Source: Ryuthela nishihirai
Lineage: Eukaryota > Arthropoda > Arachnida > Araneae > Heptathelidae
Direction: 5' to 3'
DNA length: 64,000 bases
NCBI GenBank assembly: GCA_038380435.1
Contig: JAWZYU010000013.1
Coordinates: 68,342,446 to 68,406,445, forward strand
Positions within the stretch are counted from its first letter, which is position 1. Every line of letters begins with the position of its first letter. Under the pieces are notes generated by a model, which worked only from the letters and a program-made list of their open reading frames with translations, ran no database searches and had not been told where the DNA came from. The position numbers and the translations under genes were made by a program. Of this stretch, positions 1 to 64,000 are shown piece after piece.

Positions 1-273
1 ACTGAACTTGAAACACAATCTATAAACACTAAGCAGAAAGACGCAAATGGAATAATCACAAAATTTGGGGCAGATCGGCCACATATCTGCCGAATTAATT
101 AGGTACCCTAACTACTAGCCCATCCTGATCTAGTGATTAGCTTACCTGACTACTAAACCAGTGGGCATGTTCCTGTTTATGTGTACGTATATTGTATCAG
201 AAACCATGACAAGCCCAATAGAGATTCTAGGTTATCTTCGTCCTTTTTGTAAGGGAGAACCTTGTTCCCTTTT

Positions 274-575
274 AAAGAAAAAAATTATCATCATCATCAT
301 CATCATCATAATCCTCAAGCAGGCATGGGCTACGGATGTCCAACCAGAATGAAGAAGATTCATAAAGAGTAACACATTAAAACCGTCTGGAAGAATAAAT
401 AGGAAAATTACAAAATAAAATTAAAAATCGTAGCCCATAGCTGCTTGAGGTGAAAAAAATTATCATCATCATCATCATCATGATCCTTCTTGATGAAGAA
501 GGTTTATAAAGAGTAGCACATTAAAGCCGTCTGGGAGAATAAATAGAAAAATTGCAAAATAAAATAAAAAACTTT
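274..575. repeat. Compound repeat with two RTE-like LINE 3' ends in opposite orientation
   Basis: A CAT-repeat run at 286-310 is followed by CCTCAAGCAGGCATGGGC (from 313), the antisense form of the 3' end of the RTE-like LINEs seen elsewhere in the window. At 429-450 the same 3'-end motif appears in sense (CCCATAGCTGCTTGAGG) followed by an ATC run at 463-485. An imperfect direct repeat of about 80 bp lies at 349-428 and 493-572. The A-rich stretch plus CAT run also precedes each copy, so the block reads as a local duplication of about 150 bp with LINE tails inside it. No coding sequence is present. Confidence 0.6.
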
Positions 576-1657
576 AATTTTTCGGAGCAGACTTTCTTCA
601 ACTGATGAATCCGCATGAACCTTGAATTGCTTAGTTACTTAAATTTTATTCACATTACCTTACGATTGAAATAATTTCCAAAAAAAATAACTTCTTTATA
701 ATTTCTAATAATTGCACATTTCAACACCAGAGTCTCGTTTTTCTTAACACGGTTCATTTCCATTTTTTCCCGCTCTTCACTAAAGCTGCTGTGTGATCGA
801 TAAAAGTTCCCATCATTAGATCTTATCCTCATGTTCTTAATACTACGCTGCTAAAGTTCCTCTCACGTCATCGCCACATTTCTGAAATGCAATCTGAAAA
901 GCGTCGCTAACATAATTCGTTGGGCAGTTTCCTACAAAATTTTCGGGAAAACTGGCTATGTTTCGCGAAAGATAAGACAGAAAAAAATGCACATTACTGA
1001 CACTTCAGCTCAGTGTATGTTATTATGATGCTTAAAGGTGACTTGAGAAAATTTATGAACATAGTTAACTTGGCCAGAGATAAGCAATAAATACAGAGAT
1101 CCGGGAAAAGATGAGATATACTTTCGGAGTAAATTGCATGTTCTTAATGATATAGAAACAATGAAAAATATATTTGTGCAATATGATTAAAGAAAATTTA
1201 ATGAGAAAGTCAGTATTTTGTAACGTGTAGCTTATCTTTCTTAACCTTAACGTTTAACTAATCAGTCTAGTATGTAAGCACTTGAAAAAAAAATACTTTA
1301 ATGTATTAAATCTGTTCAATTTGCCGGAATAATGTAACGTGAAAAATTCAAACGAGTTTTCTTTATTTTAAATTCCTTTGAATTATTCCATCACGCGTAA
1401 TTCTAAAATAATTTTAATTATTGTGAATTGTTTAATATTATGAAGATAAATTGTTTTCAAAGTGGCTCGTTTATTAGAATGAAAACCAATATACAATTTT
1501 ATTCTCTTCTGACTAGTTATCGATAGTCATCGATGATAATTCAGATTAAGTTTTGCAAAAAATGAAGAAGAATTTTGATTTTAGGTATGCGACATGTCTA
1601 AATAGTGGAGATCATTCTAGCCCATCTGGTGAATCTATTTTGTATATTACTTCAATT
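576..1657. other. A/T-rich DNA, nothing recognised
   Basis: Only short random ORFs occur here. No repeat family, RNA gene or conserved protein was recognised on either strand. Confidence 0.5.
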
Positions 1658-1938
1658 CAAGCTGGATCTAAGGCTGAGAGAGAGCAAGGGAGTCCTGACT
1701 CACCCTCTAAGAATGTTAGTACGTATTACTATTGATGCAATGGAGGCCCAAAACTATTTAACTTGTACATATTTCACTCATTTTTCATGATTTCTTTTAA
1801 CCTCTAAAACGAATGGGGAAATATTACACTGCAACAGAAATCCAGTCTCTTCTCCCCTCCGTCCTTCACTTTTACCTTATCCCGGCTCGTTTGCGTTGCT
1901 CTACTTCCTCTCCTAATTATTTTTTAGATCCAGACCTG
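1658..1938 (+). mobile_element. hAT-type MITE, family M1
   Basis: Non-autonomous element of about 281 bp. The right end (TTAGATCCAGACCTG) is an inverted form of the left end (CAAGCTGGATCTAAGG). The interior, with ACTTGTACATATTTCACTC, CTCTAAAACGAATGGGG and a C-rich stretch, is shared with copies near 5.8, 7.1 and 60.1 kb. The flanking 8-mers (CTTCAATT / TTTCAGTA) agree at only 5 of 8 positions, so this copy is old or its ends are slightly misplaced. It has no coding capacity. Confidence 0.6.
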
Positions 1939-2189
1939 TTTCAGTAACATATTTTACTAAGTATATGATATGACAAACTTAATTTATCCAGAAAATGTCG
2001 ACAAGGCCACCGTTTACAAGTCCAACATTCATTATTGTTTGTCTTGTGTACATAAACATACCAGGTTTGAAACTTTTTTCTCCAACGCTTTTCAAAACAA
2101 GCTCTGCAAACATAAACTGTAATACTCACACTTATGTAATCAAATGTTTTGTTCATTACATTTAATTCCATTAAAGTTACTGTATAAAC

Positions 2190-2398
2190 TAGAGGTTCTC
2201 AATGTGGGGTACGCGGTAAAAATGTTTTGGGTACACCGCGAGAGCTCAAAAGTCGCTAGATATATGTTATATATACATGCTTCATTTTATTCTCATTGTT
2301 ATACTATAACTATAGTTTTATCTATCTATACAAGGGGTATGCCAGTTACATATACATTTCCAGGGGGTACGTGAAGCATAAAAGTTTGAGAACCACTG
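2190..2398. mobile_element. hAT-type MITE, family M2
   Basis: A 209-bp element with terminal inverted repeats AGAGGTTCTCAA and TTGAGAACCACTG. Flanking 8-bp duplications are GTATAAAC (2182-2189) and GTATAACC (2399-2406), 7 of 8 identical, which fits hAT insertion. The left terminal CAG has become TAG. Subterminal GGTACGCGG and GGGGGTACGTG are a further inverted pair. Non-coding. Confidence 0.75.
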
Positions 2399-2587
2399 GT
2401 ATAACCGATTGTTTAAAAAATGATCAGATCAAAGCATACAATTTTCTATGTGAAAATGAAATGTTACAAAAATAATAACATTTCTTGGCTTATTCTCCAT
2501 AACAAATATAATTTTATACTTAAAGATTTTAAATATAAATTTGAATAGTTGAATTGGATTGTGTTATCTATGAGCTGTTCTTTTACT

Positions 2588-2845
2588 CACACAATGGACT
2601 AAATGGCCAGGTTATAAGGAATCCAAGGATTCAGAGAAGGTTGAGAAAGTGAACTGGGCAGCTGTTAAGCGACAGATCCAATACTCCCAAATGGACATCA
2701 AGCTTGTTCTTTAACGTGTACATTGTATGGCTCTCCTGCACACGCGATCATGGCTTAACGTGAAATCTAAGAAGGTGGCCTTTCTAAGCCTTCGTCACTT
2801 CTATTCTTCTCACCGAAGATAAGGAGAGGGTAAAATTTTGACAGA
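2588..2845 (-). mobile_element. tRNA-Thr-derived SINE, degenerate 3' part
   Basis: Antisense match to the SINE that is complete at 52218-52604. Landmarks in order are ACAATGGACTAAATGGCCAGG, TTCTTTAACGTG and TGGCTCTCCTGCACAC. The tRNA-like 5' part is absent and the copy is strongly diverged. Confidence 0.6.
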
Positions 2846-2886
2846 ATCGCATAGAAAATTATTCTTTGCCCTTTATATGAATGAAA

Positions 2887-3046
2887 GGTTGGGTTGGGTT
2901 GTTTTACCTCCGAGCCTATTCGTTTTTTCACACGATGGGCTAAATGGTCAGGTCATAAGGAACCCAAGGATTGAGTGAAGGATGGGGGAAGGGACTCATG
3001 GACAGAACTTAGGAGACTGTCAGTAGCTCGCCATCAGGGCGTAGAT
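2887..3046 (-). mobile_element. tRNA-Thr-derived SINE, 3' fragment
   Basis: Starts with the complement of the SINE tail (GGTTGGGTTGGGTTG) and continues through CACGATGGGCTAAATGG and the region before the CATCCAGCGTG segment. It is a second antisense piece directly beside the fragment at 2588, so two insertions or a duplication are possible. Confidence 0.65.
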
Positions 3047-5394
3047 CCCACAAACATTTCTGTAATATTTTGTTGCAAATTTAAAATGGATCAGTACTGA
3101 GCGTGAATATAAATAAGTTTATTTTACAATACAAATTACAATACAATGTAAATAATTACAAAGGCATGGATGAAATAACTTATAAATAAATCAAATACTA
3201 TCGTACATAAAGTAATAACTTATTTCCTACACAACAGTTAAGATCAGTTCTGTCTGCTCGATCAAATCATTGCTTCTTCATTTTGATTGTCATGCCTCAT
3301 GGATATCTCTACTTTAGGCCTAAATAATCCTTTTATGTCACTGGATTTAATACTAATAAAACTAAACAACCACCTGCGCACTCACCACACAAAAATATAT
3401 CTTCTTTTTTTGTCTATCGTGCACTAACTAAGTCTATTTTATGCCTCCTTTCCGGAATCCATACTTTTACATTGTAGTTCTTTCATTCTTAATTTTTAGA
3501 TCGGTTCTATGTTCAAATTTGTTTGTTATATAAATCTCTCGCAGAAGCATAAACGAGCGTTCATTTCACGTTTATCATAAAGTCACTGTAGCACGTTCGT
3601 CTGTCGTAACAATATGTATATACTAAAACATTAAACTCCGAATTGGAACAAATAATGAAAAAAATATTTTACATTGGTATTCACTTTCAAGAATATCTTG
3701 CCCATTTTATTTCATTTCAATAGGCATTTAGTGAAGTAATACACACGAAACTGTCTTTCGCGTCACAATTATCAACGAGAAATATTACGAGAAAGTTTTA
3801 AGTTCCAACCCCATCCCAGAGATTAATTTCTCGAACCCTGAAATGAAATCCTGTGGTACGTGCCTGACATAAGCCACAATATATGTATATAGGAAAATTT
3901 TGTTACACTTATTTCCAATCCAATCCATGTTCCTTTTTTTCACCGAAGTGGGTTTAAGGTCGAAAATCGCGACTTCGCTCACTGGCATCTGAACCATCAC
4001 TTCCCCTGACTAGTTGGTTTCTCTGTATACAATATTATGCTGACCCCACCTATTTATAAATTCACGAGTCGCCACTGAAGACAGTAGATAACTTTGAATT
4101 TATTGCAATTATATTAATTTATTCCAAAAACAACTGCATGTTTTAAAAGTGTATGGAAATAATTACTTCAATATTCATTTAATATTTTGACAATTTTTAA
4201 AAACACATTGCTCCTCTGAAATGTTTCAACCTCCATACCTGTTTAAATAACGAAAGAATATTGTTGAAAATCGTTATTTGGAAAGTTAGAGATCATCGAA
4301 ATTAGCGTCCCATTGACATAACATGGGATGGGGTTAACACAGCTTAGGCGTGCCCCAAGCCAAAATAATTATAAAGTGCTCTATTTTTTAATTTTCATAA
4401 ATATGCGGGCTTAAATTTTTGTATGGAAAGAATGCAGCGAATGTAAAAGATATATTTATGAAACTGTACGTACAAACAAAAATATAATACTGAAAATTGA
4501 CAGCGGTCTCATAGATCATTTGCCTTTATTTTAGGGTATCTGTGTAGTTATGATTTGAAATGCGTTAGTTTCTTCCAAAATAGGACTCTTTAATCGTTAG
4601 GGTTGAATAATAAAAGGAAGAAAGTAACACTTAATTTAGCCCAAGGGAGCTTAAAGGTAACCAGAAGAACTTAATGGGCATATTGGGCTAACTTTAATGT
4701 GCCACCTTGGGTGTGGGATTTTGGAGTTTACCGACTCATTTCGAACAATGATTTTCATTTATTTGAGAGAGCTTTTAGCGCCAAATATATCGCTGCCTGC
4801 AACCAGTAGACATTTTGCGTTATGAATGAGCAGCGATCACTTTTAGCAGCTTCCGAGGGATGCTGTATATGCTTTTGACTGAGTATGACTCTATTGTGGG
4901 TGTGATTATGATGTTTGAAATATAATTTTCCTTATAATAAATTCCAAAGCAAAATATATATCAAAGTTTACACGTAAGCCAACAAGAACATTTTCTATAA
5001 CACTGCACTATTCCAGTTTAAAATTATTTTTTCCCAATATTAATAGTTATTTTTGGCGAAACTTCCGAGATCCAAGCAGATTCAAAATTTTGTTCTTCAA
5101 ACTGTTTTATACTATGCAACAGTTGCAATGTTTGATGTGTGCAGCTCGTTTCCATTAAGCTCTCGTTTGACATTGCAAATCAAACTTATCATTTTTCCTG
5201 TGCTTGTTGCTAGTCCGATATAAGCTGACGTACAAAGTCGTGCTTAACCTCGCACCATTTTTCAAGTCAAATTTTCCTCAAGCTTTTACAAGCACGGTTC
5301 ATAACTCTACTCATTAATGAGTGGTAGTGTTGAACCAACCCAACTCATTTTCACATTAACAGGATGATGCCTAAGATGATTGATGACGCATTAT
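3047..5394. other. A/T-rich DNA, nothing recognised
   Basis: No convincing gene, RNA or repeat. Open frames are short and without recognisable domains. Confidence 0.5.
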
Positions 5395-5462
5395 TATTCA
5401 CAAAATCATATTACAAAATTGTCAAGCACTGCGTGAATATCTGAAATCGAAAGATTAATCGT
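5395..5462 (+). repeat. 68-bp direct repeat, copy 1
   Basis: Begins TATTCACAAAATCA and ends AGATTAATCGT. It is repeated with few differences at 6211-6278, 816 bp downstream. The interval between the copies contains a hAT-type MITE. Confidence 0.8.
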
Positions 5463-5775
5463 ATACAGTATATATATATATATGCATAGAGAGTTCAAGC
5501 TCGTTAACACAGTAACCTTTTCAAAACAAATAATTATAAACTCCTTGTTGTAAGGGTATTCCTCAATTTTCCACACTATAATGAAAATTTTAAATGTTTC
5601 ATCGGTATTTCCTTATTTTCCTGTCTACTCGAGTCTCACCATCATCCATGTTACATAACTCCCATGGAAAGTAAGAGACTTGTTCGAGTAGGCTACAATT
5701 AAAAAAAAATACTAAAACATTTTCCAGCTCACCAGTTTCCATCAAATCTCTTTTCTCATTGTTGATGGTCACTAT

Positions 5776-6054
5776 CAGGGCCGAATCTAGGGGGAGCGGC
5801 CAAGGGACACATGCTCTCCCCCTCCCCTTTTTGAGAATGCTAGATGGGTAATGGAGGACAGGAATTATGAAACGTGCATATTTCATGCAATTTTCAACAA
5901 ATGTTTAAAAAGCTCTAAAACGAAGGAGGAAAATATCACAATGCAATGGAAATACAGTCTCTTTCCCCCCACCAGTGTTTATCTTTATCCGGCACTATTG
6001 CGTCGCTTACTTTCCCTCCCCCTCCCCCTTTATTTTTTTCTAGACCCAATCCTG
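5776..6054 (+). mobile_element. hAT-type MITE, family M1
   Basis: A 279-bp copy with ends CAGGGCCGAATCTAG and CTAGACCCAATCCTG, an imperfect inverted repeat. The flanking 8-mers are GTCACTAT (5768-5775) and GTCACCAT (6055-6062), 7 of 8 identical, so both boundaries are well supported. The interior matches copies at 1658 and 60094. C-rich and pyrimidine-rich stretches near both ends create chance ORFs that are not genes. Confidence 0.8.
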
Positions 6055-6210
6055 GTCACCATTCCACTATTAGCTTCATCGGTTGCGCTAATGGGACAGT
6101 TCATCCCTTTGCATCATTTGCGAAAAGAGAAAGATCACCATCACATTTTATACATCAATCTTTAGAAACAGAATCGTCAAGCGAACAAAAAAGATTCGAC
6201 TCTTCATTTT

Positions 6211-6278
6211 TATTCACAAAATCACGTTAAAAAATTCTGAAGCACTGCGTGAATATCTGAAATAGAAAGATTAATCGT
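6211..6278 (+). repeat. 68-bp direct repeat, copy 2
   Basis: Matches 5395-5462, including the shared core AGCACTGCGTGAATATCTGA. Confidence 0.8.
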
Positions 6279-7070
6279 TTTCGAATAATGATTCATATCG
6301 AAAATTAATCATTCCTAGTGTAAACAGGCTGAATATAAAAAATGTGAATTTAAGAGAAGTAGACTTAGTCGTCTTATTTTTGCTCTCCTCTGGCTAATAT
6401 TACGTAGATACCGCTGTTACCGTAATACATTGAGCAATATATTTATGGTAGATAAATATTAGAAGCAAAATATTTATCTGCACCGTCATTAATTTTGAAC
6501 TAATTTGGTGACAAAAACTAAAGCGAAACTTCTGTGATCCCAGAATGTATAAAGGTGGCATTTCGTGGATTCACTTAAACGTTTTCAAACATTAAACTGC
6601 GATTGATAAACATTGGGTAATACCGTAGTTCTTAAAAAGCATCCTTTATAAATTGATAACCTGATGTGGGTTTACGTTTCAACGGAAAAGTTGAGCATCG
6701 ATTATCAACAGAGTGAAAATGCACATCCCTTATCTGTCATTAATGCACATTACAAGTCAAGTAGAGCAAATGAGATTTAATCCACATTCTCTACATATAA
6801 ATTCCTTAAACAGATATGGGATACAAAGGTCTCTCTGGACTTTATAATTCAGTTCTCGAATTATGTGTACACTAGGACAGAATTCTTGCATTTGACCACT
6901 GCGAGACATGTCTCGCAAGGTCATTTTTGACATTCTAATATTAACAAATAATTCTGGTTCTTAATATTTCTGAATAATCTGTCTGAGTGAATAAATTTAG
7001 TCTCTTATATTCCTACGATTTCTGAATCCATGCAATTCATTTCGAATTTGTCCAGAAAATAATGCATGTA
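6279..7070. other. A/T-rich DNA, nothing recognised
   Basis: No supported feature was seen on either strand. Confidence 0.5.
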
Positions 7071-7251
7071 CAGTCTTGGATATGGGGGAAAAAAAAAACA
7101 AAGGAGAGACTGGAGGGAATGTAACCTGACTGAGCCAGAAAAAAAAAGTGGGGGGGGGAGGAAAGACTGGAATTCCATTGCAATGTAACATTTTTCTCCT
7201 GCATTTTAGAGGTCTCAAAACATTTTCTTGAAAAGTGAGTGAAATGTGTAT
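7071..7251 (-). mobile_element. hAT-type MITE, family M1, truncated
   Basis: The left end CAGTCTTGGATATGG corresponds to the right end of the M1 family in reverse. The complement of 7165-7251 matches the M1 interior (CATTTCACTC, CCTCTAAAA, GGAATTCCAGTCTTT). The second terminus is not recognisable. Confidence 0.55.
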
Positions 7252-8756
7252 AATTTTAATAATTTTTGACTAAATTAATAGCGCTGTAATTGTATATAGA
7301 TTACAGGTATGCAACGCTTTACCAAACAGAAATTATATTGATGCTTTTGTAAAAGCCGTAACAAAATCGATCAACGTTTTGGAAATATGAATACTTTTTC
7401 CGAGATTCATTATGCATAGCAATCATACCTTCTCGTATAGAAAATATTCAATATTTTAGTCAGCCATATCGAAACAGAACAATCTTCAGCTCTCGACATT
7501 TAACCACTTAGGCATTTTTTGAAAAATTTCATTCTAAATTGCAGTGCCCATGGCTGACTGTGATAAAACTGTATGGCGATTAATACACTTTTGAAAGCAC
7601 GAATATTTTAGTTTTCATTTAAAAGCTACTCACTAGATGCCATAACCATAGATGGTTTAGAAACAATTGTACTTTCTCTATTTTGAACAGAAATATATTT
7701 CGTTTTAAGCTTTTTTTCATTTTCTTTGTGTAATGACAAACCAAAGATCAGCGCAGTTTAACAAGTTTCACTTCTCAGTGATGTTTTACGTTTGGTTTTG
7801 GACAAAAATTATTGATTTACAAAAGTGTTGACGAAGAAAGACAGCATTTGCTTAAAAATGTGTTGTTTGTTTTAAGACAGGAAAACAGAAGAGAAATTTT
7901 ATTGTAAATTCTGTAACGTCTGTCTGTGGCTCTATACTTCAAAACAAACCACGTGATATAGATAATTCAATATAAATAATTTCTTAAACTTTTTGTGCTA
8001 TCCTTTTTTTATTTTATGCAATGCATAGTAATGTAAAGTACAGTATAATTTACAAAAGTATGGATATTTAAATAATACTTTCTGTGAATTTTTTTTTAAT
8101 TCAATAATGTGTTTTACTAATGGTAGCCAAGAGAAAATTATTACTCACGAAAAAGCCGTTCAAACGTTTTTAAACAAAGGACATTATTAGATGAACTATT
8201 GCTTTGAAATATGCAATAAAAATGTGCATCTTTTGAAACGGAAATTTGATAATAAAACACTACAACGAAATTAATAAATCCTTATTTCCGTGATGACTTG
8301 TTTAGATTATGTTTTTTTTGCAAAGCAACTACAGGTGGAGATATAAGCTCAAAACTGAAGCAAGTAATTCATCTAGCATTATTAGAAAAAAAATTAGAGA
8401 ACCACATTTTCCAACGTATTCTTGAAATTCTCATCCCTCTTGTAAAAATCACCATACTAGTTATTTCTGTAAAACAAAGCATTTACTTCTTGCGTTGTTG
8501 GTTTTTCTCCGTTGTTAGTTATCTCGCATCAATCATTCACTCTATTGTGTTATTCAAATCTTTATTTATTGGTTTAAAATTAGCTATTAAAAACATTTCA
8601 TAAGTAGAGTCATATTCTTAAAGAACTTTGCTAACATTACTACTAAACTGTAACCCTACATCTTTTTGTGCTTCTCATGACCATAATCTGGAAAGGTATA
8701 TTTAAGATTAATTTCCGTTACTGACCTTCACATCCTAATAGAGACAGATTAAGATG
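7252..8756. other. A/T-rich DNA, nothing recognised
   Basis: The longest frame (101 codons, near 8298-8603) is A/T-driven and resembles no family I know. No repeat was identified. Confidence 0.5.
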
Positions 8757-9102
8757 AGCGGGAGTGGCTCAGTCGGGAGTTCGGTAGACTCGTAATCTGC
8801 AGTTCCCATGTGTGGCGGATTCCATGAGTCCCAACTGTGGCAGATTTCAGATTTATCTTCGCTAATCCCCACCCTGTACTCGATAAGAAAGGGAACATAA
8901 TTTGGCTTTGAAAGACAGTTGTTCCTTCAGATTGGACGTTAATTCGTGACACCGTGGACAGGTAAACCATACCATGTACACATTAAAAACATGCTGGATG
9001 ACATAAACAGGAGACTTCCAACATGTGTCTTGAGGGTTCCCTTCCTCAGCCCTCTATGTGCCCTTGGGGTTCTTGTGACCTGGTCATTTAGCCCAACACA
9101 CA
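8757..9102 (+). mobile_element. tRNA-Thr-derived SINE, nearly full length
   Basis: Opens with a degenerate tRNA-like head: GAGTGGCTCAGTCGG (box A region), CTCGTAA anticodon loop (CGT, threonine) and GAGTCCCAACTG (box B region). A conserved body follows (ATTTATCTTCGCTAA, TACACATTAAAAACATGCTGG) and then GTGACCTGGTCATTTAGCCC. It is clearly more diverged than the copies at 16913, 52218 and 53130. The 3' tail is lost and no target duplication is obvious. Confidence 0.75.
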
Positions 9103-10397
9103 CTGAAATCACCAGGGAAGGAGTAAATTACAACTACTAATATAAATCTTTTCGAAACCAAACTTTAAGGCCTAAAATTCAAGTTTCTATCATAGACTGT
9201 TTGTTATCTTGCCATTTAACGATGGAAATTGAAATTAATGGAAGATTCGGAAAATGCAAAAGATTATACAAGCAAACTTCGTTTAGGGCTACCTAAATTA
9301 ACGCTATTTTTTGTTTTTTTTCGTTAAGAAAAGCAAATTATTTAATTTTTTTATGAGTTTACCATTATTAGAGTAGTTGATAAGATATCGATTAATGTTA
9401 CATAAAACAAAAAATGCCCTATACTGATTAAACGCAATGCAAATAAATTTTTATGAAAGATAATACAAGATGCAATTTAAAATTTGAGTTAGAACGATTC
9501 TGATTTCGAAAGACCTTGTTGTGTAAATCGTGGGAGTATTAAATGCTATATCATCTTACACTTAAATTGCTAAAACAGAAAATCATAAAGCAATCAAAGT
9601 TAAATAATTTTCTAACAACCTCCTGTCGGTAACTTGTCACATATTCTTTCAAAGCTTTTGGATTTTATCAAATTTTCTCAGATTTAAATTTTGTTTCGAA
9701 TACAAATACAAAGGTGAACTGATTAAATAATAAACTTCAGAATTTTTAAATAAAGAAATTTGTGCAATTATACCAATCTAAGAGCCACTTATTTTCAGAC
9801 AGTGTTTTAAAATTAACAAACCATATACCCTTCGGAATACTATATAGTGTACAAGAGGCCTCGTTTAACGCTGTTCCACTTAACGATTGAATTTCAGAAG
9901 GCTTCCTGAGCTCTAAACGAGGTGTATCTGCATTCTATTATTACCTAGGCAAATAAAAAAAAATATCGGACATCTGTGGACCGTTTGGTTGATAACAAAG
10001 TGAATAGAATATCGTTGTTTTTAAACCAGGTAAATAACAAGAAATCTTTGTTTAATTGTACATTTAACTGTAGAATATGTTAATTAACCTACAATTAAAA
10101 AAATGAAATTAATAACGAAAGTTGGAAAATGATTCGAAGATTTCGATTCAAGTGGATCAGGTAAAAAGTGTAATCGAAACATTTTACAGGAAGAATTACG
10201 GAGGGCTTCAAAAAATTTCTTGACACGTGTCTGCAGATTTGCACTCGTACCTCCGTTTTGAACGTCCCTCGTAATTTCATGTGCAATCTTCCAGTTACAG
10301 TGAGTTTTTCGTTTTTTATCAAGATGAAACGAGCAGTTATATTAACAATTCTGCATTTAACTACAAATTGGGGTGAAATCTTAAAAGAAAGCTTAGA
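9103..10397. other. A/T-rich DNA, nothing recognised
   Basis: No gene or clear element. A small inverted pair (CCTCGTTTA at 9859-9867, TAAACGAGG at 9914-9922) could be the ends of a tiny MITE but is too short to call. Confidence 0.45.
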
Positions 10398-10747
10398 GGG
10401 TAGCTAGGCCTAAACTGGAAGGAGAGCTGTGTACCAATTACTAGTGATGATGCACACAACCGGCCAGGTCTGGCACCTAATGTCTGACCCCGCCTTCTCG
10501 TGGTGCAGGTCGTTAGTACCTTTCAAAAGAGATATTTTCTTTCCGAAGGGAACGGAAGGGGAGCGCTGCCAGTTCAGTATGGTCTACTGATCTGGTCATC
10601 AATGGCCACTTTTTTCTTTTTTTTCCAAACCTGATGAGGAGTGGTCAACTTCACAGGGTCATGGTGCTGACCATTTATACCTACTAGACTGGACTTGTTT
10701 ATGGATTTGAGTTTGATCATGGATCCTGGACTTGCTGCACTGGTGGG

Positions 10748-10932
10748 CCTCTGTTGAGGGAGAATCTGCCGCTGTGTTTTCTGTTTGCTTCTGGGTTGCC
10801 AGCCCTAAGTGAACAGAGGCATGGGATACCTTATATCCCACTCCTCTGTTGAGGGAGAATCTGCCGCTGTGTTTTCTGTTTGCTTCTGGGTTGCCAGCCC
10901 TAAGTGAACAGAGGCATGGGATACCTTATATC
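10748..10932 (+). repeat. 90-bp tandem duplication in LINE A 5' UTR
   Basis: A 90-bp unit starting CCTCTGTTGAGGGAGAATC lies at 10748-10837 and again at 10843-10932, with CCACT between. The copies look essentially identical. The corresponding part of copy B appears once and is diverged, so the duplication is private to copy A. Confidence 0.9.
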
Positions 10933-10937
10933 AGCTG

Positions 10938-11873
10938 ATGGATAATCCTAATCATAGGTCATCGCAGGTACCTGAACCTTACTTAGCTAGTTGGGCATCG
11001 TCAAGCCTAAACTGGAGTAATGTGTCTCAGGCAGGCCACATGGCTCTTGAAAAAGTCCACTTGAAAAGGTGGTGCCTAAAGTTCCTACCAGCATCGGTGA
11101 CTTCAGCCTTTAGCGTAGGAGGAACAGGTCTTTGCCCCATGCCTGCGATCAGGGGGCTGTTTGATATTTTTGCCCTACCAATCTCAATAAACCTAATGTC
11201 TTTAAAAATACTACTAATCATTTTCTCTCTGCAGGAACGTGGTACCGTGAGGACATTACATAGAGATTATTCTCTTGATGTCCTCATGCAGGAATTCCAG
11301 CGCCATAACCTAGATATTCTAGGCTTGCAAGAGATCAGATGGACAGGTAAAGGTGAGATACTTAAAAATAACTTTAAATTTCTCTAGTCCAGGGAGGATG
11401 GAAAGCATCACCAAGGCGTGGGTATGCTGCTCAGCAGACATGCTAGTGATGCTCTTCTAGGATATGACTGCATTAATGAAAGGTTTCTTACAGCAAAATT
11501 TCAGACAAGCATTAAAGACTTGAATGTTATCTGCTGTTATGCCCCCACTGAGGATGCTGATGAGGATGAGAAGGATAGGTTTTACGGACAACTTTAGGAT
11601 ATTTTGAATTCTGTCAAGAAAGGAGATATTACCCTTGTTCTAGGTGACTTCAATGCCAAAGTTGGTACTGACTCTGACCTTTGGGGAGGGGTGATTGGCC
11701 CTTTTGGTATTGGCAGCTGCAATGGCAATGGGCAACGTCACCTACAGGTAAGTAAACTGAATGGTTTCAGAATAACTAACACATATTACGTACATCGCGA
11801 CATACATAAGTACACATGGGTTTCACCCGATGGGCTGCATAAGAATATGATTGTTTATTATTGATTAACAGCA
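10938..11873 (+). pseudogene. LINE A endonuclease domain (APE type, broken)
   Basis: The apurinic-like endonuclease of a non-LTR retrotransposon nicks target DNA to prime reverse transcription. Visible motifs in order: VRTLHRDYSLDVL, LGLQEIRWTG with the catalytic Glu, CCYAPTEDADEDEKDRFY, GDFNAKVG, and HKYTWVSPDG. A GSDH motif follows just downstream at about 11913. A TAG at 11385-11387 and a TAG at 11595-11597 interrupt the frame; copy B has CAG (Gln) at the second site. The protein sequence before VRTLH is not recognisably conserved outside the copies here. It is a dead copy. Confidence 0.8.
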
Positions 11874-12249
11874 AATGGGCTAGTTCCGTTAGGAATACCA
11901 GGTCATATAGTGGAGCTGATATTGGATCGGACCATTGTCTTGTTAAAAGTGTCTTGCAACTTAAACTTAAAAAGTGTTGCGTAGGGTTAAAAACTTACCT
12001 TTAATACTGAAACTCTGAACGAACCAGTTATAGCCAAAGCTTACCATGATAGGTTACTTAGTCATTATGACAGTCATGGTGTGCTTACTGCTGAAGTTGA
12101 GGAAGAATGGGGTAATTTTAAACAGGCTTTTTTGGACACTAACAGTAAAAGAAAAGAAACTTCAGGAAGAACTTCAGGAATGTCCTTAATAAATACCCTA
12201 CTAGTCTTAATATAAAACATTACAGAGAACTTAATAAACGTGTAAAGGA

Positions 12250-13395
12250 TCAGTTAGCTGCTGATAAGAATCTTTGGCTTGATACCTTGACTGACAAAGC
12301 CGAGGAAGCAGTTAGACAGCACAACAGCAGAGAGTTGTACCAGATAGTTAATGTTTTGTGTGGTAGAAAACGAACAGGTATACAGAGATTGAAGGATAAA
12401 CAAGGTAAGGTTATAGAAGGTGAGGATTTTGTCATAGCTAGTTGGGCTGAGCATTTCAGTGATATTCTAAACAATGTGGTTAGTACTATTCCCATTGTTT
12501 GCAATGATGATAGATGCATTGGTGGCTTTAATGTTGGTTCTATAACACAATCGGAAGTTAGTTTCGCTATTTCTAAACTTAAATTTCATAAAACCCTAGG
12601 GGTAGATGAAATTACTATTGAAATGCTTAGAGCTGGGAATGTTTCGGTTACCACTTGGATGACTGAAATTCTGAATATCTTTTATGATAAACGCATGGTT
12701 CCTAAGGATTTTACCAGAGCTATTGTTATCCCTATTTTCAAAAAGGTGATCGCAGTTCTTGTGATAACTATAGGGGTATCAGCCTACTCTCTGTTCCTGG
12801 TAAAGTTCTTTCCATGATTGTGCTTAATAGAATTAAGAATCTGGTTTACAGTCAATTGCGTGATGAACAATGTGGATTCAGAAGTGGTAGGGGATGTGTG
12901 GATCAGATATATTCACTTAGGCAGATTCTTGAGAAATATGTAGAGTTTCAGAAACCTTTGGTTGCTAGCTTTGTTGATTTCAAAAAGGCTTTCGACTCTG
13001 TTGATCGTCATAATTTGTGGTTGATTGTGAGATCATATGGTATACCAGACAAGTTAGTTAACATACTGAAAGCTCTCTATAATAACACTGAGTCGTGTGT
13101 GAGAGTTGGTAAGTTTTATAGCAATTGGTGTAGCATTACTTCTGGTGTTCGACAAGGGTGCATTTTGTCTCGTTTTCTCTTTAGTTTGGTTATTGATTAT
13201 GTTGTGCGAAATTCACTTCAAGGGAAACATTTTGGTCTTAAATGGACTGGAGATACGAAAATTTCTGAGTTAGATTATGCTGATGATTTAGTCCTTTTGG
13301 CAAATGCTGTTGATGAGATGAACTCTTTCATTCGAGCTGTCGATGAGACTGGTAGTAGAGTAGGTTTGGTTATAAACAGAGAGAAACTAAAGTGA
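12250..13395 (+). pseudogene. LINE A reverse transcriptase (frameshifted)
   Basis: The reverse transcriptase of the same element lies in two frames. Frame one (12287 to about 12750) holds the linker and RT N-terminus (GVDEITIEMLRAG, IVIPIFKK). After an A-run near 12748 the protein continues in the next frame to 13395. Motif A is FVDFKKAFDSVDR, motif B GVRQGCILSRFLF (Arg where a Pro is usual) and motif C YADDLVLLA, so the three catalytic Asp residues are visible. Copy B has its own independent one-base loss near the same site. The C-terminal domain seen in copy D is cut off here. Confidence 0.85.
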
Positions 13396-13452
13396 TGAAA
13401 ATTGGTCAGGCAGGTTGTGATTCAGTTCATCTGAATGGTTGCAGTCTGAAGA

Positions 13453-15671
13453 AGCCGAGAAAACAAAGTATGTTTATGAAAATATAAATGTATATAACTT
13501 CTAAAACGAATGGAAACGTATGAACTTCAGTGACCAAATTATATTGAAACAACTTTAAAAATAATAATTCCTTTTATCAGAATGTTTGCGTAGACTTTAC
13601 ATAATTCTCTGAACTAGATTTCTTCTTGTTTCTCTCTAAGGCATAGGGATATGAGAATTTTGACCACGTTTGGTGTAGGTATTCGAAAATTTCACTCAAT
13701 GAAATATCTCTGCGCAGAATATAAATCACATTCCGCAGGAAATATTTTCGCCGTCTTATGTTCGAAGTCGTCTTCAGTTCTGCTGAAACGGAATACTGAA
13801 AAGGTATCAGTGAGGAATGGTAATGGAGATTTTAAATCTCCTCCATTATAAAACAATCATATAAGCAAACTGTGCCAGCCGTTTCAGCTAGATTCGATAA
13901 ACGTCATAAAATATGTATTTGGAATCGGATATGATTTTCATTCTAAGGAAACTTGATTCCAATGCTTTTATTTTTACCCTACCAATTTCTTGCATTCACT
14001 CTCCATCGCAATATCAAAAACTCGAAAAGTCATTTGGAGAGTTCTACATATAAATTTTCAATTTGTTTTCATAACCTCAATCGTTTTTCGTTACGCGGCA
14101 AAATTTTTATCCAACTCTTCCACTAAAGGCAGGTACACGAGATAAATGCAAATAAGGTTAACAGAATGAATTTGAAATAACAGACAGGAAACAGCAGATT
14201 ATGAAGCAATTTACCGTGTTGTATTCTTGGAAACCTCTTCGGGTTAACAGTCTGTTAATATTTGATATTGTTACATCTCATTTCTGTTGAGGACTTTTGT
14301 TTTTCAAAATAAATTGTGACACGTTCTGGCAAACGTGGAACTTTCCAATTACTGAAACCTTGAAAAATGCCCTTCAAAATCGTCATTTTCGACGTTCTTT
14401 TTTATTTTGATTTATCAAAAATAACATTTATGGTGATTTATTCTATCTTTAATAAACTCAATATGACATCCCCTTTGATAAAGCAAAAAAATTCCAATTC
14501 AATTCCATATACATATTTCTTGCAGCTAGCAGCTTTTCCACCATTATGACCATAATATTTTCTTTTCAAATAAAACTATTGAAATTTTACTGCTATAGCG
14601 CATTTTTCTGTGACCCACAACATTCACAACGATTCAAAAGCATAGACCTCTTCCTTATTCCTAAAAAAGATTTCAGGAAATAAATGTAATGAGTTGTTAT
14701 TCCCGATTGAACTAGAATAGAAAAGTTGTCACATCAGGTATTTTGAACGGCTAAGAATAAAATATTAAGGGTAATATATACACACACACAATAACTGGCG
14801 TGTTGCCAGTAAATCCTGTGGTCTATTCTGAGAGGAGATTTGGTAGAGTGTTTCTGTCTTTAACTCCTGGTAGTTATTTATCGTACTTGAGCATTAAATT
14901 GGATTCAAGACGGAAAACCTAAAAGGAAAAGCTTTTTTCTCTGTTCGTTCCTGTGCTTCGACTGTCAAATGAAAATGGAACAATTGGTATTCGGAATTTG
15001 AGCAAAAAAAACTGAGGAAATGTTCTAAAATATACTCCGTTGCTTGTTACGTTCTGCTTTTACGTTAGGAGCGCGTTACAATAATTTGCCCACGCAATGC
15101 ATTAGTGCCATTGTTCAGAGCCTGTTGTGATGATTCTTGTTTGTAGTTCAGATCTTATTTTTAAATAAATATTCCACTGCAGATACTGAAAGAAGAACAA
15201 TTGGTAATTGTTAATTTTTTTTTCTTTAAAACATTTTGCTGTAGATTAAAGAAAAATGAATTGGTAGCAATCAGCCATATTTTAAGTGATAAAATTATTA
15301 TATATTTATGAACCAAATATTTTGATTATATAAATATGTATAAGGAGAGAGAAAATTACAAAGAATATTCTGTATAAAAACAAAAATATATGTTTCACAC
15401 TTTCAAATAAAGACAACAAACAGCGATGCAAATCTGATATTTGGTAGCTAATCGTCGCGCTTTGACACTCCGCATCTCTCGGTACCGCTGTCACTTGAGA
15501 GATATTCAATAAGAAGAAAATAACTGAAAAGCCAAACATATTAACATAATTATGTGGCCAGAAAGCAAGTATGCAACTCTAATCAACAGTGTATAATCTA
15601 TAATCCAAAGTTCTACCCTTATTGGTGGTATGTGGGAGGTTTGAATTTGGTCAATGGTGGTATGTGGGAGG
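13453..15671. other. A/T-rich spacer between inverted LINE copies A and B
   Basis: No gene was recognised. An 18-bp direct repeat (TGGTGGTATGTGGGAGGT) lies at 15623-15640 and 15655-15672, the second copy abutting LINE B. The spacer separates arms that would pair if the region were transcribed through. Confidence 0.5.
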
Positions 15672-15775
15672 TCTGAGTGAAAAAATTTGATTTACACATA
15701 CCTTACCACTTCAGAATCCACATTGCACATCACGCACTTGACTGCCAACCAAATGCTTAATTCTATTAAGCACAA

Positions 15776-16306
15776 TCATGCAAAGAACTTTACCTGGAAC
15801 AGTAAGTAGGCTGATAGCCTTATAGTTATCACAAGAACTGTGATCAACTTTTTTGAAAATAGGGAAATAATAGCTCTGGTAAAATCTTTAGGAACCATGC
15901 CTTTACCATAAAAGTTATTCAAAATTTCAGTCATCCAAGTGGTAACCGAAACATTCCCAGCTCTGAGCCTTTCTGTAGTAATTTCATCTACCCCTGGGGA
16001 TTTATGAAGTTTAAGTTTAGAAATAGCCAAAATAACTTCAGATTGTGTTATAGGGTCAACATTAAAGCCGCCAAAGCATCTATCATCATTAAAAACAATG
16101 GGAGTAGAACTAACCACATTGTTTAAAACATCACTGAAATGCTCAGCCCACCTAGCCATGACAGAATCCTCCCCTTCTATAACCTTACCTTGTTTATCTT
16201 GCAATCCTTGTATGCCTGTTCGTTTTCTACCACATAAAACATTAACAATCTGGTACAGCTCTCTGCTGTTGTGCTGCCTAACTGCTTCCTCGGCTTTGTC
16301 AGCCAA
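15776..16306 (-). pseudogene. LINE B RT N-terminal region
   Basis: A 176-codon open frame, closely related to 12287-12817 of copy A: AEEAVRQHNSRELYQIVNVL, CGRKRTGIQGL, GVDEITTERLRAG. Near its end it slips out of frame around the KKLITVLV stretch; the frame that should lead into motif A continues as pseudogene. The Thr-SINE does not affect this part. Confidence 0.75.
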
Positions 16307-16477
16307 GGTATCAAGCCAAAGATTCTTATCAGCAGCTAACTGATCTTTTACACGTTTATTAAATTCTCTGTAATGCTTTCTATTAGTACTAGTAGGGTAT
16401 TGATTAAAAACATTCCTGCAGTTCTTTCTTTCCGAAATAAGCTCAAGTGCATTATTACCCAGATAATTCTGTCTCTT

Positions 16478-16912
16478 CTACTCCTTTTTTCCTAAAAGAG
16501 TACTGTTAATTTCCAAAAAAGGCTGTTTAAAATAGCCCCATTCTTCCTCAACTTCAGTTTTAAGCAAACCATGACTGTCATAATGACTAAGTAACCTATC
16601 ATGGTAAGCTTTGACTATAACTGGGTCTTTCAGAGCTTCAGTATTAAAAGTAAATTTTTTAACCCTAGCACAACACTTTTTAAGTTTAAATTGCAAGACA
16701 CTCTTAACAAGGTAATGGTCAGATCCAATTTCAACTCCCCTATATGACCTGGTATTTCTAACAGAACTAGCCCATTTGCTGTTAAATAATATATAATCAA
16801 TCATTTTCCTATGCAGCACATTAGGTGAAACCCATGTGTACTTATGTATGTCGCGGTGTTTGTAATATGTGTTAGTTATTCTGAAACCATTGAGTTTACT
16901 TACCTGTAGGAG
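16478..16912 (-). pseudogene. LINE B endonuclease C-terminal part
   Basis: Holds HKYTWVSPNVLHRKMIDYIL and GSDHYLVKSVLQ, the last endonuclease motifs including the catalytic His of SDH, followed by the charged linker to the RT. The first codons of the open frame in this area come from the inserted SINE. Before the insertion this sequence was continuous with 17311-17925. Confidence 0.75.
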
Positions 16913-17298
16913 TTGTTGGGTTGTTTTACCTCTGAGCGGCACTTTTTTGCACACCATGGGCTAAATGACCAGGTCACATGGACCCCGAAGGCTCAGAGAA
17001 GGTTGGGGGAGGGCACCCACTGGAACAGCTGTTGGGAGACAGATTGTAGCCTCCCGTCAAGGCCATCCAGCGTGTTCTTTAACGTGCACAGGGTATGGTT
17101 CTCCCGCACACCGGGCCACAGCTTAACGTCCCATCCGATGGACGGCGGCCTTTCCAAGCCCATCGGTGTCCCCTAATGACCGTGGGCAAGGCGGGGAATT
17201 TTGCGGAGATAAATCTCAACGCTGACCCAGCTGGGACTCGAACCTGGGAACTACACATTACGAGCCTGGCGCGCTACCGACTGAGCCACCCCAGCCCC
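16913..17298 (-). mobile_element. tRNA-Thr-derived SINE inside LINE B, perfect 12-bp TSD
   Basis: A full-length SINE of 386 bp in antisense. The duplicated target TACCTGTAGGAG is at 16901-16912 and 17299-17310. Read in its own sense it starts with a tRNA-like head (GTGGCTCAGTCGGTAGCGCG, anticodon loop region TCGTAA, GGTTCGAGTCCCAGC). It continues with a body of about 300 bp and ends in a short CAACCCAACAA tail. It inserted after the LINE, which gives a relative age. It has no coding capacity and is presumably mobilised by a LINE in trans; which one is not clear from the 3' end. Confidence 0.95.
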
Positions 17299-17310
17299 TA
17301 CCTGTAGGAG

Positions 17311-17925
17311 ATGTTGCCCATTGTCATTGCAGCTGCCAATCCCAAAAAGGCCAATCACCCCTCCCCAAAGGTCAGAGTCATTACCAACTTTGGCATTGAA
17401 GTCACCTAGAACAAGGGTAATATCTCCTTTCTTGACAGAATTCAAAATATCCTGAAGTTGTCCGTAAAATCTATCCTTCTCATCCTCATCAGCATCCTCA
17501 TTGGGGGCATAACAGCAGATATCATTCAAGTATTTAATGCTTGTCTGAAATTTTGCAGTAAGAAACCTTTCATTAATGCACTCATATCCCAGAAGAGCAT
17601 CACCAGCATGTCTGCTGAACAGCAGACCCACGCCTTGGTGATGTTTGGTCAGGCCGAGAAATAATAAATTATAACGGTAGAATTCTTGTGTGAGTACATC
17701 AAGCGAATAAGTTCTATGCAGAGTCCTCACATTCCAACTACTTATGGAGAGAAAATGGTTAGTGGGATGTTTAAAGAAACTATGTTTAATGAGAGCGGGA
17801 ATGCCGACAATATCAAACAGCCCCCTTATCGCTGGCATTAGCCAAAGACCCGTTCCCCCAGCACTAAAGTCTGAAGCCATCTGCATTGGAAGACTTCCTC
17901 CAATGTATAATTTATCGATGCCCAT
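17311..17925 (-). pseudogene. LINE B endonuclease N-terminal part
   Basis: Contains SSWNVRTLHRTYSLDVLTQE, then a junction LGLTKHHQGVGLL where about 35 residues of copy A are missing, then CCYAPNEDADEDEKDRFY and GDFNAKVGNDSDLWGG. The open frame runs on into the SINE at 17298. The catalytic Glu motif is gone, so this is a decayed endonuclease. Confidence 0.8.
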
Positions 17926-18534
17926 AGAAGCAAGAGTTCAGGTACTTGCGATGACCTCTGCTCAGGATTATCCACCAACTGATAAAACATATCCTGTGAT
18001 TCCATTCACTTGGGACTGTCAACCGACAAAGAAACAAAAAACATAGCTGCAGATTTTTCCTTTACAGAAGCCACCAGTACAGAAAATTCAGGATCCACAA
18101 TCAAGCTCAGAGCCTTATATCAGTCCAATTGGTTTGTATTTTCAGCACCAGCACTCTGAGTGGTTGACCACTCCCCAGATCAGTAGGCCACACTAATCTG
18201 GCAGCCCTCTCCTTCCGTTCACTTCCACAAGAGAGTTTCTCTTTTAAAAGGTACTAACGGCCTGCACTAGGATGGCCCGTTCTGTGCATCATCAGAGGGG
18301 TTTGGTGCACAGCTCTCCTTCCTGTGACTACCTAGCTACGATTTACAGACCCTGATTGGTATTCCTGTTTTAAATATTTCATTTTGAACTTTATCTGTTA
18401 TTACATTTTTCGAAACAAAAAAACTTATTTTGGAAGTTATATATTTTGGTATTAGTAGAGATTCTTAGTTTCCCATTAGCATAGAGTTGTTCCTTAGTTT
18501 ATGGAAAGCAGTGCATTAGCAGAAATTTATGCAT

Positions 18535-18584
18535 AAAGAAACGCATAAAAATTAAAGCAACCTTTAATTTTTATGCGTTTCTTT
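18535..18584. repeat. Perfect hairpin, 23-bp arms
   Basis: Arms at 18535-18557 (starting AAAGAAACGCATAAAAATT) and 18562-18584 are exact reverse complements around a CAAC loop. No target duplication or larger element boundary was identified. Confidence 0.9.
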
Positions 18585-19271
18585 ACGAACGACATTTACC
18601 ATAATCATTCTCGAAACCTGAGTTGTTACCACACATTAAAGTTACATTCAATTGCATTTTCGAGACACCTAATTTTTAGCTTCTTTTAAAAAATAAACGA
18701 ATTAATGTGTCCTCTCTGTCTGTCCATCTGTAGACATTTAACTTGTTTGTTTTTAAAGATAAAGTAAAAATTATTTTTCAGCTTGACAATTATTCATGAA
18801 ATAATAATAATTTAAATTTTGACAAGATTTTTCTTTTTTGGAAAGCATTATTAGAAACTATACTGGTTTTGAAAAAATTAAACTTTTTATGCTAATTGAA
18901 TCTAAAGGGATCCCTTACATGTTATGCTGAAGACGCAGCAAATGTATACTCTGGTGATGTGCTGCATGCCTTTTCAAAAAGAATTGAATTTGACCTGGAA
19001 ACGATTCGTTGTTAGTTTTCAGCAAACAAATGTCTTGAAATATACAGAAAACTGTATCCATATATTTTGAGCTCAAAAATAGTAATTCTTTCGTACATGT
19101 CAAATAATGAAAAGGAAACTTTTTTCTCAAAACTGCTTTTGAGAGAGCATTTAACTATAAATGTTTAGGAGTAAATTTGGATTCCAACTTGAAAAGCATT
19201 ACTCGTGCAAACGTTCCGATATAAAATTAAGATATATGTGACTTAGATTTTATTATCTGAAACCTATTGTA
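18585..19271. other. A/T-rich DNA, nothing recognised
   Basis: No supported gene or repeat lies between the hairpin and the foldback MITE. Confidence 0.5.
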
Positions 19272-19484
19272 CAGTCGCTCAAAAAAGTATCCGAACGCTA
19301 TGGTTGCATACAAAATTCAAAAAAAATATCTGGCAAAGATTTTTTTAGAAATTAATGATCTGGCAACCTTCGTGTACTGTACACGAAGGTTGCCAGATCA
19401 CTAATTTCTAAAAAAATCGTTGCTAGTTGTTTTTTTCTAATTTTGTATACAACCATAGCGTTCGGATACTTTTTTGACCGACTG
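19272..19484. mobile_element. Foldback MITE, Tc1/mariner type, family M3
   Basis: A 213-bp element that is one long imperfect palindrome. Ends are CAGTCGCTCAAAAAAGTATC and its inverse (GATACTTTTTTGACCGACTG), flanked by TA on both sides. The centre is CACGAAGGTTGCCAGATCA in inverse arms around GTACTGTAC. A second copy lies at 60180-60393. The TA target and termini fit Tc1/mariner-type mobilisation; the source transposase is not in this window. Confidence 0.9.
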
Positions 19485-19608
19485 TACATGAAATTTTAAT
19501 CGGACTTCATCATGTCTTGGTTTACTTTGCTATTCAGTATGGAATATTTAGCTGGAGAAGTAGATAGGAAAATATTCTTCGTAGTTTGATTTTAACTCAT
19601 TAAAAATG

Positions 19609-20308
19609 CAGTGGGGCCTCAACCTCTGTTCCACAAAACCCATTGTATGTTAAAAATATTGTAAGCTGAACCAATAATACATTAATTTCCTGTAATTCGT
19701 TCCAAACCTTTGAGAGGTGGCCCCCCAGCGAAACATAAAAACAGATATTTCTTACATGTTATACTTGATTTTTGCACCAAAAATGAGTGTTTAATAAAGA
19801 TTGTTTAAAAAAATTAGCTATGAAACTTTTTAAAATTTAAAGAAGTCCAGTAAATTAGCATTTACCTTAGACTTGAAAATGATTGAATCGATTGTGATTT
19901 ATGGTGGTGGGATAGGATGTTATTCAAAATAGCCACAATTAAATTAATTTTAATTCGCGAAAATGAAAACTTTTTACACTGAACGACCGCATCAAACAGA
20001 AGATAAGCAAATGTTTATTTTGTATATCGAAATAAAGCAGGGATGCTGTGCTAAACAATAACAAAAACGCTGATTGGTTGAGAACAATCGTACAAGAACG
20101 TACGAGTAACGTTCCGCTCACGGATTGGCCAACATTCCATACACGGATCTCTACACACGGATTTCCACCCATGCATCTTTCCCAGCTGTATCGGAAAGAC
20201 ATCGGTTCCTGCTAATATCATCGTCTTAAAATGAAAGCTCTTACCGGAAGGTAAATCTGTTCCTGAGAATAGCGGATGTCGATGTTAACGGAAGTCGAAG
20301 CTCCACTG
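19609..20308. mobile_element. Non-autonomous DNA element, about 700 bp
   Basis: Terminal inverted repeats CAGTGGGGCCTCAACCTC and, at the right end, the inverse of CAGTGGAGCTTCGACTTCC. Both flanks read TG, so a TA target cannot be shown. The termini recall pogo/Tigger-type elements (inference). No transposase frame was found. Confidence 0.55.
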
Positions 20309-20794
20309 TGTATAAATTAGATTTTAATATTTTTTCTAACTCTGATATATACTCCTTAAACACAGTGCATTTTTACATAATTAGAAATATATATATATAT
20401 ATAATTCTGTTATTTGTATATCTAAACAGATATTGGTTCCTATCCTTTTTGACCCCTTGTAATTCTACACAAGTTGATTGGTTACACAGGGTTCCATTTT
20501 CACATAAAACTATAATATAGTCAAATATAAAGGCATTTTGATTTTCTGGTTTCTAAAGTTAACTATAGTTGGAAATAAATATTAAAAATGTAATTTCTTT
20601 AATTCATTTTAAAAATAAAACAAAAATAAATTTTTGACATTGGAAATTGCAGCGTTTTTTAAAAAAATTGATAGCTATTATGATACTTTTCCTCACTCTT
20701 ACGTGTGATGAGATAGCTTTTCAAATAGATTTCAAGTATGATTTTGGGTAAAGATTTAATGGTGTGTTACTAAGAGATAAATTCAACGTACACT

Positions 20795-21290
20795 CATGAG
20801 CCGTAATATTATGACCACCTGATTAATAGCGTGTTGAGCACCTTTTGCCGCGATAATTGCTTGTACCGGGCGTGGAATCCACTCCACTAGACTGCAGAAT
20901 GTGTCCTCAGGTATTCTGTACCAGCTGAACAGAATGAGAACCCTGAGTTCGGCGACAGAGCAATGCACTGTAGTGGACAGGTAAATATTGCATTCCACTG
21001 TATCCTACCAATGTTCATTGGGATTCATATCTGAGGAATTTGGCGGCCAGGGGAGCACACGAAATGTCTGGTCATGATCTTCGAACCATTTTTGCATAAT
21101 GCGGGCCTTGTGACATGGGTCATTGTCTTCCTGAAAGAGTCCAGTGCCATCCAAATACACTGTCACCACGTAGGGCACTACTTGGTCCGAAATAATGCCT
21201 AGGTATGATCTGGCGGTAAGTGTGTGTCCATCAATGGGAATGAGGTCCCAATGATGTCCATGTCTACATCCTACCTACCATGAGTCCCCT
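20795..21290 (-). pseudogene. Tc1-like transposase, C-terminal half
   Basis: Reverse-strand remnant of a Tc1/mariner-superfamily DDE transposase. Visible in order: GLFQEDNDPCHKARIMQKWF with the second catalytic Asp, VLPWPPNSSDMNPNEHW with the last catalytic acidic residue, a TAG in frame just after EHW, then the C-terminal tail RIPEDTFCSLVEWIPRPVQA. I count 36 residues between the two catalytic residues. The 3' end, near 20800, has GTAATATTATGACCACCT, which resembles the arm of the palindrome at 24689. The N-terminal DNA-binding half and the other terminus are missing. Upstream of the Asp motif similarity fades near 21290. Confidence 0.85.
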
Positions 21291-21761
21291 GTGCGGCCGG
21301 CCTGTTTCTGTCCAGTTGTGCAGTCTGGTTGCACCTGTGTGGTGTCAACTACGGATAAGTCCACCAGCTGGTGGAGCTAGTTTGAAATATCTCTTAAGAC
21401 TGGTGCATAATTGACTTCATCATTTCTATGTATTTATCATTTGTAATTTCATGCTCTGTAAGCATAGTCCATATGAACAGTAGACTTCGTTTATCTGTTA
21501 AGATACATTTACAAAAGTTCTTTTTTCTTTTTTAAAAATGATATTTTCACATCATTTCGGATTGCACCCATTGTTATTGTTAATGACTTAAAAACTCGTT
21601 TTTCCGAATTAAACGACTGGGAGCGCTTCCAATTAGAGGAAGTGCGGATTTCATAGATGGGATCCTTTCTTTCGACGAAGTCAATTAAACGTTAATGAAA
21701 GTATAAAACTTTTTTCATTATTTAAACAGCAACAAAAACGCTACTTAGCAATTTTCAAACA
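21291..21761. other. A/T-rich DNA, nothing recognised
   Basis: No supported feature. Confidence 0.45.
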
Positions 21762-21763
21762 GT

Positions 21764-22500
21764 TTGGCAGATGATGTTGATGAGATGAACTCTTTCATTC
21801 TAGCTGTTGATGAAACAGGTCGTAGAGTAGGTTTCGTCATAAACAGAGAGAAAACTGAAGTGATGAAAATTGGTCAGGCAGGCTGTGATTCAGTTAATAT
21901 GAATGGTTGCAATCTTGAACAGGTGTCACAGTTTAATTATCTTGGGAGCTATGTAACAGATACTGGTGATGTGCGGCATGAGATTAACAGACGAATAGGG
22001 ATTGCTGCCGGGACTTTTAAGAACATATGGAGATTGTGGAGAAATAGGCGTAGACACTTAAAAACTAAAATTAGACTGTATAATAGTTTGGTTCTTTCTA
22101 AAGTTATTTATGGTAGTGAAACGTGGATCCTTTTTAAACAAGATAACAGGAAACTTGATGGTTTTGATTCTAGATGCTTACACGATATCTTGAGCATTAG
22201 GTGGTTCAACTTTGTAAGTAATGATGAGGTTAGGCAAAGGAGTTTGCAACCTCCTTTAAGCAGCATATTGTGCAGAGAGAGACTCCGTTGGTTTGGCCAT
22301 GTTGCCCATATGAATAATTATAGATTGGGGAATAGGGTTATGAACAGTGTGCCTCCCTCAGAAAGAGGGGGAGACCTAGGATGCAGTGGGCAGATAATGT
22401 CAAACAGGACCTTGTTAGAATTGGTGTAGCTGAGGACAGACTTGCTTGGAGAACTAAATTTCATGGTCTGGTTGGATCTCCGTACCCCATGGCTGCTTGA
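21764..22500 (+). pseudogene. LINE D RT C-terminal domain
   Basis: Open for 221 codons to 22429 with the typical thumb and C-terminal region: FNYLGSYVTDTGDVRHEI, YNSLVLSKVIYGSETW, and RERLRWFGHVAHM. After about 22370 the intended frame shifts by one base and continues as GRPRMQWADNVKQDL and WRTKFHGLVGSPYPMAA, ending in a TGA at 22498-22500. That stop lies inside the conserved 3'-end motif, only a few bases before the tail, so the element has almost no 3' untranslated region. Only the frameshift distinguishes this stretch from an intact end. Confidence 0.8.
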
Positions 22501-22504
22501 GGAG

Positions 22505-22551
22505 GGTGGTGGTGGTGGTGGTGGTGGTGGTGGTGGTGGTGGTGGTGGTGG

Positions 22552-22619
<68 letters not shown>
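22505..22619 (+). repeat. GGT/GAT microsatellite, tail of LINE D
   Basis: A GGT run to about 22551 followed by an uninterrupted GAT run to 22619. Translated, it gives poly-Gly and poly-Asp, which is not a real protein. Confidence 0.95.
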
Positions 22620-22621
<2 letters not shown>

Positions 22622-23095
22622 GTGCAAAAGAGTAATTTCGAAACTGTATTGATTATATTTGAGGAAATTTAGAACTGCACTACTCTCCCATGGTACTTTT
22701 GTCTTTCGTAGAAATCAATTTGAGGATAAGTGCATAAAAGGCATTCGATTAATTGGAATTTTAATGATTTTTTTTCTCTTGTTTTTATTTCTGTTATGTT
22801 TCCTGTGTTCCTTGTCTTATTCGTCTCAATTGAGGCCATGCATGAATAACTTCGTACAAAACCTTTCTTCGATTTTTTTTGCTATTCCTTATACCTTGGA
22901 AACTTGATTCTGAATCTTCAACAGATTTTAGAGAATCAGGAAAATTTTAAGCTTCTGAAAGGTTTTCATTTCGTGCATTTGTAACTTGGATATAAGTTCT
23001 TGAAAGTTTGTATTTATCCTACATTTCATTTATTAATGTTTCAGTCCTCAATTACGCAAAGTCCGCAAATGATATAATGAGGACCTCCTTTTAAT
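22622..23095. other. A/T-rich DNA, nothing recognised
   Basis: No supported feature. Confidence 0.45.
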
Positions 23096-23310
23096 CCCTA
23101 TATTAAAAATAATAAATAATAAATATCCCCTCAAGCAGCTGTTTGCCACAGAGGTCTCACAGGAGTCTATCAGTTTAATATGCCATAGTAGAAGGTCTGT
23201 GAGGATGGCGGAATCTCAGCAGAAAGACAAGACAAACATCCATGCCTTACCCGGGCTAGAACCCAGTTCCCGTTGATCAGTAGCCAAGTTTTACCAACAT
23301 CAGTTATAGA
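23096..23310 (-). mobile_element. Second SINE family (S2), tRNA-related, antisense
   Basis: In its own sense the copy starts with a degenerate tRNA-like head containing TGGGTTCTAGCCCGGGTAAG and passes through TCCTCACAGACCTTCTAC and ATGGCATATTAAACTGAT. It ends in GCTTGAGGGG with an A/T tail of TATTT-like units. Related copies are at 43075 (sense) and 44865 (antisense). The tRNA assignment is tentative because the head is decayed. Confidence 0.6.
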
Positions 23311-24688
23311 ATCACAGATGTTTTCGTAATCTGTCGTACGCAGTAAAATGTGTTTCAGCAAACTGCCCATTACATTACTACTGCTTGTGCTCAGGCCACT
23401 ATAGAGAGTACAGTTCATATTAGAGGTACAATTTTCAGATAATTATGTTAGTAGAAATATTGTTAACTTCCTTTATTTGCAGAATTTTACAGCTTCTAGA
23501 TATCAGTTTATTTTTGAAATAAATATTTGTTTTTTCTGAATGTGAATAAATCATTGATATTTTATTAATTATTAATTGATGGCTTGATCACAAAAATTTT
23601 CGAAAGCAAAATAACTGTAAAGTGTTCTTTACCAAGTATACAGGATTCAGGATATTATTTTGTTTCAAGAAATGTTACCCATTTCCTCATATGAATCAGT
23701 CAAATGTGCAATTTATTTGAATACTGAAAACAGATACACATATAAGCAAAAATTACTCTTATTAATACAAATCATTTACATTATGTTGCGCAGAGTTCAT
23801 TTCGTTATCAAACTGTAGAAAGTTTTTAAGTTTAGATATTTCCGAAAAAATGTAGATGTTTCCAATAACACCTCCTTTTGTATACTTGATAGTTATTTTG
23901 TTTTCGAGATATTTATTAAAATTTTTGTGATGAAGCCATTGACTAATATAGCTGTAAGAATAATTGAAAAGATATTTTTTCCAAGAAGTTGTTGTAATTC
24001 AAATTTAAGGTCTGCATATTTCCTAAAATGCATCTCCTTTTTTATGTATAATGTTGCAAAGCTATTCTGAAATGGCTATACATAGCTATTTTCTAATTAT
24101 GATTTATATGTACGATATGTGGTTTGTTATGAGTTATGGGTGTATTTAGATTTATTAGTCTGTCCCATTATGACAGATCTTTAATTTTCAAGAATTGATT
24201 TAGGTTTTTCATTGAAATGCGCAGTTTATTTTTTTAAATGACAGTTATGAACTGCTCCTTAACAACAATTTTTGCAATACAAAACAGTTATTTTTGCTGC
24301 GATATTCTATTAATAATATATAATCTACTGATTTACTGTTTCGAAATCAGCTCTACTGTTTTGAAGAGACCACACAGACAGAAATATACTAGATACGGGA
24401 AAAATACGAATACGAGAGACATGAAACAAAAGCAATGTAAAAATGACCAAAATAATCAAACATTCATTAAAATTTTAAAAAACCTAAATGTTCAAAGATG
24501 ATTTTTCCTATAGCTAATATATATAATCTGTAATATATTTATGCTTTCTAAATCTAATATCTCCACAATGTACCTTCGGCTCATGTGGAGTTTTATATTT
24601 TACACTTTTCAAATCGTTTGTTTATTTGGGGAAAGACTAGTTATGGATTTTCTGTTTTTTTGTTTCAAATTATGATATATATATAATG
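23311..24688. other. A/T-rich DNA, nothing recognised
   Basis: No supported gene or repeat on either strand. Confidence 0.5.
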
Positions 24689-24753
24689 GTATCAGAATAA
24701 TATGACCACCTACCATTCATATACTATGATAGGTGGTCATATTATTCTGATAC
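24689..24753. mobile_element. 65-bp palindromic MITE with Tc1-like ends
   Basis: Perfect 24-bp arms at 24689-24712 and 24730-24753 around a 17-bp loop. The arm contains AGAATAATATGACCACCTA, resembling the terminus of the Tc1-like fragment near 20800 (GTAATATTATGACCACCT). It is probably a minimal non-autonomous relative. Confidence 0.75.
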
Positions 24754-25793
24754 GACTGTTTATAAGAAATGTTAAAAAACTGAAATAAATTGAATTGAAC
24801 TGAAATGTAAATGAACAAATCAATTCTTTTAAAAAGACTCTTATTTTACACAAAAACGTTTACGTTTGTCAATTGCACCTTTGTACCATAATATTTCAAT
24901 TTAAAAGTGTAATTTCACCATTATTAATAACTTGGATGTTTTTGGCTTTTAGTAACATACGTAAATAACCATTTTAATTATTTCTAAAGCAGTATGTGCA
25001 TTAACAAATGTTAGACTTGGGTTTAAGCTTGAATACATAAAGCTTAGACTATGCTACGGTAAAAAATGTACTGAATTTTACTTTGCGATAAAGCGATAAA
25101 TCTTTCAACCAGTTCTTTTACGTTCAACCATTTGTTTTACGTTCCAGACCTTTCTTATACTACGATTGCATCAAATTAGGCATAATAAGAAGTGTTCTGT
25201 TTAAACATGCTTGAGTTCGTGATATTTGCTCACACAATTTGGCAGCACACGCAGCCTCCAGGAGTGTTACAAAAGCTCACCTGAACGATTTGTTATTGGT
25301 TTGTTTGTGTTCTCCATTCTAACCATTCTGTAATATTTCTGAAAAACGATATACAGAAAAAAAATTAGGAACGGAACAAGAATTCTAAAAGGCACATGCA
25401 GAAAAAGGAAACTAAACGTGAATGGGGTGAATTTCACATTATTTACACAGGGAATTTAGTAGGGGCAAAGTGATCGATTGATCAGAGTGCATACAGGAAC
25501 GACAGATCAAGGCTTCACTGTAATGGACATGCAGCCAGTATATGCGTTAAAGTTTCATCGCGTGATTTACAAAAGGGAAAATTATTATTTTCTTAATCAT
25601 TAGGATAATGTGAATGTTTTATACCTAGTATTGTCAAATCTAATGTCCCCATATACTATCAAAATCAAAATTTATACGCGAATATTACAGACTCAGGAAA
25701 AACAGTATTTCACTGTGATAAAATGATATATCACTGATCAGTGTTCTGTTTAAACATGCATAATAATATTCCGATTTTATTGCAAATGTCGGA
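24754..25793. other. A/T-rich DNA left of the Polinton
   Basis: No supported feature. The six bases before the Polinton terminus are GTCGGA. Confidence 0.45.
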
Positions 25794-25796
25794 AGT

Positions 25797-26677
25797 AGTA
25801 ACATAAATGAGAGTTTTGGGCCAGTAAATGGGTCCAGAGAATTCTGTGAAAATCCATGGGAAAAGTTATGGGGGATGAGGTAAAAAGTACGTTTCTTGTG
25901 GTTTTTTGTGAAAATATGTGTGAAAATTAGAAAAAAAGGGGTTTTTTTTTTAGTATGTGAAAAACTAATTTAAATTTTTTTAAAGATGAGGTTTAAACTA
26001 ATTTGTGAATTAGTTTAAATGGATTAGTTTGAAATGAGGTGTGTGTATATGAGATAAAAAATGATGTGGTTTGTTGAGTTATCGTACACTTAATGGATTA
26101 TTCGGTTGTAATAGTCATGTAAATCGGTGTTTCTTGTGTTTTTTTCTGAAAATATGTGTTAAAATCAGAAAAAAAAAACGGGTGTTTAATGTGAAAAAAG
26201 TAATTTAGGTTTTTTGGGCAGATGAAATTTAAACTAATTTGTTTAACTAATTTTCAGAAAAAATGAGGTGCGTGTGAAAGAGATAAAAAAGATGTGGTTT
26301 GTTGAGTTATCATATACTTCACTGGATTATTTGGTTGTAAAAAGCCAGGTAAATCGGAGAATTTGACAAAGTCAGACAGTTTCGAGAAATTTGTTTGAAA
26401 CATGACAAAATCAACAGGTAAAATGACTTTTTCTGGGAGTCTGATGAAAAGATAGACTTTGAATATCTGTGTGAATGTATAAGAGAGGGTACTAGATGAA
26501 AAAAACATTTTTTTGGAAGTGAAAAGTGATTTAGGTTAGAATAATTTTGAGAATGTATGAAGTTTGCAAAGAGAGAGAAAAGTTTTATGTTATTACGGAG
26601 CTAAACGGAAATCAGTCTCGATCTCCTCAAAAGAACAACGGGCTCGAGATTTAGTTTCATTGAACTAAATCTCTTAT
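25797..26677 (+). repeat. Polinton left terminal inverted repeat
   Basis: About 880 bp, starting AGTAACATAAATGAGAG and ending CTAAATCTCTTAT. The complement of 36355-37147 aligns along its length, for example GGGATGAGG, GGTTTGTTGAGTTATC, GAATTTGACAAAGTCAGAC and AACAACGGGCTCGAGATTTA. It contains imperfect internal duplications (two blocks with TGTGGTTTGTTGAGTTATC). Divergence of the arms indicates age or lack of homogenisation. Confidence 0.9.
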
Positions 26678-26775
26678 TCACTAAACATCAGCGTTAAAGT
26701 GAAGTTGAAAAAATAATGGTTTGAGAACATACATAATTTTTATAAAACGTGCAAATAGATGTATATTTCGAAATG
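26678..26775. other. Polinton DNA between left TIR and inserted retroelement
   Basis: A short A/T-rich stretch without features. Confidence 0.4.
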
Positions 26776-26788
26776 ATTGTATTTAAAA

Positions 26789-27332
26789 AAAAAATACCCC
26801 CCAATAGGGGACCACCTTGTCATGGTGGGGGGCCTAGGGCCCAGCAAACCAGCTGAAGGCTTTGCCGGCCGGATTGGGTCCCCGGCTGGAGCATTGCCAA
26901 AGCCAACCGAGGTCGACGATGCTGCCAACCGGTTCTCTGGCCGGTTGGTCGGGCCAGCGTTGAGACCTCACCTATCAGGAGCTCTGGGTGAGCTGTTTGA
27001 GGGCTCGGCAGAACGGGTTTGGCTCCTAGTAGGCCAGAGCCCTCACAAAAGTCTGGGTCTTACTAAGAGTCTCCACCCCAGGAGCCGAGTGAATTTGGAT
27101 CTATATATCCTTGTTCATGGCTAACCGGGGAATAGATTAAAGTAAGGTTTCTTCCGGTAGTCAGCTTTCATTTTATATGACTGCTGCCATGTGAGGCTGG
27201 GGTTGAGGTGCGCCTATAGGGCGTATTCCTTGCCCCCGGCTCTAGATAAGCACGGCTTTTCATAACCAGGTAGTGTCGTGAGACAGAACCGGGAATTGCC
27301 GTGGTTGCATAAGATCGCAACGAAACAGATCA
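26789..27332 (+). mobile_element. GC-rich 544-bp retroelement with 13-bp TSD
   Basis: A discrete GC-rich insertion in A/T-rich DNA. The duplicated target ATTGTATTTAAAA is at 26776-26788 and 27333-27345. The 5' end (GGGGACCACCTTGTCATGG) resembles the start of the R1-like LINE at 54036 (GGAACCACCTTGTCGTGG). The 3' end is GCAACGAAACAGATCA without poly-A. I see no protein-coding frame that fits a family. Best reading: a short non-autonomous relative of an R1-like LINE, joining a LINE 5' UTR to a LINE 3' region. Confidence 0.75.
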
Positions 27333-27402
27333 ATTGTATTTAAAATAGTTTTTTTTAGCCATCAACTAAAAGTTTTCCCTGTAGTGGTTGTAAAGTTGCT
27401 TT

Positions 27403-28650
27403 TCATTCTGAGACAATTGCGCAATATACGTGATATAATTCGTTTGGCAGTCTATTTAATTTAAATCTTATTTCGATGTCAGCAGCTGCTGATAATTCAT
27501 ATAGACGTGATTCGTATTTGCTGACATCGAAGTAGAATATCGGATACAGTTTCATAAAATCTTGGTAACTGACTTGTGTACCCGAGTCGATATATATATT
27601 TTTGCTGCATGTAAGCTGTTGTAAACTCGCGCATAATCTAAACTATTGGGTTCAAAGTTGCACTCGAATTCTTGTTTGCGAAACTGTTTGCTATTCATTC
27701 TAATCTGAATCCGTTCTAGTAGCATGTGATCAAACACCATATTGTTTCTGGTTTGATTATTTATTCGGTTAGACTTTTGTAAGAAGACATAAAGATGGAC
27801 GGGTATATTTTGAGTTGTAGTACCCTGCCAACTGACATGAGAGTCAATTCGAGTATCAGATTTTTACAGTTTACACGATTCCCAAAAGATTTCATGTGGA
27901 TTGCCGCTTGTTAACTGAGATTCTAGTTTTGCAAGTACTTATAGTGATGGTTCCACTTTTGGAATAAACGAAGATACGTGAGATATTTCAAATCTATACG
28001 ACGTAGCCCCAACTCTCTGAATAATGTCTTTGTCATCACTTTGTTCTAGTTTTATGGTATGTTTTACACCGCGAAACACTTTATCAACGTCTCGGCAGAA
28101 TCCAAACAGCCGATTCAGTGGTAAGAATAAACTTACATTTTGACTATTTTTGTAATTTCATTTCTGTCTGAGAATCCTTGATTGAATTCAAGATTTTTCT
28201 TCAACGCTTGCGCAAAATCCTTTATCTTATTATTCGTGTCCAGTTTATCTTCGCCTCCGTCGTACAAATACTTATTCATTTTCGAACTGTCTGCAGTATC
28301 TTTTAACCGCATCATACTTGTGGCAGCACTGTGTGAAAAGTCTTCGGTAAAATCAATTAAACTGTGAATCGTGATCGTCACTCCTGGCAATTTAATATCT
28401 TCCAATTCTCTGTTTTCTATATAATATTGAGCTCTCTTAAAAATGTTGTACCCATTATTGACCATCGTAACTACATCATTGCCACCGATAGTAGACCTAT
28501 CTAATTTCAGTATTTTGACTCTGACGTGTATATAACTGTTGTGCAGATGTAGGAAAACGTCCATATCTTTGGTAAATATTTCGTATTTTTCGAGATTTTT
28601 AACATTAACAATGGTTTCCGATATTCTAAGTACTCATATTTTGTCGTGGA
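27403..28650 (-). pseudogene. Polinton capsid-family protein (probable major capsid), broken
   Basis: Reverse-strand remnant of about 400 codons, most like the double-jelly-roll capsid family of Polintons (from memory of the family, so the major-capsid label is an inference). Readable parts: N-terminal EIFTKDMDVFLHLHNSYIHV upstream of and into 28564; 28133-28564; a segment near 27965-28130 with LNRLFGFCRDVDKVFRGVKH; 27552-27740 with NNMVFDHMLLERIQIRMNS; and a C-terminal PIFYFDVSKYESRLYELSAA. Several stops and frame changes separate these parts. The retroelement at 26789 lies beyond its 3' end and does not disrupt it. The gene cannot give a full product. Confidence 0.75.
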
Positions 28651-28862
28651 ATTATCGTCTATTGAGTCTTCGAACAAATTCTAATAAGTAGTTTCAACGT
28701 TCATCCTATACTTACTCTATGACTTTATAATATTTAGGCCATTTCCGTAAATTAACTAATTAAGAATATTTCTGCTTTTAGAGGATATTTTCTCGTTTTT
28801 TCGAACAATAGGCGACGGATTTGTATAAAATATTTTAATTCGCTTTCTCAGTATCTTCATCT

Positions 28863-29573
28863 TTATTTTGGTCTGATGTGTAACATATAAGTCACGTTTT
28901 CCTTGTTCAAGTCAATTATTTTATTGTTCTGATCGGTTACTTTCATTCTAACATTGTAAATGTAATCAGTTTTATGCAACGATAAATATATGGGGAAGAA
29001 TGGATTTGTGTCGATTAAACTGCCAGGCGGTGTTTGAGGCACGAAACTATACAACACGTCGCTCTTCTGGTTATTAAGATAGGAAGATTCGACAATAGAA
29101 CAGTGAATTAGAATGCGATCAACCCCTCTCGTTATGTTGGGTGGGAACTTTCCTTCGTTTTTTGCTGCATCGATAATTTTCGATTCGAAACCTAGTATTT
29201 CTCGTAACTTTCCTTCAGAAAAATCTATTTTATATCCTCTTGCCAAACGAAAAACAAATCTTAATGTGAAGAGGTTGCTTTCTAGTATTATAGGGCTATG
29301 ATCCCTAAAGACATTTTTCAAAACATCATTAAATCCGTCTATATCGTACATTCCATTCGGGAAAAATATTTTATTCTATTGCTTTGCATTGAAGTATTTC
29401 AGAGTCTTATTGTTATATTCATCACTGATGTTGTACCAGGAATACCACATATTGCTACCGATCAGTGCTATCTCGTATTCACCATTGAGTGTGATCGGCG
29501 TTTCATAATTAATTTCCAAATCTTCGGGGTTGTATGCCGTAATAGTGGTGGATTTGATAGTTATAAGTACCAT
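28863..29573 (-). pseudogene. Polinton minor-capsid-like protein, one premature stop
   Basis: A 236-codon reading frame interrupted only by a TAG at 29376-29378; the two open parts (29376-29573 and 28863-29351) are in the same frame. The N-terminal part contains TAYNPEDLEINYE and EYEIALIGSNMWYSW. The C-terminal part contains GFESKIIDAAKNEGKFPPN, DRILIHCSIVESSYL and SFVPQTPPGSLI. These features and the gene order suit the small single-jelly-roll (minor capsid or penton) protein of Polintons. Which virion position it takes is inference. It sits between the capsid gene and the protease, all leftward. Confidence 0.75.
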
Positions 29574-29650
29574 CTTTATTAATATAGTGTAGTACTATAC
29601 AGTACTTATATGCTGGTTGTTACAAACAATTCATTCCTATCATTAGGAGT

Positions 29651-30004
29651 TTATTCAAACTGATACAATACATCGTATGGGCTTATGTTATTATTCCTTC
29701 GTTTAATGCAATAGATGCAATACTAACCGCATTTTACAGAGTAATTTGCTTGAATTTGCGAAGAGTTATACATGATCGGCTTTGAAGATGTAAGTAAATA
29801 GTGTTTTATTTCTTCTGGTGGCGGTAAACCGAATGGATCAAAGTACTCGATGTAAGGTAACTTCGCATCATTGAAATAAGCTACCCAATGAGTTCCTGAA
29901 CCACGGGAAACGTCAAAGTTTACTATACCATTTTCGTTCTTGAATATTTTTGTTGGCAAAGAATCCATAGAGTATATTCCACGGAATCCTTTTTCGTTTT
30001 TCAT
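29651..30004 (-). pseudogene. Polinton adenain-like cysteine protease, stop beside catalytic Cys
   Basis: A cysteine protease of the adenovirus type that would mature capsid proteins. Visible: GTHWVAYF with the catalytic His, YFDPFGLPPP with the acidic residue region, then QIQANYSVKCG with the catalytic Cys. An in-frame TAG at 29723-29725 follows CG directly, and the frame continues for about 23 more codons to a TAA at 29651-29653. A full-length start is uncertain: the ATG at 30004 begins within sequence that still looks protease-like, and upstream codons (about 30005-30022) may once have been coding. The product is lost or truncated just after the nucleophile. Confidence 0.85.
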
Positions 30005-30023
30005 TATATTTTCGATATCTAAG

Positions 30024-30431
30024 TTACTTTATAGCTCTTTTTTTAAGTCCCAGAGCTATTTGTTTTCCTGGAATGTACAAAGCTTTTCCCTTTCTTTTAT
30101 TTTTAGATAAGCCAGCTGCTCTTTGCTTTCCGAGAATGTATAACCCTTTTCCTAGAACTTTGTGCAAGCTTAGTACCAGCATATCTCGCAGCTCCGACTG
30201 CAGCTGCTTTTCCCAATGCTACGAGTGCAGGTATTAAGAACGGCAGAAATCTAACTATCTGTGTTTTAGTGAAACGAAGTCGAACTAGCGTTGTAGATTT
30301 TTCAGTTTCAAAGTATCGTTACCTTTCTTCTGTGGATCAATATTTAAAGCTATAGGTTTGTTATTTACAAATGCACCCTTCAATTTTTGTTTTTCTCCAG
30401 GCGTTAAACGAGTTAGATAAGTGTGATACAT
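30024..30431 (-). pseudogene. Polinton small basic protein with hydrophobic middle, frameshifted
   Basis: Starts with an ATG at 30431 (complement) and reads YLTRLTPGEKQKLKGAF. It changes frame near 30283 into TTLVRLRFTKTQIVRFLPFL and a hydrophobic Ala/Gly/Val-rich stretch. Near 30160 it changes frame again into GKGLYILGKQRAAGLSKNKR and ends GLKKRAIK at a TAA (30024-30026). Repeated GKG/GKA-LYI motifs and the basic, hydrophobic layout match a small conserved Polinton protein of unproven role, perhaps core-associated or membrane-active. It needs two frameshifts to read through. Confidence 0.6.
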
Positions 30432-30486
30432 TATACTTTATTTTTATAAGTATCACGTACTTATATTTTATATATAAAAATTAAGC
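30432..30486. promoter_or_regulatory. Candidate divergent promoter of the Polinton gene blocks
   Basis: A 55-bp gap between the leftward basic-protein gene and the rightward zinc-ribbon/PLA2 gene. It contains the inverted pair TATAAGTA (30445-30452) and TACTTATA (30458-30465) and a TATATAAAA run at 30471-30479. The sequence ATATAAGTAC also occurs upstream of the minor-capsid gene (complement of about 29601-29611), which supports a shared element. Activity is inferred only from position and motif. Confidence 0.5.
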
Positions 30487-30966
30487 TTGTATTGTGTAAA
30501 GTGCAAAAGGAAAACTTTAATGGATAACGTTGAATATGTCACATCAATGAATAAAAGAGTAATGATGAGAAGTAGATGCCGAACGTGTGGAAAAATGAAG
30601 TATAAATTTGTGAAACAGAAAGGAAAATTTGTAAAAGTTGCAGATATAGTAAGCTGGATTAAAGAAAAGTTTAATCCACCCGAAATGCACATTCCAGGTT
30701 ACCAGTTTTGTGGACCGTTTACGAAACTGGAGAAAATGTTAATGCGAGGAGATCGTGGTATTAACCGTGTGGACAAAGCCTGCAAAAAACACGAAATTTC
30801 TTACAGCAAATCTACAGAAATTAAAAAGAGACAGGAAGCCGACCAAGAATTATTAAATGATTTGGATGAAATTCAGAATCCAACTTTAGGAGAAAGAATT
30901 TCAAGAACGATAATCAAACCAATCATTAAAACAAAGAAACCGTTCGGTTTAGGGCACAAGAAATAA
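30487..30966 (+). CDS. Zinc-ribbon plus PLA2-like fusion protein of Polinton
   Basis: An uninterrupted 159-residue frame, the only intact sizeable Polinton gene here. Residues 1-40 carry CxxC pairs (C3/C6 and C31/C34), a zinc-ribbon type known in virus-like genomes (DUF5679-like). Residues 67-125 resemble the phospholipase A2-like domain found in parvovirus capsids and Polintons: PGYQFCGPFTKLEKML, RGDRGINRVDKACKKHE, then SYSKS. The catalytic His is H102, but the neighbouring residue is Glu (E103) rather than the usual Asp. The calcium-loop CGPGT reads CGPFT (F78). It may therefore be inactive. A Lys-rich tail follows. Start is the ATG beginning MYCVKC, just after the divergent gap. If active such a domain would act on membranes during entry; this is family knowledge, not shown here. 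Confidence 0.8.
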   Translation: MYCVKCKRKTLMDNVEYVTSMNKRVMMRSRCRTCGKMKYKFVKQKGKFVKVADIVSWIKEKFNPPEMHIPGYQFCGPFTKLEKMLMRGDRGINRVDKACKKHEISYSKSTEIKKRQEADQELLNDLDEIQNPTLGERISRTIIKPIIKTKKPFGLGHKK

Positions 30967-30982
30967 GATTCTTTCTTCCATT

Positions 30983-31714
30983 TACTATGACCCATTAAAG
31001 GGATTTTCCGCTATAATAAAAGATCTAATGCGCAACACTTGATTGACGGAAAAAGAAGTAAAAAGATTTCTCCAACAACAAGATGTGTACACGTTACACA
31101 AACCCATTTATATAAAATTCCAAATCAGACGGGTTTATGTCTCGAATGTAGACGACCAGTGGCATAGTGATTTAATCGATATGCAAAAATTTAAATTTCA
31201 CAATAACCACACGAATTACATTTTAAACGTGTTTGACATTTTCAACAAATTCGCCTAGGCAATACCTATTAAAAAGAAAACGGGTAATGAGATTACCAAA
31301 GCATTTGTCGAAATTTTTAAACAACGTAAGCCATCCAAGTTACAATCGGATAAGGGAATTGAGTTTATCAATAAAGAAACTCAAACATTGTTTAACCAAC
31401 GAGGTGTCCATTGGTTTGCCACTGAAAGGGAGACCAAAGCTCAAATTGTGGAAGGATTTAATAGTACTCTAAAGACAAAAATGTGGAAATATTTCACTGC
31501 CAATAACACTAGAAAATGGATCGATGTTATACCAAAACTCGTTAAGAATTATAATACGTCTTATCACAGATCAATAAGAATGACCCCAAAAGAGGAAAGC
31601 TTGCAGAAAAACAAAGATATTCTGTATTTTAATCTGTTTGATAAATGTATTAAAAATATTGCAGAACCGATCGATTCATACAATGCCACTACGAAACACT
31701 ACTTCGTCAACTAG
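30983..31714 (+). pseudogene. Polinton integrase (DDE), two premature stops
   Basis: A retroviral-type integrase that would insert the element. The frame begins with YYDPLKGFSAIIKDLMR (start codon not identified), meets a TGA at 31040-31042, continues through EVKRFLQQQDVYTLHKP, QWHSDLIDMQKF (first Asp), meets a TAG at 31256-31258 and continues through KLQSDKGIEF (second Asp) and QIVEGFNSTLKTKMW (Glu). All three catalytic residues remain. Both stops are in the same frame as the rest, so only two point changes break it. The gene ends at the TAG at 31712-31714. Confidence 0.85.
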
Positions 31715-32564
31715 ACCATTGTTCAAAATAGTCCAATGAATACATTGGTGAGAAATAAAGATGGGCTTTACGTTCCACGAAGCATTGCATTCGACGGGCA
31801 TAGTTTCAATGCAGAAAAAAAAACAAATCCTTGATATTGCCGATTCCGAGTCGGATTCTGCTGCTGAACTAAGGGTTATTTGGAAAAAGTCGCATTAACT
31901 GGCGAGGATGTCTTTAATGCGAACAATAAGAGAATAGGAAATCTCGGGGAACCGAGGTACAACAGAAATGCGACAACAAAAAGTTACGTTGATGGCTTGA
32001 CAAAGTTAGATCCTAACCCATCATTCCAATGCTCTATTGAGAAATGAAGATGGACTTCTTTCATCAAGTGGAAGCAGTTTCAGTGGCGATGCAAATGGAA
32101 AACGAATTATGAATGTTGGCACCCCAATTATAAACAATGATCCTGCTACGAAGCTATACGTTGATAAAAAATACTGTTATTTGCCTTACCTATGGTGATA
32201 AAGAAGTGAAAAAAAACATGTTGCAGTCTCATCCAAAAAACACAAAATTCGACCTACTAACGCCACCTATTTTCAAAGACAATTACCATCTATGCATTTC
32301 CAATGGATATGCTGCACAACAAATCCCTTTTTTAGTATAAATTATAGTATCAAGTTGGACGATCAAAAATTCATTGAAGTAATAAGACCACAACTTCAAC
32401 AATTTTTTTCTGCTATTCCAATAAACAAGAAATTTGACAGGGGCAGCAAGATTAGTGTTTCACTTGCTAGACACTATCCAGATCCTAAAGAAAGAAGAAA
32501 GGTACCTGGAGGTCTTGTTTCAGACTTTCATCACTGGGAATATGTCTTTATTTTATATGAATAA
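31715..32564 (+). pseudogene. Fibre-like repeat protein of Polinton, frameshifted
   Basis: Three degenerate repeats occur in changing frames. One, near 31900-31990, reads NKRIGNLGEPRYN then ATTKSYVDG. Another, near 32090-32170, reads GKRIMNVGTPIINN then PATKLYVDK. A weaker one, near 31870-31885, ends TKGYLEK. The pattern RI-N-G-P followed by TKxYVD recalls phage tail-fibre repeats. A 90-codon frame downstream (32292-32564) ends FHHWEYVFILYE and may be its C-terminal domain or a separate gene. At least two frameshifts are needed. Role as a surface fibre is inference. Confidence 0.55.
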
Positions 32565-32571
32565 AGATGAA

Positions 32572-33290
32572 ATATCTTAAGCAATTACACACTATTATAG
32601 ATGAAACCTTGAAATCGCGAGCTACTAGAAAATCGAAAATTGAAGACACTATTTTGGGAGAGGAACAAGTTAAGGAAACGCTCGAAGAATTTCACAAGCC
32701 AGTGGTCGAACGGTTAAAAGTTTGGAAACTGTGCGTGAAGAAACCATGAAAAACATACAAGATGTAGTGAAAACTTTAGAGCCAGAAGAACCCACTGAGA
32801 TGCCGGAAAAAACGTACGTTTATAATCCAGATTGCAACTTGCAAGATAACATATTAAACCAATATAAACTAAAACCTCCGAGTGATATCTTACAGGCGAG
32901 AAACCCCATTCCTGAGCTGAAAGAAATTATTTACCAAACAATCGGGCATCTTCAGAAACGGGGGGGGGGGCAATAAGGCTACAGAAACCAAACGCTATGG
33001 TAGAACTACTGAGAAATATCGAATTATAGATAATCACAATGAAGCACTTAGAAATATTTAAGGTCGATTAAAATGATGCTCACTGTAATAGAAAGTCAAC
33101 AGTTTGGTTTTGACTATACAAGAGTTTCGACGACATATGCGAAATATTATCAAACTTCGTTGCCAGTAAACGAGCTGGAAACACCAGTACAGAAGTGGTA
33201 AATGAAATTGTCGAAATTTTGGATATTTTGCTAAAAATGATATTATTGACAAAAAGAAACATAAGATTATGTTCAATAACATTCGTATTG
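32572..33290 (+). pseudogene. Charged, probably helical Polinton protein, frameshifted
   Basis: An N-terminal part (from an ATG near 32570) with YLKQLHTIIDETLKSR and EEQVKETLEEFHKPVVERLK. A duplicated-looking join follows at about 32722 into METVREETMKNIQDVVKTL and the proline-rich PEEPTEMPEKTYVYNP. A G-run at 32961-32970 shifts the frame, and recognisable sequence continues to about 33290. The composition (Glu/Lys-rich, few aromatic residues) suggests coiled coil. I do not recognise the family with confidence; its place between integrase and polymerase is constant with Polinton accessory genes. Confidence 0.5.
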
Positions 33291-33432
33291 TTTAGAAATT
33301 TATTCTTGGACACACACTACAGTCACGTTTATTTCAACTTCCGATTCTGCAAAATATTGGATGTTTTGCATTATCGGACCATGATTATTAGCTACTGTAT
33401 ATAATAAAGAGGGTATAACTGCTAACTCAAAG

Positions 33433-33615
33433 ATGAGCGCAACTATTTAATGTACCAAATGTGGGGTATTTATTCTCAAATCCAATATGAACCGTCATAT
33501 GCAAACTTCTCGCACATTTGAAAAATGCGAATTTTGCAATTCCAGCTTTAACAGAAAAGACAATTACAATCATCATCTAAATCAATATTGTATAAATAAA
33601 ATTCAATATAAATAA
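33433..33615 (+). pseudogene. Small C2H2-like zinc-finger protein of Polinton
   Basis: A 60-codon frame with one in-frame TAA at 33448-33450. It contains CTKCGVFILKSNMNRHMQT and EKCEFCNSSFNRKDNYNHH, two CxxC...H-type fingers. It lies just upstream of the polymerase N-terminus, and similar fingers occur near the start of Polinton polymerase regions. Confidence 0.6.
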
Positions 33616-33668
33616 ATAAAAGCAGTGCCTTTGATAAAACGTTTCGCATATATAAATTGATAACATAA

Positions 33669-34918
33669 ATGTCAGAGAAGACAAAAAGTTTCCTGGAGAA
33701 AATTAACAATAAATGGAAATATGTAATTAAGAATAAACTCAGTCAGCCTCTAAAAGTTAGATTCATAATACAAATAAAATTTAAAAAGCAAACGGATCCT
33801 GAAGGACAGAAAGAAACATATGCACATTTTTCGACATGTAACGAAAATCAATTTGCCTACCTATCTCAATGAATTACTGAAAAATGCTTATGAGAAAATT
33901 GATAAGGACTTTGAAAATTTTATACAAAAGTGAAGTGGATGGGTGTTTGACAAAATGCTTTCTATGGAAATTCAAATGTCTCAGTATAATGCAGTTGGAG
34001 AATCTGCTTTCGTAAATTTACGACAACATTTAAAATCTACAAAAGGAATAGTGAATGTTAAAAACTACGACAACAAATTTCTCTTGTGGTCAATATTATC
34101 AGCTCTACATCCTGCTAAGACAATCCGCAACGTGTGGAAAAATATAAAATATCTGAAAACGCCTTAGTCACATCTTCAATGATTTATCCAGTAACCTTCG
34201 ATCAAATCCCGAAGTTCGAGGTTTAAAATAATATTTCTATAAATCTCATTATTGTTGGATTAAAAATATTAGTAGGGTTACAGCATACCTTTCAAGACAT
34301 AATGGTAAATTTTATCCCTGCCCATACTGTCTTCATAATTTCACTCGCGACAATTTACTAAAGAATCACGTAGATAATTGCAAATCAAACACTTTACAAA
34401 CTATCAAGTTTCCCGAAGCAAATAGTACGAAATTCCATACATTTAAAAACGTTTTGAAGCACCCATATGTGATTTGTGCAGACTTAGAATGTTTTTCGAA
34501 ATGTAGAAGAACTGAGAATAATCCATGTAGGGTGCGAACTAAGTATTTAGTACCGTCAGGATTTGCATATATTATAGTTGGACCGGAAGGTAAACTGATC
34601 AAAATCAGAATGTAGAGAGGGAAAAATGTAACAGAAAAATTTTAGAATGAAATGATCGAAGCCGAAAATTTGATCAATGATTTGAAGAAAAGAAATGTTA
34701 AGATGACTGATTTTGATTTGCAAATTTTTACTGGAGCAAAATATAATATTTGTGGGAAAATTTTAGGAACTGATAGAGTAAGGGACCACGATCACTTAAC
34801 TGGAAAATACAGAGGTTCACACTTGAAATACCAGTGTTGTTTCATAATCTCAAAGGATTTGATGGCCACTTTATATAAAAGATTTGTATAAATTTAAAGA
34901 TAAGAAGAAAATTTCTTA
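33669..34918 (+). pseudogene. N-terminal part of protein-primed DNA polymerase B (Polinton), truncated
   Basis: Remnant of the Polinton polymerase, N-terminal region only. Open pieces: 33669-33872 (KKQTDPEGQKETYAHFST), 33943-34167 (STKGIVNVKNYDNKFLLWS), a stretch near 34310-34600 with a CxxC and H-rich finger and a candidate exonuclease-type motif (CADLECFSK), and 34652-34891 (KILGTDRVRDHDHLTGKYRG, an HNH-like zinc motif). At least four stops or frame changes separate the pieces. Recognisable sequence ends with an in-frame TAG at 34917-34919. The palm with the polymerase active site is missing, so replication function is lost. I recorded the breaks and did not rebuild the protein. Confidence 0.85.
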
Positions 34919-34985
34919 GTAGTTGCATAAATGAGAGTTCTGGCACAGTAAACGGGGTTCGAGAATTCTATTAAAATCCATGTGA
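34917..34985 (+). repeat. Internal copy of the Polinton terminal motif
   Basis: CATAAATGAGAGTTCTGG and AGAATTCTATTAAAATCCAT match the outer 60 bp of both long inverted repeats (25800 onward; complement of 37085-37140), then similarity stops. It faces right, as the left end of an element would, and lies exactly where polymerase similarity ends. Confidence 0.75.
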
Positions 34986-35640
34986 TTAAAACCAATGTGT
35001 AGTATGTAAAACATTTTGAACCCAGACGAACTTAAGTAATGGGGTCGAGACCAATACCCACATGTTCAATATGTAGTACACCCTCAATGAAATCCAATAA
35101 TATTAGTTTCAAATCTGTAGCGTGATTACAAGAGAAGTTATGAGATCATAAATTTAAGAGGGTTCGACCCACTTTCTCGGGTCCGAACCCGATTCTGGTC
35201 AGTTCAAAAAATAGTGTCTGCTTAGTATTATTGAACAACACCAGAATGAGCTCTGTAGCATAATTAGATCAAAAGTTATTTCAACTTTTGTAAATTGCAA
35301 AGAATTAACCCTCCCTCCTCCTTCCCTCTCCCACTCCTCCTCGTCTCCCTCCTCCTCCCCTCTCCCATAGAATCAGTGTTATTTAAAATAATGAGCAATA
35401 TTACAAAGTAATTTATCGCACTGGTTGAATTTTTTTGCAGCTAGATATCCAAAACACTGCTACAAAAACTTATTATTTTAGATTTGGGTTAAAGTTCATA
35501 ATACTCTTTGATTTTTAATTTTGTTTCTTTACCCACCACTAGAATATGAGTTGCTGCCAAGTATGGTATATAAGACAATTAGCTTTAAACGCTAGTATCG
35601 TTTCCCTTGATATTGAATGAGACTGCTCATCTATGTAAAG
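34986..35640. other. Polinton-internal DNA without genes
   Basis: Contains repeated GGGTCGAGACC/GGTTCGACCC-like words and a pyrimidine-rich run (35308-35372). No coding similarity. Confidence 0.45.
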
Positions 35641-35961
35641 CCTTTTAGGCTCAGTACATGAGACCTCTTTGGGGGGGTCTGTTGGGGGTGTTAGTTGGTT
35701 CCTTTTAGGCTCAGCACATGAGACCTCTTTGGGGGGTGTTAGTTGGTTCCTTTTAGGCTCACTACATAATACCTCTTTGGGGGGTGTTGGTTCCTTTTAG
35801 GCTCAGTACACGAGACCTTTTTGGGGGGGTGTTAGTTGGTTCCTTTTATGCTCAGTACATGAGACCTCTTTGGGGGATCTGGGGAGGTATTAGTTGGTTC
35901 TTTTTAGGCTCAGTACATGAGACCTCTTTGGGGGAATCTGGATGGAGGGTTAGTTGGTTCC
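35641..35961 (+). repeat. Minisatellite, six units of 44-60 bp
   Basis: Units begin at 35641, 35701, 35749, 35793, 35841 and 35900 with CCTTTTAGGCTCAGTACATG or a close form, followed by GAGACCTCTTTGGGGG and TTAGTTGGTT. Length differences lie in the G-rich part. Confidence 0.9.
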
Positions 35962-36116
35962 GTGGCCAGCTAACAACATGGTACCTGCAGTTGATTTCAG
36001 TAACCATGGGATCGCTCGGCCCGTGGGGAACCTAGCAGCGGTCATAATCATGGACTCCGGTTCCATTTGTAGCTTATATATAGCTGGAACTGGAGGATCT
36101 TTTTTTATGCTCGATC

Positions 36117-36328
36117 GAAGCAGAGATAGGAAGAGTGGGGAGGAGGGGACAGAGAGAGAGGAAGAGAGGAAGATAGGGGCAGAGGTGACAGAGAGAGAGG
36201 GGAGGAGGGGACAGAGAGAGAGGAAGAAAGGAAGATAGGGGCAGAGGTAACAGAGAGAGAGGGGAGGAGGGGACAGAGAGAGAGGAAGAGGGAGCAGAGG
36301 GAAGGAGGGGACAGAGAGGAGGACCATC
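36117..36328 (+). repeat. GA-rich minisatellite, about 62-bp period
   Basis: Units GGAGGAGGGGACAGAGAGAG start at 36139, 36201 and 36263 with a partial unit at 36301. The strand is almost pure purine, next to the right inverted repeat. Long open frames here are artefacts of low complexity. Confidence 0.9.
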
Positions 36329-36354
36329 CATCGAACTGAACAACTTCCCTAACC

Positions 36355-37147
36355 ATAAGAGATTTAGTTCAAGAAATTAAATCTCGAGCCCGTTGTTCTT
36401 TTGGGGAGATCGAGACAGATTTCTGTTTAGCACGATAACATAAAACTCTTCTCTCTTTACAAACTTCACACATTCTCAAAATTATTCTAACCTACATCAC
36501 TGTTCACCTCAAATTCCTTCTAATTATTTAAAAAATTAACCTAAATCACTTTTCACTTCCAATTTTTTTTCATCTAGTACCCTCTCTTCATACATTCACA
36601 GATATTCAAAGTCTATCTTTTCATCAGAACCCCCGAAAACGTCATTTTACCTGTTGAGTTTTTCATATGTTTCAAACAAATATCTCAAAACTGTCTGACT
36701 TTGTCAAATTCTCCGATTTACAACCAAATAATCCAGTGAAGTGTATGATAACTCAACAAACCACATCGTTTTTTATCTCTTTCACACATATTTTCAGAAA
36801 AAAACACAAGAAACACCGATTTACATGACTTTTACAACCGAATAATCCAGTAAGTTTACGATAACTCAACAAACCACATCATTTTTATTTCGTATAAACA
36901 CACCTCATTTCAAACCAATCCATTTAAACTAATTCACAAATTATTTTAAACCTCATCTTTAAAAAAAATTAAATTAATTTTTCACACACAAAAATTACCC
37001 ACATTTTTTCTAATTTTCATACATATTTTCACAAAAAACCACAAGAAACATATTCTTTTCCTCATCCCCCATAACTTTTTCCCATGAATTTTCAGCGTAT
37101 TCTCTGGACCCAGTTACTGGCCCACCACTCTCATTTATGCTGCTATT
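36355..37147 (-). repeat. Polinton right terminal inverted repeat
   Basis: About 790 bp, the inverted partner of 25797-26677. It ends GAGAGTGG (complement) with CATAAATGAGAG near 37130-37141. The inner boundary is shared at CTAAATCTCTTAT (complement of 36355-36367). Confidence 0.9.
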
Positions 37148-38442
37148 GATGGATTTCATTTGAAGCATGGGATTTTACTTTCGAGATACCTAGTGTGGAA
37201 ATGTTATAATTTGCAAGTTTAAGTTATTACTGAGATCAATTTTGTTTTTACATACAGTTAGCAGATTCATTGGAAACGAAATTCTGATAACAATCATTAG
37301 TAGCCAAGAAAATTTTAAAAACTGTAATTCTATCTCTTTAGCTTTATAAATATAACTGGATGAGATTTTTACCCAAAAGCTACCAGACGTTTCTCATACT
37401 GCTGCTTATTAACAAGGATAATTCCGCGGTCCATTCGTTTCGTATCATCACCAAAAACATGATTTAGATTGAAATGTATTTCATTTCTTCTGTGATTGCT
37501 TATTAAAGGCATTTCGTTGAATCCAATCAAGTTTAATATTAAACGTCGCTGTCCATTTCTAACATCTCCTGCCTAAGCATTTTTTTATCAACTGAACTCT
37601 GTTAACGACATGATTCGCATCGTCCCCAATTAATGAGAACTTTTGTCTCTAATACGCCTGAGTCAGGGCAACTGAGCAAATTTTAGCTTCTTAAAAGTTT
37701 GCTCGCGAATGTTTACCTCAAACTCGTCATCGATCACCATTATCTAACCGTATAAGAACCTCAAGATACACAAAATCTCTTTTAATCACTGATGCATTTG
37801 CCGGCCTCAGATCTAATTAAAGATTCTACTAATTATCTGTTGCTCTGTTGCTCTTTTTCGTTTTTCTGGTTCAATGTTAGCAGTTCTTTTCCTTTTCAAT
37901 CTGCGTTGTTTACATGGAACAGAATAAATGCAAATCTAATACTCCTTAGTTAACTCTGGAGAATTAGCTTCAACCACTGTTGCTTAATTACTTCCGTTCT
38001 TAAGCAATGCAAAACTGCTCTTTGGCATAAGGTATGCAGAACCGATCTCATTTACCCCCAAAATAATCAGTGGTTATTTTGATGAGATGAGATTCTTGAT
38101 AATCCTTATTTTTGATTCACTACTCCCTAGATTACCTTTATTTTTAATCTCTCGCATCCTACATGCAAAAACAACAGTCATGACCATTTCGAAAGAATAT
38201 ATTTTTATTTTTGTTTTCTGCGTTACGAACTCAATTATGGAAATGTTAAGAAATGATTTTCAGACTCGTAATCGTCGGGATTCATTTAAGTTACCTCAGT
38301 ACAAGTAGCTGCGAAGTAAATTTTAATATGATGTAAACGATTATTCAGTAATACCAAAATGAGGAGATGTGAAGACATTCCAAGGAGAGGGCGCAAAATT
38401 GTGATTTTAGCGTTTATTTTCAATTATAAATTGAAATTGTTA
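37148..38442. other. A/T-rich DNA, nothing recognised
   Basis: No supported gene or repeat between the Polinton and the piggyBac element. Confidence 0.45.
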
Positions 38443-38723
38443 TTAACACTAAACCTACCGACACTTCATGTATACCTATTCCTATCGTGACCGGTCAAAT
38501 AACCGGTCCTTAAAAAAAGTTATATTTTTTTACGAATGAACGCAGATAATAAATCAATTTTGGTATTTATATAAATAAATTTGCTTTTTCATTTTGTGAA
38601 ACAACTTTCACAAAATGAAAAAGTTATTTATTTTTTTTTCATTTTACTATAAATAATAAACGAAAATGAAAAATGAACGGTAGTTCTATAGTTTCTTGCA
38701 TTTATAAATAAATAATGCATATT

Positions 38724-39640
38724 TTATTCATCTTCAATGCATTTTTTACAAATTATTGAGTTCTCAAATGTACATTTGCCGCACACATATTTTTTGCATT
38801 TCAAACAGATTTTCGTAGTTTTGTTGTCTTTGCAATATCTTATTTGGTAAGTTTTTTGCATATGTGAATACTTATATTTGTTGATGTTTTCGGTATATTT
38901 CCTTTTTCCTTTTTCCTTCTTGATATTCAGCGGCAAGTTCTTCAGCTAACTGGAATAAAAATTCCTGCCTTGAATTTTTTTTCCCCTGTTGTTTCTTTAT
39001 ATGAAACCCATGCATTTATTCCAGCTAGGTCATGAATATTGAAAAACACTTGGAGAGGCCATCTCCAAGATTTAGATTTCGCGCTGTATTTTTCTTGTCA
39101 TTTGATCCGTCACATCTACACCGAATTTTGTGCTATTATAAAATTTAATCGTTTCCGGTATACGCTTATCACTTTTTTCGGTGTCTATTGAGTTATGCAT
39201 TGAACGTAGTAGAACCACTTATTTATTTAGTTTACTCTTATAAATCGTTAGAGTAATATAACCTGATTTACATCGTTTTGTTGTAAAGCGTGGCATATTA
39301 TCTTTCACGTGTTTGGCAAGTTTCTACAATTCTACTGTTGGAACCATCCATGGATGGTTCAACTGTTGGAACCATCCATGGATGGTTCCAACAGTAGTGG
39401 TTCTTTTTGCTAGTAGTTTTGTGGCTAATGATATGCTCGTAAAAAAATTATACGTTCCTTCTAGACCCTATGAATCGTTCTTTCAACTTGCGGACAATGA
39501 ACTCCCCAAGCGGAACTGAAGGTTCTCTTTTCTCATTCTTTCCCAAATATGGAAATCCATTTATTATATACTTGCTATTGAAGTCAGATGCTAACCAGAA
39601 TTTGATTCCAAACTTATCTGGTTCTTTCGGCATGTATTGT
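38724..39640 (-). pseudogene. piggyBac transposase, C-terminal part (broken)
   Basis: Reverse-strand remnant of the cut-and-paste transposase. In order: KFGIKFWLASDFNSKYI, PYLGKNEKREPSVPLGEF (39448-39633); a break with a palindrome at 39334-39397; FYNSTKFGVDVTDQM with a catalytic Asp (about 39095-39140); a one-base shift, then SKSWRWPLQVFFNIHDLAG (about 38995-39075); and a Cys-rich zinc domain ICLKCKKYVCGKC and IICKKC (38724-38800). The N-terminal part with the earlier catalytic residues is deleted. It is inactive. Confidence 0.88.
39334..39397. repeat. Palindromic repeat inside the piggyBac transposase
   Basis: A 28-bp unit (ACTGTTGGAACCATCCATGG onward) is present twice in tandem from 39334. 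The second unit is part of a perfect 34-bp palindrome at 39362-39395. It interrupts the transposase reading frame. Confidence 0.9.
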
Positions 39641-40038
39641 GTAAATCTACACCTAGTCTTGAATGGAACATCAGATCATATATCAAAGGCTCATTCCGCT
39701 TTCAGTTGAAGTCATGCCACACTTTGATAGCCTTTCATTTATACCGATTGTGTAGTTTTAGAATTTAGTTTCCAGGCTAAATAACAGAATTCTTTCAACC
39801 GGTCAAATTGACCGGTCGCGGTAGGTAGGACAGACTACATATATTTCTCGGAAAAAAGACAATAAGAGGAGTTGTAAATACTGAAAAAATCATTGTATGT
39901 ATATTATAAGAAAAGTAAAGAAAGTTAAATAGCGATGTAAGAAAAGTTAAATAGCGATGTGATAACGTTGTATGTGGGAAATTTTACGCAAAAGTTTGAA
40001 AAGGTCAATTTGACCGGTCGTGGTAGGTTTAGTGTTAA

Positions 40039-40647
40039 AGGGGTTTTGACTGGTAATGAATAAGCTATGGAAAGACGTTAGGGTTTCTTAACGAATCCAG
40101 AGGAGAGTGTAATGCCGAAAATATTTGGAATCCCTGATTTGTTTATTTTTTGGTGCCGGAAACTGTGTCTATATAAACAAAATATGAAGCCTACCTTACA
40201 TTGTAAACCTTAATTTAAACAGGAAACTGAGCATTGAAGTTTGGCACAACTTTATCAAATATTTAGAGATCAGTGTGAAGGTTAAGAAAATAAGAGATAA
40301 GAAATAATAGGCAAACGATTACTTTCATTGTTTCCGATTGTTAGCAGAGAGCAAAACCATCGTGTTTGATCGAATGAAGCTTCTGCTGATGTAGATGCTC
40401 CATCAAATAGACAATTTCTTGTGCAATCAATAATGTTCTTCCATAGAATTTTAAGAAGTCATTAAATTAAATAAATTTTAATTTCAAGCAAAAAATTTGT
40501 GGGACCAGTTTTAAGGGGATTTGAAACTGGAAATTGTAAAGAATAAAGTACAAAAACGATAGCAAATAATCAATCGCATTTAATATCTGATGGGACAAGA
40601 GGCGGGAGTAAGGTTTAAATGCTGTATCTAGGAGGGTATCTTAATTT
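40039..40647. other. A/T-rich DNA, nothing recognised
   Basis: No supported feature. Confidence 0.45.
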
Positions 40648-40960
40648 GCATTCAATGGCTAAGTGGCCTGATTAGATGAACCCCAAGGGCAAAGAGCTCG
40701 GCAGGAGAAAGGAATCCATTTAAAAGTTCTAACCAGACTGAATTCTTCTTTCAAAGCTATCCAGCCTACTATTCTATGTGCATCGAGGAGTGCTCTTCTA
40801 CCACACGAGGAAAGAGTATGGACGACAAAAGAGTTAGAGAGTGCGAGACACGAAAAAAAAAATCAGTGGTTGTTACGAAAAATCACTGGCCTCATCCAAG
40901 AGATGGAGGCTTTTCCCATATCCATCGGTGATCACTTTCTCCCCGATAATGTCAATCATA
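40648..40960 (-). mobile_element. tRNA-Thr-derived SINE, degenerate
   Basis: Antisense landmarks: AATGGCTAAGTGGCCTG, GAACCCCAAGGGC, AGCTATCCAGCCTAC, and CATATCCATCGGTGATC. About 60 bp of unrelated sequence separates the parts near 40830-40890. Strongly decayed. Confidence 0.55.
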
Positions 40961-41730
40961 TACACTACTTGGTCAAATTATTATGAACATTGCATCGTGC
41001 GCGAAGTATCATTAACATGACGATGAATGCAAAATTTCTTACTGACGTAAGTTTTCTACGTCACTGCGAAGTCCTAGATAAGCCGTCAAGGCATGGTGGA
41101 AAAGGAAGTGGGAACATGAGTTAAAAGGTTGATATGACTGACTTGATAAGGTCATCATGGTTATAGAGCGATAGGCAGGATCATACGTAATGGAGGTGAT
41201 GGAACTCAGCAGAAACTCATGGATGAAATATCTCAAGTGTTAGGAAAATGGCAACGCTCACAAAAAAAAAAATCCGCCAATGGTGGCAAATGCCGGAGGA
41301 AAAAGGCTCTGACATAAAAGAACAAATATTTGTTGGCACGAACTCTACGGTAAAACAGAGTTGCTATAGTTCATCAGCTGAGAAAGATGACCGTTAGCAG
41401 TGCTTCAAAACTCTTTTTCAACGAGAACTTTGTGCAGAGAATTAATTTTTTTTGAAATTTGGGAACTGTACCATGATACGAAGAAATGTTAGGTCTATTA
41501 TTCATTTGGACAAGCAATATATCTGAATAAAATTTGTAGTTACAAACCAGTTCGATATCTATTCAATAGAAAAGTGGTTAGGGTTAAAAAGGCCAGGGAC
41601 AAATTCTGAAGAAATCACGGAATTTCATTTTGTTTCTTCGTTGAATATCCCATCATTCAGAGAAGTTATTTTGAAAACAAATTAGAGTGCGATCATGTTA
41701 ACGACTACCTAGAGAAGGATTGTGAACTTT
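40961..41730. other. A/T-rich DNA, nothing firm
   Basis: Some stretches read like decayed transposase (for example around 41150-41260) but I could not assign a family. Confidence 0.4.
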
Positions 41731-42022
41731 CACTTCTGAACGTCATTTAAGTGTATACAATGGGCTAAATGACCAAGACACAAGGACCTCAAGAGTTCAG
41801 TGTTCGGAACCATTGGGAGACATTGGACAGTTATAAATTAGGGACCCATTGGGACCCATTGGACAGTTGTAAGGGAAGAGCTAGAATCCTCCCATCAAGG
41901 TCATCCAGCGTGTTCTTTAAAGTTGGTGTTACTTTCCTACCCATAGACTTACGTCTCGGCATTCCTCCGACGGACGGCGGTCTTTGCAAGCCCATTGGTG
42001 TTCCCTTTCTCGATACAGGTAA
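41731..42022 (-). mobile_element. tRNA-Thr-derived SINE, left member of head-to-head pair
   Basis: Antisense copy with TGGGCTAAATGACCAAG, GTCATCCAGCGTGTTCTTTA, ACGGACGGCGGTCTTTGC and AAGCCCATTGGTGTTCC. It lacks the tRNA-like head. A short internal duplication (GGACCCATTGG repeats near 41840-41870) is private to this copy. Confidence 0.75.
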
Positions 42023-42037
42023 ACTCCATATGTACTT

Positions 42038-42411
42038 CCCTGGAGTGGTTCAGTCGATCTCATAATCTGCATTTCCCCGATTCTAGTCCCAATTGTGTCG
42101 ACGTTCAGATTTATCTCCGCTAACTCTCCATCCTGTCCTCTGTGAGAAAGGGAACAATGTTTGGCTTCGTCAGATGGGACGTTAAGCCTCGTCCCAGACT
42201 GCATGAGAGCAGTTCTCTGTCCACTTTGAAGAAACGCCGGAGGTTTTGGCGGCAGACTACCTTCTGTCACCTAATTGCTGTTCAATGTGTCCCCTTCCCC
42301 TCTCTGAGCTTTTCTTCTCTCTGAGCCCTCTTGTGACTCTCTTGTGATTTGGCCATTTAGCCCAATGTGTGCAAAAAATGTGTCTCTTAGAAGTAAAGCA
42401 ACCCAAACAAC
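42038..42411 (+). mobile_element. tRNA-Thr-derived SINE, right member of head-to-head pair
   Basis: Sense copy beginning with the tRNA-like head (GAGTGGTTCAGTCGATCTC, CATAATCTGC, GATTCTAGTCCCAATTG). It continues through ATTTATCTCCGCTAACTC, and ends TGGCCATTTAGCCCAATG and AGCAACCCAAACAAC. It begins about 15 bp after the antisense copy ends. Confidence 0.8.
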
Positions 42412-42524
42412 AAAACCACAACAGTAATTTCCTCGGAAATAGTTCATACAAGAAATTAACTGGTTTCCTATAATATTGATTTTCGAGAGCATATAAGAGT
42501 TTAGCTTATAATATCTCATCATGG

Positions 42525-42550
42525 GAGCAGTTGGGACTCGAACCTGGGAC
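42525..42550 (-). mobile_element. SINE tRNA-like head fragment
   Basis: CAGTTGGGACTCGAACCTGG is the antisense of the box B part of the Thr-SINE. It directly precedes the left end of the hAT-type element at 42557, which probably inserted into a SINE. Confidence 0.6.
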
Positions 42551-43074
42551 CTAGAGCAGGGTTCGGCAACTAGCGGCTCTTTGAATCCAAAGAGCTGGTT
42601 CTTTATTTCTCCTAATAATAATCACGTAACTTACATTTATTTTTATTGTTAAAATAACAAATGGCCAATTTTTTGAAGTTTTAATAAAGGCGTTCAGATT
42701 AAAGATATATTTAGAAAGCATCTCCTCTTGAATGAGAACGGATGTTATGAGTGTAAGACCTTGTATCGTATACACAATAGATACTTTTACGGAATAAATA
42801 TCTCACCTGCACGATGTCGATATGAGTATACTAAAATGAAAGTTTATTTTGTTTTATAATTTGAGATGGAAGATAAATGTTAAAAAATAAATCTTTTGTG
42901 AATAAACTTCCACATGCCTTCTATGATTAGTTCTAAACAATGTCATCATTTTACTATGAATATAAGAGGATCAATTAGTTGCTATGAGTATCATGGATAG
43001 AACGTTCGGTCATCTAGAACAGTTGAGGTCCTAGGATTAATTGAATTTGTAATTAATTAATTAAATTTTTCATT

Positions 43075-43245
43075 TCAGGTATTGTCCCGGGTAAGGCATG
43101 GCTGTTTGTGTCGTTTTTCTGCTGAGGGCCTGCTATCCTCTCAGACCTTCTACTATGGCATATAAACTGACAGGCCGCTGTCAGACCTCTGTGGCAAGCA
43201 GGTGCTTGAGGGGGTATTTATTTTTTATTTATTTATTTTATTGTA
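43075..43245 (+). mobile_element. SINE family S2, sense copy
   Basis: Contains TCCCGGGTAAGGCATGGCTG, ATGGCATATAAACTGACAGG and GCAAGCAGGTGCTTGAGGGG, then a TATTT-rich tail (TTATTTATTTATTTTA). The tRNA-like head is mostly missing. Same family as 23096-23310. Confidence 0.65.
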
Positions 43246-43960
43246 CTAATGTTAAGAAATTGGCAGAATAGAACCAGAATTTGGTTCTTCATAGCCAGAT
43301 TAAAGTTGAAAGAACTCAGATTATATCTTGAAACCCAAAAACGCAGAGAGGCTGGCCAATCAATGTAGAGAGCAAAGTCGTAAAAACAACGTAAATACGT
43401 ACTGAAACATATAAAGTAGGACATAAAGTTGGATATTTGTTTACTTAATGAAAGTAGACAAAATTATCCAATATTTGAAGTTAAATTTTACTTTTGTCCA
43501 AAAATCGAGGATGTTTGGACTGTGGAAGTATTAATTCTCATGCTATTTAGATTCTGAAAGAACATTTTTATTTCTTTCTCATATTTTGAGCAGTAAAGCT
43601 GAAAATGATCGCTGTCCTCAACAAGTCGCATTTGTTACACAATGGAGAACCTGTATACGTATTTCAGAATTTGGTGTTCAAATTTGCCGTTACAGCCCTG
43701 TCTTTTGATCTGGACTTAATTTTTACTGGCAAGTAATTTTAAAGAAGGGATGTGGTACTTAGGATCAATTTGAAATCGGTAGCGATCAGGCACACCAGAT
43801 ATTTTTCCACATAAATGAATGTTTGTCGGACGTCAAATGTATTGTTGTCAGGGGTAGCTTTAGTGAGAAGAGCAAGGCAGAGGAACAACGCTTCTCTTTC
43901 AAAATTTTAATAACTAGAATGGAGGATAAAAGAACATGAAAAAATTATATACGTATTATG

Positions 43961-44219
43961 CAAAGCGGGATCTGTGAGGGGGACAAGGAGACCATGCCAC
44001 CCAGATCCAGAAAAATTGAAAAAGTCAGTAAGGGAAATAGCGGCAAAAAGTTTTTAAACTTATCTATATTTTAGGCGTTTTCCAAGAATTTTTAAAGTCC
44101 TGTGTAATGGAGGGGAAATGTTATATGGTATTTGGAAATATAGTATCTTGTACTCTTTCCTTTTTTGCGGCTCTATTGCGTCACTAAACCCCTTCTTTTT
44201 TCTTTAGATTCGGACTTGG
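43961..44219 (+). mobile_element. Probable hAT-type MITE, family M1
   Basis: Begins CAAAGCGGGATCTGTGAGGG and ends TTTAGATTCGGACTTGG. The C/T-rich right half with TTGCGTCACTAAACCCC matches M1 copies. No target duplication visible, so boundaries are approximate. Confidence 0.45.
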
Positions 44220-44864
44220 TAGTACCTACACTTCGAAATAATGTTTTATATATTTTAAAGAACTATGAATTATTAATTAACAGGTAAAGTTAATTAATAA
44301 TAGAAAATAATCGTACGAATGGTTGTGTAACAAATTTTGTAACTAATAGAATTAAACAAATGAAAAAGCAATATTATGAACTTAAAATTTCAGATGCAAA
44401 TATTATCATAAGAAAGCAGTGGAATGTAATAAATCGAACAAATGATAGATATGAAAAAAAAAATTGTAATGACATTTTGGTCAATTCAGTTACTTAGCGA
44501 GCTCCTAAGAATTGTTTTTTTTTAGAACCGAGGTTGTGTGTTGTTGCTCTTCGGCACAAAAAAATTTTAGGCGGAACATAAAAACCAAAAGAGGCTCTTC
44601 TCGTTTGAACGGTTACCGACCTCTGATCTAGAGTGGCCAATAGCTTTGATTGGGAGAGAACGTGAGACACCTCTTTCAATAAGATATAAAGCTAAAGATT
44701 TATCTAATAGAAATGAGTTTGGGAACAACTATTTGAGCCCACAGCTTGCCCGATTCCGAACTTTTTCGATAATTGCTGAATCTGAGTAACGACCGGTCCA
44801 GGGTTACAAAAAAAAAGAAATAAATAGAATAGAATTTCTAAATAAATAGAAATAAAAAAAAATC

Positions 44865-45065
44865 CCTCTCAAGCAAATGCTGGACATAGAATTCTGAGAG
44901 GAGCTTGTCAGTACAGCACACCACAGATAGGGCTGCGAAAGAAAGTCAAACCTCAACCTAAAGACAATTAGAGAAAAGAAATCTTATCCACGGCTAGAAC
45001 TGATGTTTCCTTTAATTCGCAGTTGAGAACGTTAACCATTCAGAAGCCGAACTGAGGCTAAATGA
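44865..45065 (-). mobile_element. SINE family S2, antisense copy
   Basis: Antisense tail A-run then CTCTCAAGCAAATGCTGGAC. The head, in its own sense, reads CTTCTGAATGGTTAACGTTC and ends ACATCAGTTCTAGCCGTGG, a decayed tRNA-like sequence. Confidence 0.6.
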
Positions 45066-45505
45066 ATTGTCCAAAATGTCTTACAGATTGCCTTTTCTTT
45101 CATATCTATCGTTTATTCTTGGTATTATAAGCCATTATAATTCTGTTTACAGGTAGCAAGGTAGTCACTGGAAGGAGAACTATGCACCTGAGATGGAGAA
45201 CTATGCAATCTGAGATGATGCAAAGAACTGACCAGAACTAGCACCTAATGTCCGACCCCGCATTCCTGCAGTGCAGACAGTTAGTACCTTTCAAAAGAGA
45301 TACACTCTTGTGGAAGGGAACGGGAGAGGTGGGTAGCAAAATCAGTGTGGGATAATCTTCCTCTTAACAGAAGTTTGTTTGTGGGAGATGACTGCCCCAG
45401 ATGAGTAGATCCGTAGAATACGTTTTATCAGTTGGTGGATAATCCTGATCAGAGGCCATCGCAGGTATCTGAACTCTTGCTTCTAATGGCATCGTCAAAC
45501 CTGAA

Positions 45506-46785
45506 TTGGAAGTCTTCCAGTGCAGATGGCTTCAGAATTTAGTAGTGGGGGAACGGGTCTTTACCCCATGCTGCGATTCAGGGACTGTTTATATTGTCGG
45601 CATTTCCTCTCTCAATAAGCATAGTTTCTTTAAACATCCCACTAACCATTTTCTCTCCACAGGTTCTTCGAACGTGAGGACTCTACACAATTTTTTCACT
45701 TTTTCTCTTGATGTCCTCACAAAAGAATTCCATCATTATAGCCTTGATATTCTCGGCTTGTAAGACACCACATGGACAGATAACGTCAGATCTTAAAAAT
45801 AATCTTAAATTTCTCTTTTCAGAGAGAGAGATGGAAAGCATCTCCAAGGCCTACATTTACTTCTCAGTAGACACACTAGTGATGCTCTTCTAGGAGTGCA
45901 GTAATGAAAGCTGTCCTACAGCTAAATTTTAAACAAGCATTAAAAACTTGAATGTTATTTGCTGTTATACACCCACTGAGAACACCAATGTGGATGATAA
46001 AGATGGTGTTACAGACAACTTCAGGATAATTTGAATTCTTTGACGAAAAGAGATATTACCTATGTTGTAGGTGACTTCAATGCTAAAGTTGGTACTGACT
46101 CTGACCTTTGGGGAGGGATGATAGGTCCTTTCGCTATTGGTAGCTCTAATGGCAATGGACAAGTCTCCTGCAGGTAAGAAAATGTAATGGTTTGAAGACT
46201 GGATGGTTGAGGAAGAATGGTACCGTTTTAAGCAGGTTTTTTTGGAAACTAACATTATTCTTTTAGATAAAAGGCAACAGCGGAAGCAGAATTATTTGAG
46301 TGATTATTTGAGGCACTTTAGCTTATTTCAGAAAGAAAGAACTGCAGGAATGTCCTTAATCAATACCCTACTAGTCCTAATAGAAATAATAGTCGAATCT
46401 TTGGCTTGATGACTTGGCTGACAAAGCCGATGAAGCAGTTAGACAGTAAAACAGAAGAGAGCTGTACCAGATAGTTAATACTTTGTTTGGTAGAAAACGG
46501 ACAGGTATACAGGGATTGAAGAATAAACAATGTGAGGTTATAAAAGATGAGGATTCGGTCATGGCTAGGTGGTTTGAGCATTTCAGTTATGTTCTAAGCA
46601 ATGTGGTTAGTTCTACTCCCATTTTTTGTAAGGATGATAGATGCATTACTGGCTTTAATGTTGGCCCTATAACACAGTCTGAAGTTATTTTGGCTATTTC
46701 TGAACTTAAACTACATAAATCTACAGGAGTAGATGAAATTACTATGGAAATGCTTAAATCTGGGAATGTTTCGGTTACCACATAG
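45506..46785 (+). pseudogene. LINE E endonuclease and RT N-terminal remnants
   Basis: The endonuclease part has SSNVRTL and FHHYSLDILGL, then GDFNAKVGTDSDLWGGM near 46070-46120. From 46200 the sequence jumps to the linker EEEWYRFKQVFLETN. The RT N-terminus (46483-46785) reads FGRKRTGIQGLKNKQ and GVDEITMEMLKSGNVS. The central endonuclease portion with the SDH motif is deleted. Many stops; non-functional. Confidence 0.75.
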
Positions 46786-47144
46786 ATGACTGAAATTCTG
46801 AATATCTTTTTATGATAAAGACATGGTTCTTTAGGATATTACCAGAGCTATTATTATCCCCATTTTTAAAAAAGGTGATCGCAGTTTTTGTGATAACTAT
46901 AGGGGTGTCAGCCTACTTTCTGTTCCAGGTAAAGTAGATTGAGAAATGGTAGGTGATGTATCGATCAGATTTTTTAACAGAAAGATTTTTGAGAAATGTT
47001 TGGATTTCAGAAACTTTTGGTTACCGGCTTTGTTGATTTCAAAAAGGCTTCTGACTCTGTTGATCGTCATAATTTGTGATTGATCATGAGATCATATGGT
47101 ATACCAGACGAGTTAGTTAACATAATGAACGCTCTCTGCAATAG

Positions 47145-48468
47145 TGTTGCGACAGATGAATTGTCATGGTCCACCCATTCACTTTTACTTTTCCTTAACC
47201 AGTTTTAATTGATTTACGTTATATTTATCATTTTGCAGATTATTTTTAGTTGTCCATTACATTTCCCTTTCCGACTTTTGAATGACAGACGCTAATACGC
47301 ACGTTAAGGACACGACCCCTCTTCGTCATAGCTAGCGCGTGATCATAAGTTTATGCAAATGTTTTTTACCAGCGTGTAACACACGCCGCATGTATACTAA
47401 GTGACGTTAGCTCACGGAGTCAGTAATGATAGTGGAGGTAGTCAGAATGAGATAGTAATGAAAAATATTAGTAAGAGGAAGTCAGTTTTTTGGGAGTTGT
47501 ATTTAGTGATGTTTAAATGAGCTTTTATTTGCTCATATTGTTTTGTATTCATCAGTTTATATGGTGAGTCGTAAATATTTTGGAAATAAAATTTGTTTGT
47601 TATATGAATATTTTGACTTTGCTATTTTTATCTTGAACAATAATAATTTTTTTATTAAGATTTAACTTTAATAATTTGACAATCTTTGATTTCTTACTCA
47701 TTAGGCAACACTTATTTACCTAACAAAACCTGATTTAACTTTATTTGACAAGTTAATATTGCCTGGCGGAAGTTTATTATATTTCGATCAGTCAAAAGGT
47801 CCAAAAAGAAGAAGTGTAACATACTTTCGGAGCGTTACAGAATGTTCTACAATAAAACCATAATTAATATGTCATTGACGCACGTGTGCTTCAGTGTGAG
47901 AATTGCGTCACTAGTTGATTGGAATGGACAAAACTTTAAATATTGAACGATGTTTTGAAAAGAGAGAAATTAAAAGTTTCGGTTGTAGCTAAAAGCATAT
48001 ATTTTTTGTTAATATTAAGGTTACTCAAGAAACTTCGCTATTAAAACGAATAGGCAATATGGTAGTCGAGTTATGGCTGGTTGGCTTTAATTTCTTCATA
48101 GAAGAGTCATCGCATAACGTGTGGTGATCAAAGTCTGAAAAGAATTGGTAAGATGAAAGTTGGTAACTTGTAAGTTCATTCACAAAGGTAATTGTGGCGC
48201 TTGATGAATATTGCCTAAAGATTATATTTATGCTTTAGTTAGAGTTTGTAAGAATTGCAATACAACTATTTTAAATTCAGTCAAGAATTCTGAAGTTTTC
48301 CCTTGATTGTTGACTTCGTTCCGATGAGTAGACAAATTTGTGTTTAGATTATATTGTTGTTCGTTTGTGATCTGGTTGCATATGTAATTAAATTAATTCA
48401 TTTATAATTTTTGTTGCTAAATATACTTTTGACTCATGCTCAATATTTCCTATTAAAAATCTATAGCA
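47145..48468 (+). mobile_element. Probable solo LTR
   Basis: A 1,324-bp insertion that starts TGTTGCGACAG and ends CTATAGCA, with 4-bp duplications ATAG at 47141-47144 and 48469-48472. It interrupts LINE E; the LINE sequence is continuous if it is removed. TG...CA ends and a short target duplication fit a Ty3/gypsy-type LTR. An AATAAA signal (near 47584) is present. No internal coding region or second LTR was seen, so a solo LTR is the simplest reading. The end positions are slightly ambiguous because the flanks share AATAG. Confidence 0.7.
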
Positions 48469-48472
48469 ATAG

Positions 48473-49312
48473 CATTGAGTGGTGAGAGAGTTATTAAGGC
48501 TTGTAGCAATTGGTTTATATTGCTTCTGGTGTTTTACAAGGGTGCATTTTGTCTCCTTTCCGCTTTAGTTTGGCTATGTTACGCGAAATTCATTGCAAGG
48601 GAAGGAGTTTGAGCCTAAATGGTCTAGAAATCTGAAAATTTCTAATTTAGATTTTTCTGGTGATTTCGCCTTTTGGAAAATGATGTTGATGAGATGGACT
48701 TTTCATTAGAGCTGTTGATGAGACTGGCAGAAACTAGGTTTGGTGATAAACAGAGAGAAAACCAAAGTGTTGATAATAGGTCAGACAGGCTGTGGTTCAA
48801 TTAATCTAAATGGTTGCACTCTTGAACAGGTGTCTCCGTTTAATTATTTTGGGAGCTATGTAACAGATACTGGTGATGTGCCGCATGAGATTAACAGACG
48901 AAGAAGGATTGCTGCTGATATTTTTAAGAATGTATTAAGGGGGGGGGGGAGAAATAGAGGTATACACTTGAAAACTAAATTTATACGGTATAATAGTTTA
49001 TTTTTTTTGTAGAGTTAGTTATAGTGGAGAAACAGACCAAACATTTTGTGCAAAGAAATACTGCGTTGGTTTGGCTATGTTATCCGTATGCACAGCTGCA
49101 GATTCTCAAACAAATTATGAACAGTTTGCCTAAAGGCTTCGGGAAAAAGAGAAGACCTAGGATGTGATGGGTTGACAATGTCGAACCGGAATTTTTTTTA
49201 ATTGGCCTATAGTGGCCAGGTGTAGCAGATGCAGCTCAAAACAGACATGTCTCTTGAAGAAAATTATACACTTCGGTAGGACCTCCATAGCCTGTGGCTG
49301 TATGAAGTTTTT
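48473..49312 (+). pseudogene. LINE E RT middle and 3' end (first copy)
   Basis: RT motif B and C regions are decayed (from about 48520); the open part at 48740-49012 has VINREKTKVLIIGQTGCGS and FNYFGSYVTDTGDVPHEINR. About 165 bp of the C-terminal domain are missing near 49030, then CGTTGGTTTGGCTATG and the 3' end GGACCTCCATAGCCTGTGGC follow at 49270-49290, with a short T-rich tail at 49301-49312. Confidence 0.7.
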
Positions 49313-49317
49313 TTTAT

Positions 49318-49690
49318 GTATGTAGTGAAACGTGGACACTTTGTAAACAAGAAAGCAGGAAGCTTGATGCTTTTGATTCTAGATGCTTACGCAGTATCTT
49401 GGAGATTAGGTGGTTCAACATTGTAAGTAATGATACGGTTAGACAAAGGAGTCGGCAAACTCCTTTGAACAGCATATTGTGCAGAGAGAGACTCCGTTGG
49501 TTTGACTTGAGTGATTCCAATAGGGTTATGAACAGTGTGCCTAAAGTCCCCAGAAAGAGAAGGAGAGTAGGAAGCGGTGGGCAGACAATGTCAAACAGGA
49601 CTTTGTTAGAATTGGTGTAAAGTACCAGATGCAGCAGATATAGCTCAGGACAGATCGGTTTGGAGAACTAAATTGCACAATCTGGTGCAA
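49318..49690 (+). repeat. Duplicated LINE E C-terminal segment
   Basis: After the 3' end of the first copy the sequence returns to the region of GTAGTGAAACGTGGACACTT and continues through GGTGGTTCAACATTGTAAG, GCAGAGAGAGACTCCGTTGG and CAGACAATGTCAAACAGGAC. It ends without a tail near 49690. It supplies the segment missing from 48473-49312. Confidence 0.75.
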
Positions 49691-52206
49691 TTTAATTCTA
49701 CAAATCCTATCGATCCTTAATAAAGAACAGGTATTCAGCTAATTTTTAAACAAATCAATGGTAATGAGATATTTTGAGGATGTTTCTGATTATTTTTGCT
49801 ACAAATGAAATGTTTTGAACAATGTTTCGTTTTTGCTTTACCATAAAAGAAAGATATGATCTCGCTTAACACTTCTCTTTCGTATCTCACGTAAATCGGT
49901 GAAACTCTTCCTAAAGAACAGTGAAAAGGAATTCAAATATCATTGTTTTGTGAAATCAAAAAGTTATACATTTTATTATCAAGATTATAAAGATAATGGT
50001 ATGAATTCATTAAACACCAAATACGATGACTCGATCTCTGACCCATTAAATGATCCTTCCTACATTAAAAGCACTAGCGTATACATAGCTTTTCAATGGA
50101 GGAGGAGGTGACTAGGGGGTGTGGGAATTGATGTGCTAAGTCTCTGAATGGCACGAATTTCGTAGCAAATGTAGTTTATTCAAGCTCTTGAGAGGTGTGG
50201 AGGCTATAGTCCCTCACTCCCACACCCTTGTGTACTCCATAGAATAAAAGCAATACATTTTTTCCAGCAATTTTTAATTGCATGTAGGTATAGATCATAT
50301 TAATGAGTATTTTCAGTGACACATTTTTTACCTTTTTTTGTGCATTGTATCATTAGTCTTATTACACAGAATATATATATATAGCAATCTTTCAGGAACT
50401 ATTTTAATAAAATATCGTCTATCTTTCAATGAATAACGAGATATTTAAACTATTTTTCGCTGCATTTAGTGAAGCTACAAAATTAGGTTAAAAAACAAGA
50501 ATTATCAAAAAAAATATATAAACTTCGTTGCAGTAAGCCTCACAAAATACTTGAAAGATTTGCATATTGTATGCAGCAGACGTATAGCATGATCTTCTAA
50601 CTTCTTAAAGCCTGTTGAGCAAAAATAATTAAAAAGCAAAAAAATAACTTTAAGAAAACTAGCACTCTTAGCTTCGATAATAATTCATAAAATATTTCCC
50701 CCAGTAAAGCTTTTGCTACTGAATTTTTTTAAAATGGACTCCGATATGGTATTATCTCTCAAAAGTTTAGAATAAAGAATAAAATTGAATGCAAAAGATA
50801 AATACGATTTCGTACTGCAACAATAAAAAATCACAGATTCATATTTTCACGGGAAGCATTCCCCAGCAACTACACTAGATAAACACTCACAATAGCCGAT
50901 ACAAGAGATTCAGTGGCGATTAAATCTCTTCATGATGTAATGCACAGACAGCAGGGAAGCATCAGCGCCCTTTATATCGAGAATAATGTCACACATCCGT
51001 GGTGCAAGTTTGCATGTGGAGATTTGTCGCAATATCCAGTTTCCAATAGTCTTTCAATTAAATGTGTAAGAACTTAAAATGAAGATATAACAATTAATGG
51101 TCGAACAGACTAAAGGTTCATCTTTGTCGTACGGCTAAACAATGCAATGATTTCAACTAATTTTGCAGCTATATTTCGATCGAACAGCCTGTGATATCAT
51201 ACGAAATAGAATTAAACTAATCTCTCGGTTTACGAGCTTAATTTGTTCCTCTAAAACTACTCGTAGACGAAAATTAATTTACCATTGCTTCCCATGTTAT
51301 TAAATTTAATTGGTTCCACAAGTCAAAACTTTATCCCCAAACATACAAAGCTCACTTTAATACAGCACAAAATTTTATCAAAGTAGGAGAAAAGGATGCT
51401 AATGGTCAGTTACTGTATTTAAATGTCATTAAACTGTGCATAGACAATTGCTGTTAAAGTTGTATGCGAAAATGCATAATCATTAGGTATCATCACTAAG
51501 ATAAATATGATTATAACACAAGCAAATGCTTATTGCTTATTAATAAAGTCCGATCCCTTTGGTGCCTCATAGATTTAGTTAAGCCAGTTGTCATTCGTGA
51601 TGCAAAAAAAATTAGAAGTCCCTTTAGTGAATGAAGTAAGATGGATGTTTTTAAAGGTTGGAGAAAGCATGTATTCAATTATATCCCATCACGATATCCT
51701 TTATTAAAAAAAGTAAATTCGTTAATTTATGATTACTCTTTCCCCACGTTAAATTACGTTTTCACATGTAATCACTCCTTCCTTTCAAAACATTCCACGA
51801 ACTCAGAACAGCTCTGATTCCCTGAACAGCTCTGATGAACAGCTGATGAATTCCTCTAGGAAACCAAGTTTCCCAGAGGAAGGCAGCTTATAAATTTAAA
51901 AACATGTATTATTTTGTACATATCGTACAGGAGAAAACTCATAAATCGATTCCTAGTATACCGAACATTACTGTAGTAATATGATCACTTTTAGGTAATT
52001 CTGTGATCGCCTTTATTGAATCTGGGAGAACATTTTTTTTTCAGTTATAAATTTGTATTCTAATAATAAGGGTAATGTATATTTCTATAATTTAAATATT
52101 CATATTTCCATTCGTAAACTATCACTAAAGCTATTAAATTAATTGATAATGGATATAATGCGAATAGTGTGATACGACACAAGATTTTCATCCGAAACTT
52201 TAATAA
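49691..52206. other. A/T-rich DNA, nothing recognised
   Basis: No supported gene or repeat. A weak inverted pair (GGGGGTGTGGGAA near 50114, CTCCCACACCC near 50216) may be a small element but has no clear boundaries. Confidence 0.45.
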
Positions 52207-52217
52207 CACTAGACAAC

Positions 52218-52604
52218 GAGGGGCGGGGTGTTTCAGTCGGTAGCGCGCCAAGCTCGTAATCTGTAGTTCCTAGGTTCTAGTCCCAACTGGGTCAGCGTTG
52301 AGATTTATCTCCGCGAAATTCCCCGCCCTGCCCTCGGTCAGTAGGGGACACTGATGGGCTTGGAAAGGCCGCCGTCCGTCGGATGTGACGTTAAGCCGTG
52401 GCCCCGTGTGCGGGAGAGCCATACCCTGTGCACGTTAAAGAACACGCTGGATGGCCTTGACGGGAGGCTAACATCTGTCTCCCAACAGCTGTTGCAATGG
52501 GTCCCCTCCCCCAACCTGCTCTGAGCCTTCGGGGTCCATGTGACCTGGCCATTTAACCCATGGTGTGCAAAAAAGTGCCGCTCATAGGTAAATACAGCCC
52601 AACC
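52218..52604 (+). mobile_element. tRNA-Thr-derived SINE, full length, reference copy
   Basis: A 387-bp sense copy with perfect 11-bp duplications CACTAGACAAC at 52207-52217 and 52605-52615. The tRNA-like head covers about 52218-52290: TTCAGTCGGTAGCGCG, the anticodon loop region CTCGTAA (CGT), GGTTCTAGTCCCAACTGG. The body includes AGATTTATCTCCGCGAAATT, GGCCGCCGTCCGTCGG and GCACGTTAAAGAACACGCTG. The 3' end is GTGACCTGGCCATTTAACCC followed by GTAAATACAGCCCAACC. No internal protein frame. Source LINE unknown. Confidence 0.93.
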
Positions 52605-52954
52605 CACTAGACAACAAATTGAAACTTTTTTTTTTGTAACATTGGTCAAATAGGATGTTTTAACTAATTTTGGAGTGCTGAATTCAGATATGGCTGTGAA
52701 AAACCTGCAGCACGTACGTTTTTTTTTTAATTACGGATTGATGTATTTCAAATTTCAGTGAATACGCATATCTGGGAAATCAAAACAAATGCGACTATTT
52801 TATTAAATTGCAACTTAAAACTCGTTAATTAATTACATGATTACGGTGAAAAAAAATGGAAACATCGTAGTTATAGACCACTGAATATAAAGTAACAAAT
52901 TAAATAATATTGAAACGCAAAATAAGAAAACATGAGTAAGGATCTTTGATACAT
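52605..52954. other. A/T-rich DNA, nothing recognised
   Basis: No supported feature. Confidence 0.4.
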
Positions 52955-54035
52955 ACAAGAAGATCATTTTTTGTCTTTAATGTGCTGAAGTATTTTCCTT
53001 CTGCAAGAACCAGCAGTAGTCACTCATCATTGTTAGGTCCCTTCTATCTTGGTATCGCTCCTCCATGGTTCGGATAAACTAGTGAAATGTTTCCCCTTGC
53101 CCAACACTGACAACTCTTCAGTTCTTGGGTTGGGTTGTTTCACCTCTGAGCGGCACTTTTTTGCACACCATGGGCTAAATGGCCAGTTCACATGGACCCC
53201 GAAGGCTCAGAGAAGTTTGGGGAGGGGACCCACTGGAACAGCTGTTGGGCGACAGATGGTAGCCTCCCGTCAAGGCCATCCAGCGTGTTCTTTAACGTGC
53301 ACAGGGTATGACTCTCCCGCATACGGAGCCACGGTTTAACGTTCCATCCGACGGACGGCGGCCTTTCCAAGCCCATCGGTGTCCCCTACTGACCGTGGGC
53401 AGGGCGGGAAATTTTGCGGAGATAAATCTCAACACTGACCCAGCTGGGACTCGAACCTGGGAACTACAGATTACGAGCCTGGCGCGCTACCGACTGAGCC
53501 ACCCCCGTCCCTTCAGTTCTTGGGAAAGAAGTCGATATGTGAGTGAAAGAAATGGATCTTCAAAGACATTTGGCAGCCAAGATTTTCATAGTTTTTGAGA
53601 AGATCTTGAATGAGCTGGTGGTAGTTTTACTCTTTGTGATTCCCCAGAAAACCCTGGACCACAGACGTAAAGGATTTCCATGCAACCCGCTCCTTCATAT
53701 TCAGTTTTTCTTCGAAAACAGTATTATTCAGTAGCTCCCTGATCTGAGGACCAACAAAGATACCTTCTTTGATTTTGGCATCACTTAGTTTTGGGAATTT
53801 TTTAGTTTGGAATTTTGGAAACTGGCAAAAGTGCAAACACCTTTATCAGTTTTGTCGATAGCTTTTACAAAGTTTTTTATAAGTCTCAATTTGATGTCTA
53901 CTAGTGGGATCAGAATAGCAGAATGTTCAACTAGAGGCTTATACCTTACATTACTCTTTCCAGGAATAAAAACATCCCTTTTGGGCCAGTCGTTTGTTTT
54001 GTAGCGTTCCTTTCTTGCCCTACTGTCCCACAAAC
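52955..54035 (-). pseudogene. Conserved transposon-associated protein fragment, interrupted by a SINE
   Basis: On the reverse strand, read from 54035: CLWDSRARKERYKTNDWPKR, VDIKLRLIKNFVKAIDKTDK, FPKLSDAKIKEGIFVGPQIR, VAWKSFTSVVQGFLGNHKE, then, past the Thr-SINE at 53130-53510, MEERYQDRRDLTMMSDYCWF. I know this WDSRA...FLGNHK...RYQ...MM-DYCW pattern as a protein repeated in many animal genomes and assumed transposon-derived; no function is established that I can cite. A frameshift lies near 53790-53830. Upstream sequence was lost where the R1-like LINE inserted at 54036. Confidence 0.6.
53130..53510 (-). mobile_element. tRNA-Thr-derived SINE with 14-bp TSD
   Basis: Antisense full-length copy. 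The duplicated target CTTCAGTTCTTGGG is at 53116-53129 and 53511-53524. Very similar to the copy at 16913-17298, for example AGCCCATCGGTGTCCCCTA and GGGACTCGAACCTGGGAACT. It splits the ORF of 52955-54035. Confidence 0.95.
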
Positions 54036-54695
54036 ACCCCCTAGAAGGGAACCACCTTGTCGTGGTAAGGGGGCTTGAGTGCCTTACTGAAGTTGAGAGC
54101 TATGCCGACTAGAGTCACTCATGTCGGACAGGCCGAGAAGGAAAGGCCAGACTAAGAGTTCCCACTCAGAGATGACTCCAGAGGGGAAGCACCAAGGTGC
54201 GTGGCAGTCAGTTGACTGTATGTCAACGGCCAAATGGCTTGAGTACAGCTGGAGGTGGGTTTTAGGAATGGATGTATAATAGGAGCTGACGAAGAGCAGG
54301 GGGAAGTAGTGAAAAAAATGAGAAAAGTGCAGCTAAAATGCACAGGAAAGATAAGGAATAGTATGAGGATTGGTAAAGTATGTGGATTTGGAATGGAGGA
54401 GTAAGACGGGTTAATGAGTTGGATGAAAAAGTGATAAGGAATAAAACAATATTGGCAGTACGAAAATCTGGGACTGCAGTATAAGGACGGAGGATGAGAA
54501 AAAGTGTGAAAAGTGAGCACACTATAAAAGAGTAGAGGCGTACAGACGCCAGTGGCTATGGGGAGAGCCCAGTATTACAGGTCTGTTACTATTTGGGGGA
54601 GGAGGCTTATGTCAAGGGATACAAGCTCCTCTCCAACATTTTCTATTCTTTTTCAGGTTCACTGGTCTCTGGTTTATTCGGCGAGTTTAGGTTGA

Positions 54696-54783
54696 GTTCG
54701 CAACTCTTAACACGGGGGAGGATGGGAGTCCTTGGTCCTTTGGATATGGATTCCCATCCACCCCCGTGTTAAGAGTTGCGAAC
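54696..54783 (+). repeat. Long hairpin in the R1-like 5' UTR
   Basis: Arms at 54696-54727 (GTTCGCAACTCTTAACACGG onward) and 54752-54783 pair over 32 bp with one mismatch around a 24-nt loop. The CGGCGA and TTCGCC flanks could extend the stem imperfectly. Confidence 0.9.
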
Positions 54784-55448
54784 CCTTTTTACTTCGCCAA
54801 ATTCCCGTTTCCGGGTTGTAGGTCCACTGGACTCTGCCTGGAGACAGCACCCTACTAAGTCCTAGGTGTGCGGGCCTCACCTCCAAAAGCTGGACTCAAG
54901 GGAGGATACTGGCCAACATTGCTAGAATTGAGAAATTTACCTAATAGGGATGAAGGTGGCCAGAGGTGGTTAGTTTGGGCCCATTAGGGCAGGTGGGAGT
55001 TTTATCATGGTCGCCACGCCTATGAGAGACCCATCAGTTTACCGTAGGTGGAGACCCGTAATGTGGAAAAGGGGATCCTAGAGGTTGAGGGTCAGGAACA
55101 CTGGTAGCCCAATACACCGCCCTTGGCCTCTGCTTCAATAAAACGGGCGATCTGAGCTGGCTCACTCAGATCAATCGGTTCCTGAGGCATCCCCTGTCCT
55201 ACCCCTTTACCGGGGTGGGTCAGGGGCGGTTGCGGAGCCAACGGGGTGTAGGTGATTCTTGACGATAGGGGTTGGGTCCGGCCCGGGGCCCGGACTAGTT
55301 CCGGGCCCCGGCCCGGATCATGCTCTGGTCCGAGGGGAGATCCGAAGTCTGGGTATAACCTGGGCGCAGCTCTCAGGTACCTCGAGCGATGAATTATAAC
55401 TCTGAGGCCTCCCCTTGTTGGGCTCGGTTGTAAGCGGAGACCGCCTGG

Positions 55449-55817
55449 GTGGAATACCCATTACCAAATATGAAAAAGACGAAGTTGGCGAGTGAATCAG
55501 GCGATACTAAAACTAAACGGACTGGAAAAAAAGACAGTAAGCCCGTAGAGGATACTGCTCTTCAAGTGGTTGTGGAGGAAGCCCCAGAGACTCCCACTCC
55601 CACCACATGTACTGATGGTGAACGAGATGGACCTCCACAAGGTACAGAGGACCCAGGTACAGTAATAGATAAAGGGAGTACAAATAATGAGACGGTCCCG
55701 GATAGAACAGTGGAACCCAACGAAAACGAGATGGGTTCGGGAAGGCTGGCCAATGTGGCTGGCCTTCTGGAGGAACTCGTGGTGGCGATGTTCCGTTATA
55801 GAGTTGACAATGAATGA
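55449..55817 (+). pseudogene. R1-like LINE ORF1 (gag), N-terminal part
   Basis: A 122-codon frame, rich in Lys, Thr, Pro and Glu, ending at a TGA (55815-55817). After a short duplicated stretch (GACACGTTGAGTTGACACG) gag-like sequence resumes in another frame. The low-complexity charged N-terminus is common in LINE gag proteins. The start codon is uncertain because the upstream sequence is also open. Confidence 0.6.
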
Positions 55818-55852
55818 CACGTTGAGTTGACACGTTGAGTTGACACGTAGTA

Positions 55853-56764
55853 ATGGGTGCAGCTAAGAAGCTGCACACCATAGTCTGTGATCAGGAGCTC
55901 CAAATAGCTACCATGAGAGAGCTCATCACAGAGAGAGTTGCAAGTCCTCCAGTAACAAAAGAGAAGCCACCAACTTATGTGAAGGCTGTTGGTGGACAAG
56001 GGTCAGGGAAGGGTTGTTCAGTGGTAGCTAAAAGGCGCACTCACCCTAAGCAAAGGCATACCCTGCTGATCTTCTCAAAAAGTAAGCCATTGAGGTTAGG
56101 GATAGCCTAAAGAGTAGTATTAACCCTACGGAGCTTAATCTCAGAGTGGTGACAGTAAAGCCGATGAGAGCAAACGTCGTCATCGTAGAATGCAGTTCTC
56201 AGAGTGACATGGACTGTCTAAAGAAGGCAGTAGACAGCCATGATGCACTCAAAAATGTGCTAGAGGCCACAAATCATGGTATGCGGAGTTGATAAGGACA
56301 TCCATCACGAAGACCTTCAGAAGGTCATCCAAAGTCAGAATGGGATCAAAGATGAACATGCGGATCTAGCCCCGCTGTTCTCGGTGAAAGCACGAGTGGA
56401 AAACACAGTCCACTGGGTGTTGGAGGCTAGTAGTGCCTCACACAGAAAACTATTAGAAGTAGCTAAGATAAACGTGGGATGGTCATGTTGTTTTGTCAAG
56501 GACTACACCCGAGTGCTCAGATGCTACAAGTGTTACGCATTTGGGCACATACAAAAGGATTGTGATCAGAAGACGCAATGGTGTTCACAGTGCGCGGGCA
56601 AGCATTCAAACATGGAGTGCAAGAAGCCCAATCCAAAATGCAAACAAGGAGCACGGGGCCAAGGAGGACATTGGCCACAGTGCGATGGATATAAACTGTC
56701 TGTCGTACTGCAGAGAATTGAAGTTGTTGCGAAAGCATACCGACAATGGACAGTAGGCTTCTAA
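55853..56764 (+). pseudogene. R1-like LINE ORF1 (gag), zinc-knuckle part
   Basis: RNA-binding gag-like protein. From 55853 the frame has KLHTIVCDQELQIATMRELI, then a break near 56100. The frame at 56276-56764 holds HEDLQKVIQSQNGIKDEHAD, and three Cys-rich knuckles starting RCYKCYAFGHIQKDCDQKTQ, then WCSQCAGKHSNMECKKPNPK. The gag of R1-clade elements has this arrangement. Two frame changes are needed, so it is dead. Confidence 0.75.
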
Positions 56765-56779
56765 GTGGTCGAAGGGCGA

Positions 56780-57035
56780 ATCTGAAATTCATTCAGATAA
56801 ATTTAAACGGGGCAAGGGCCGCAATGGCCCAACTCAACCAGGAGATAAAAGAAGAAGGAGTCGATGTTGCTCTAGTGAAGGAACCTACTGCACAGAGAAC
56901 ATAAGGGGGCTTCCTCTGACCAGCAGGCTATTTAGTATCAAAGGAGCCAAGACAAAAGCTGGAATTGTCGTTTTGAATCCCAAAGTGAATGCCATCCTGG
57001 CATATCACACAGATACCCTAGTAGTCTTTCTTAGG
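56780..57035 (+). pseudogene. R1-like LINE ORF2 start (endonuclease), truncated
   Basis: Reads LKFIQINLNGARAAMAQLNQ, then EEGVDVALVKEP (the catalytic Glu region), and AGIVVLNPKVNAIL. This is the first part of an APE-type endonuclease. The frame changes near 56885 and recognisable sequence stops at about 57035. Confidence 0.7.
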
Positions 57036-58464
57036 CGATGATATTATGTACAAAATATTTTTCATTTGTGTCATGCGTTCATCGTTACACAAAATTTAAG
57101 TAACTTAATCACAGACCTGTGAAAACCATAATTTGTAATTGGTAAATATCAGAGTAGAGAAAAATATTACTACTAAACATTGCGTTGATTTGTCGAAATA
57201 AAACCATAAACAATGAACAACAATTTCGTAAACAAGTGAAATTATGATTATCAGCGTTTGAAAATATTGAATCTTCACCTTTGGCCAAAAAATTTAATTT
57301 AAATGAATTAACTGTTTGATGTCTCTAAAAACTTTAGTTGGTATTAATTCCACTATTCTCCAAAAAATTACTATTAACAATAAATGTTTAGTGCAAACAA
57401 TAAGTGAATCTTTTTAAAATCATATGAGCAAAGTAGAGTATGAAAACCTCTATTTAATATTTACATAATGATCCAAAAAGGATTTAATATTTACATAAAA
57501 AAACCATTGACATGTATTTCTTTCTCATATAATGATACCCAAAAAGGAGTCATGCTCTAGTAGTTATGTCTGCAAAGTTTCTTGCTTTCTTATTTATAAT
57601 TTGCTTCAAAAATCACTCAAGAAATATTTAGTATAATTCATATCATTCATCAGTGTCTAAAATAAACCGTGCAACACCTGCTGCTGCTTAATTAATTAAA
57701 TTTTGCTTCTGATTTGTCCAAAATGTACAAGATTGTGAAAAATTATAGAGATGATCGGTATTGAAGTATCTGACACCACGATATTCTACTGGTGTTCTTT
57801 ATCTGATGAAAAAAACACCTAATAAATCCAAAATACTGTTATGAAATTACTCATATAAATAATGAGGTCACTTCAGGGAAAACAGCCACAGCACATTTCT
57901 AAATTGCCTCGTTAACAACGCGCTCAGAGTAAACAAATTTAATAACGACACATAATTTTGTAATTGTTACTCGTATGCAAATGCAATTACTACAGTACTC
58001 TGAGTAAACGAAACTCGCTTAATTTTTGTCTCCACCGAGTCACGAATGGGAGTGGTTTCTGGCTGTTTACTTACCCTAAAGTGAAAGTAGGATTCAGTTA
58101 AGACCAAAGATTTATTTACTCCTATTTGGATAATTGTTTTCTCCATTAAATGTTAGTACCCAACACCTAAGCAAAGTGTCGTTTCTCAGCCTAGAATTCA
58201 AAAACCATTCACAATGTATTTCTTTCTCATATTTGATCGTCATGTATTTGTAAGGTCAGTAATGTGGAATAATTAATTCAGGCTTTACTATTACCTCTAT
58301 ACTTTATATAAGTGATATATAATTATCTGGCATGACTTGCTTTGGAAGATTTTGCCTACTTTGGATAGAACACCATATCTGATTATAACAAACAATGTTC
58401 GCTTAAATGCAGACAAAATTTGGTTTAAATATCAAAGCGTTTTCGTGCAAATATTTCCATAAGC
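57036..58464. other. A/T-rich DNA, nothing recognised
   Basis: No supported feature. The first bases after the truncated LINE show no tail or target duplication. Confidence 0.45.
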
Positions 58465-59262
58465 TAATGAATATTATATTCGACACAAGCCATACGTCGA
58501 ATGAAAGCTTTTGACACGGGAATGTCGTAGTCTATACGAAACATTGATCACCCATGCTTTCTTCCCCGTAATAAAAGGAGAGGGAAATGAAAATGAGTCT
58601 TACCACATATCTCCTGTATTCGAATGCGGAAACTAACGAGCTATTTGTCGAATGAAACCTTGTGACGCGGGAAGTGTCGTAGTCCATAAAAATTGACCCC
58701 CCCATGCTTTTTCCCCCTAAAAATAGGGAAATGCAAAACATTTGTTCCCCTATATATCCAGAACGCGAATGCCGAAAGTAACAAGCTATACGTCGAATGA
58801 AAGCCAGGAATGTCGTAGGTTATGAAAAAGTGACTCCCATTGCTTTATTCCCCCCTACAAAAGGGGGACAATGTGAAAATGACTGTTCCTCTATATCCCT
58901 AAATGCGAGTGCGGAAAATAACGAGCTATGCGTCAAATTAAAGCTTCTGACTCGAGGATTGTCGTAGGCTATGAAAAATTGCAGCCCCGTGCTTTCTTCC
59001 CTCTTAAAAAACCTGAAATCTGAAAGTCGTTCTACTATATCATGGGAACACGATGGCCTACAGTTACGCGTTAGTTGTCAAATGAAAGCTCGTATAATGA
59101 CGGCGTAAACTATTTCGAACTTCGCCCCCACTATTACCCCCTGATAAAATTTGGGGCGGATTTATGGGGGGTCGACTTTAACGAGTCGCATCTCAAATTA
59201 AAGCTTGTGACGTCTACAATATCGCGGGCTACCTCAAACGTGACTGCAAAAGGGAGCAAAAT
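58465..59262 (+). repeat. Diverged tandem array, period near 145 bp, about six units
   Basis: The landmark CGTCGAATGAAAGCTT or variants (GTCAAATTAAAGCTT, TCAAATGAAAGCT) recurs at about 58497, 58646, 58791, 58930, 59077 and 59191. Each unit also has GGGAATGTCGTAG, CCCATGCTTTCTTCCCC and GTTCCTCTATATCC with GAATGCGGAAA. Units differ by many substitutions and small indels, so the array is old. No ORF spans it. Confidence 0.85.
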
Positions 59263-59313
59263 TTTGGAAGGTAGATGATTTTAGTGACAAAAAAATATAT
59301 AAATTAAAAAATT

Positions 59314-59440
59314 GCAATCGGTCACTGAGTTCGTATTTGCTTCGAAGGAAGGCAGTAAGGTAGGGCGCCGATTTATCTACTCACAATAAGATTGCCGACA
59401 CTTTGAATTTGAAGTGAATATGAACTCAGTGACCAATTGC
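59314..59440. repeat. Inverted repeat, 30-bp arms
   Basis: GCAATCGGTCACTGAGTTCG (59314) is matched in reverse by CGAACT-like TGAACTCAGTGACCAATTGC (to 59440), with about 67 bp between the arms. A small foldback element is likely but its target site is not clear. Confidence 0.8.
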
Positions 59441-60093
59441 ACCATCGATATGCTTTAGGTTTATTTTCTACTCTTTAGGGCCTTATAGGAAGATACGTAT
59501 TTTTAATTTTTTTAATTTATATTTTTTAACTAACACGCGTCGAAAAATTAAATTAACCAGCCCGGCAAGCTACCAATTCAAGACGCGTTTCATCGCCTCC
59601 AACACATGTTCCAATCCATAACTGAGATTATGCAAATAATAATAGTACAGGGAAATGCTGAACAATTCATTCTGTGCTTATGTGTGCTACCCATATAAAC
59701 AAATCATGCATTCAAATCACTGATGCATGCTTAGTTACCTAAAAAAATTTAGTTATGTTTCGAGTGAAAGTACAAACCTACGACTTCCTTCGTCGTGGGT
59801 TCATATCCCACCCGAAGAGAAACTCAATTTTTTCAACTAAATACTCATGTTCCATATTTACAGGAAATTTCCTTTGATTTCTCTCCTATTGACACGTATA
59901 CATGCATTCAAAAAGTCTACGGAAATCCAGCAACATTGCAATCGATTGAAACTCCCTTAAAGCAATGTTTCTCAATTGTTTTAGTACTGCGGACTCCTTA
60001 CGAAAATTTCGTTCATTCTAAGAAATTCTTTCCCAAAATTATCTTATACATTTGTTACACAGAATATGAACTATATATATATATAATGCTAAG
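59441..60093. other. A/T-rich DNA, nothing recognised
   Basis: No supported feature. Confidence 0.45.
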
Positions 60094-60531
60094 CAGCGCC
60101 GTATTTAGGGGGGGGGGCAAGGTCCCCCCTTTGAGAATACTAGTAAGGATAATGCAGGCTGGAAGTTATTCAACTTGTACAGCCGCTCAAAAAAGTATCC
60201 GAACACCATGGATGATTACAGAATTCAGAAAAAATATCTGGAAACGATTTTTTTAGAAATTAGTCATCTGGCAACCTTCGTTTCACGTGACACGAAGGTT
60301 GCCAGATCACTAATTTCTAAAAAAATCGTTTCCAGATATTTTTTCTGAATTCTGTAATCAACCATAGTGTTCGGATACTTTTTTGAGCGACTGTACACAT
60401 TTCGCACAATTTTCATCTTTTACAAACGTCGAACGAATGGGAAAATATTATACTGCATCTACCTTCTTTTTCCGACTCGATTGTATCGCTTGCTCACCCC
60501 CTCCCCTTTATTTTTTCTAGTTCCAGGCCTG
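60094..60531 (+). mobile_element. hAT-type MITE, family M1, carrying a nested foldback MITE
   Basis: Ends CAGCGCCGTATTTAGG and CTAGTTCCAGGCCTG. Flanking 8-mers ATGCTAAG (60086-60093) and ATGGTAAG (60532-60539) agree at 7 of 8. Without the nested 214-bp element its length is about 222 bp. Interior sequence (AACTTGTAC, ACGAATGGGAAAATATTATAC) matches 1658 and 5776. Confidence 0.88.
60180..60393. mobile_element. Foldback MITE, family M3, nested in a hAT-type MITE
   Basis: 214 bp, flanked by TA, nearly a perfect palindrome. Ends CAGCCGCTCAAAAAAGTATC and GATACTTTTTTGAGCGACTG; centre around TTTCACGTGAC. Closely similar to 19272-19484. Arms of this copy are better matched, so it is probably younger. 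Confidence 0.95.
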
Positions 60532-60707
60532 ATGGTAAGGGCAATTTTTTTCGACATGTGCAATGTAGAATTAACGAAGTGACAGCAAAAAGTATAAAAA
60601 CAATATTAAAAGTCCAAATATTTACAAATAAAAAAGTAAAATTTATTAATTAAATTGAAAAAACCTTTAAGAAGTCAATTCTATTCTGAATTGACTTCTA
60701 AATTGGA

Positions 60708-60785
60708 ATTCTGAATTGAATATTCTAAATGAAATTCTGAATTAAATATTCTAAATGAAATTCTGAATTGAATATTCTAAATGAA
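60708..60785 (+). repeat. 26-bp tandem repeat, three units
   Basis: Units ATTCTGAATTGAATATTCTA... at 60708, 60734 and 60760; the middle one has one difference. A partial unit follows. Just upstream a short hairpin GAAGTCAATTC / GAATTGACTTC at 60671-60698 uses the same words. Confidence 0.95.
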
Positions 60786-60878
60786 ATTCTAAAATTCTGA
60801 ATTGACATAAAGGTTAAATGAAAAAAAAAGAATAAACTTTATGTTCAACTGAGTGTGAACGAAAAAAATGCCTTAGAC

Positions 60879-61214
60879 CAGGCCCGTCCAACTCATTGCA
60901 AAAGAACTTCGGGTTAATAAAACAAATCATCAACATTTCGAATTTGTCTCATTGCTTCCAATTTTTTGACCAAGCCTTTTTAGGTGCATAACTAAACTAT
61001 TTTGCTAATTCTTACTATTGGTCAAAAATAAATATTTTTCGCTTTTTAATCAAAATATTCTTTTGATTCCATATAAATATAGTTTTTTTTTGCAATTCAT
61101 TACTCGTTACAAATGTATGTTTTCGCTTTTAAATAGAGGATTTTTCGCGTTAATCTCTAAAGATATCATTTTTCTTCTGGTGGTCCTTCGTTAAGTTTGG
61201 ATCGGCCACCCCTG
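60879..61214. mobile_element. hAT-type non-autonomous element
   Basis: Ends CAGGCCCGTCCAACTC and the inverse of CAGGGGTGGCCGATCC, a hAT-like pair. Flanking 8-mers CCTTAGAC and CTTTACAG agree at only 5 of 8. Interior A/T-rich, no coding sequence. Confidence 0.6.
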
Positions 61215-61244
61215 CTTTACAGCAAATTGTTTCTACGACTAAGA

Positions 61245-61397
61245 GTGGTTCAAACCCATCGGTGAACCCTACTGACCGTGGGCAGGGAGTTTTCCGGACA
61301 TAAATCTCAGCGCTAACCCAATTGGGACTCGAATCTGGAAACTCTTTATGAGCCTGACGCTCAATTTTTTTACAGGATTGAGCCATACGCGCCCCAT
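61245..61397 (-). mobile_element. tRNA-Thr-derived SINE, 5' fragment
   Basis: Antisense: AACCCATCGGTGAACCCTAC, TGACCGTGGGCAGG, AATTGGGACTCGAATCTGG, AGGATTGAGCCATACG. It holds the tRNA-like head and first part of the body only. An AATTTTTTTAC insertion sits in the anticodon arm. Confidence 0.75.
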
Positions 61398-63075
61398 GTC
61401 TAATATGCAATCATGTCATTACGCTATAATGAATTTTAAAACCTTACAAAAGATTTTGCTTCCGATGAAAAATAAAAGAAACTGGTTACCAGATTTAATT
61501 TGGTCAATTGATCTGGTTTCTTCAGAAAAATTTTTAAATGTATTTCATCGTAATGAAGAAGAGTCCATTTCAAAGTGCTTCGATTCGAACTCATTAGAGT
61601 TTAAAGCCAATATGAATATGGGGTGAATATGCTCTCCCTTCTTCAAAGGGGGCTTCAACGAACATCCCACGAAATAGTTATATGTCCTGCGTCCCGTAAT
61701 CATAACAAAATATTGTGCAGATTGTTGATATGTACAAATGCAAAAACAGCATTTGGCTCGCTTATTCAAATGTTTGTAACAGAAAAAGAATTTACAGTTT
61801 TAAGAAATGAAGTTTTAACACCTCACAGTGCATTGTTAATCCGTAAGAAATAATATTCAAACGAAGATGAACCAATTAGTTTTGCATATTACTGAAAGGT
61901 TCCCTATAATTACGTGTTCAGGAATAGAAGCACACTCAACGTATAATTTTTATGTGAAAGAAATTAAATACGAAGTTCTGTCTCTTACACAAGATTCCCC
62001 CCTTTTTTTTCTCAAAAATGAAACCGCGATATTTCAACAAGTATCTTGGTTTTAGCTTACTGAAACTTGCATATTGTAGTTATTTGAAAGCCATTCGAAC
62101 AATACAGAATTATTTAAATTACTTTTAAGCATGGATAGTCTCAGAGATACATCGCGGATGCACTGTATGAAAGCATCATTTAATAACTTAAAATTTTTTC
62201 TTCTTACAGGATTCTTGTTAAAATGAAGTGATGTGTTCCATATCCAAAATTTTACATTAATAACTGTAAAACCAAAGATAAATATATGAATATATAAACT
62301 GAATAAACACTCCTTTGCTCTCATAAAAAATTTATTATTATTTGTAATTTTACTTAAAAAACACTTTGCTTGCTAAAAAACACTTTGCTGCTTAAAAATT
62401 CCAGAAATGTTTGTTATACAAAATCTAAAATATCTAACAACTTTTAACAATTCTCGATTAATTCTTGTTGAAAAAATAAAAGCCTAATGTCAACACTTAT
62501 ATACTCGTAAAGTAGACAAGAACTATGGAAGTTCAACCAGAATCTTTCCCGACCACGGGTTCATACTACTCAATAGTCCATTCTTCCAGCCATAGAAAAA
62601 CCACATTCAGACACTCCTGTATTTGCCGTAGCATATTGTACAACTAGATATGATTTGGGATTTGGTTATAGAACAATAATTCTAGATTTGCCGTTCACTG
62701 GTTTTCACTGAAATTAAGCCTTCAATGGTTTTATATTTATTCACTTTCCTACATCAACACTAGAGCAACAAAGATTATATAAGATTGTAGCTAATCCTTA
62801 TTACAAGCAATTGCCGATTGTTAAGAAAATTTGCTTCTGGAAAAATCAGACTCTAAGACTAACAATATTTAATGATTAACTAGGTCTTTGCAACGTGTCT
62901 GTAGGTTTGCATTCGTTACTCCGAAGTTAACTACCTACGACTTTTTTTAAAGCTTGTCTAAACTTGTCATTAAGTGTTAAAAACAAAGGGTATCATCACT
63001 TCTCTATTCGATGACGGCGCGTAAAGTTCGGTCTGCGAAATTTGTGTGTTGTTGCTATAAAGCCTACTTAAAGAC
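61398..63075. other. A/T-rich DNA, nothing recognised
   Basis: Frames at 61348-61626 and 61867-62055 are open but match nothing I know and start in or near SINE sequence. They are not called as genes. Confidence 0.4.
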
Positions 63076-63099
63076 GTGGAAATATTTTACATTTTGACA

Positions 63100-63895
63100 A
63101 GGATGCAACTTGGAGCCGACGAGAAAAAAGTCATGCCGATTTATCACAAGTGTATGAGGATCATGCCCTATTCATATGGCAACTGTTACGAGATGGATGC
63201 GCAAATTCAGAGAAGGAAGGCAGAGCTTCGATGCCCTCCCTCGTGCAGGAAAACAGAAGGAGGATGTGAACGGAAGAACCATCGCTGCTGTTCATTAACT
63301 CATTAAAGAGAATCCACACATCAACGTTCAGGCAATACGTTTAAATGTCAGTGTATCGATTAGCAGTATGGAAAAAATTATTCATCAACATTTAAAGTTC
63401 CTAAATATCTGTACCAAATGGGTATCCCACTAACTGACAGAATAGCAAAAAAGCGTTAGAGTCGACTCGTGCAAGGAGATGATTAAAATATTTCAATCTA
63501 GTGGCCCCAAACGGTTAACAGACTTGTCACAGGTGATGAGACGTGATTTTATTACTACACAACTTCAAGAAAGATCGACAACTGTTGTTTGGGATGCGGA
63601 GGATTAACCGCGTTCCCAAATTCTCTGACAAGACTTTCGTTCAAGGAAGATGTTCACAATTTTTTCAATTCCCAGGCAGTGGTAGCTGTGGATATCTTAC
63701 CTGAAAAAATGACGGCAAATTGCTAATAGCACACCAACGTTGTTTTGCCCAAAATTGTTAAGGAGATGAAGAAGTAGCGTACAACAACAAGTGTGTCAAG
63801 GATTCTCCTTCTTTATGACGCCAGTGCCCACAAACCCGACAAGTGACGGCCTATCTGAAGCAAGAGAAAGTCAAACAGCTACCCCATCCTATGTT
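63100..63895 (+). pseudogene. mariner transposase, heavily decayed
   Basis: Forward-strand remnant in several frames. Recognisable: RKAELRCPP region with an alternative-frame GRQ motif near 63200-63250; AVHQLIKENPHINVQAIRLN near 63285-63345; NICTKWVSH then LTE with a stop between, near 63405-63440, the WVPHxLT-like linker; VTGDET-like sequence near 63530; and a D-A-S/P-A-H-like region (YDASAHKPDK) near 63815-63850. Order and spacing fit a mariner DD34D-type transposase. Multiple stops; no inverted terminal repeat identified, and the window ends soon after. Confidence 0.7.
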
Positions 63896-64000
63896 ATTAT
63901 ATATTCAATTTTCAATTCAAATTTTATTCAACATAGATATGTATCAGTACAAAATTTTATGAAATATACCCAGCTAAAGTAACTGAATACTTGAGCGCTG

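Follow-up and report, generated by a model that had tools for sequence, protein, structure and literature searches.

A degraded Polinton/Maverick in the spider Ryuthela nishihirai whose polymerase gene stops at a further Polinton terminus

Introduction

How does a Polinton come to lose the core of its own polymerase gene, and what does the break that is left behind tell of the loss? This question is raised by a locus of 11,354 bp in the genome of the spider Ryuthela nishihirai (assembly GCA_038380435.1, contig JAWZYU010000013.1), which lies in a window (the whole stretch of DNA analysed) of 64,000 nucleotides, positions 68,342,446 to 68,406,445 of the forward strand; positions below are those of the window. 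Polintons, or Mavericks, are virus-like elements that also carry capsid genes. In an intact Polinton, a retroviral-type integrase inserts the termini, which end in AGT, into host DNA and thereby creates a 6-bp duplication; a protein-primed polymerase copies the linear DNA from its ends. Degraded copies abound: PMC8097293 reports 96% of the Maverick loci of vertebrates to be in this state, and the spider locus adds one more to this class. As a fossil it is ordinary, and it bears one informative and unusual scar: the tip of a second element starts at the point where the polymerase gene breaks off.

Results

Boundaries of the element

The region 25794-37147 is almost certainly a dead, integrated and degraded Polinton/Maverick copy, as far as its classification goes. 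Its outer features are the following.

25788..25793, no strand: candidate left target-site duplicate GTCGGA (4/6 match to 37148-37153)
25794..37147, no strand: degraded Polinton/Maverick in its full extent (11,354 bp, of which 544 bp are a later insertion), with inverted arms, gene remnants and AGTAGT at the left end
25794..26677, plus strand: left terminal inverted repeat (694/743 aligned columns identical to the right arm)
36355..37147, minus strand: right terminal inverted repeat (from local and global alignment of the arms)
37148..37153, no strand: candidate right target-site duplicate GATGGA (4/6 match to 25788-25793)

Long inverted repeats of about 800-880 bp, paired as one family, had been reported in a first-pass annotation of this DNA, and both the repeats and their pairing proved real. 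In a global alignment starting from 25794 and 37147 the arms are identical in 694/743 columns (22 transitions, 27 transversions; K2P 0.069), which rules out an origin from different element families; local alignment of 25796-26677 with 36355-37145 gave 693/741 identical aligned columns and 191 gap columns. Divergence is higher in the outermost 68 columns (10/68) than in the remainder (39/675; Fisher p 0.0095).

The left end reads AGTAGT, i.e. (AGT)2, and the right end departs from this motif by two substitutions. The commonest termini of vertebrate Mavericks are (AGT)2//(ACT)2, and intact ones have 6-bp target duplications (PMC8097293). On the left, the boundaries 25794-37147 agree with the (AGT)2 end motif. 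The hexamers beside them (GTCGGA and GATGGA) agree in 4/6 positions, and 5.4% of random pairs of flanking 6-mers reach at least 4; a 6-bp target duplication of the element is plausible, if unproven.

Gene remnants between the arms

Between the arms, broken genes for a capsid, a penton, a protease, PLA2, an integrase and a polymerase have a divergent layout, with coding pieces on the minus strand in the left half and on the plus strand in the right half. The first-pass annotation had recognised both the layout and a Polinton-type element, and the inverted arms with capsid-, protease-, integrase- and polymerase-type pieces between them bear this out. Its statement that the virion-type genes are kept went too far: stops or frame changes interrupt the capsid, penton, protease, integrase and polymerase genes, and the sole uninterrupted frame, that of PLA2, looks damaged as well.

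27403..28633, minus strand: remnant of the major capsid (double jelly-roll) gene, in several frames (sub-threshold PF21738)
28863..29573, minus strand: penton (minor capsid) gene, nearly full length, with one in-frame stop (homologues, fold matches)
29590..30028, minus strand: remnant of an adenain-type protease gene with stops (PF00770, E 0.015, below the cut-off)
30024..30437, minus strand: remnant of a small late protein (two overlapping pieces, no useful Pfam family)
30478..30966, plus strand: PLA2-like protein with an N-terminal zinc ribbon (DUF5679); open frame, with the start and the His-Asp pair changed
31043..31714, plus strand: integrase remnant, two pieces in one frame split by a stop (PF00665 and PDB matches)
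31640..32564, plus strand: fibre-like repeats and the pieces that follow them

Both a capsid and a minor capsid gene are present, the latter recognised by homologues and fold, the former by sub-threshold PF21738. This family matched two of the four capsid pieces scanned (E 0.0011 and 0.012), collinearly and below the curated cut-off, and the pieces 28133-28630 and 27403-27639 matched no Pfam family. The penton gene is far better preserved: residues 1-229 of a relative (P0001) align across the in-frame stop with 54% identity (E 1.6e-79), and the stop-free piece of 170 residues has 56 homologues. An AlphaFold model of the penton (mean pLDDT 72, pTM 0.53) gave 85 Foldseek matches up to E 10; the two at E <=0.001 are both uncharacterized, and ranks 3, 5, 7 and 8 are a putative penton of a MELD virus (E 0.0022) and putative minor capsid proteins of giant viruses, with TM-scores of just 0.36-0.39. 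The search of solved structures with the penton piece gave no match, and scans of viral contigs with the penton, as a single sequence or as a profile, found no relatives. The reading of the protease past its first stop is our judgement by eye, and the remnant at 30024..30437 is putatively a small late protein of the minor capsid type.

The PLA2 gene is the sole one with above-cut-off Pfam matches (PF08398, E 7.6e-14; PF18930, E 1.3e-9). It has 181 homologues. Among the 120 matches listed the majority are unnamed, and those with names belong to spiders, a scorpion, ants and a bee, which suggests an element of arthropod type. Despite its open frame the gene looks damaged. In an alignment with 22 of the 120 listed homologues, TTG stands where 6/22 relatives begin with Met (P0057, P0075, P0076, P0078, P0080, P0085), with no ATG ahead of it in the frame, and the His-Asp pair reads His-Glu, Asp being found in 22/22 homologues. 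Viral-contig scans yielded no relatives with the single PLA2 protein and two small contigs with its profile, and a scan of genome contigs with the profile gave weak PLA2-like matches on four bacterial contigs.

The second integrase piece matches rve (PF00665) with E 1.2e-4, below the Pfam cut-off, and 15/17 matches of a PDB search with the integrase were named integrase or Pol (best E 0.0014). A Pfam scan of 31259-31711 for a chromodomain gave rve alone; the sequence beyond reads as fibre-like repeats, in which a pattern scan located NATTKxYV at 31691 and 31976 and NDPATKLYV at 32148. The name "fibre" for these repeats is tentative, and 32202-32561 matched no Pfam family. An Rfam search gave no match and a PHROGs search only weak ones.

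The polymerase gene and the ATPase

33052..34917, plus strand: N-terminal part of a protein-primed polymerase gene, spread over several frames up to the internal tip

The polymerase was traced with the probe L007, an ORF of 929 residues from an IMG/VR contig of 15.1 kb, with which eight stop-free pieces of the window were compared separately. We take this ORF to be a polymerase on account of its motifs, and its putative palm motifs lie at positions 501, 670 and 767; its identity rests on motifs because neither database search named it (it matched no Pfam family, and the PDB search gave no polymerase). Credible matches were obtained for two of the eight pieces, 34232-34615 (E 5e-12) and 34777-34878 (E 1.3e-8), and for none of the other six. 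Searched against the whole window by tblastn, L007 matched at 34244-34875 with residues 6-219 and 232-248 in collinear order (E 5e-13); its four other matches (E 5.0-9.4) all lie outside the element. By similarity to this probe, itself named from motifs, the family B protein-primed polymerase is represented by its N-terminal part alone, and the remnant extends to the second exonuclease motif.

A longer form of the ORF in the IMG/VR contig L008, with 1,314 residues, likewise gave no match (E 0.01) to the pieces that precede 34232, one of which contains a C2H2 finger. From 33052 up to that point they are only tentatively assigned to the polymerase. Pfam scans of four polymerase pieces detected no OTU family, and a protein search with a polymerase piece returned no candidate under a length rule that excluded full-length polymerases.

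The last 681 residues of L007 (249-929) matched nothing credible by tblastn anywhere in the window, a result which supports the loss of the polymerase core from the element. The absence of the palm, already noted in the first-pass annotation, is thereby confirmed. That annotation spoke of a deleted core; the core is absent, but this account leaves out the second Polinton terminus that lies at the break.

The ATPase, too, had been called missing, and the scans agree with this, if with a weak probe: the pieces scanned with Pfam gave no family match to a packaging ATPase, and an ATPase-like ORF of L008, itself weakly assigned (best E 0.0009, below the cut-off), had no counterpart in the window at E 0.01. 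A single P-loop pattern was found, and its place is in the left arm. A position between protease and penton can be dismissed, since by eye the protease-like reading runs almost to the start of the penton, leaving no room. We take the ATPase as lost from this copy because degraded copies lack genes. In vertebrate Mavericks the ATPase belongs to the polymerase module (PMC8097293), so that, by analogy, a single missing block could explain the loss of both the polymerase core and the ATPase.

A third terminus at the break

34918..34985, plus strand: third copy of the Polinton terminus, in left-end orientation (55/68 identical to the left end)
34986..36354, no strand: non-coding stretch with two minisatellites

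The internal tip begins with AGTAGT at 34918, where polymerase coding ends; one frame immediately before it we read as possible polymerase up to the junction. Compared without gaps, 55/68 positions are identical to the left end, with a score of 74, where 100 shuffles reached 31 at most (blastn E 3.7e-12), which rules out a chance resemblance. A scan of the window at 60% identity found just three tips. From the terminal base the homology extends over about 70 bp, and the sequence that follows is unrelated to the arms (on the reverse strand scores are at the shuffled level, and on the forward strand only the 68-bp tip matches).

Allowing gaps, the left and right tips differ at 10/70 positions, the left and internal tips at 11/68 and the right and internal tips at 17/69. 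Over 70 ungapped columns the left tip has 1 private change, the right 7 and the internal 12 (a count inflated by small indels in the ungapped comparison), and all three differ in 2, where 2.3 private changes per arm are expected. The excess in the internal tip speaks for a source in another copy rather than in the element's own end.

Discussion

Origin of the break

The history which we favour, with somewhat more confidence than doubt, is that the end of another, related Polinton became attached to the polymerase gene and that the remainder was then lost. After insertion of the first element, the arms would have drifted about 7% apart, the copy would have acquired stops and frame breaks, and a retroposon would have inserted adjoining the left arm. 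The terminus of the other Polinton would have reached the polymerase gene by nested insertion, and a later deletion may have taken away the body of the second element together with the other two thirds of the polymerase and, probably, the ATPase. We infer the order and the cause of these events from what the locus displays, namely the arms, the gene remnants, the missing palm and a second tip at the break.

Several observations do not sit easily with nested insertion. The homology stops after about 70 bp, and no further part of a second element, nor its other end, was identified in the window; the 1.37 kb after the internal tip matches no identified source. The six bases before the tip match either flank at just 1/6 each, the right tip is unusually diverged as well (7 private changes against 2.3 expected), and the element's own target duplication matches at 4/6 only. 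The short homology followed by unrelated sequence would suit a plain internal deletion of the polymerase core and ATPase in which a fragment of about 70 bp of another Polinton tip served as repair filler, a reading which we hold to be possible though unlikely, as random filler is not expected to start at the terminal base of an element, as the internal tip does. It is improbable that the element's own integrase joined its own left-type end to its own polymerase gene, as self-integration does in other transposons: the internal tip is about as like the left one (11/68 mismatches) as the left is like the right (10/70), but its 12 private changes exceed the 2.3 expected of 70, and homology should then span the length of the arm instead of ending after about 70 bp.

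The tip and the right arm might also bound a non-autonomous mini-Polinton of 2.2 kb (34918-37147), inserted in the polymerase gene and sharing the right arm. Both would-be ends are indeed Polinton tips in inverted orientation, yet they are the least similar pair of the three (17/69 mismatches), the six bases beside them match at 1/6, the left tip lacks the rest of an arm and the window holds no other right arm; we regard this as very improbable. Least probable of all is the idea, drawn from analogy, that the internal AGTAGT tip might be a usable second left end which, with the right arm, defines a minimal Polinton of 2.2 kb. If it were, a relative could supply the integrase and polymerase that copy out this short form, much as internal terminal repeats are used in Teratorn.

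As for the joining of a second Polinton terminus by nested insertion, the wider use of this locus is that the loss of a polymerase is marked by the terminus of another element. If the same scar recurs in other copies, it would mean that Polintons damage one another by nested insertion. Among the titles and abstract openings covered by a non-exhaustive search of the literature on nested and degraded Polintons, none dealt with a Polinton end inside a polymerase gene.

Comparison with related elements

The locus resembles vertebrate Polintons/Mavericks, as described in PMC8097293, in its (AGT)2 terminus, in its degraded state (shared by most copies), in its long terminal inverted repeats, which fall within the reported 46-1,447 bp, and in its set of polymerase, integrase, capsid, minor capsid and protease genes. 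It differs from them in length (11,354 bp against 12,723-24,620 bp for intact ones), in the polymerase core and ATPase, which were not found here, and in the presence of a PLA2 gene; its modules point away from each other, a layout which that paper reports for the cane toad only.

Insect Mavericks, according to PMC5803895, carry a PLA2-bearing CAP protein, and the spider copy is like them in having a PLA2 protein beside an integrase, a protease and a polymerase with an endonuclease VII-like segment. Unlike theirs, its PLA2 is also joined to a DUF5679 zinc ribbon, and it has a penton and a double jelly-roll remnant, whereas insect Mavericks are reported there without a double jelly-roll capsid. 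A PLA2 entry also appears in a figure legend of PMC3671162. With adintoviruses the element shares the association with animals, an rve integrase, PolB, penton and hexon; the traits that define them in PMC11071296, an N-terminal OTU-like domain of PolB and a C-terminal chromodomain of the integrase, were not seen in the Pfam-scanned pieces.

The contig L008 (IMGVR_UViG_3300007522_001028) likewise combines, within 15.1 kb, a polymerase collinear to the window fragment and a PLA2. The relationship is distant (25% identity over the longest aligned stretch), and of its 16 ORFs of at least 80 aa, two have a match in the window at E 0.01, namely those for the polymerase and the PLA2. Teratorn, as described in PMC6431247, is also a mobile element with internal copies of its own terminal repeat. 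It is unrelated, being a herpesvirus-piggyBac fusion, and its internal repeats are reported there to be used, whereas the internal tip here has no sign of use.

Additional observations

The first-pass account was drawn up without the third tip (34918-34985), the 544-bp insertion (26789-27332) and the broken state of the genes.

26789..27332, no strand: retroposon-like insertion, G+C-rich, 544 bp

This block is read as a retroposon-like insertion because 13-bp direct repeats (26776-26788 and 27333-27345) flank it; their presence on both sides also rules out that it is part of the Polinton. Elsewhere in the window, the insertion has only a 44-bp match (80%), to 54032-54075.

Domain order in the PLA2-like protein

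The product of 30478-30966 (forward strand), the PLA2-like protein of the degraded Polinton, carries its zinc ribbon (DUF5679) N-terminal to the PLA2 domain in A2, the alignment of this protein with 22 relatives. The same order is found in 10 of these relatives, and the ribbon lies C-terminal to PLA2 in the remaining 12. On the tree, which was built from the PLA2 part, one change of DUF5679/PLA2 order is required (support 72/82).

PLA2-like ORFs were also observed on two very small viral contigs from IMG/VR (3.46 kb each), where each is adjoined by an ORF which we take to be C5-methylase-like. The PLA2-like matches on four bacterial contigs (Halobacillus, Psychrobacillus) were weak, with 31-39% identity.

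Repeats inside and outside the Polinton

As read from the sequence, the inner edge of both terminal inverted repeats is marked by a short palindrome (26649-26676 and 36357-36384). Two minisatellites are placed within the element, between the internal tip (a third copy of the Polinton terminus) and the right arm:

35620-35961, minisatellite, period about 48 bp
36124-36323, minisatellite, period about 62 bp

The window contains further repeats:

10446-13447, 15673-17937, 21749-22429 and 45214-49504, several diverged copies in both orientations, presumably LINE-type
19268-19488 and 60176-60397, a foldback element present twice, its arms about 110 bp long and separated by almost no spacer
22505-22620, adjoining perfect GGT and TGA microsatellites

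One of the diverged copies includes a perfect tandem duplication of 95 bp (10748-10932). The predicted tRNA-Thr (53436-53509) sits in a repeat, another copy of which is located at 17002-17299.
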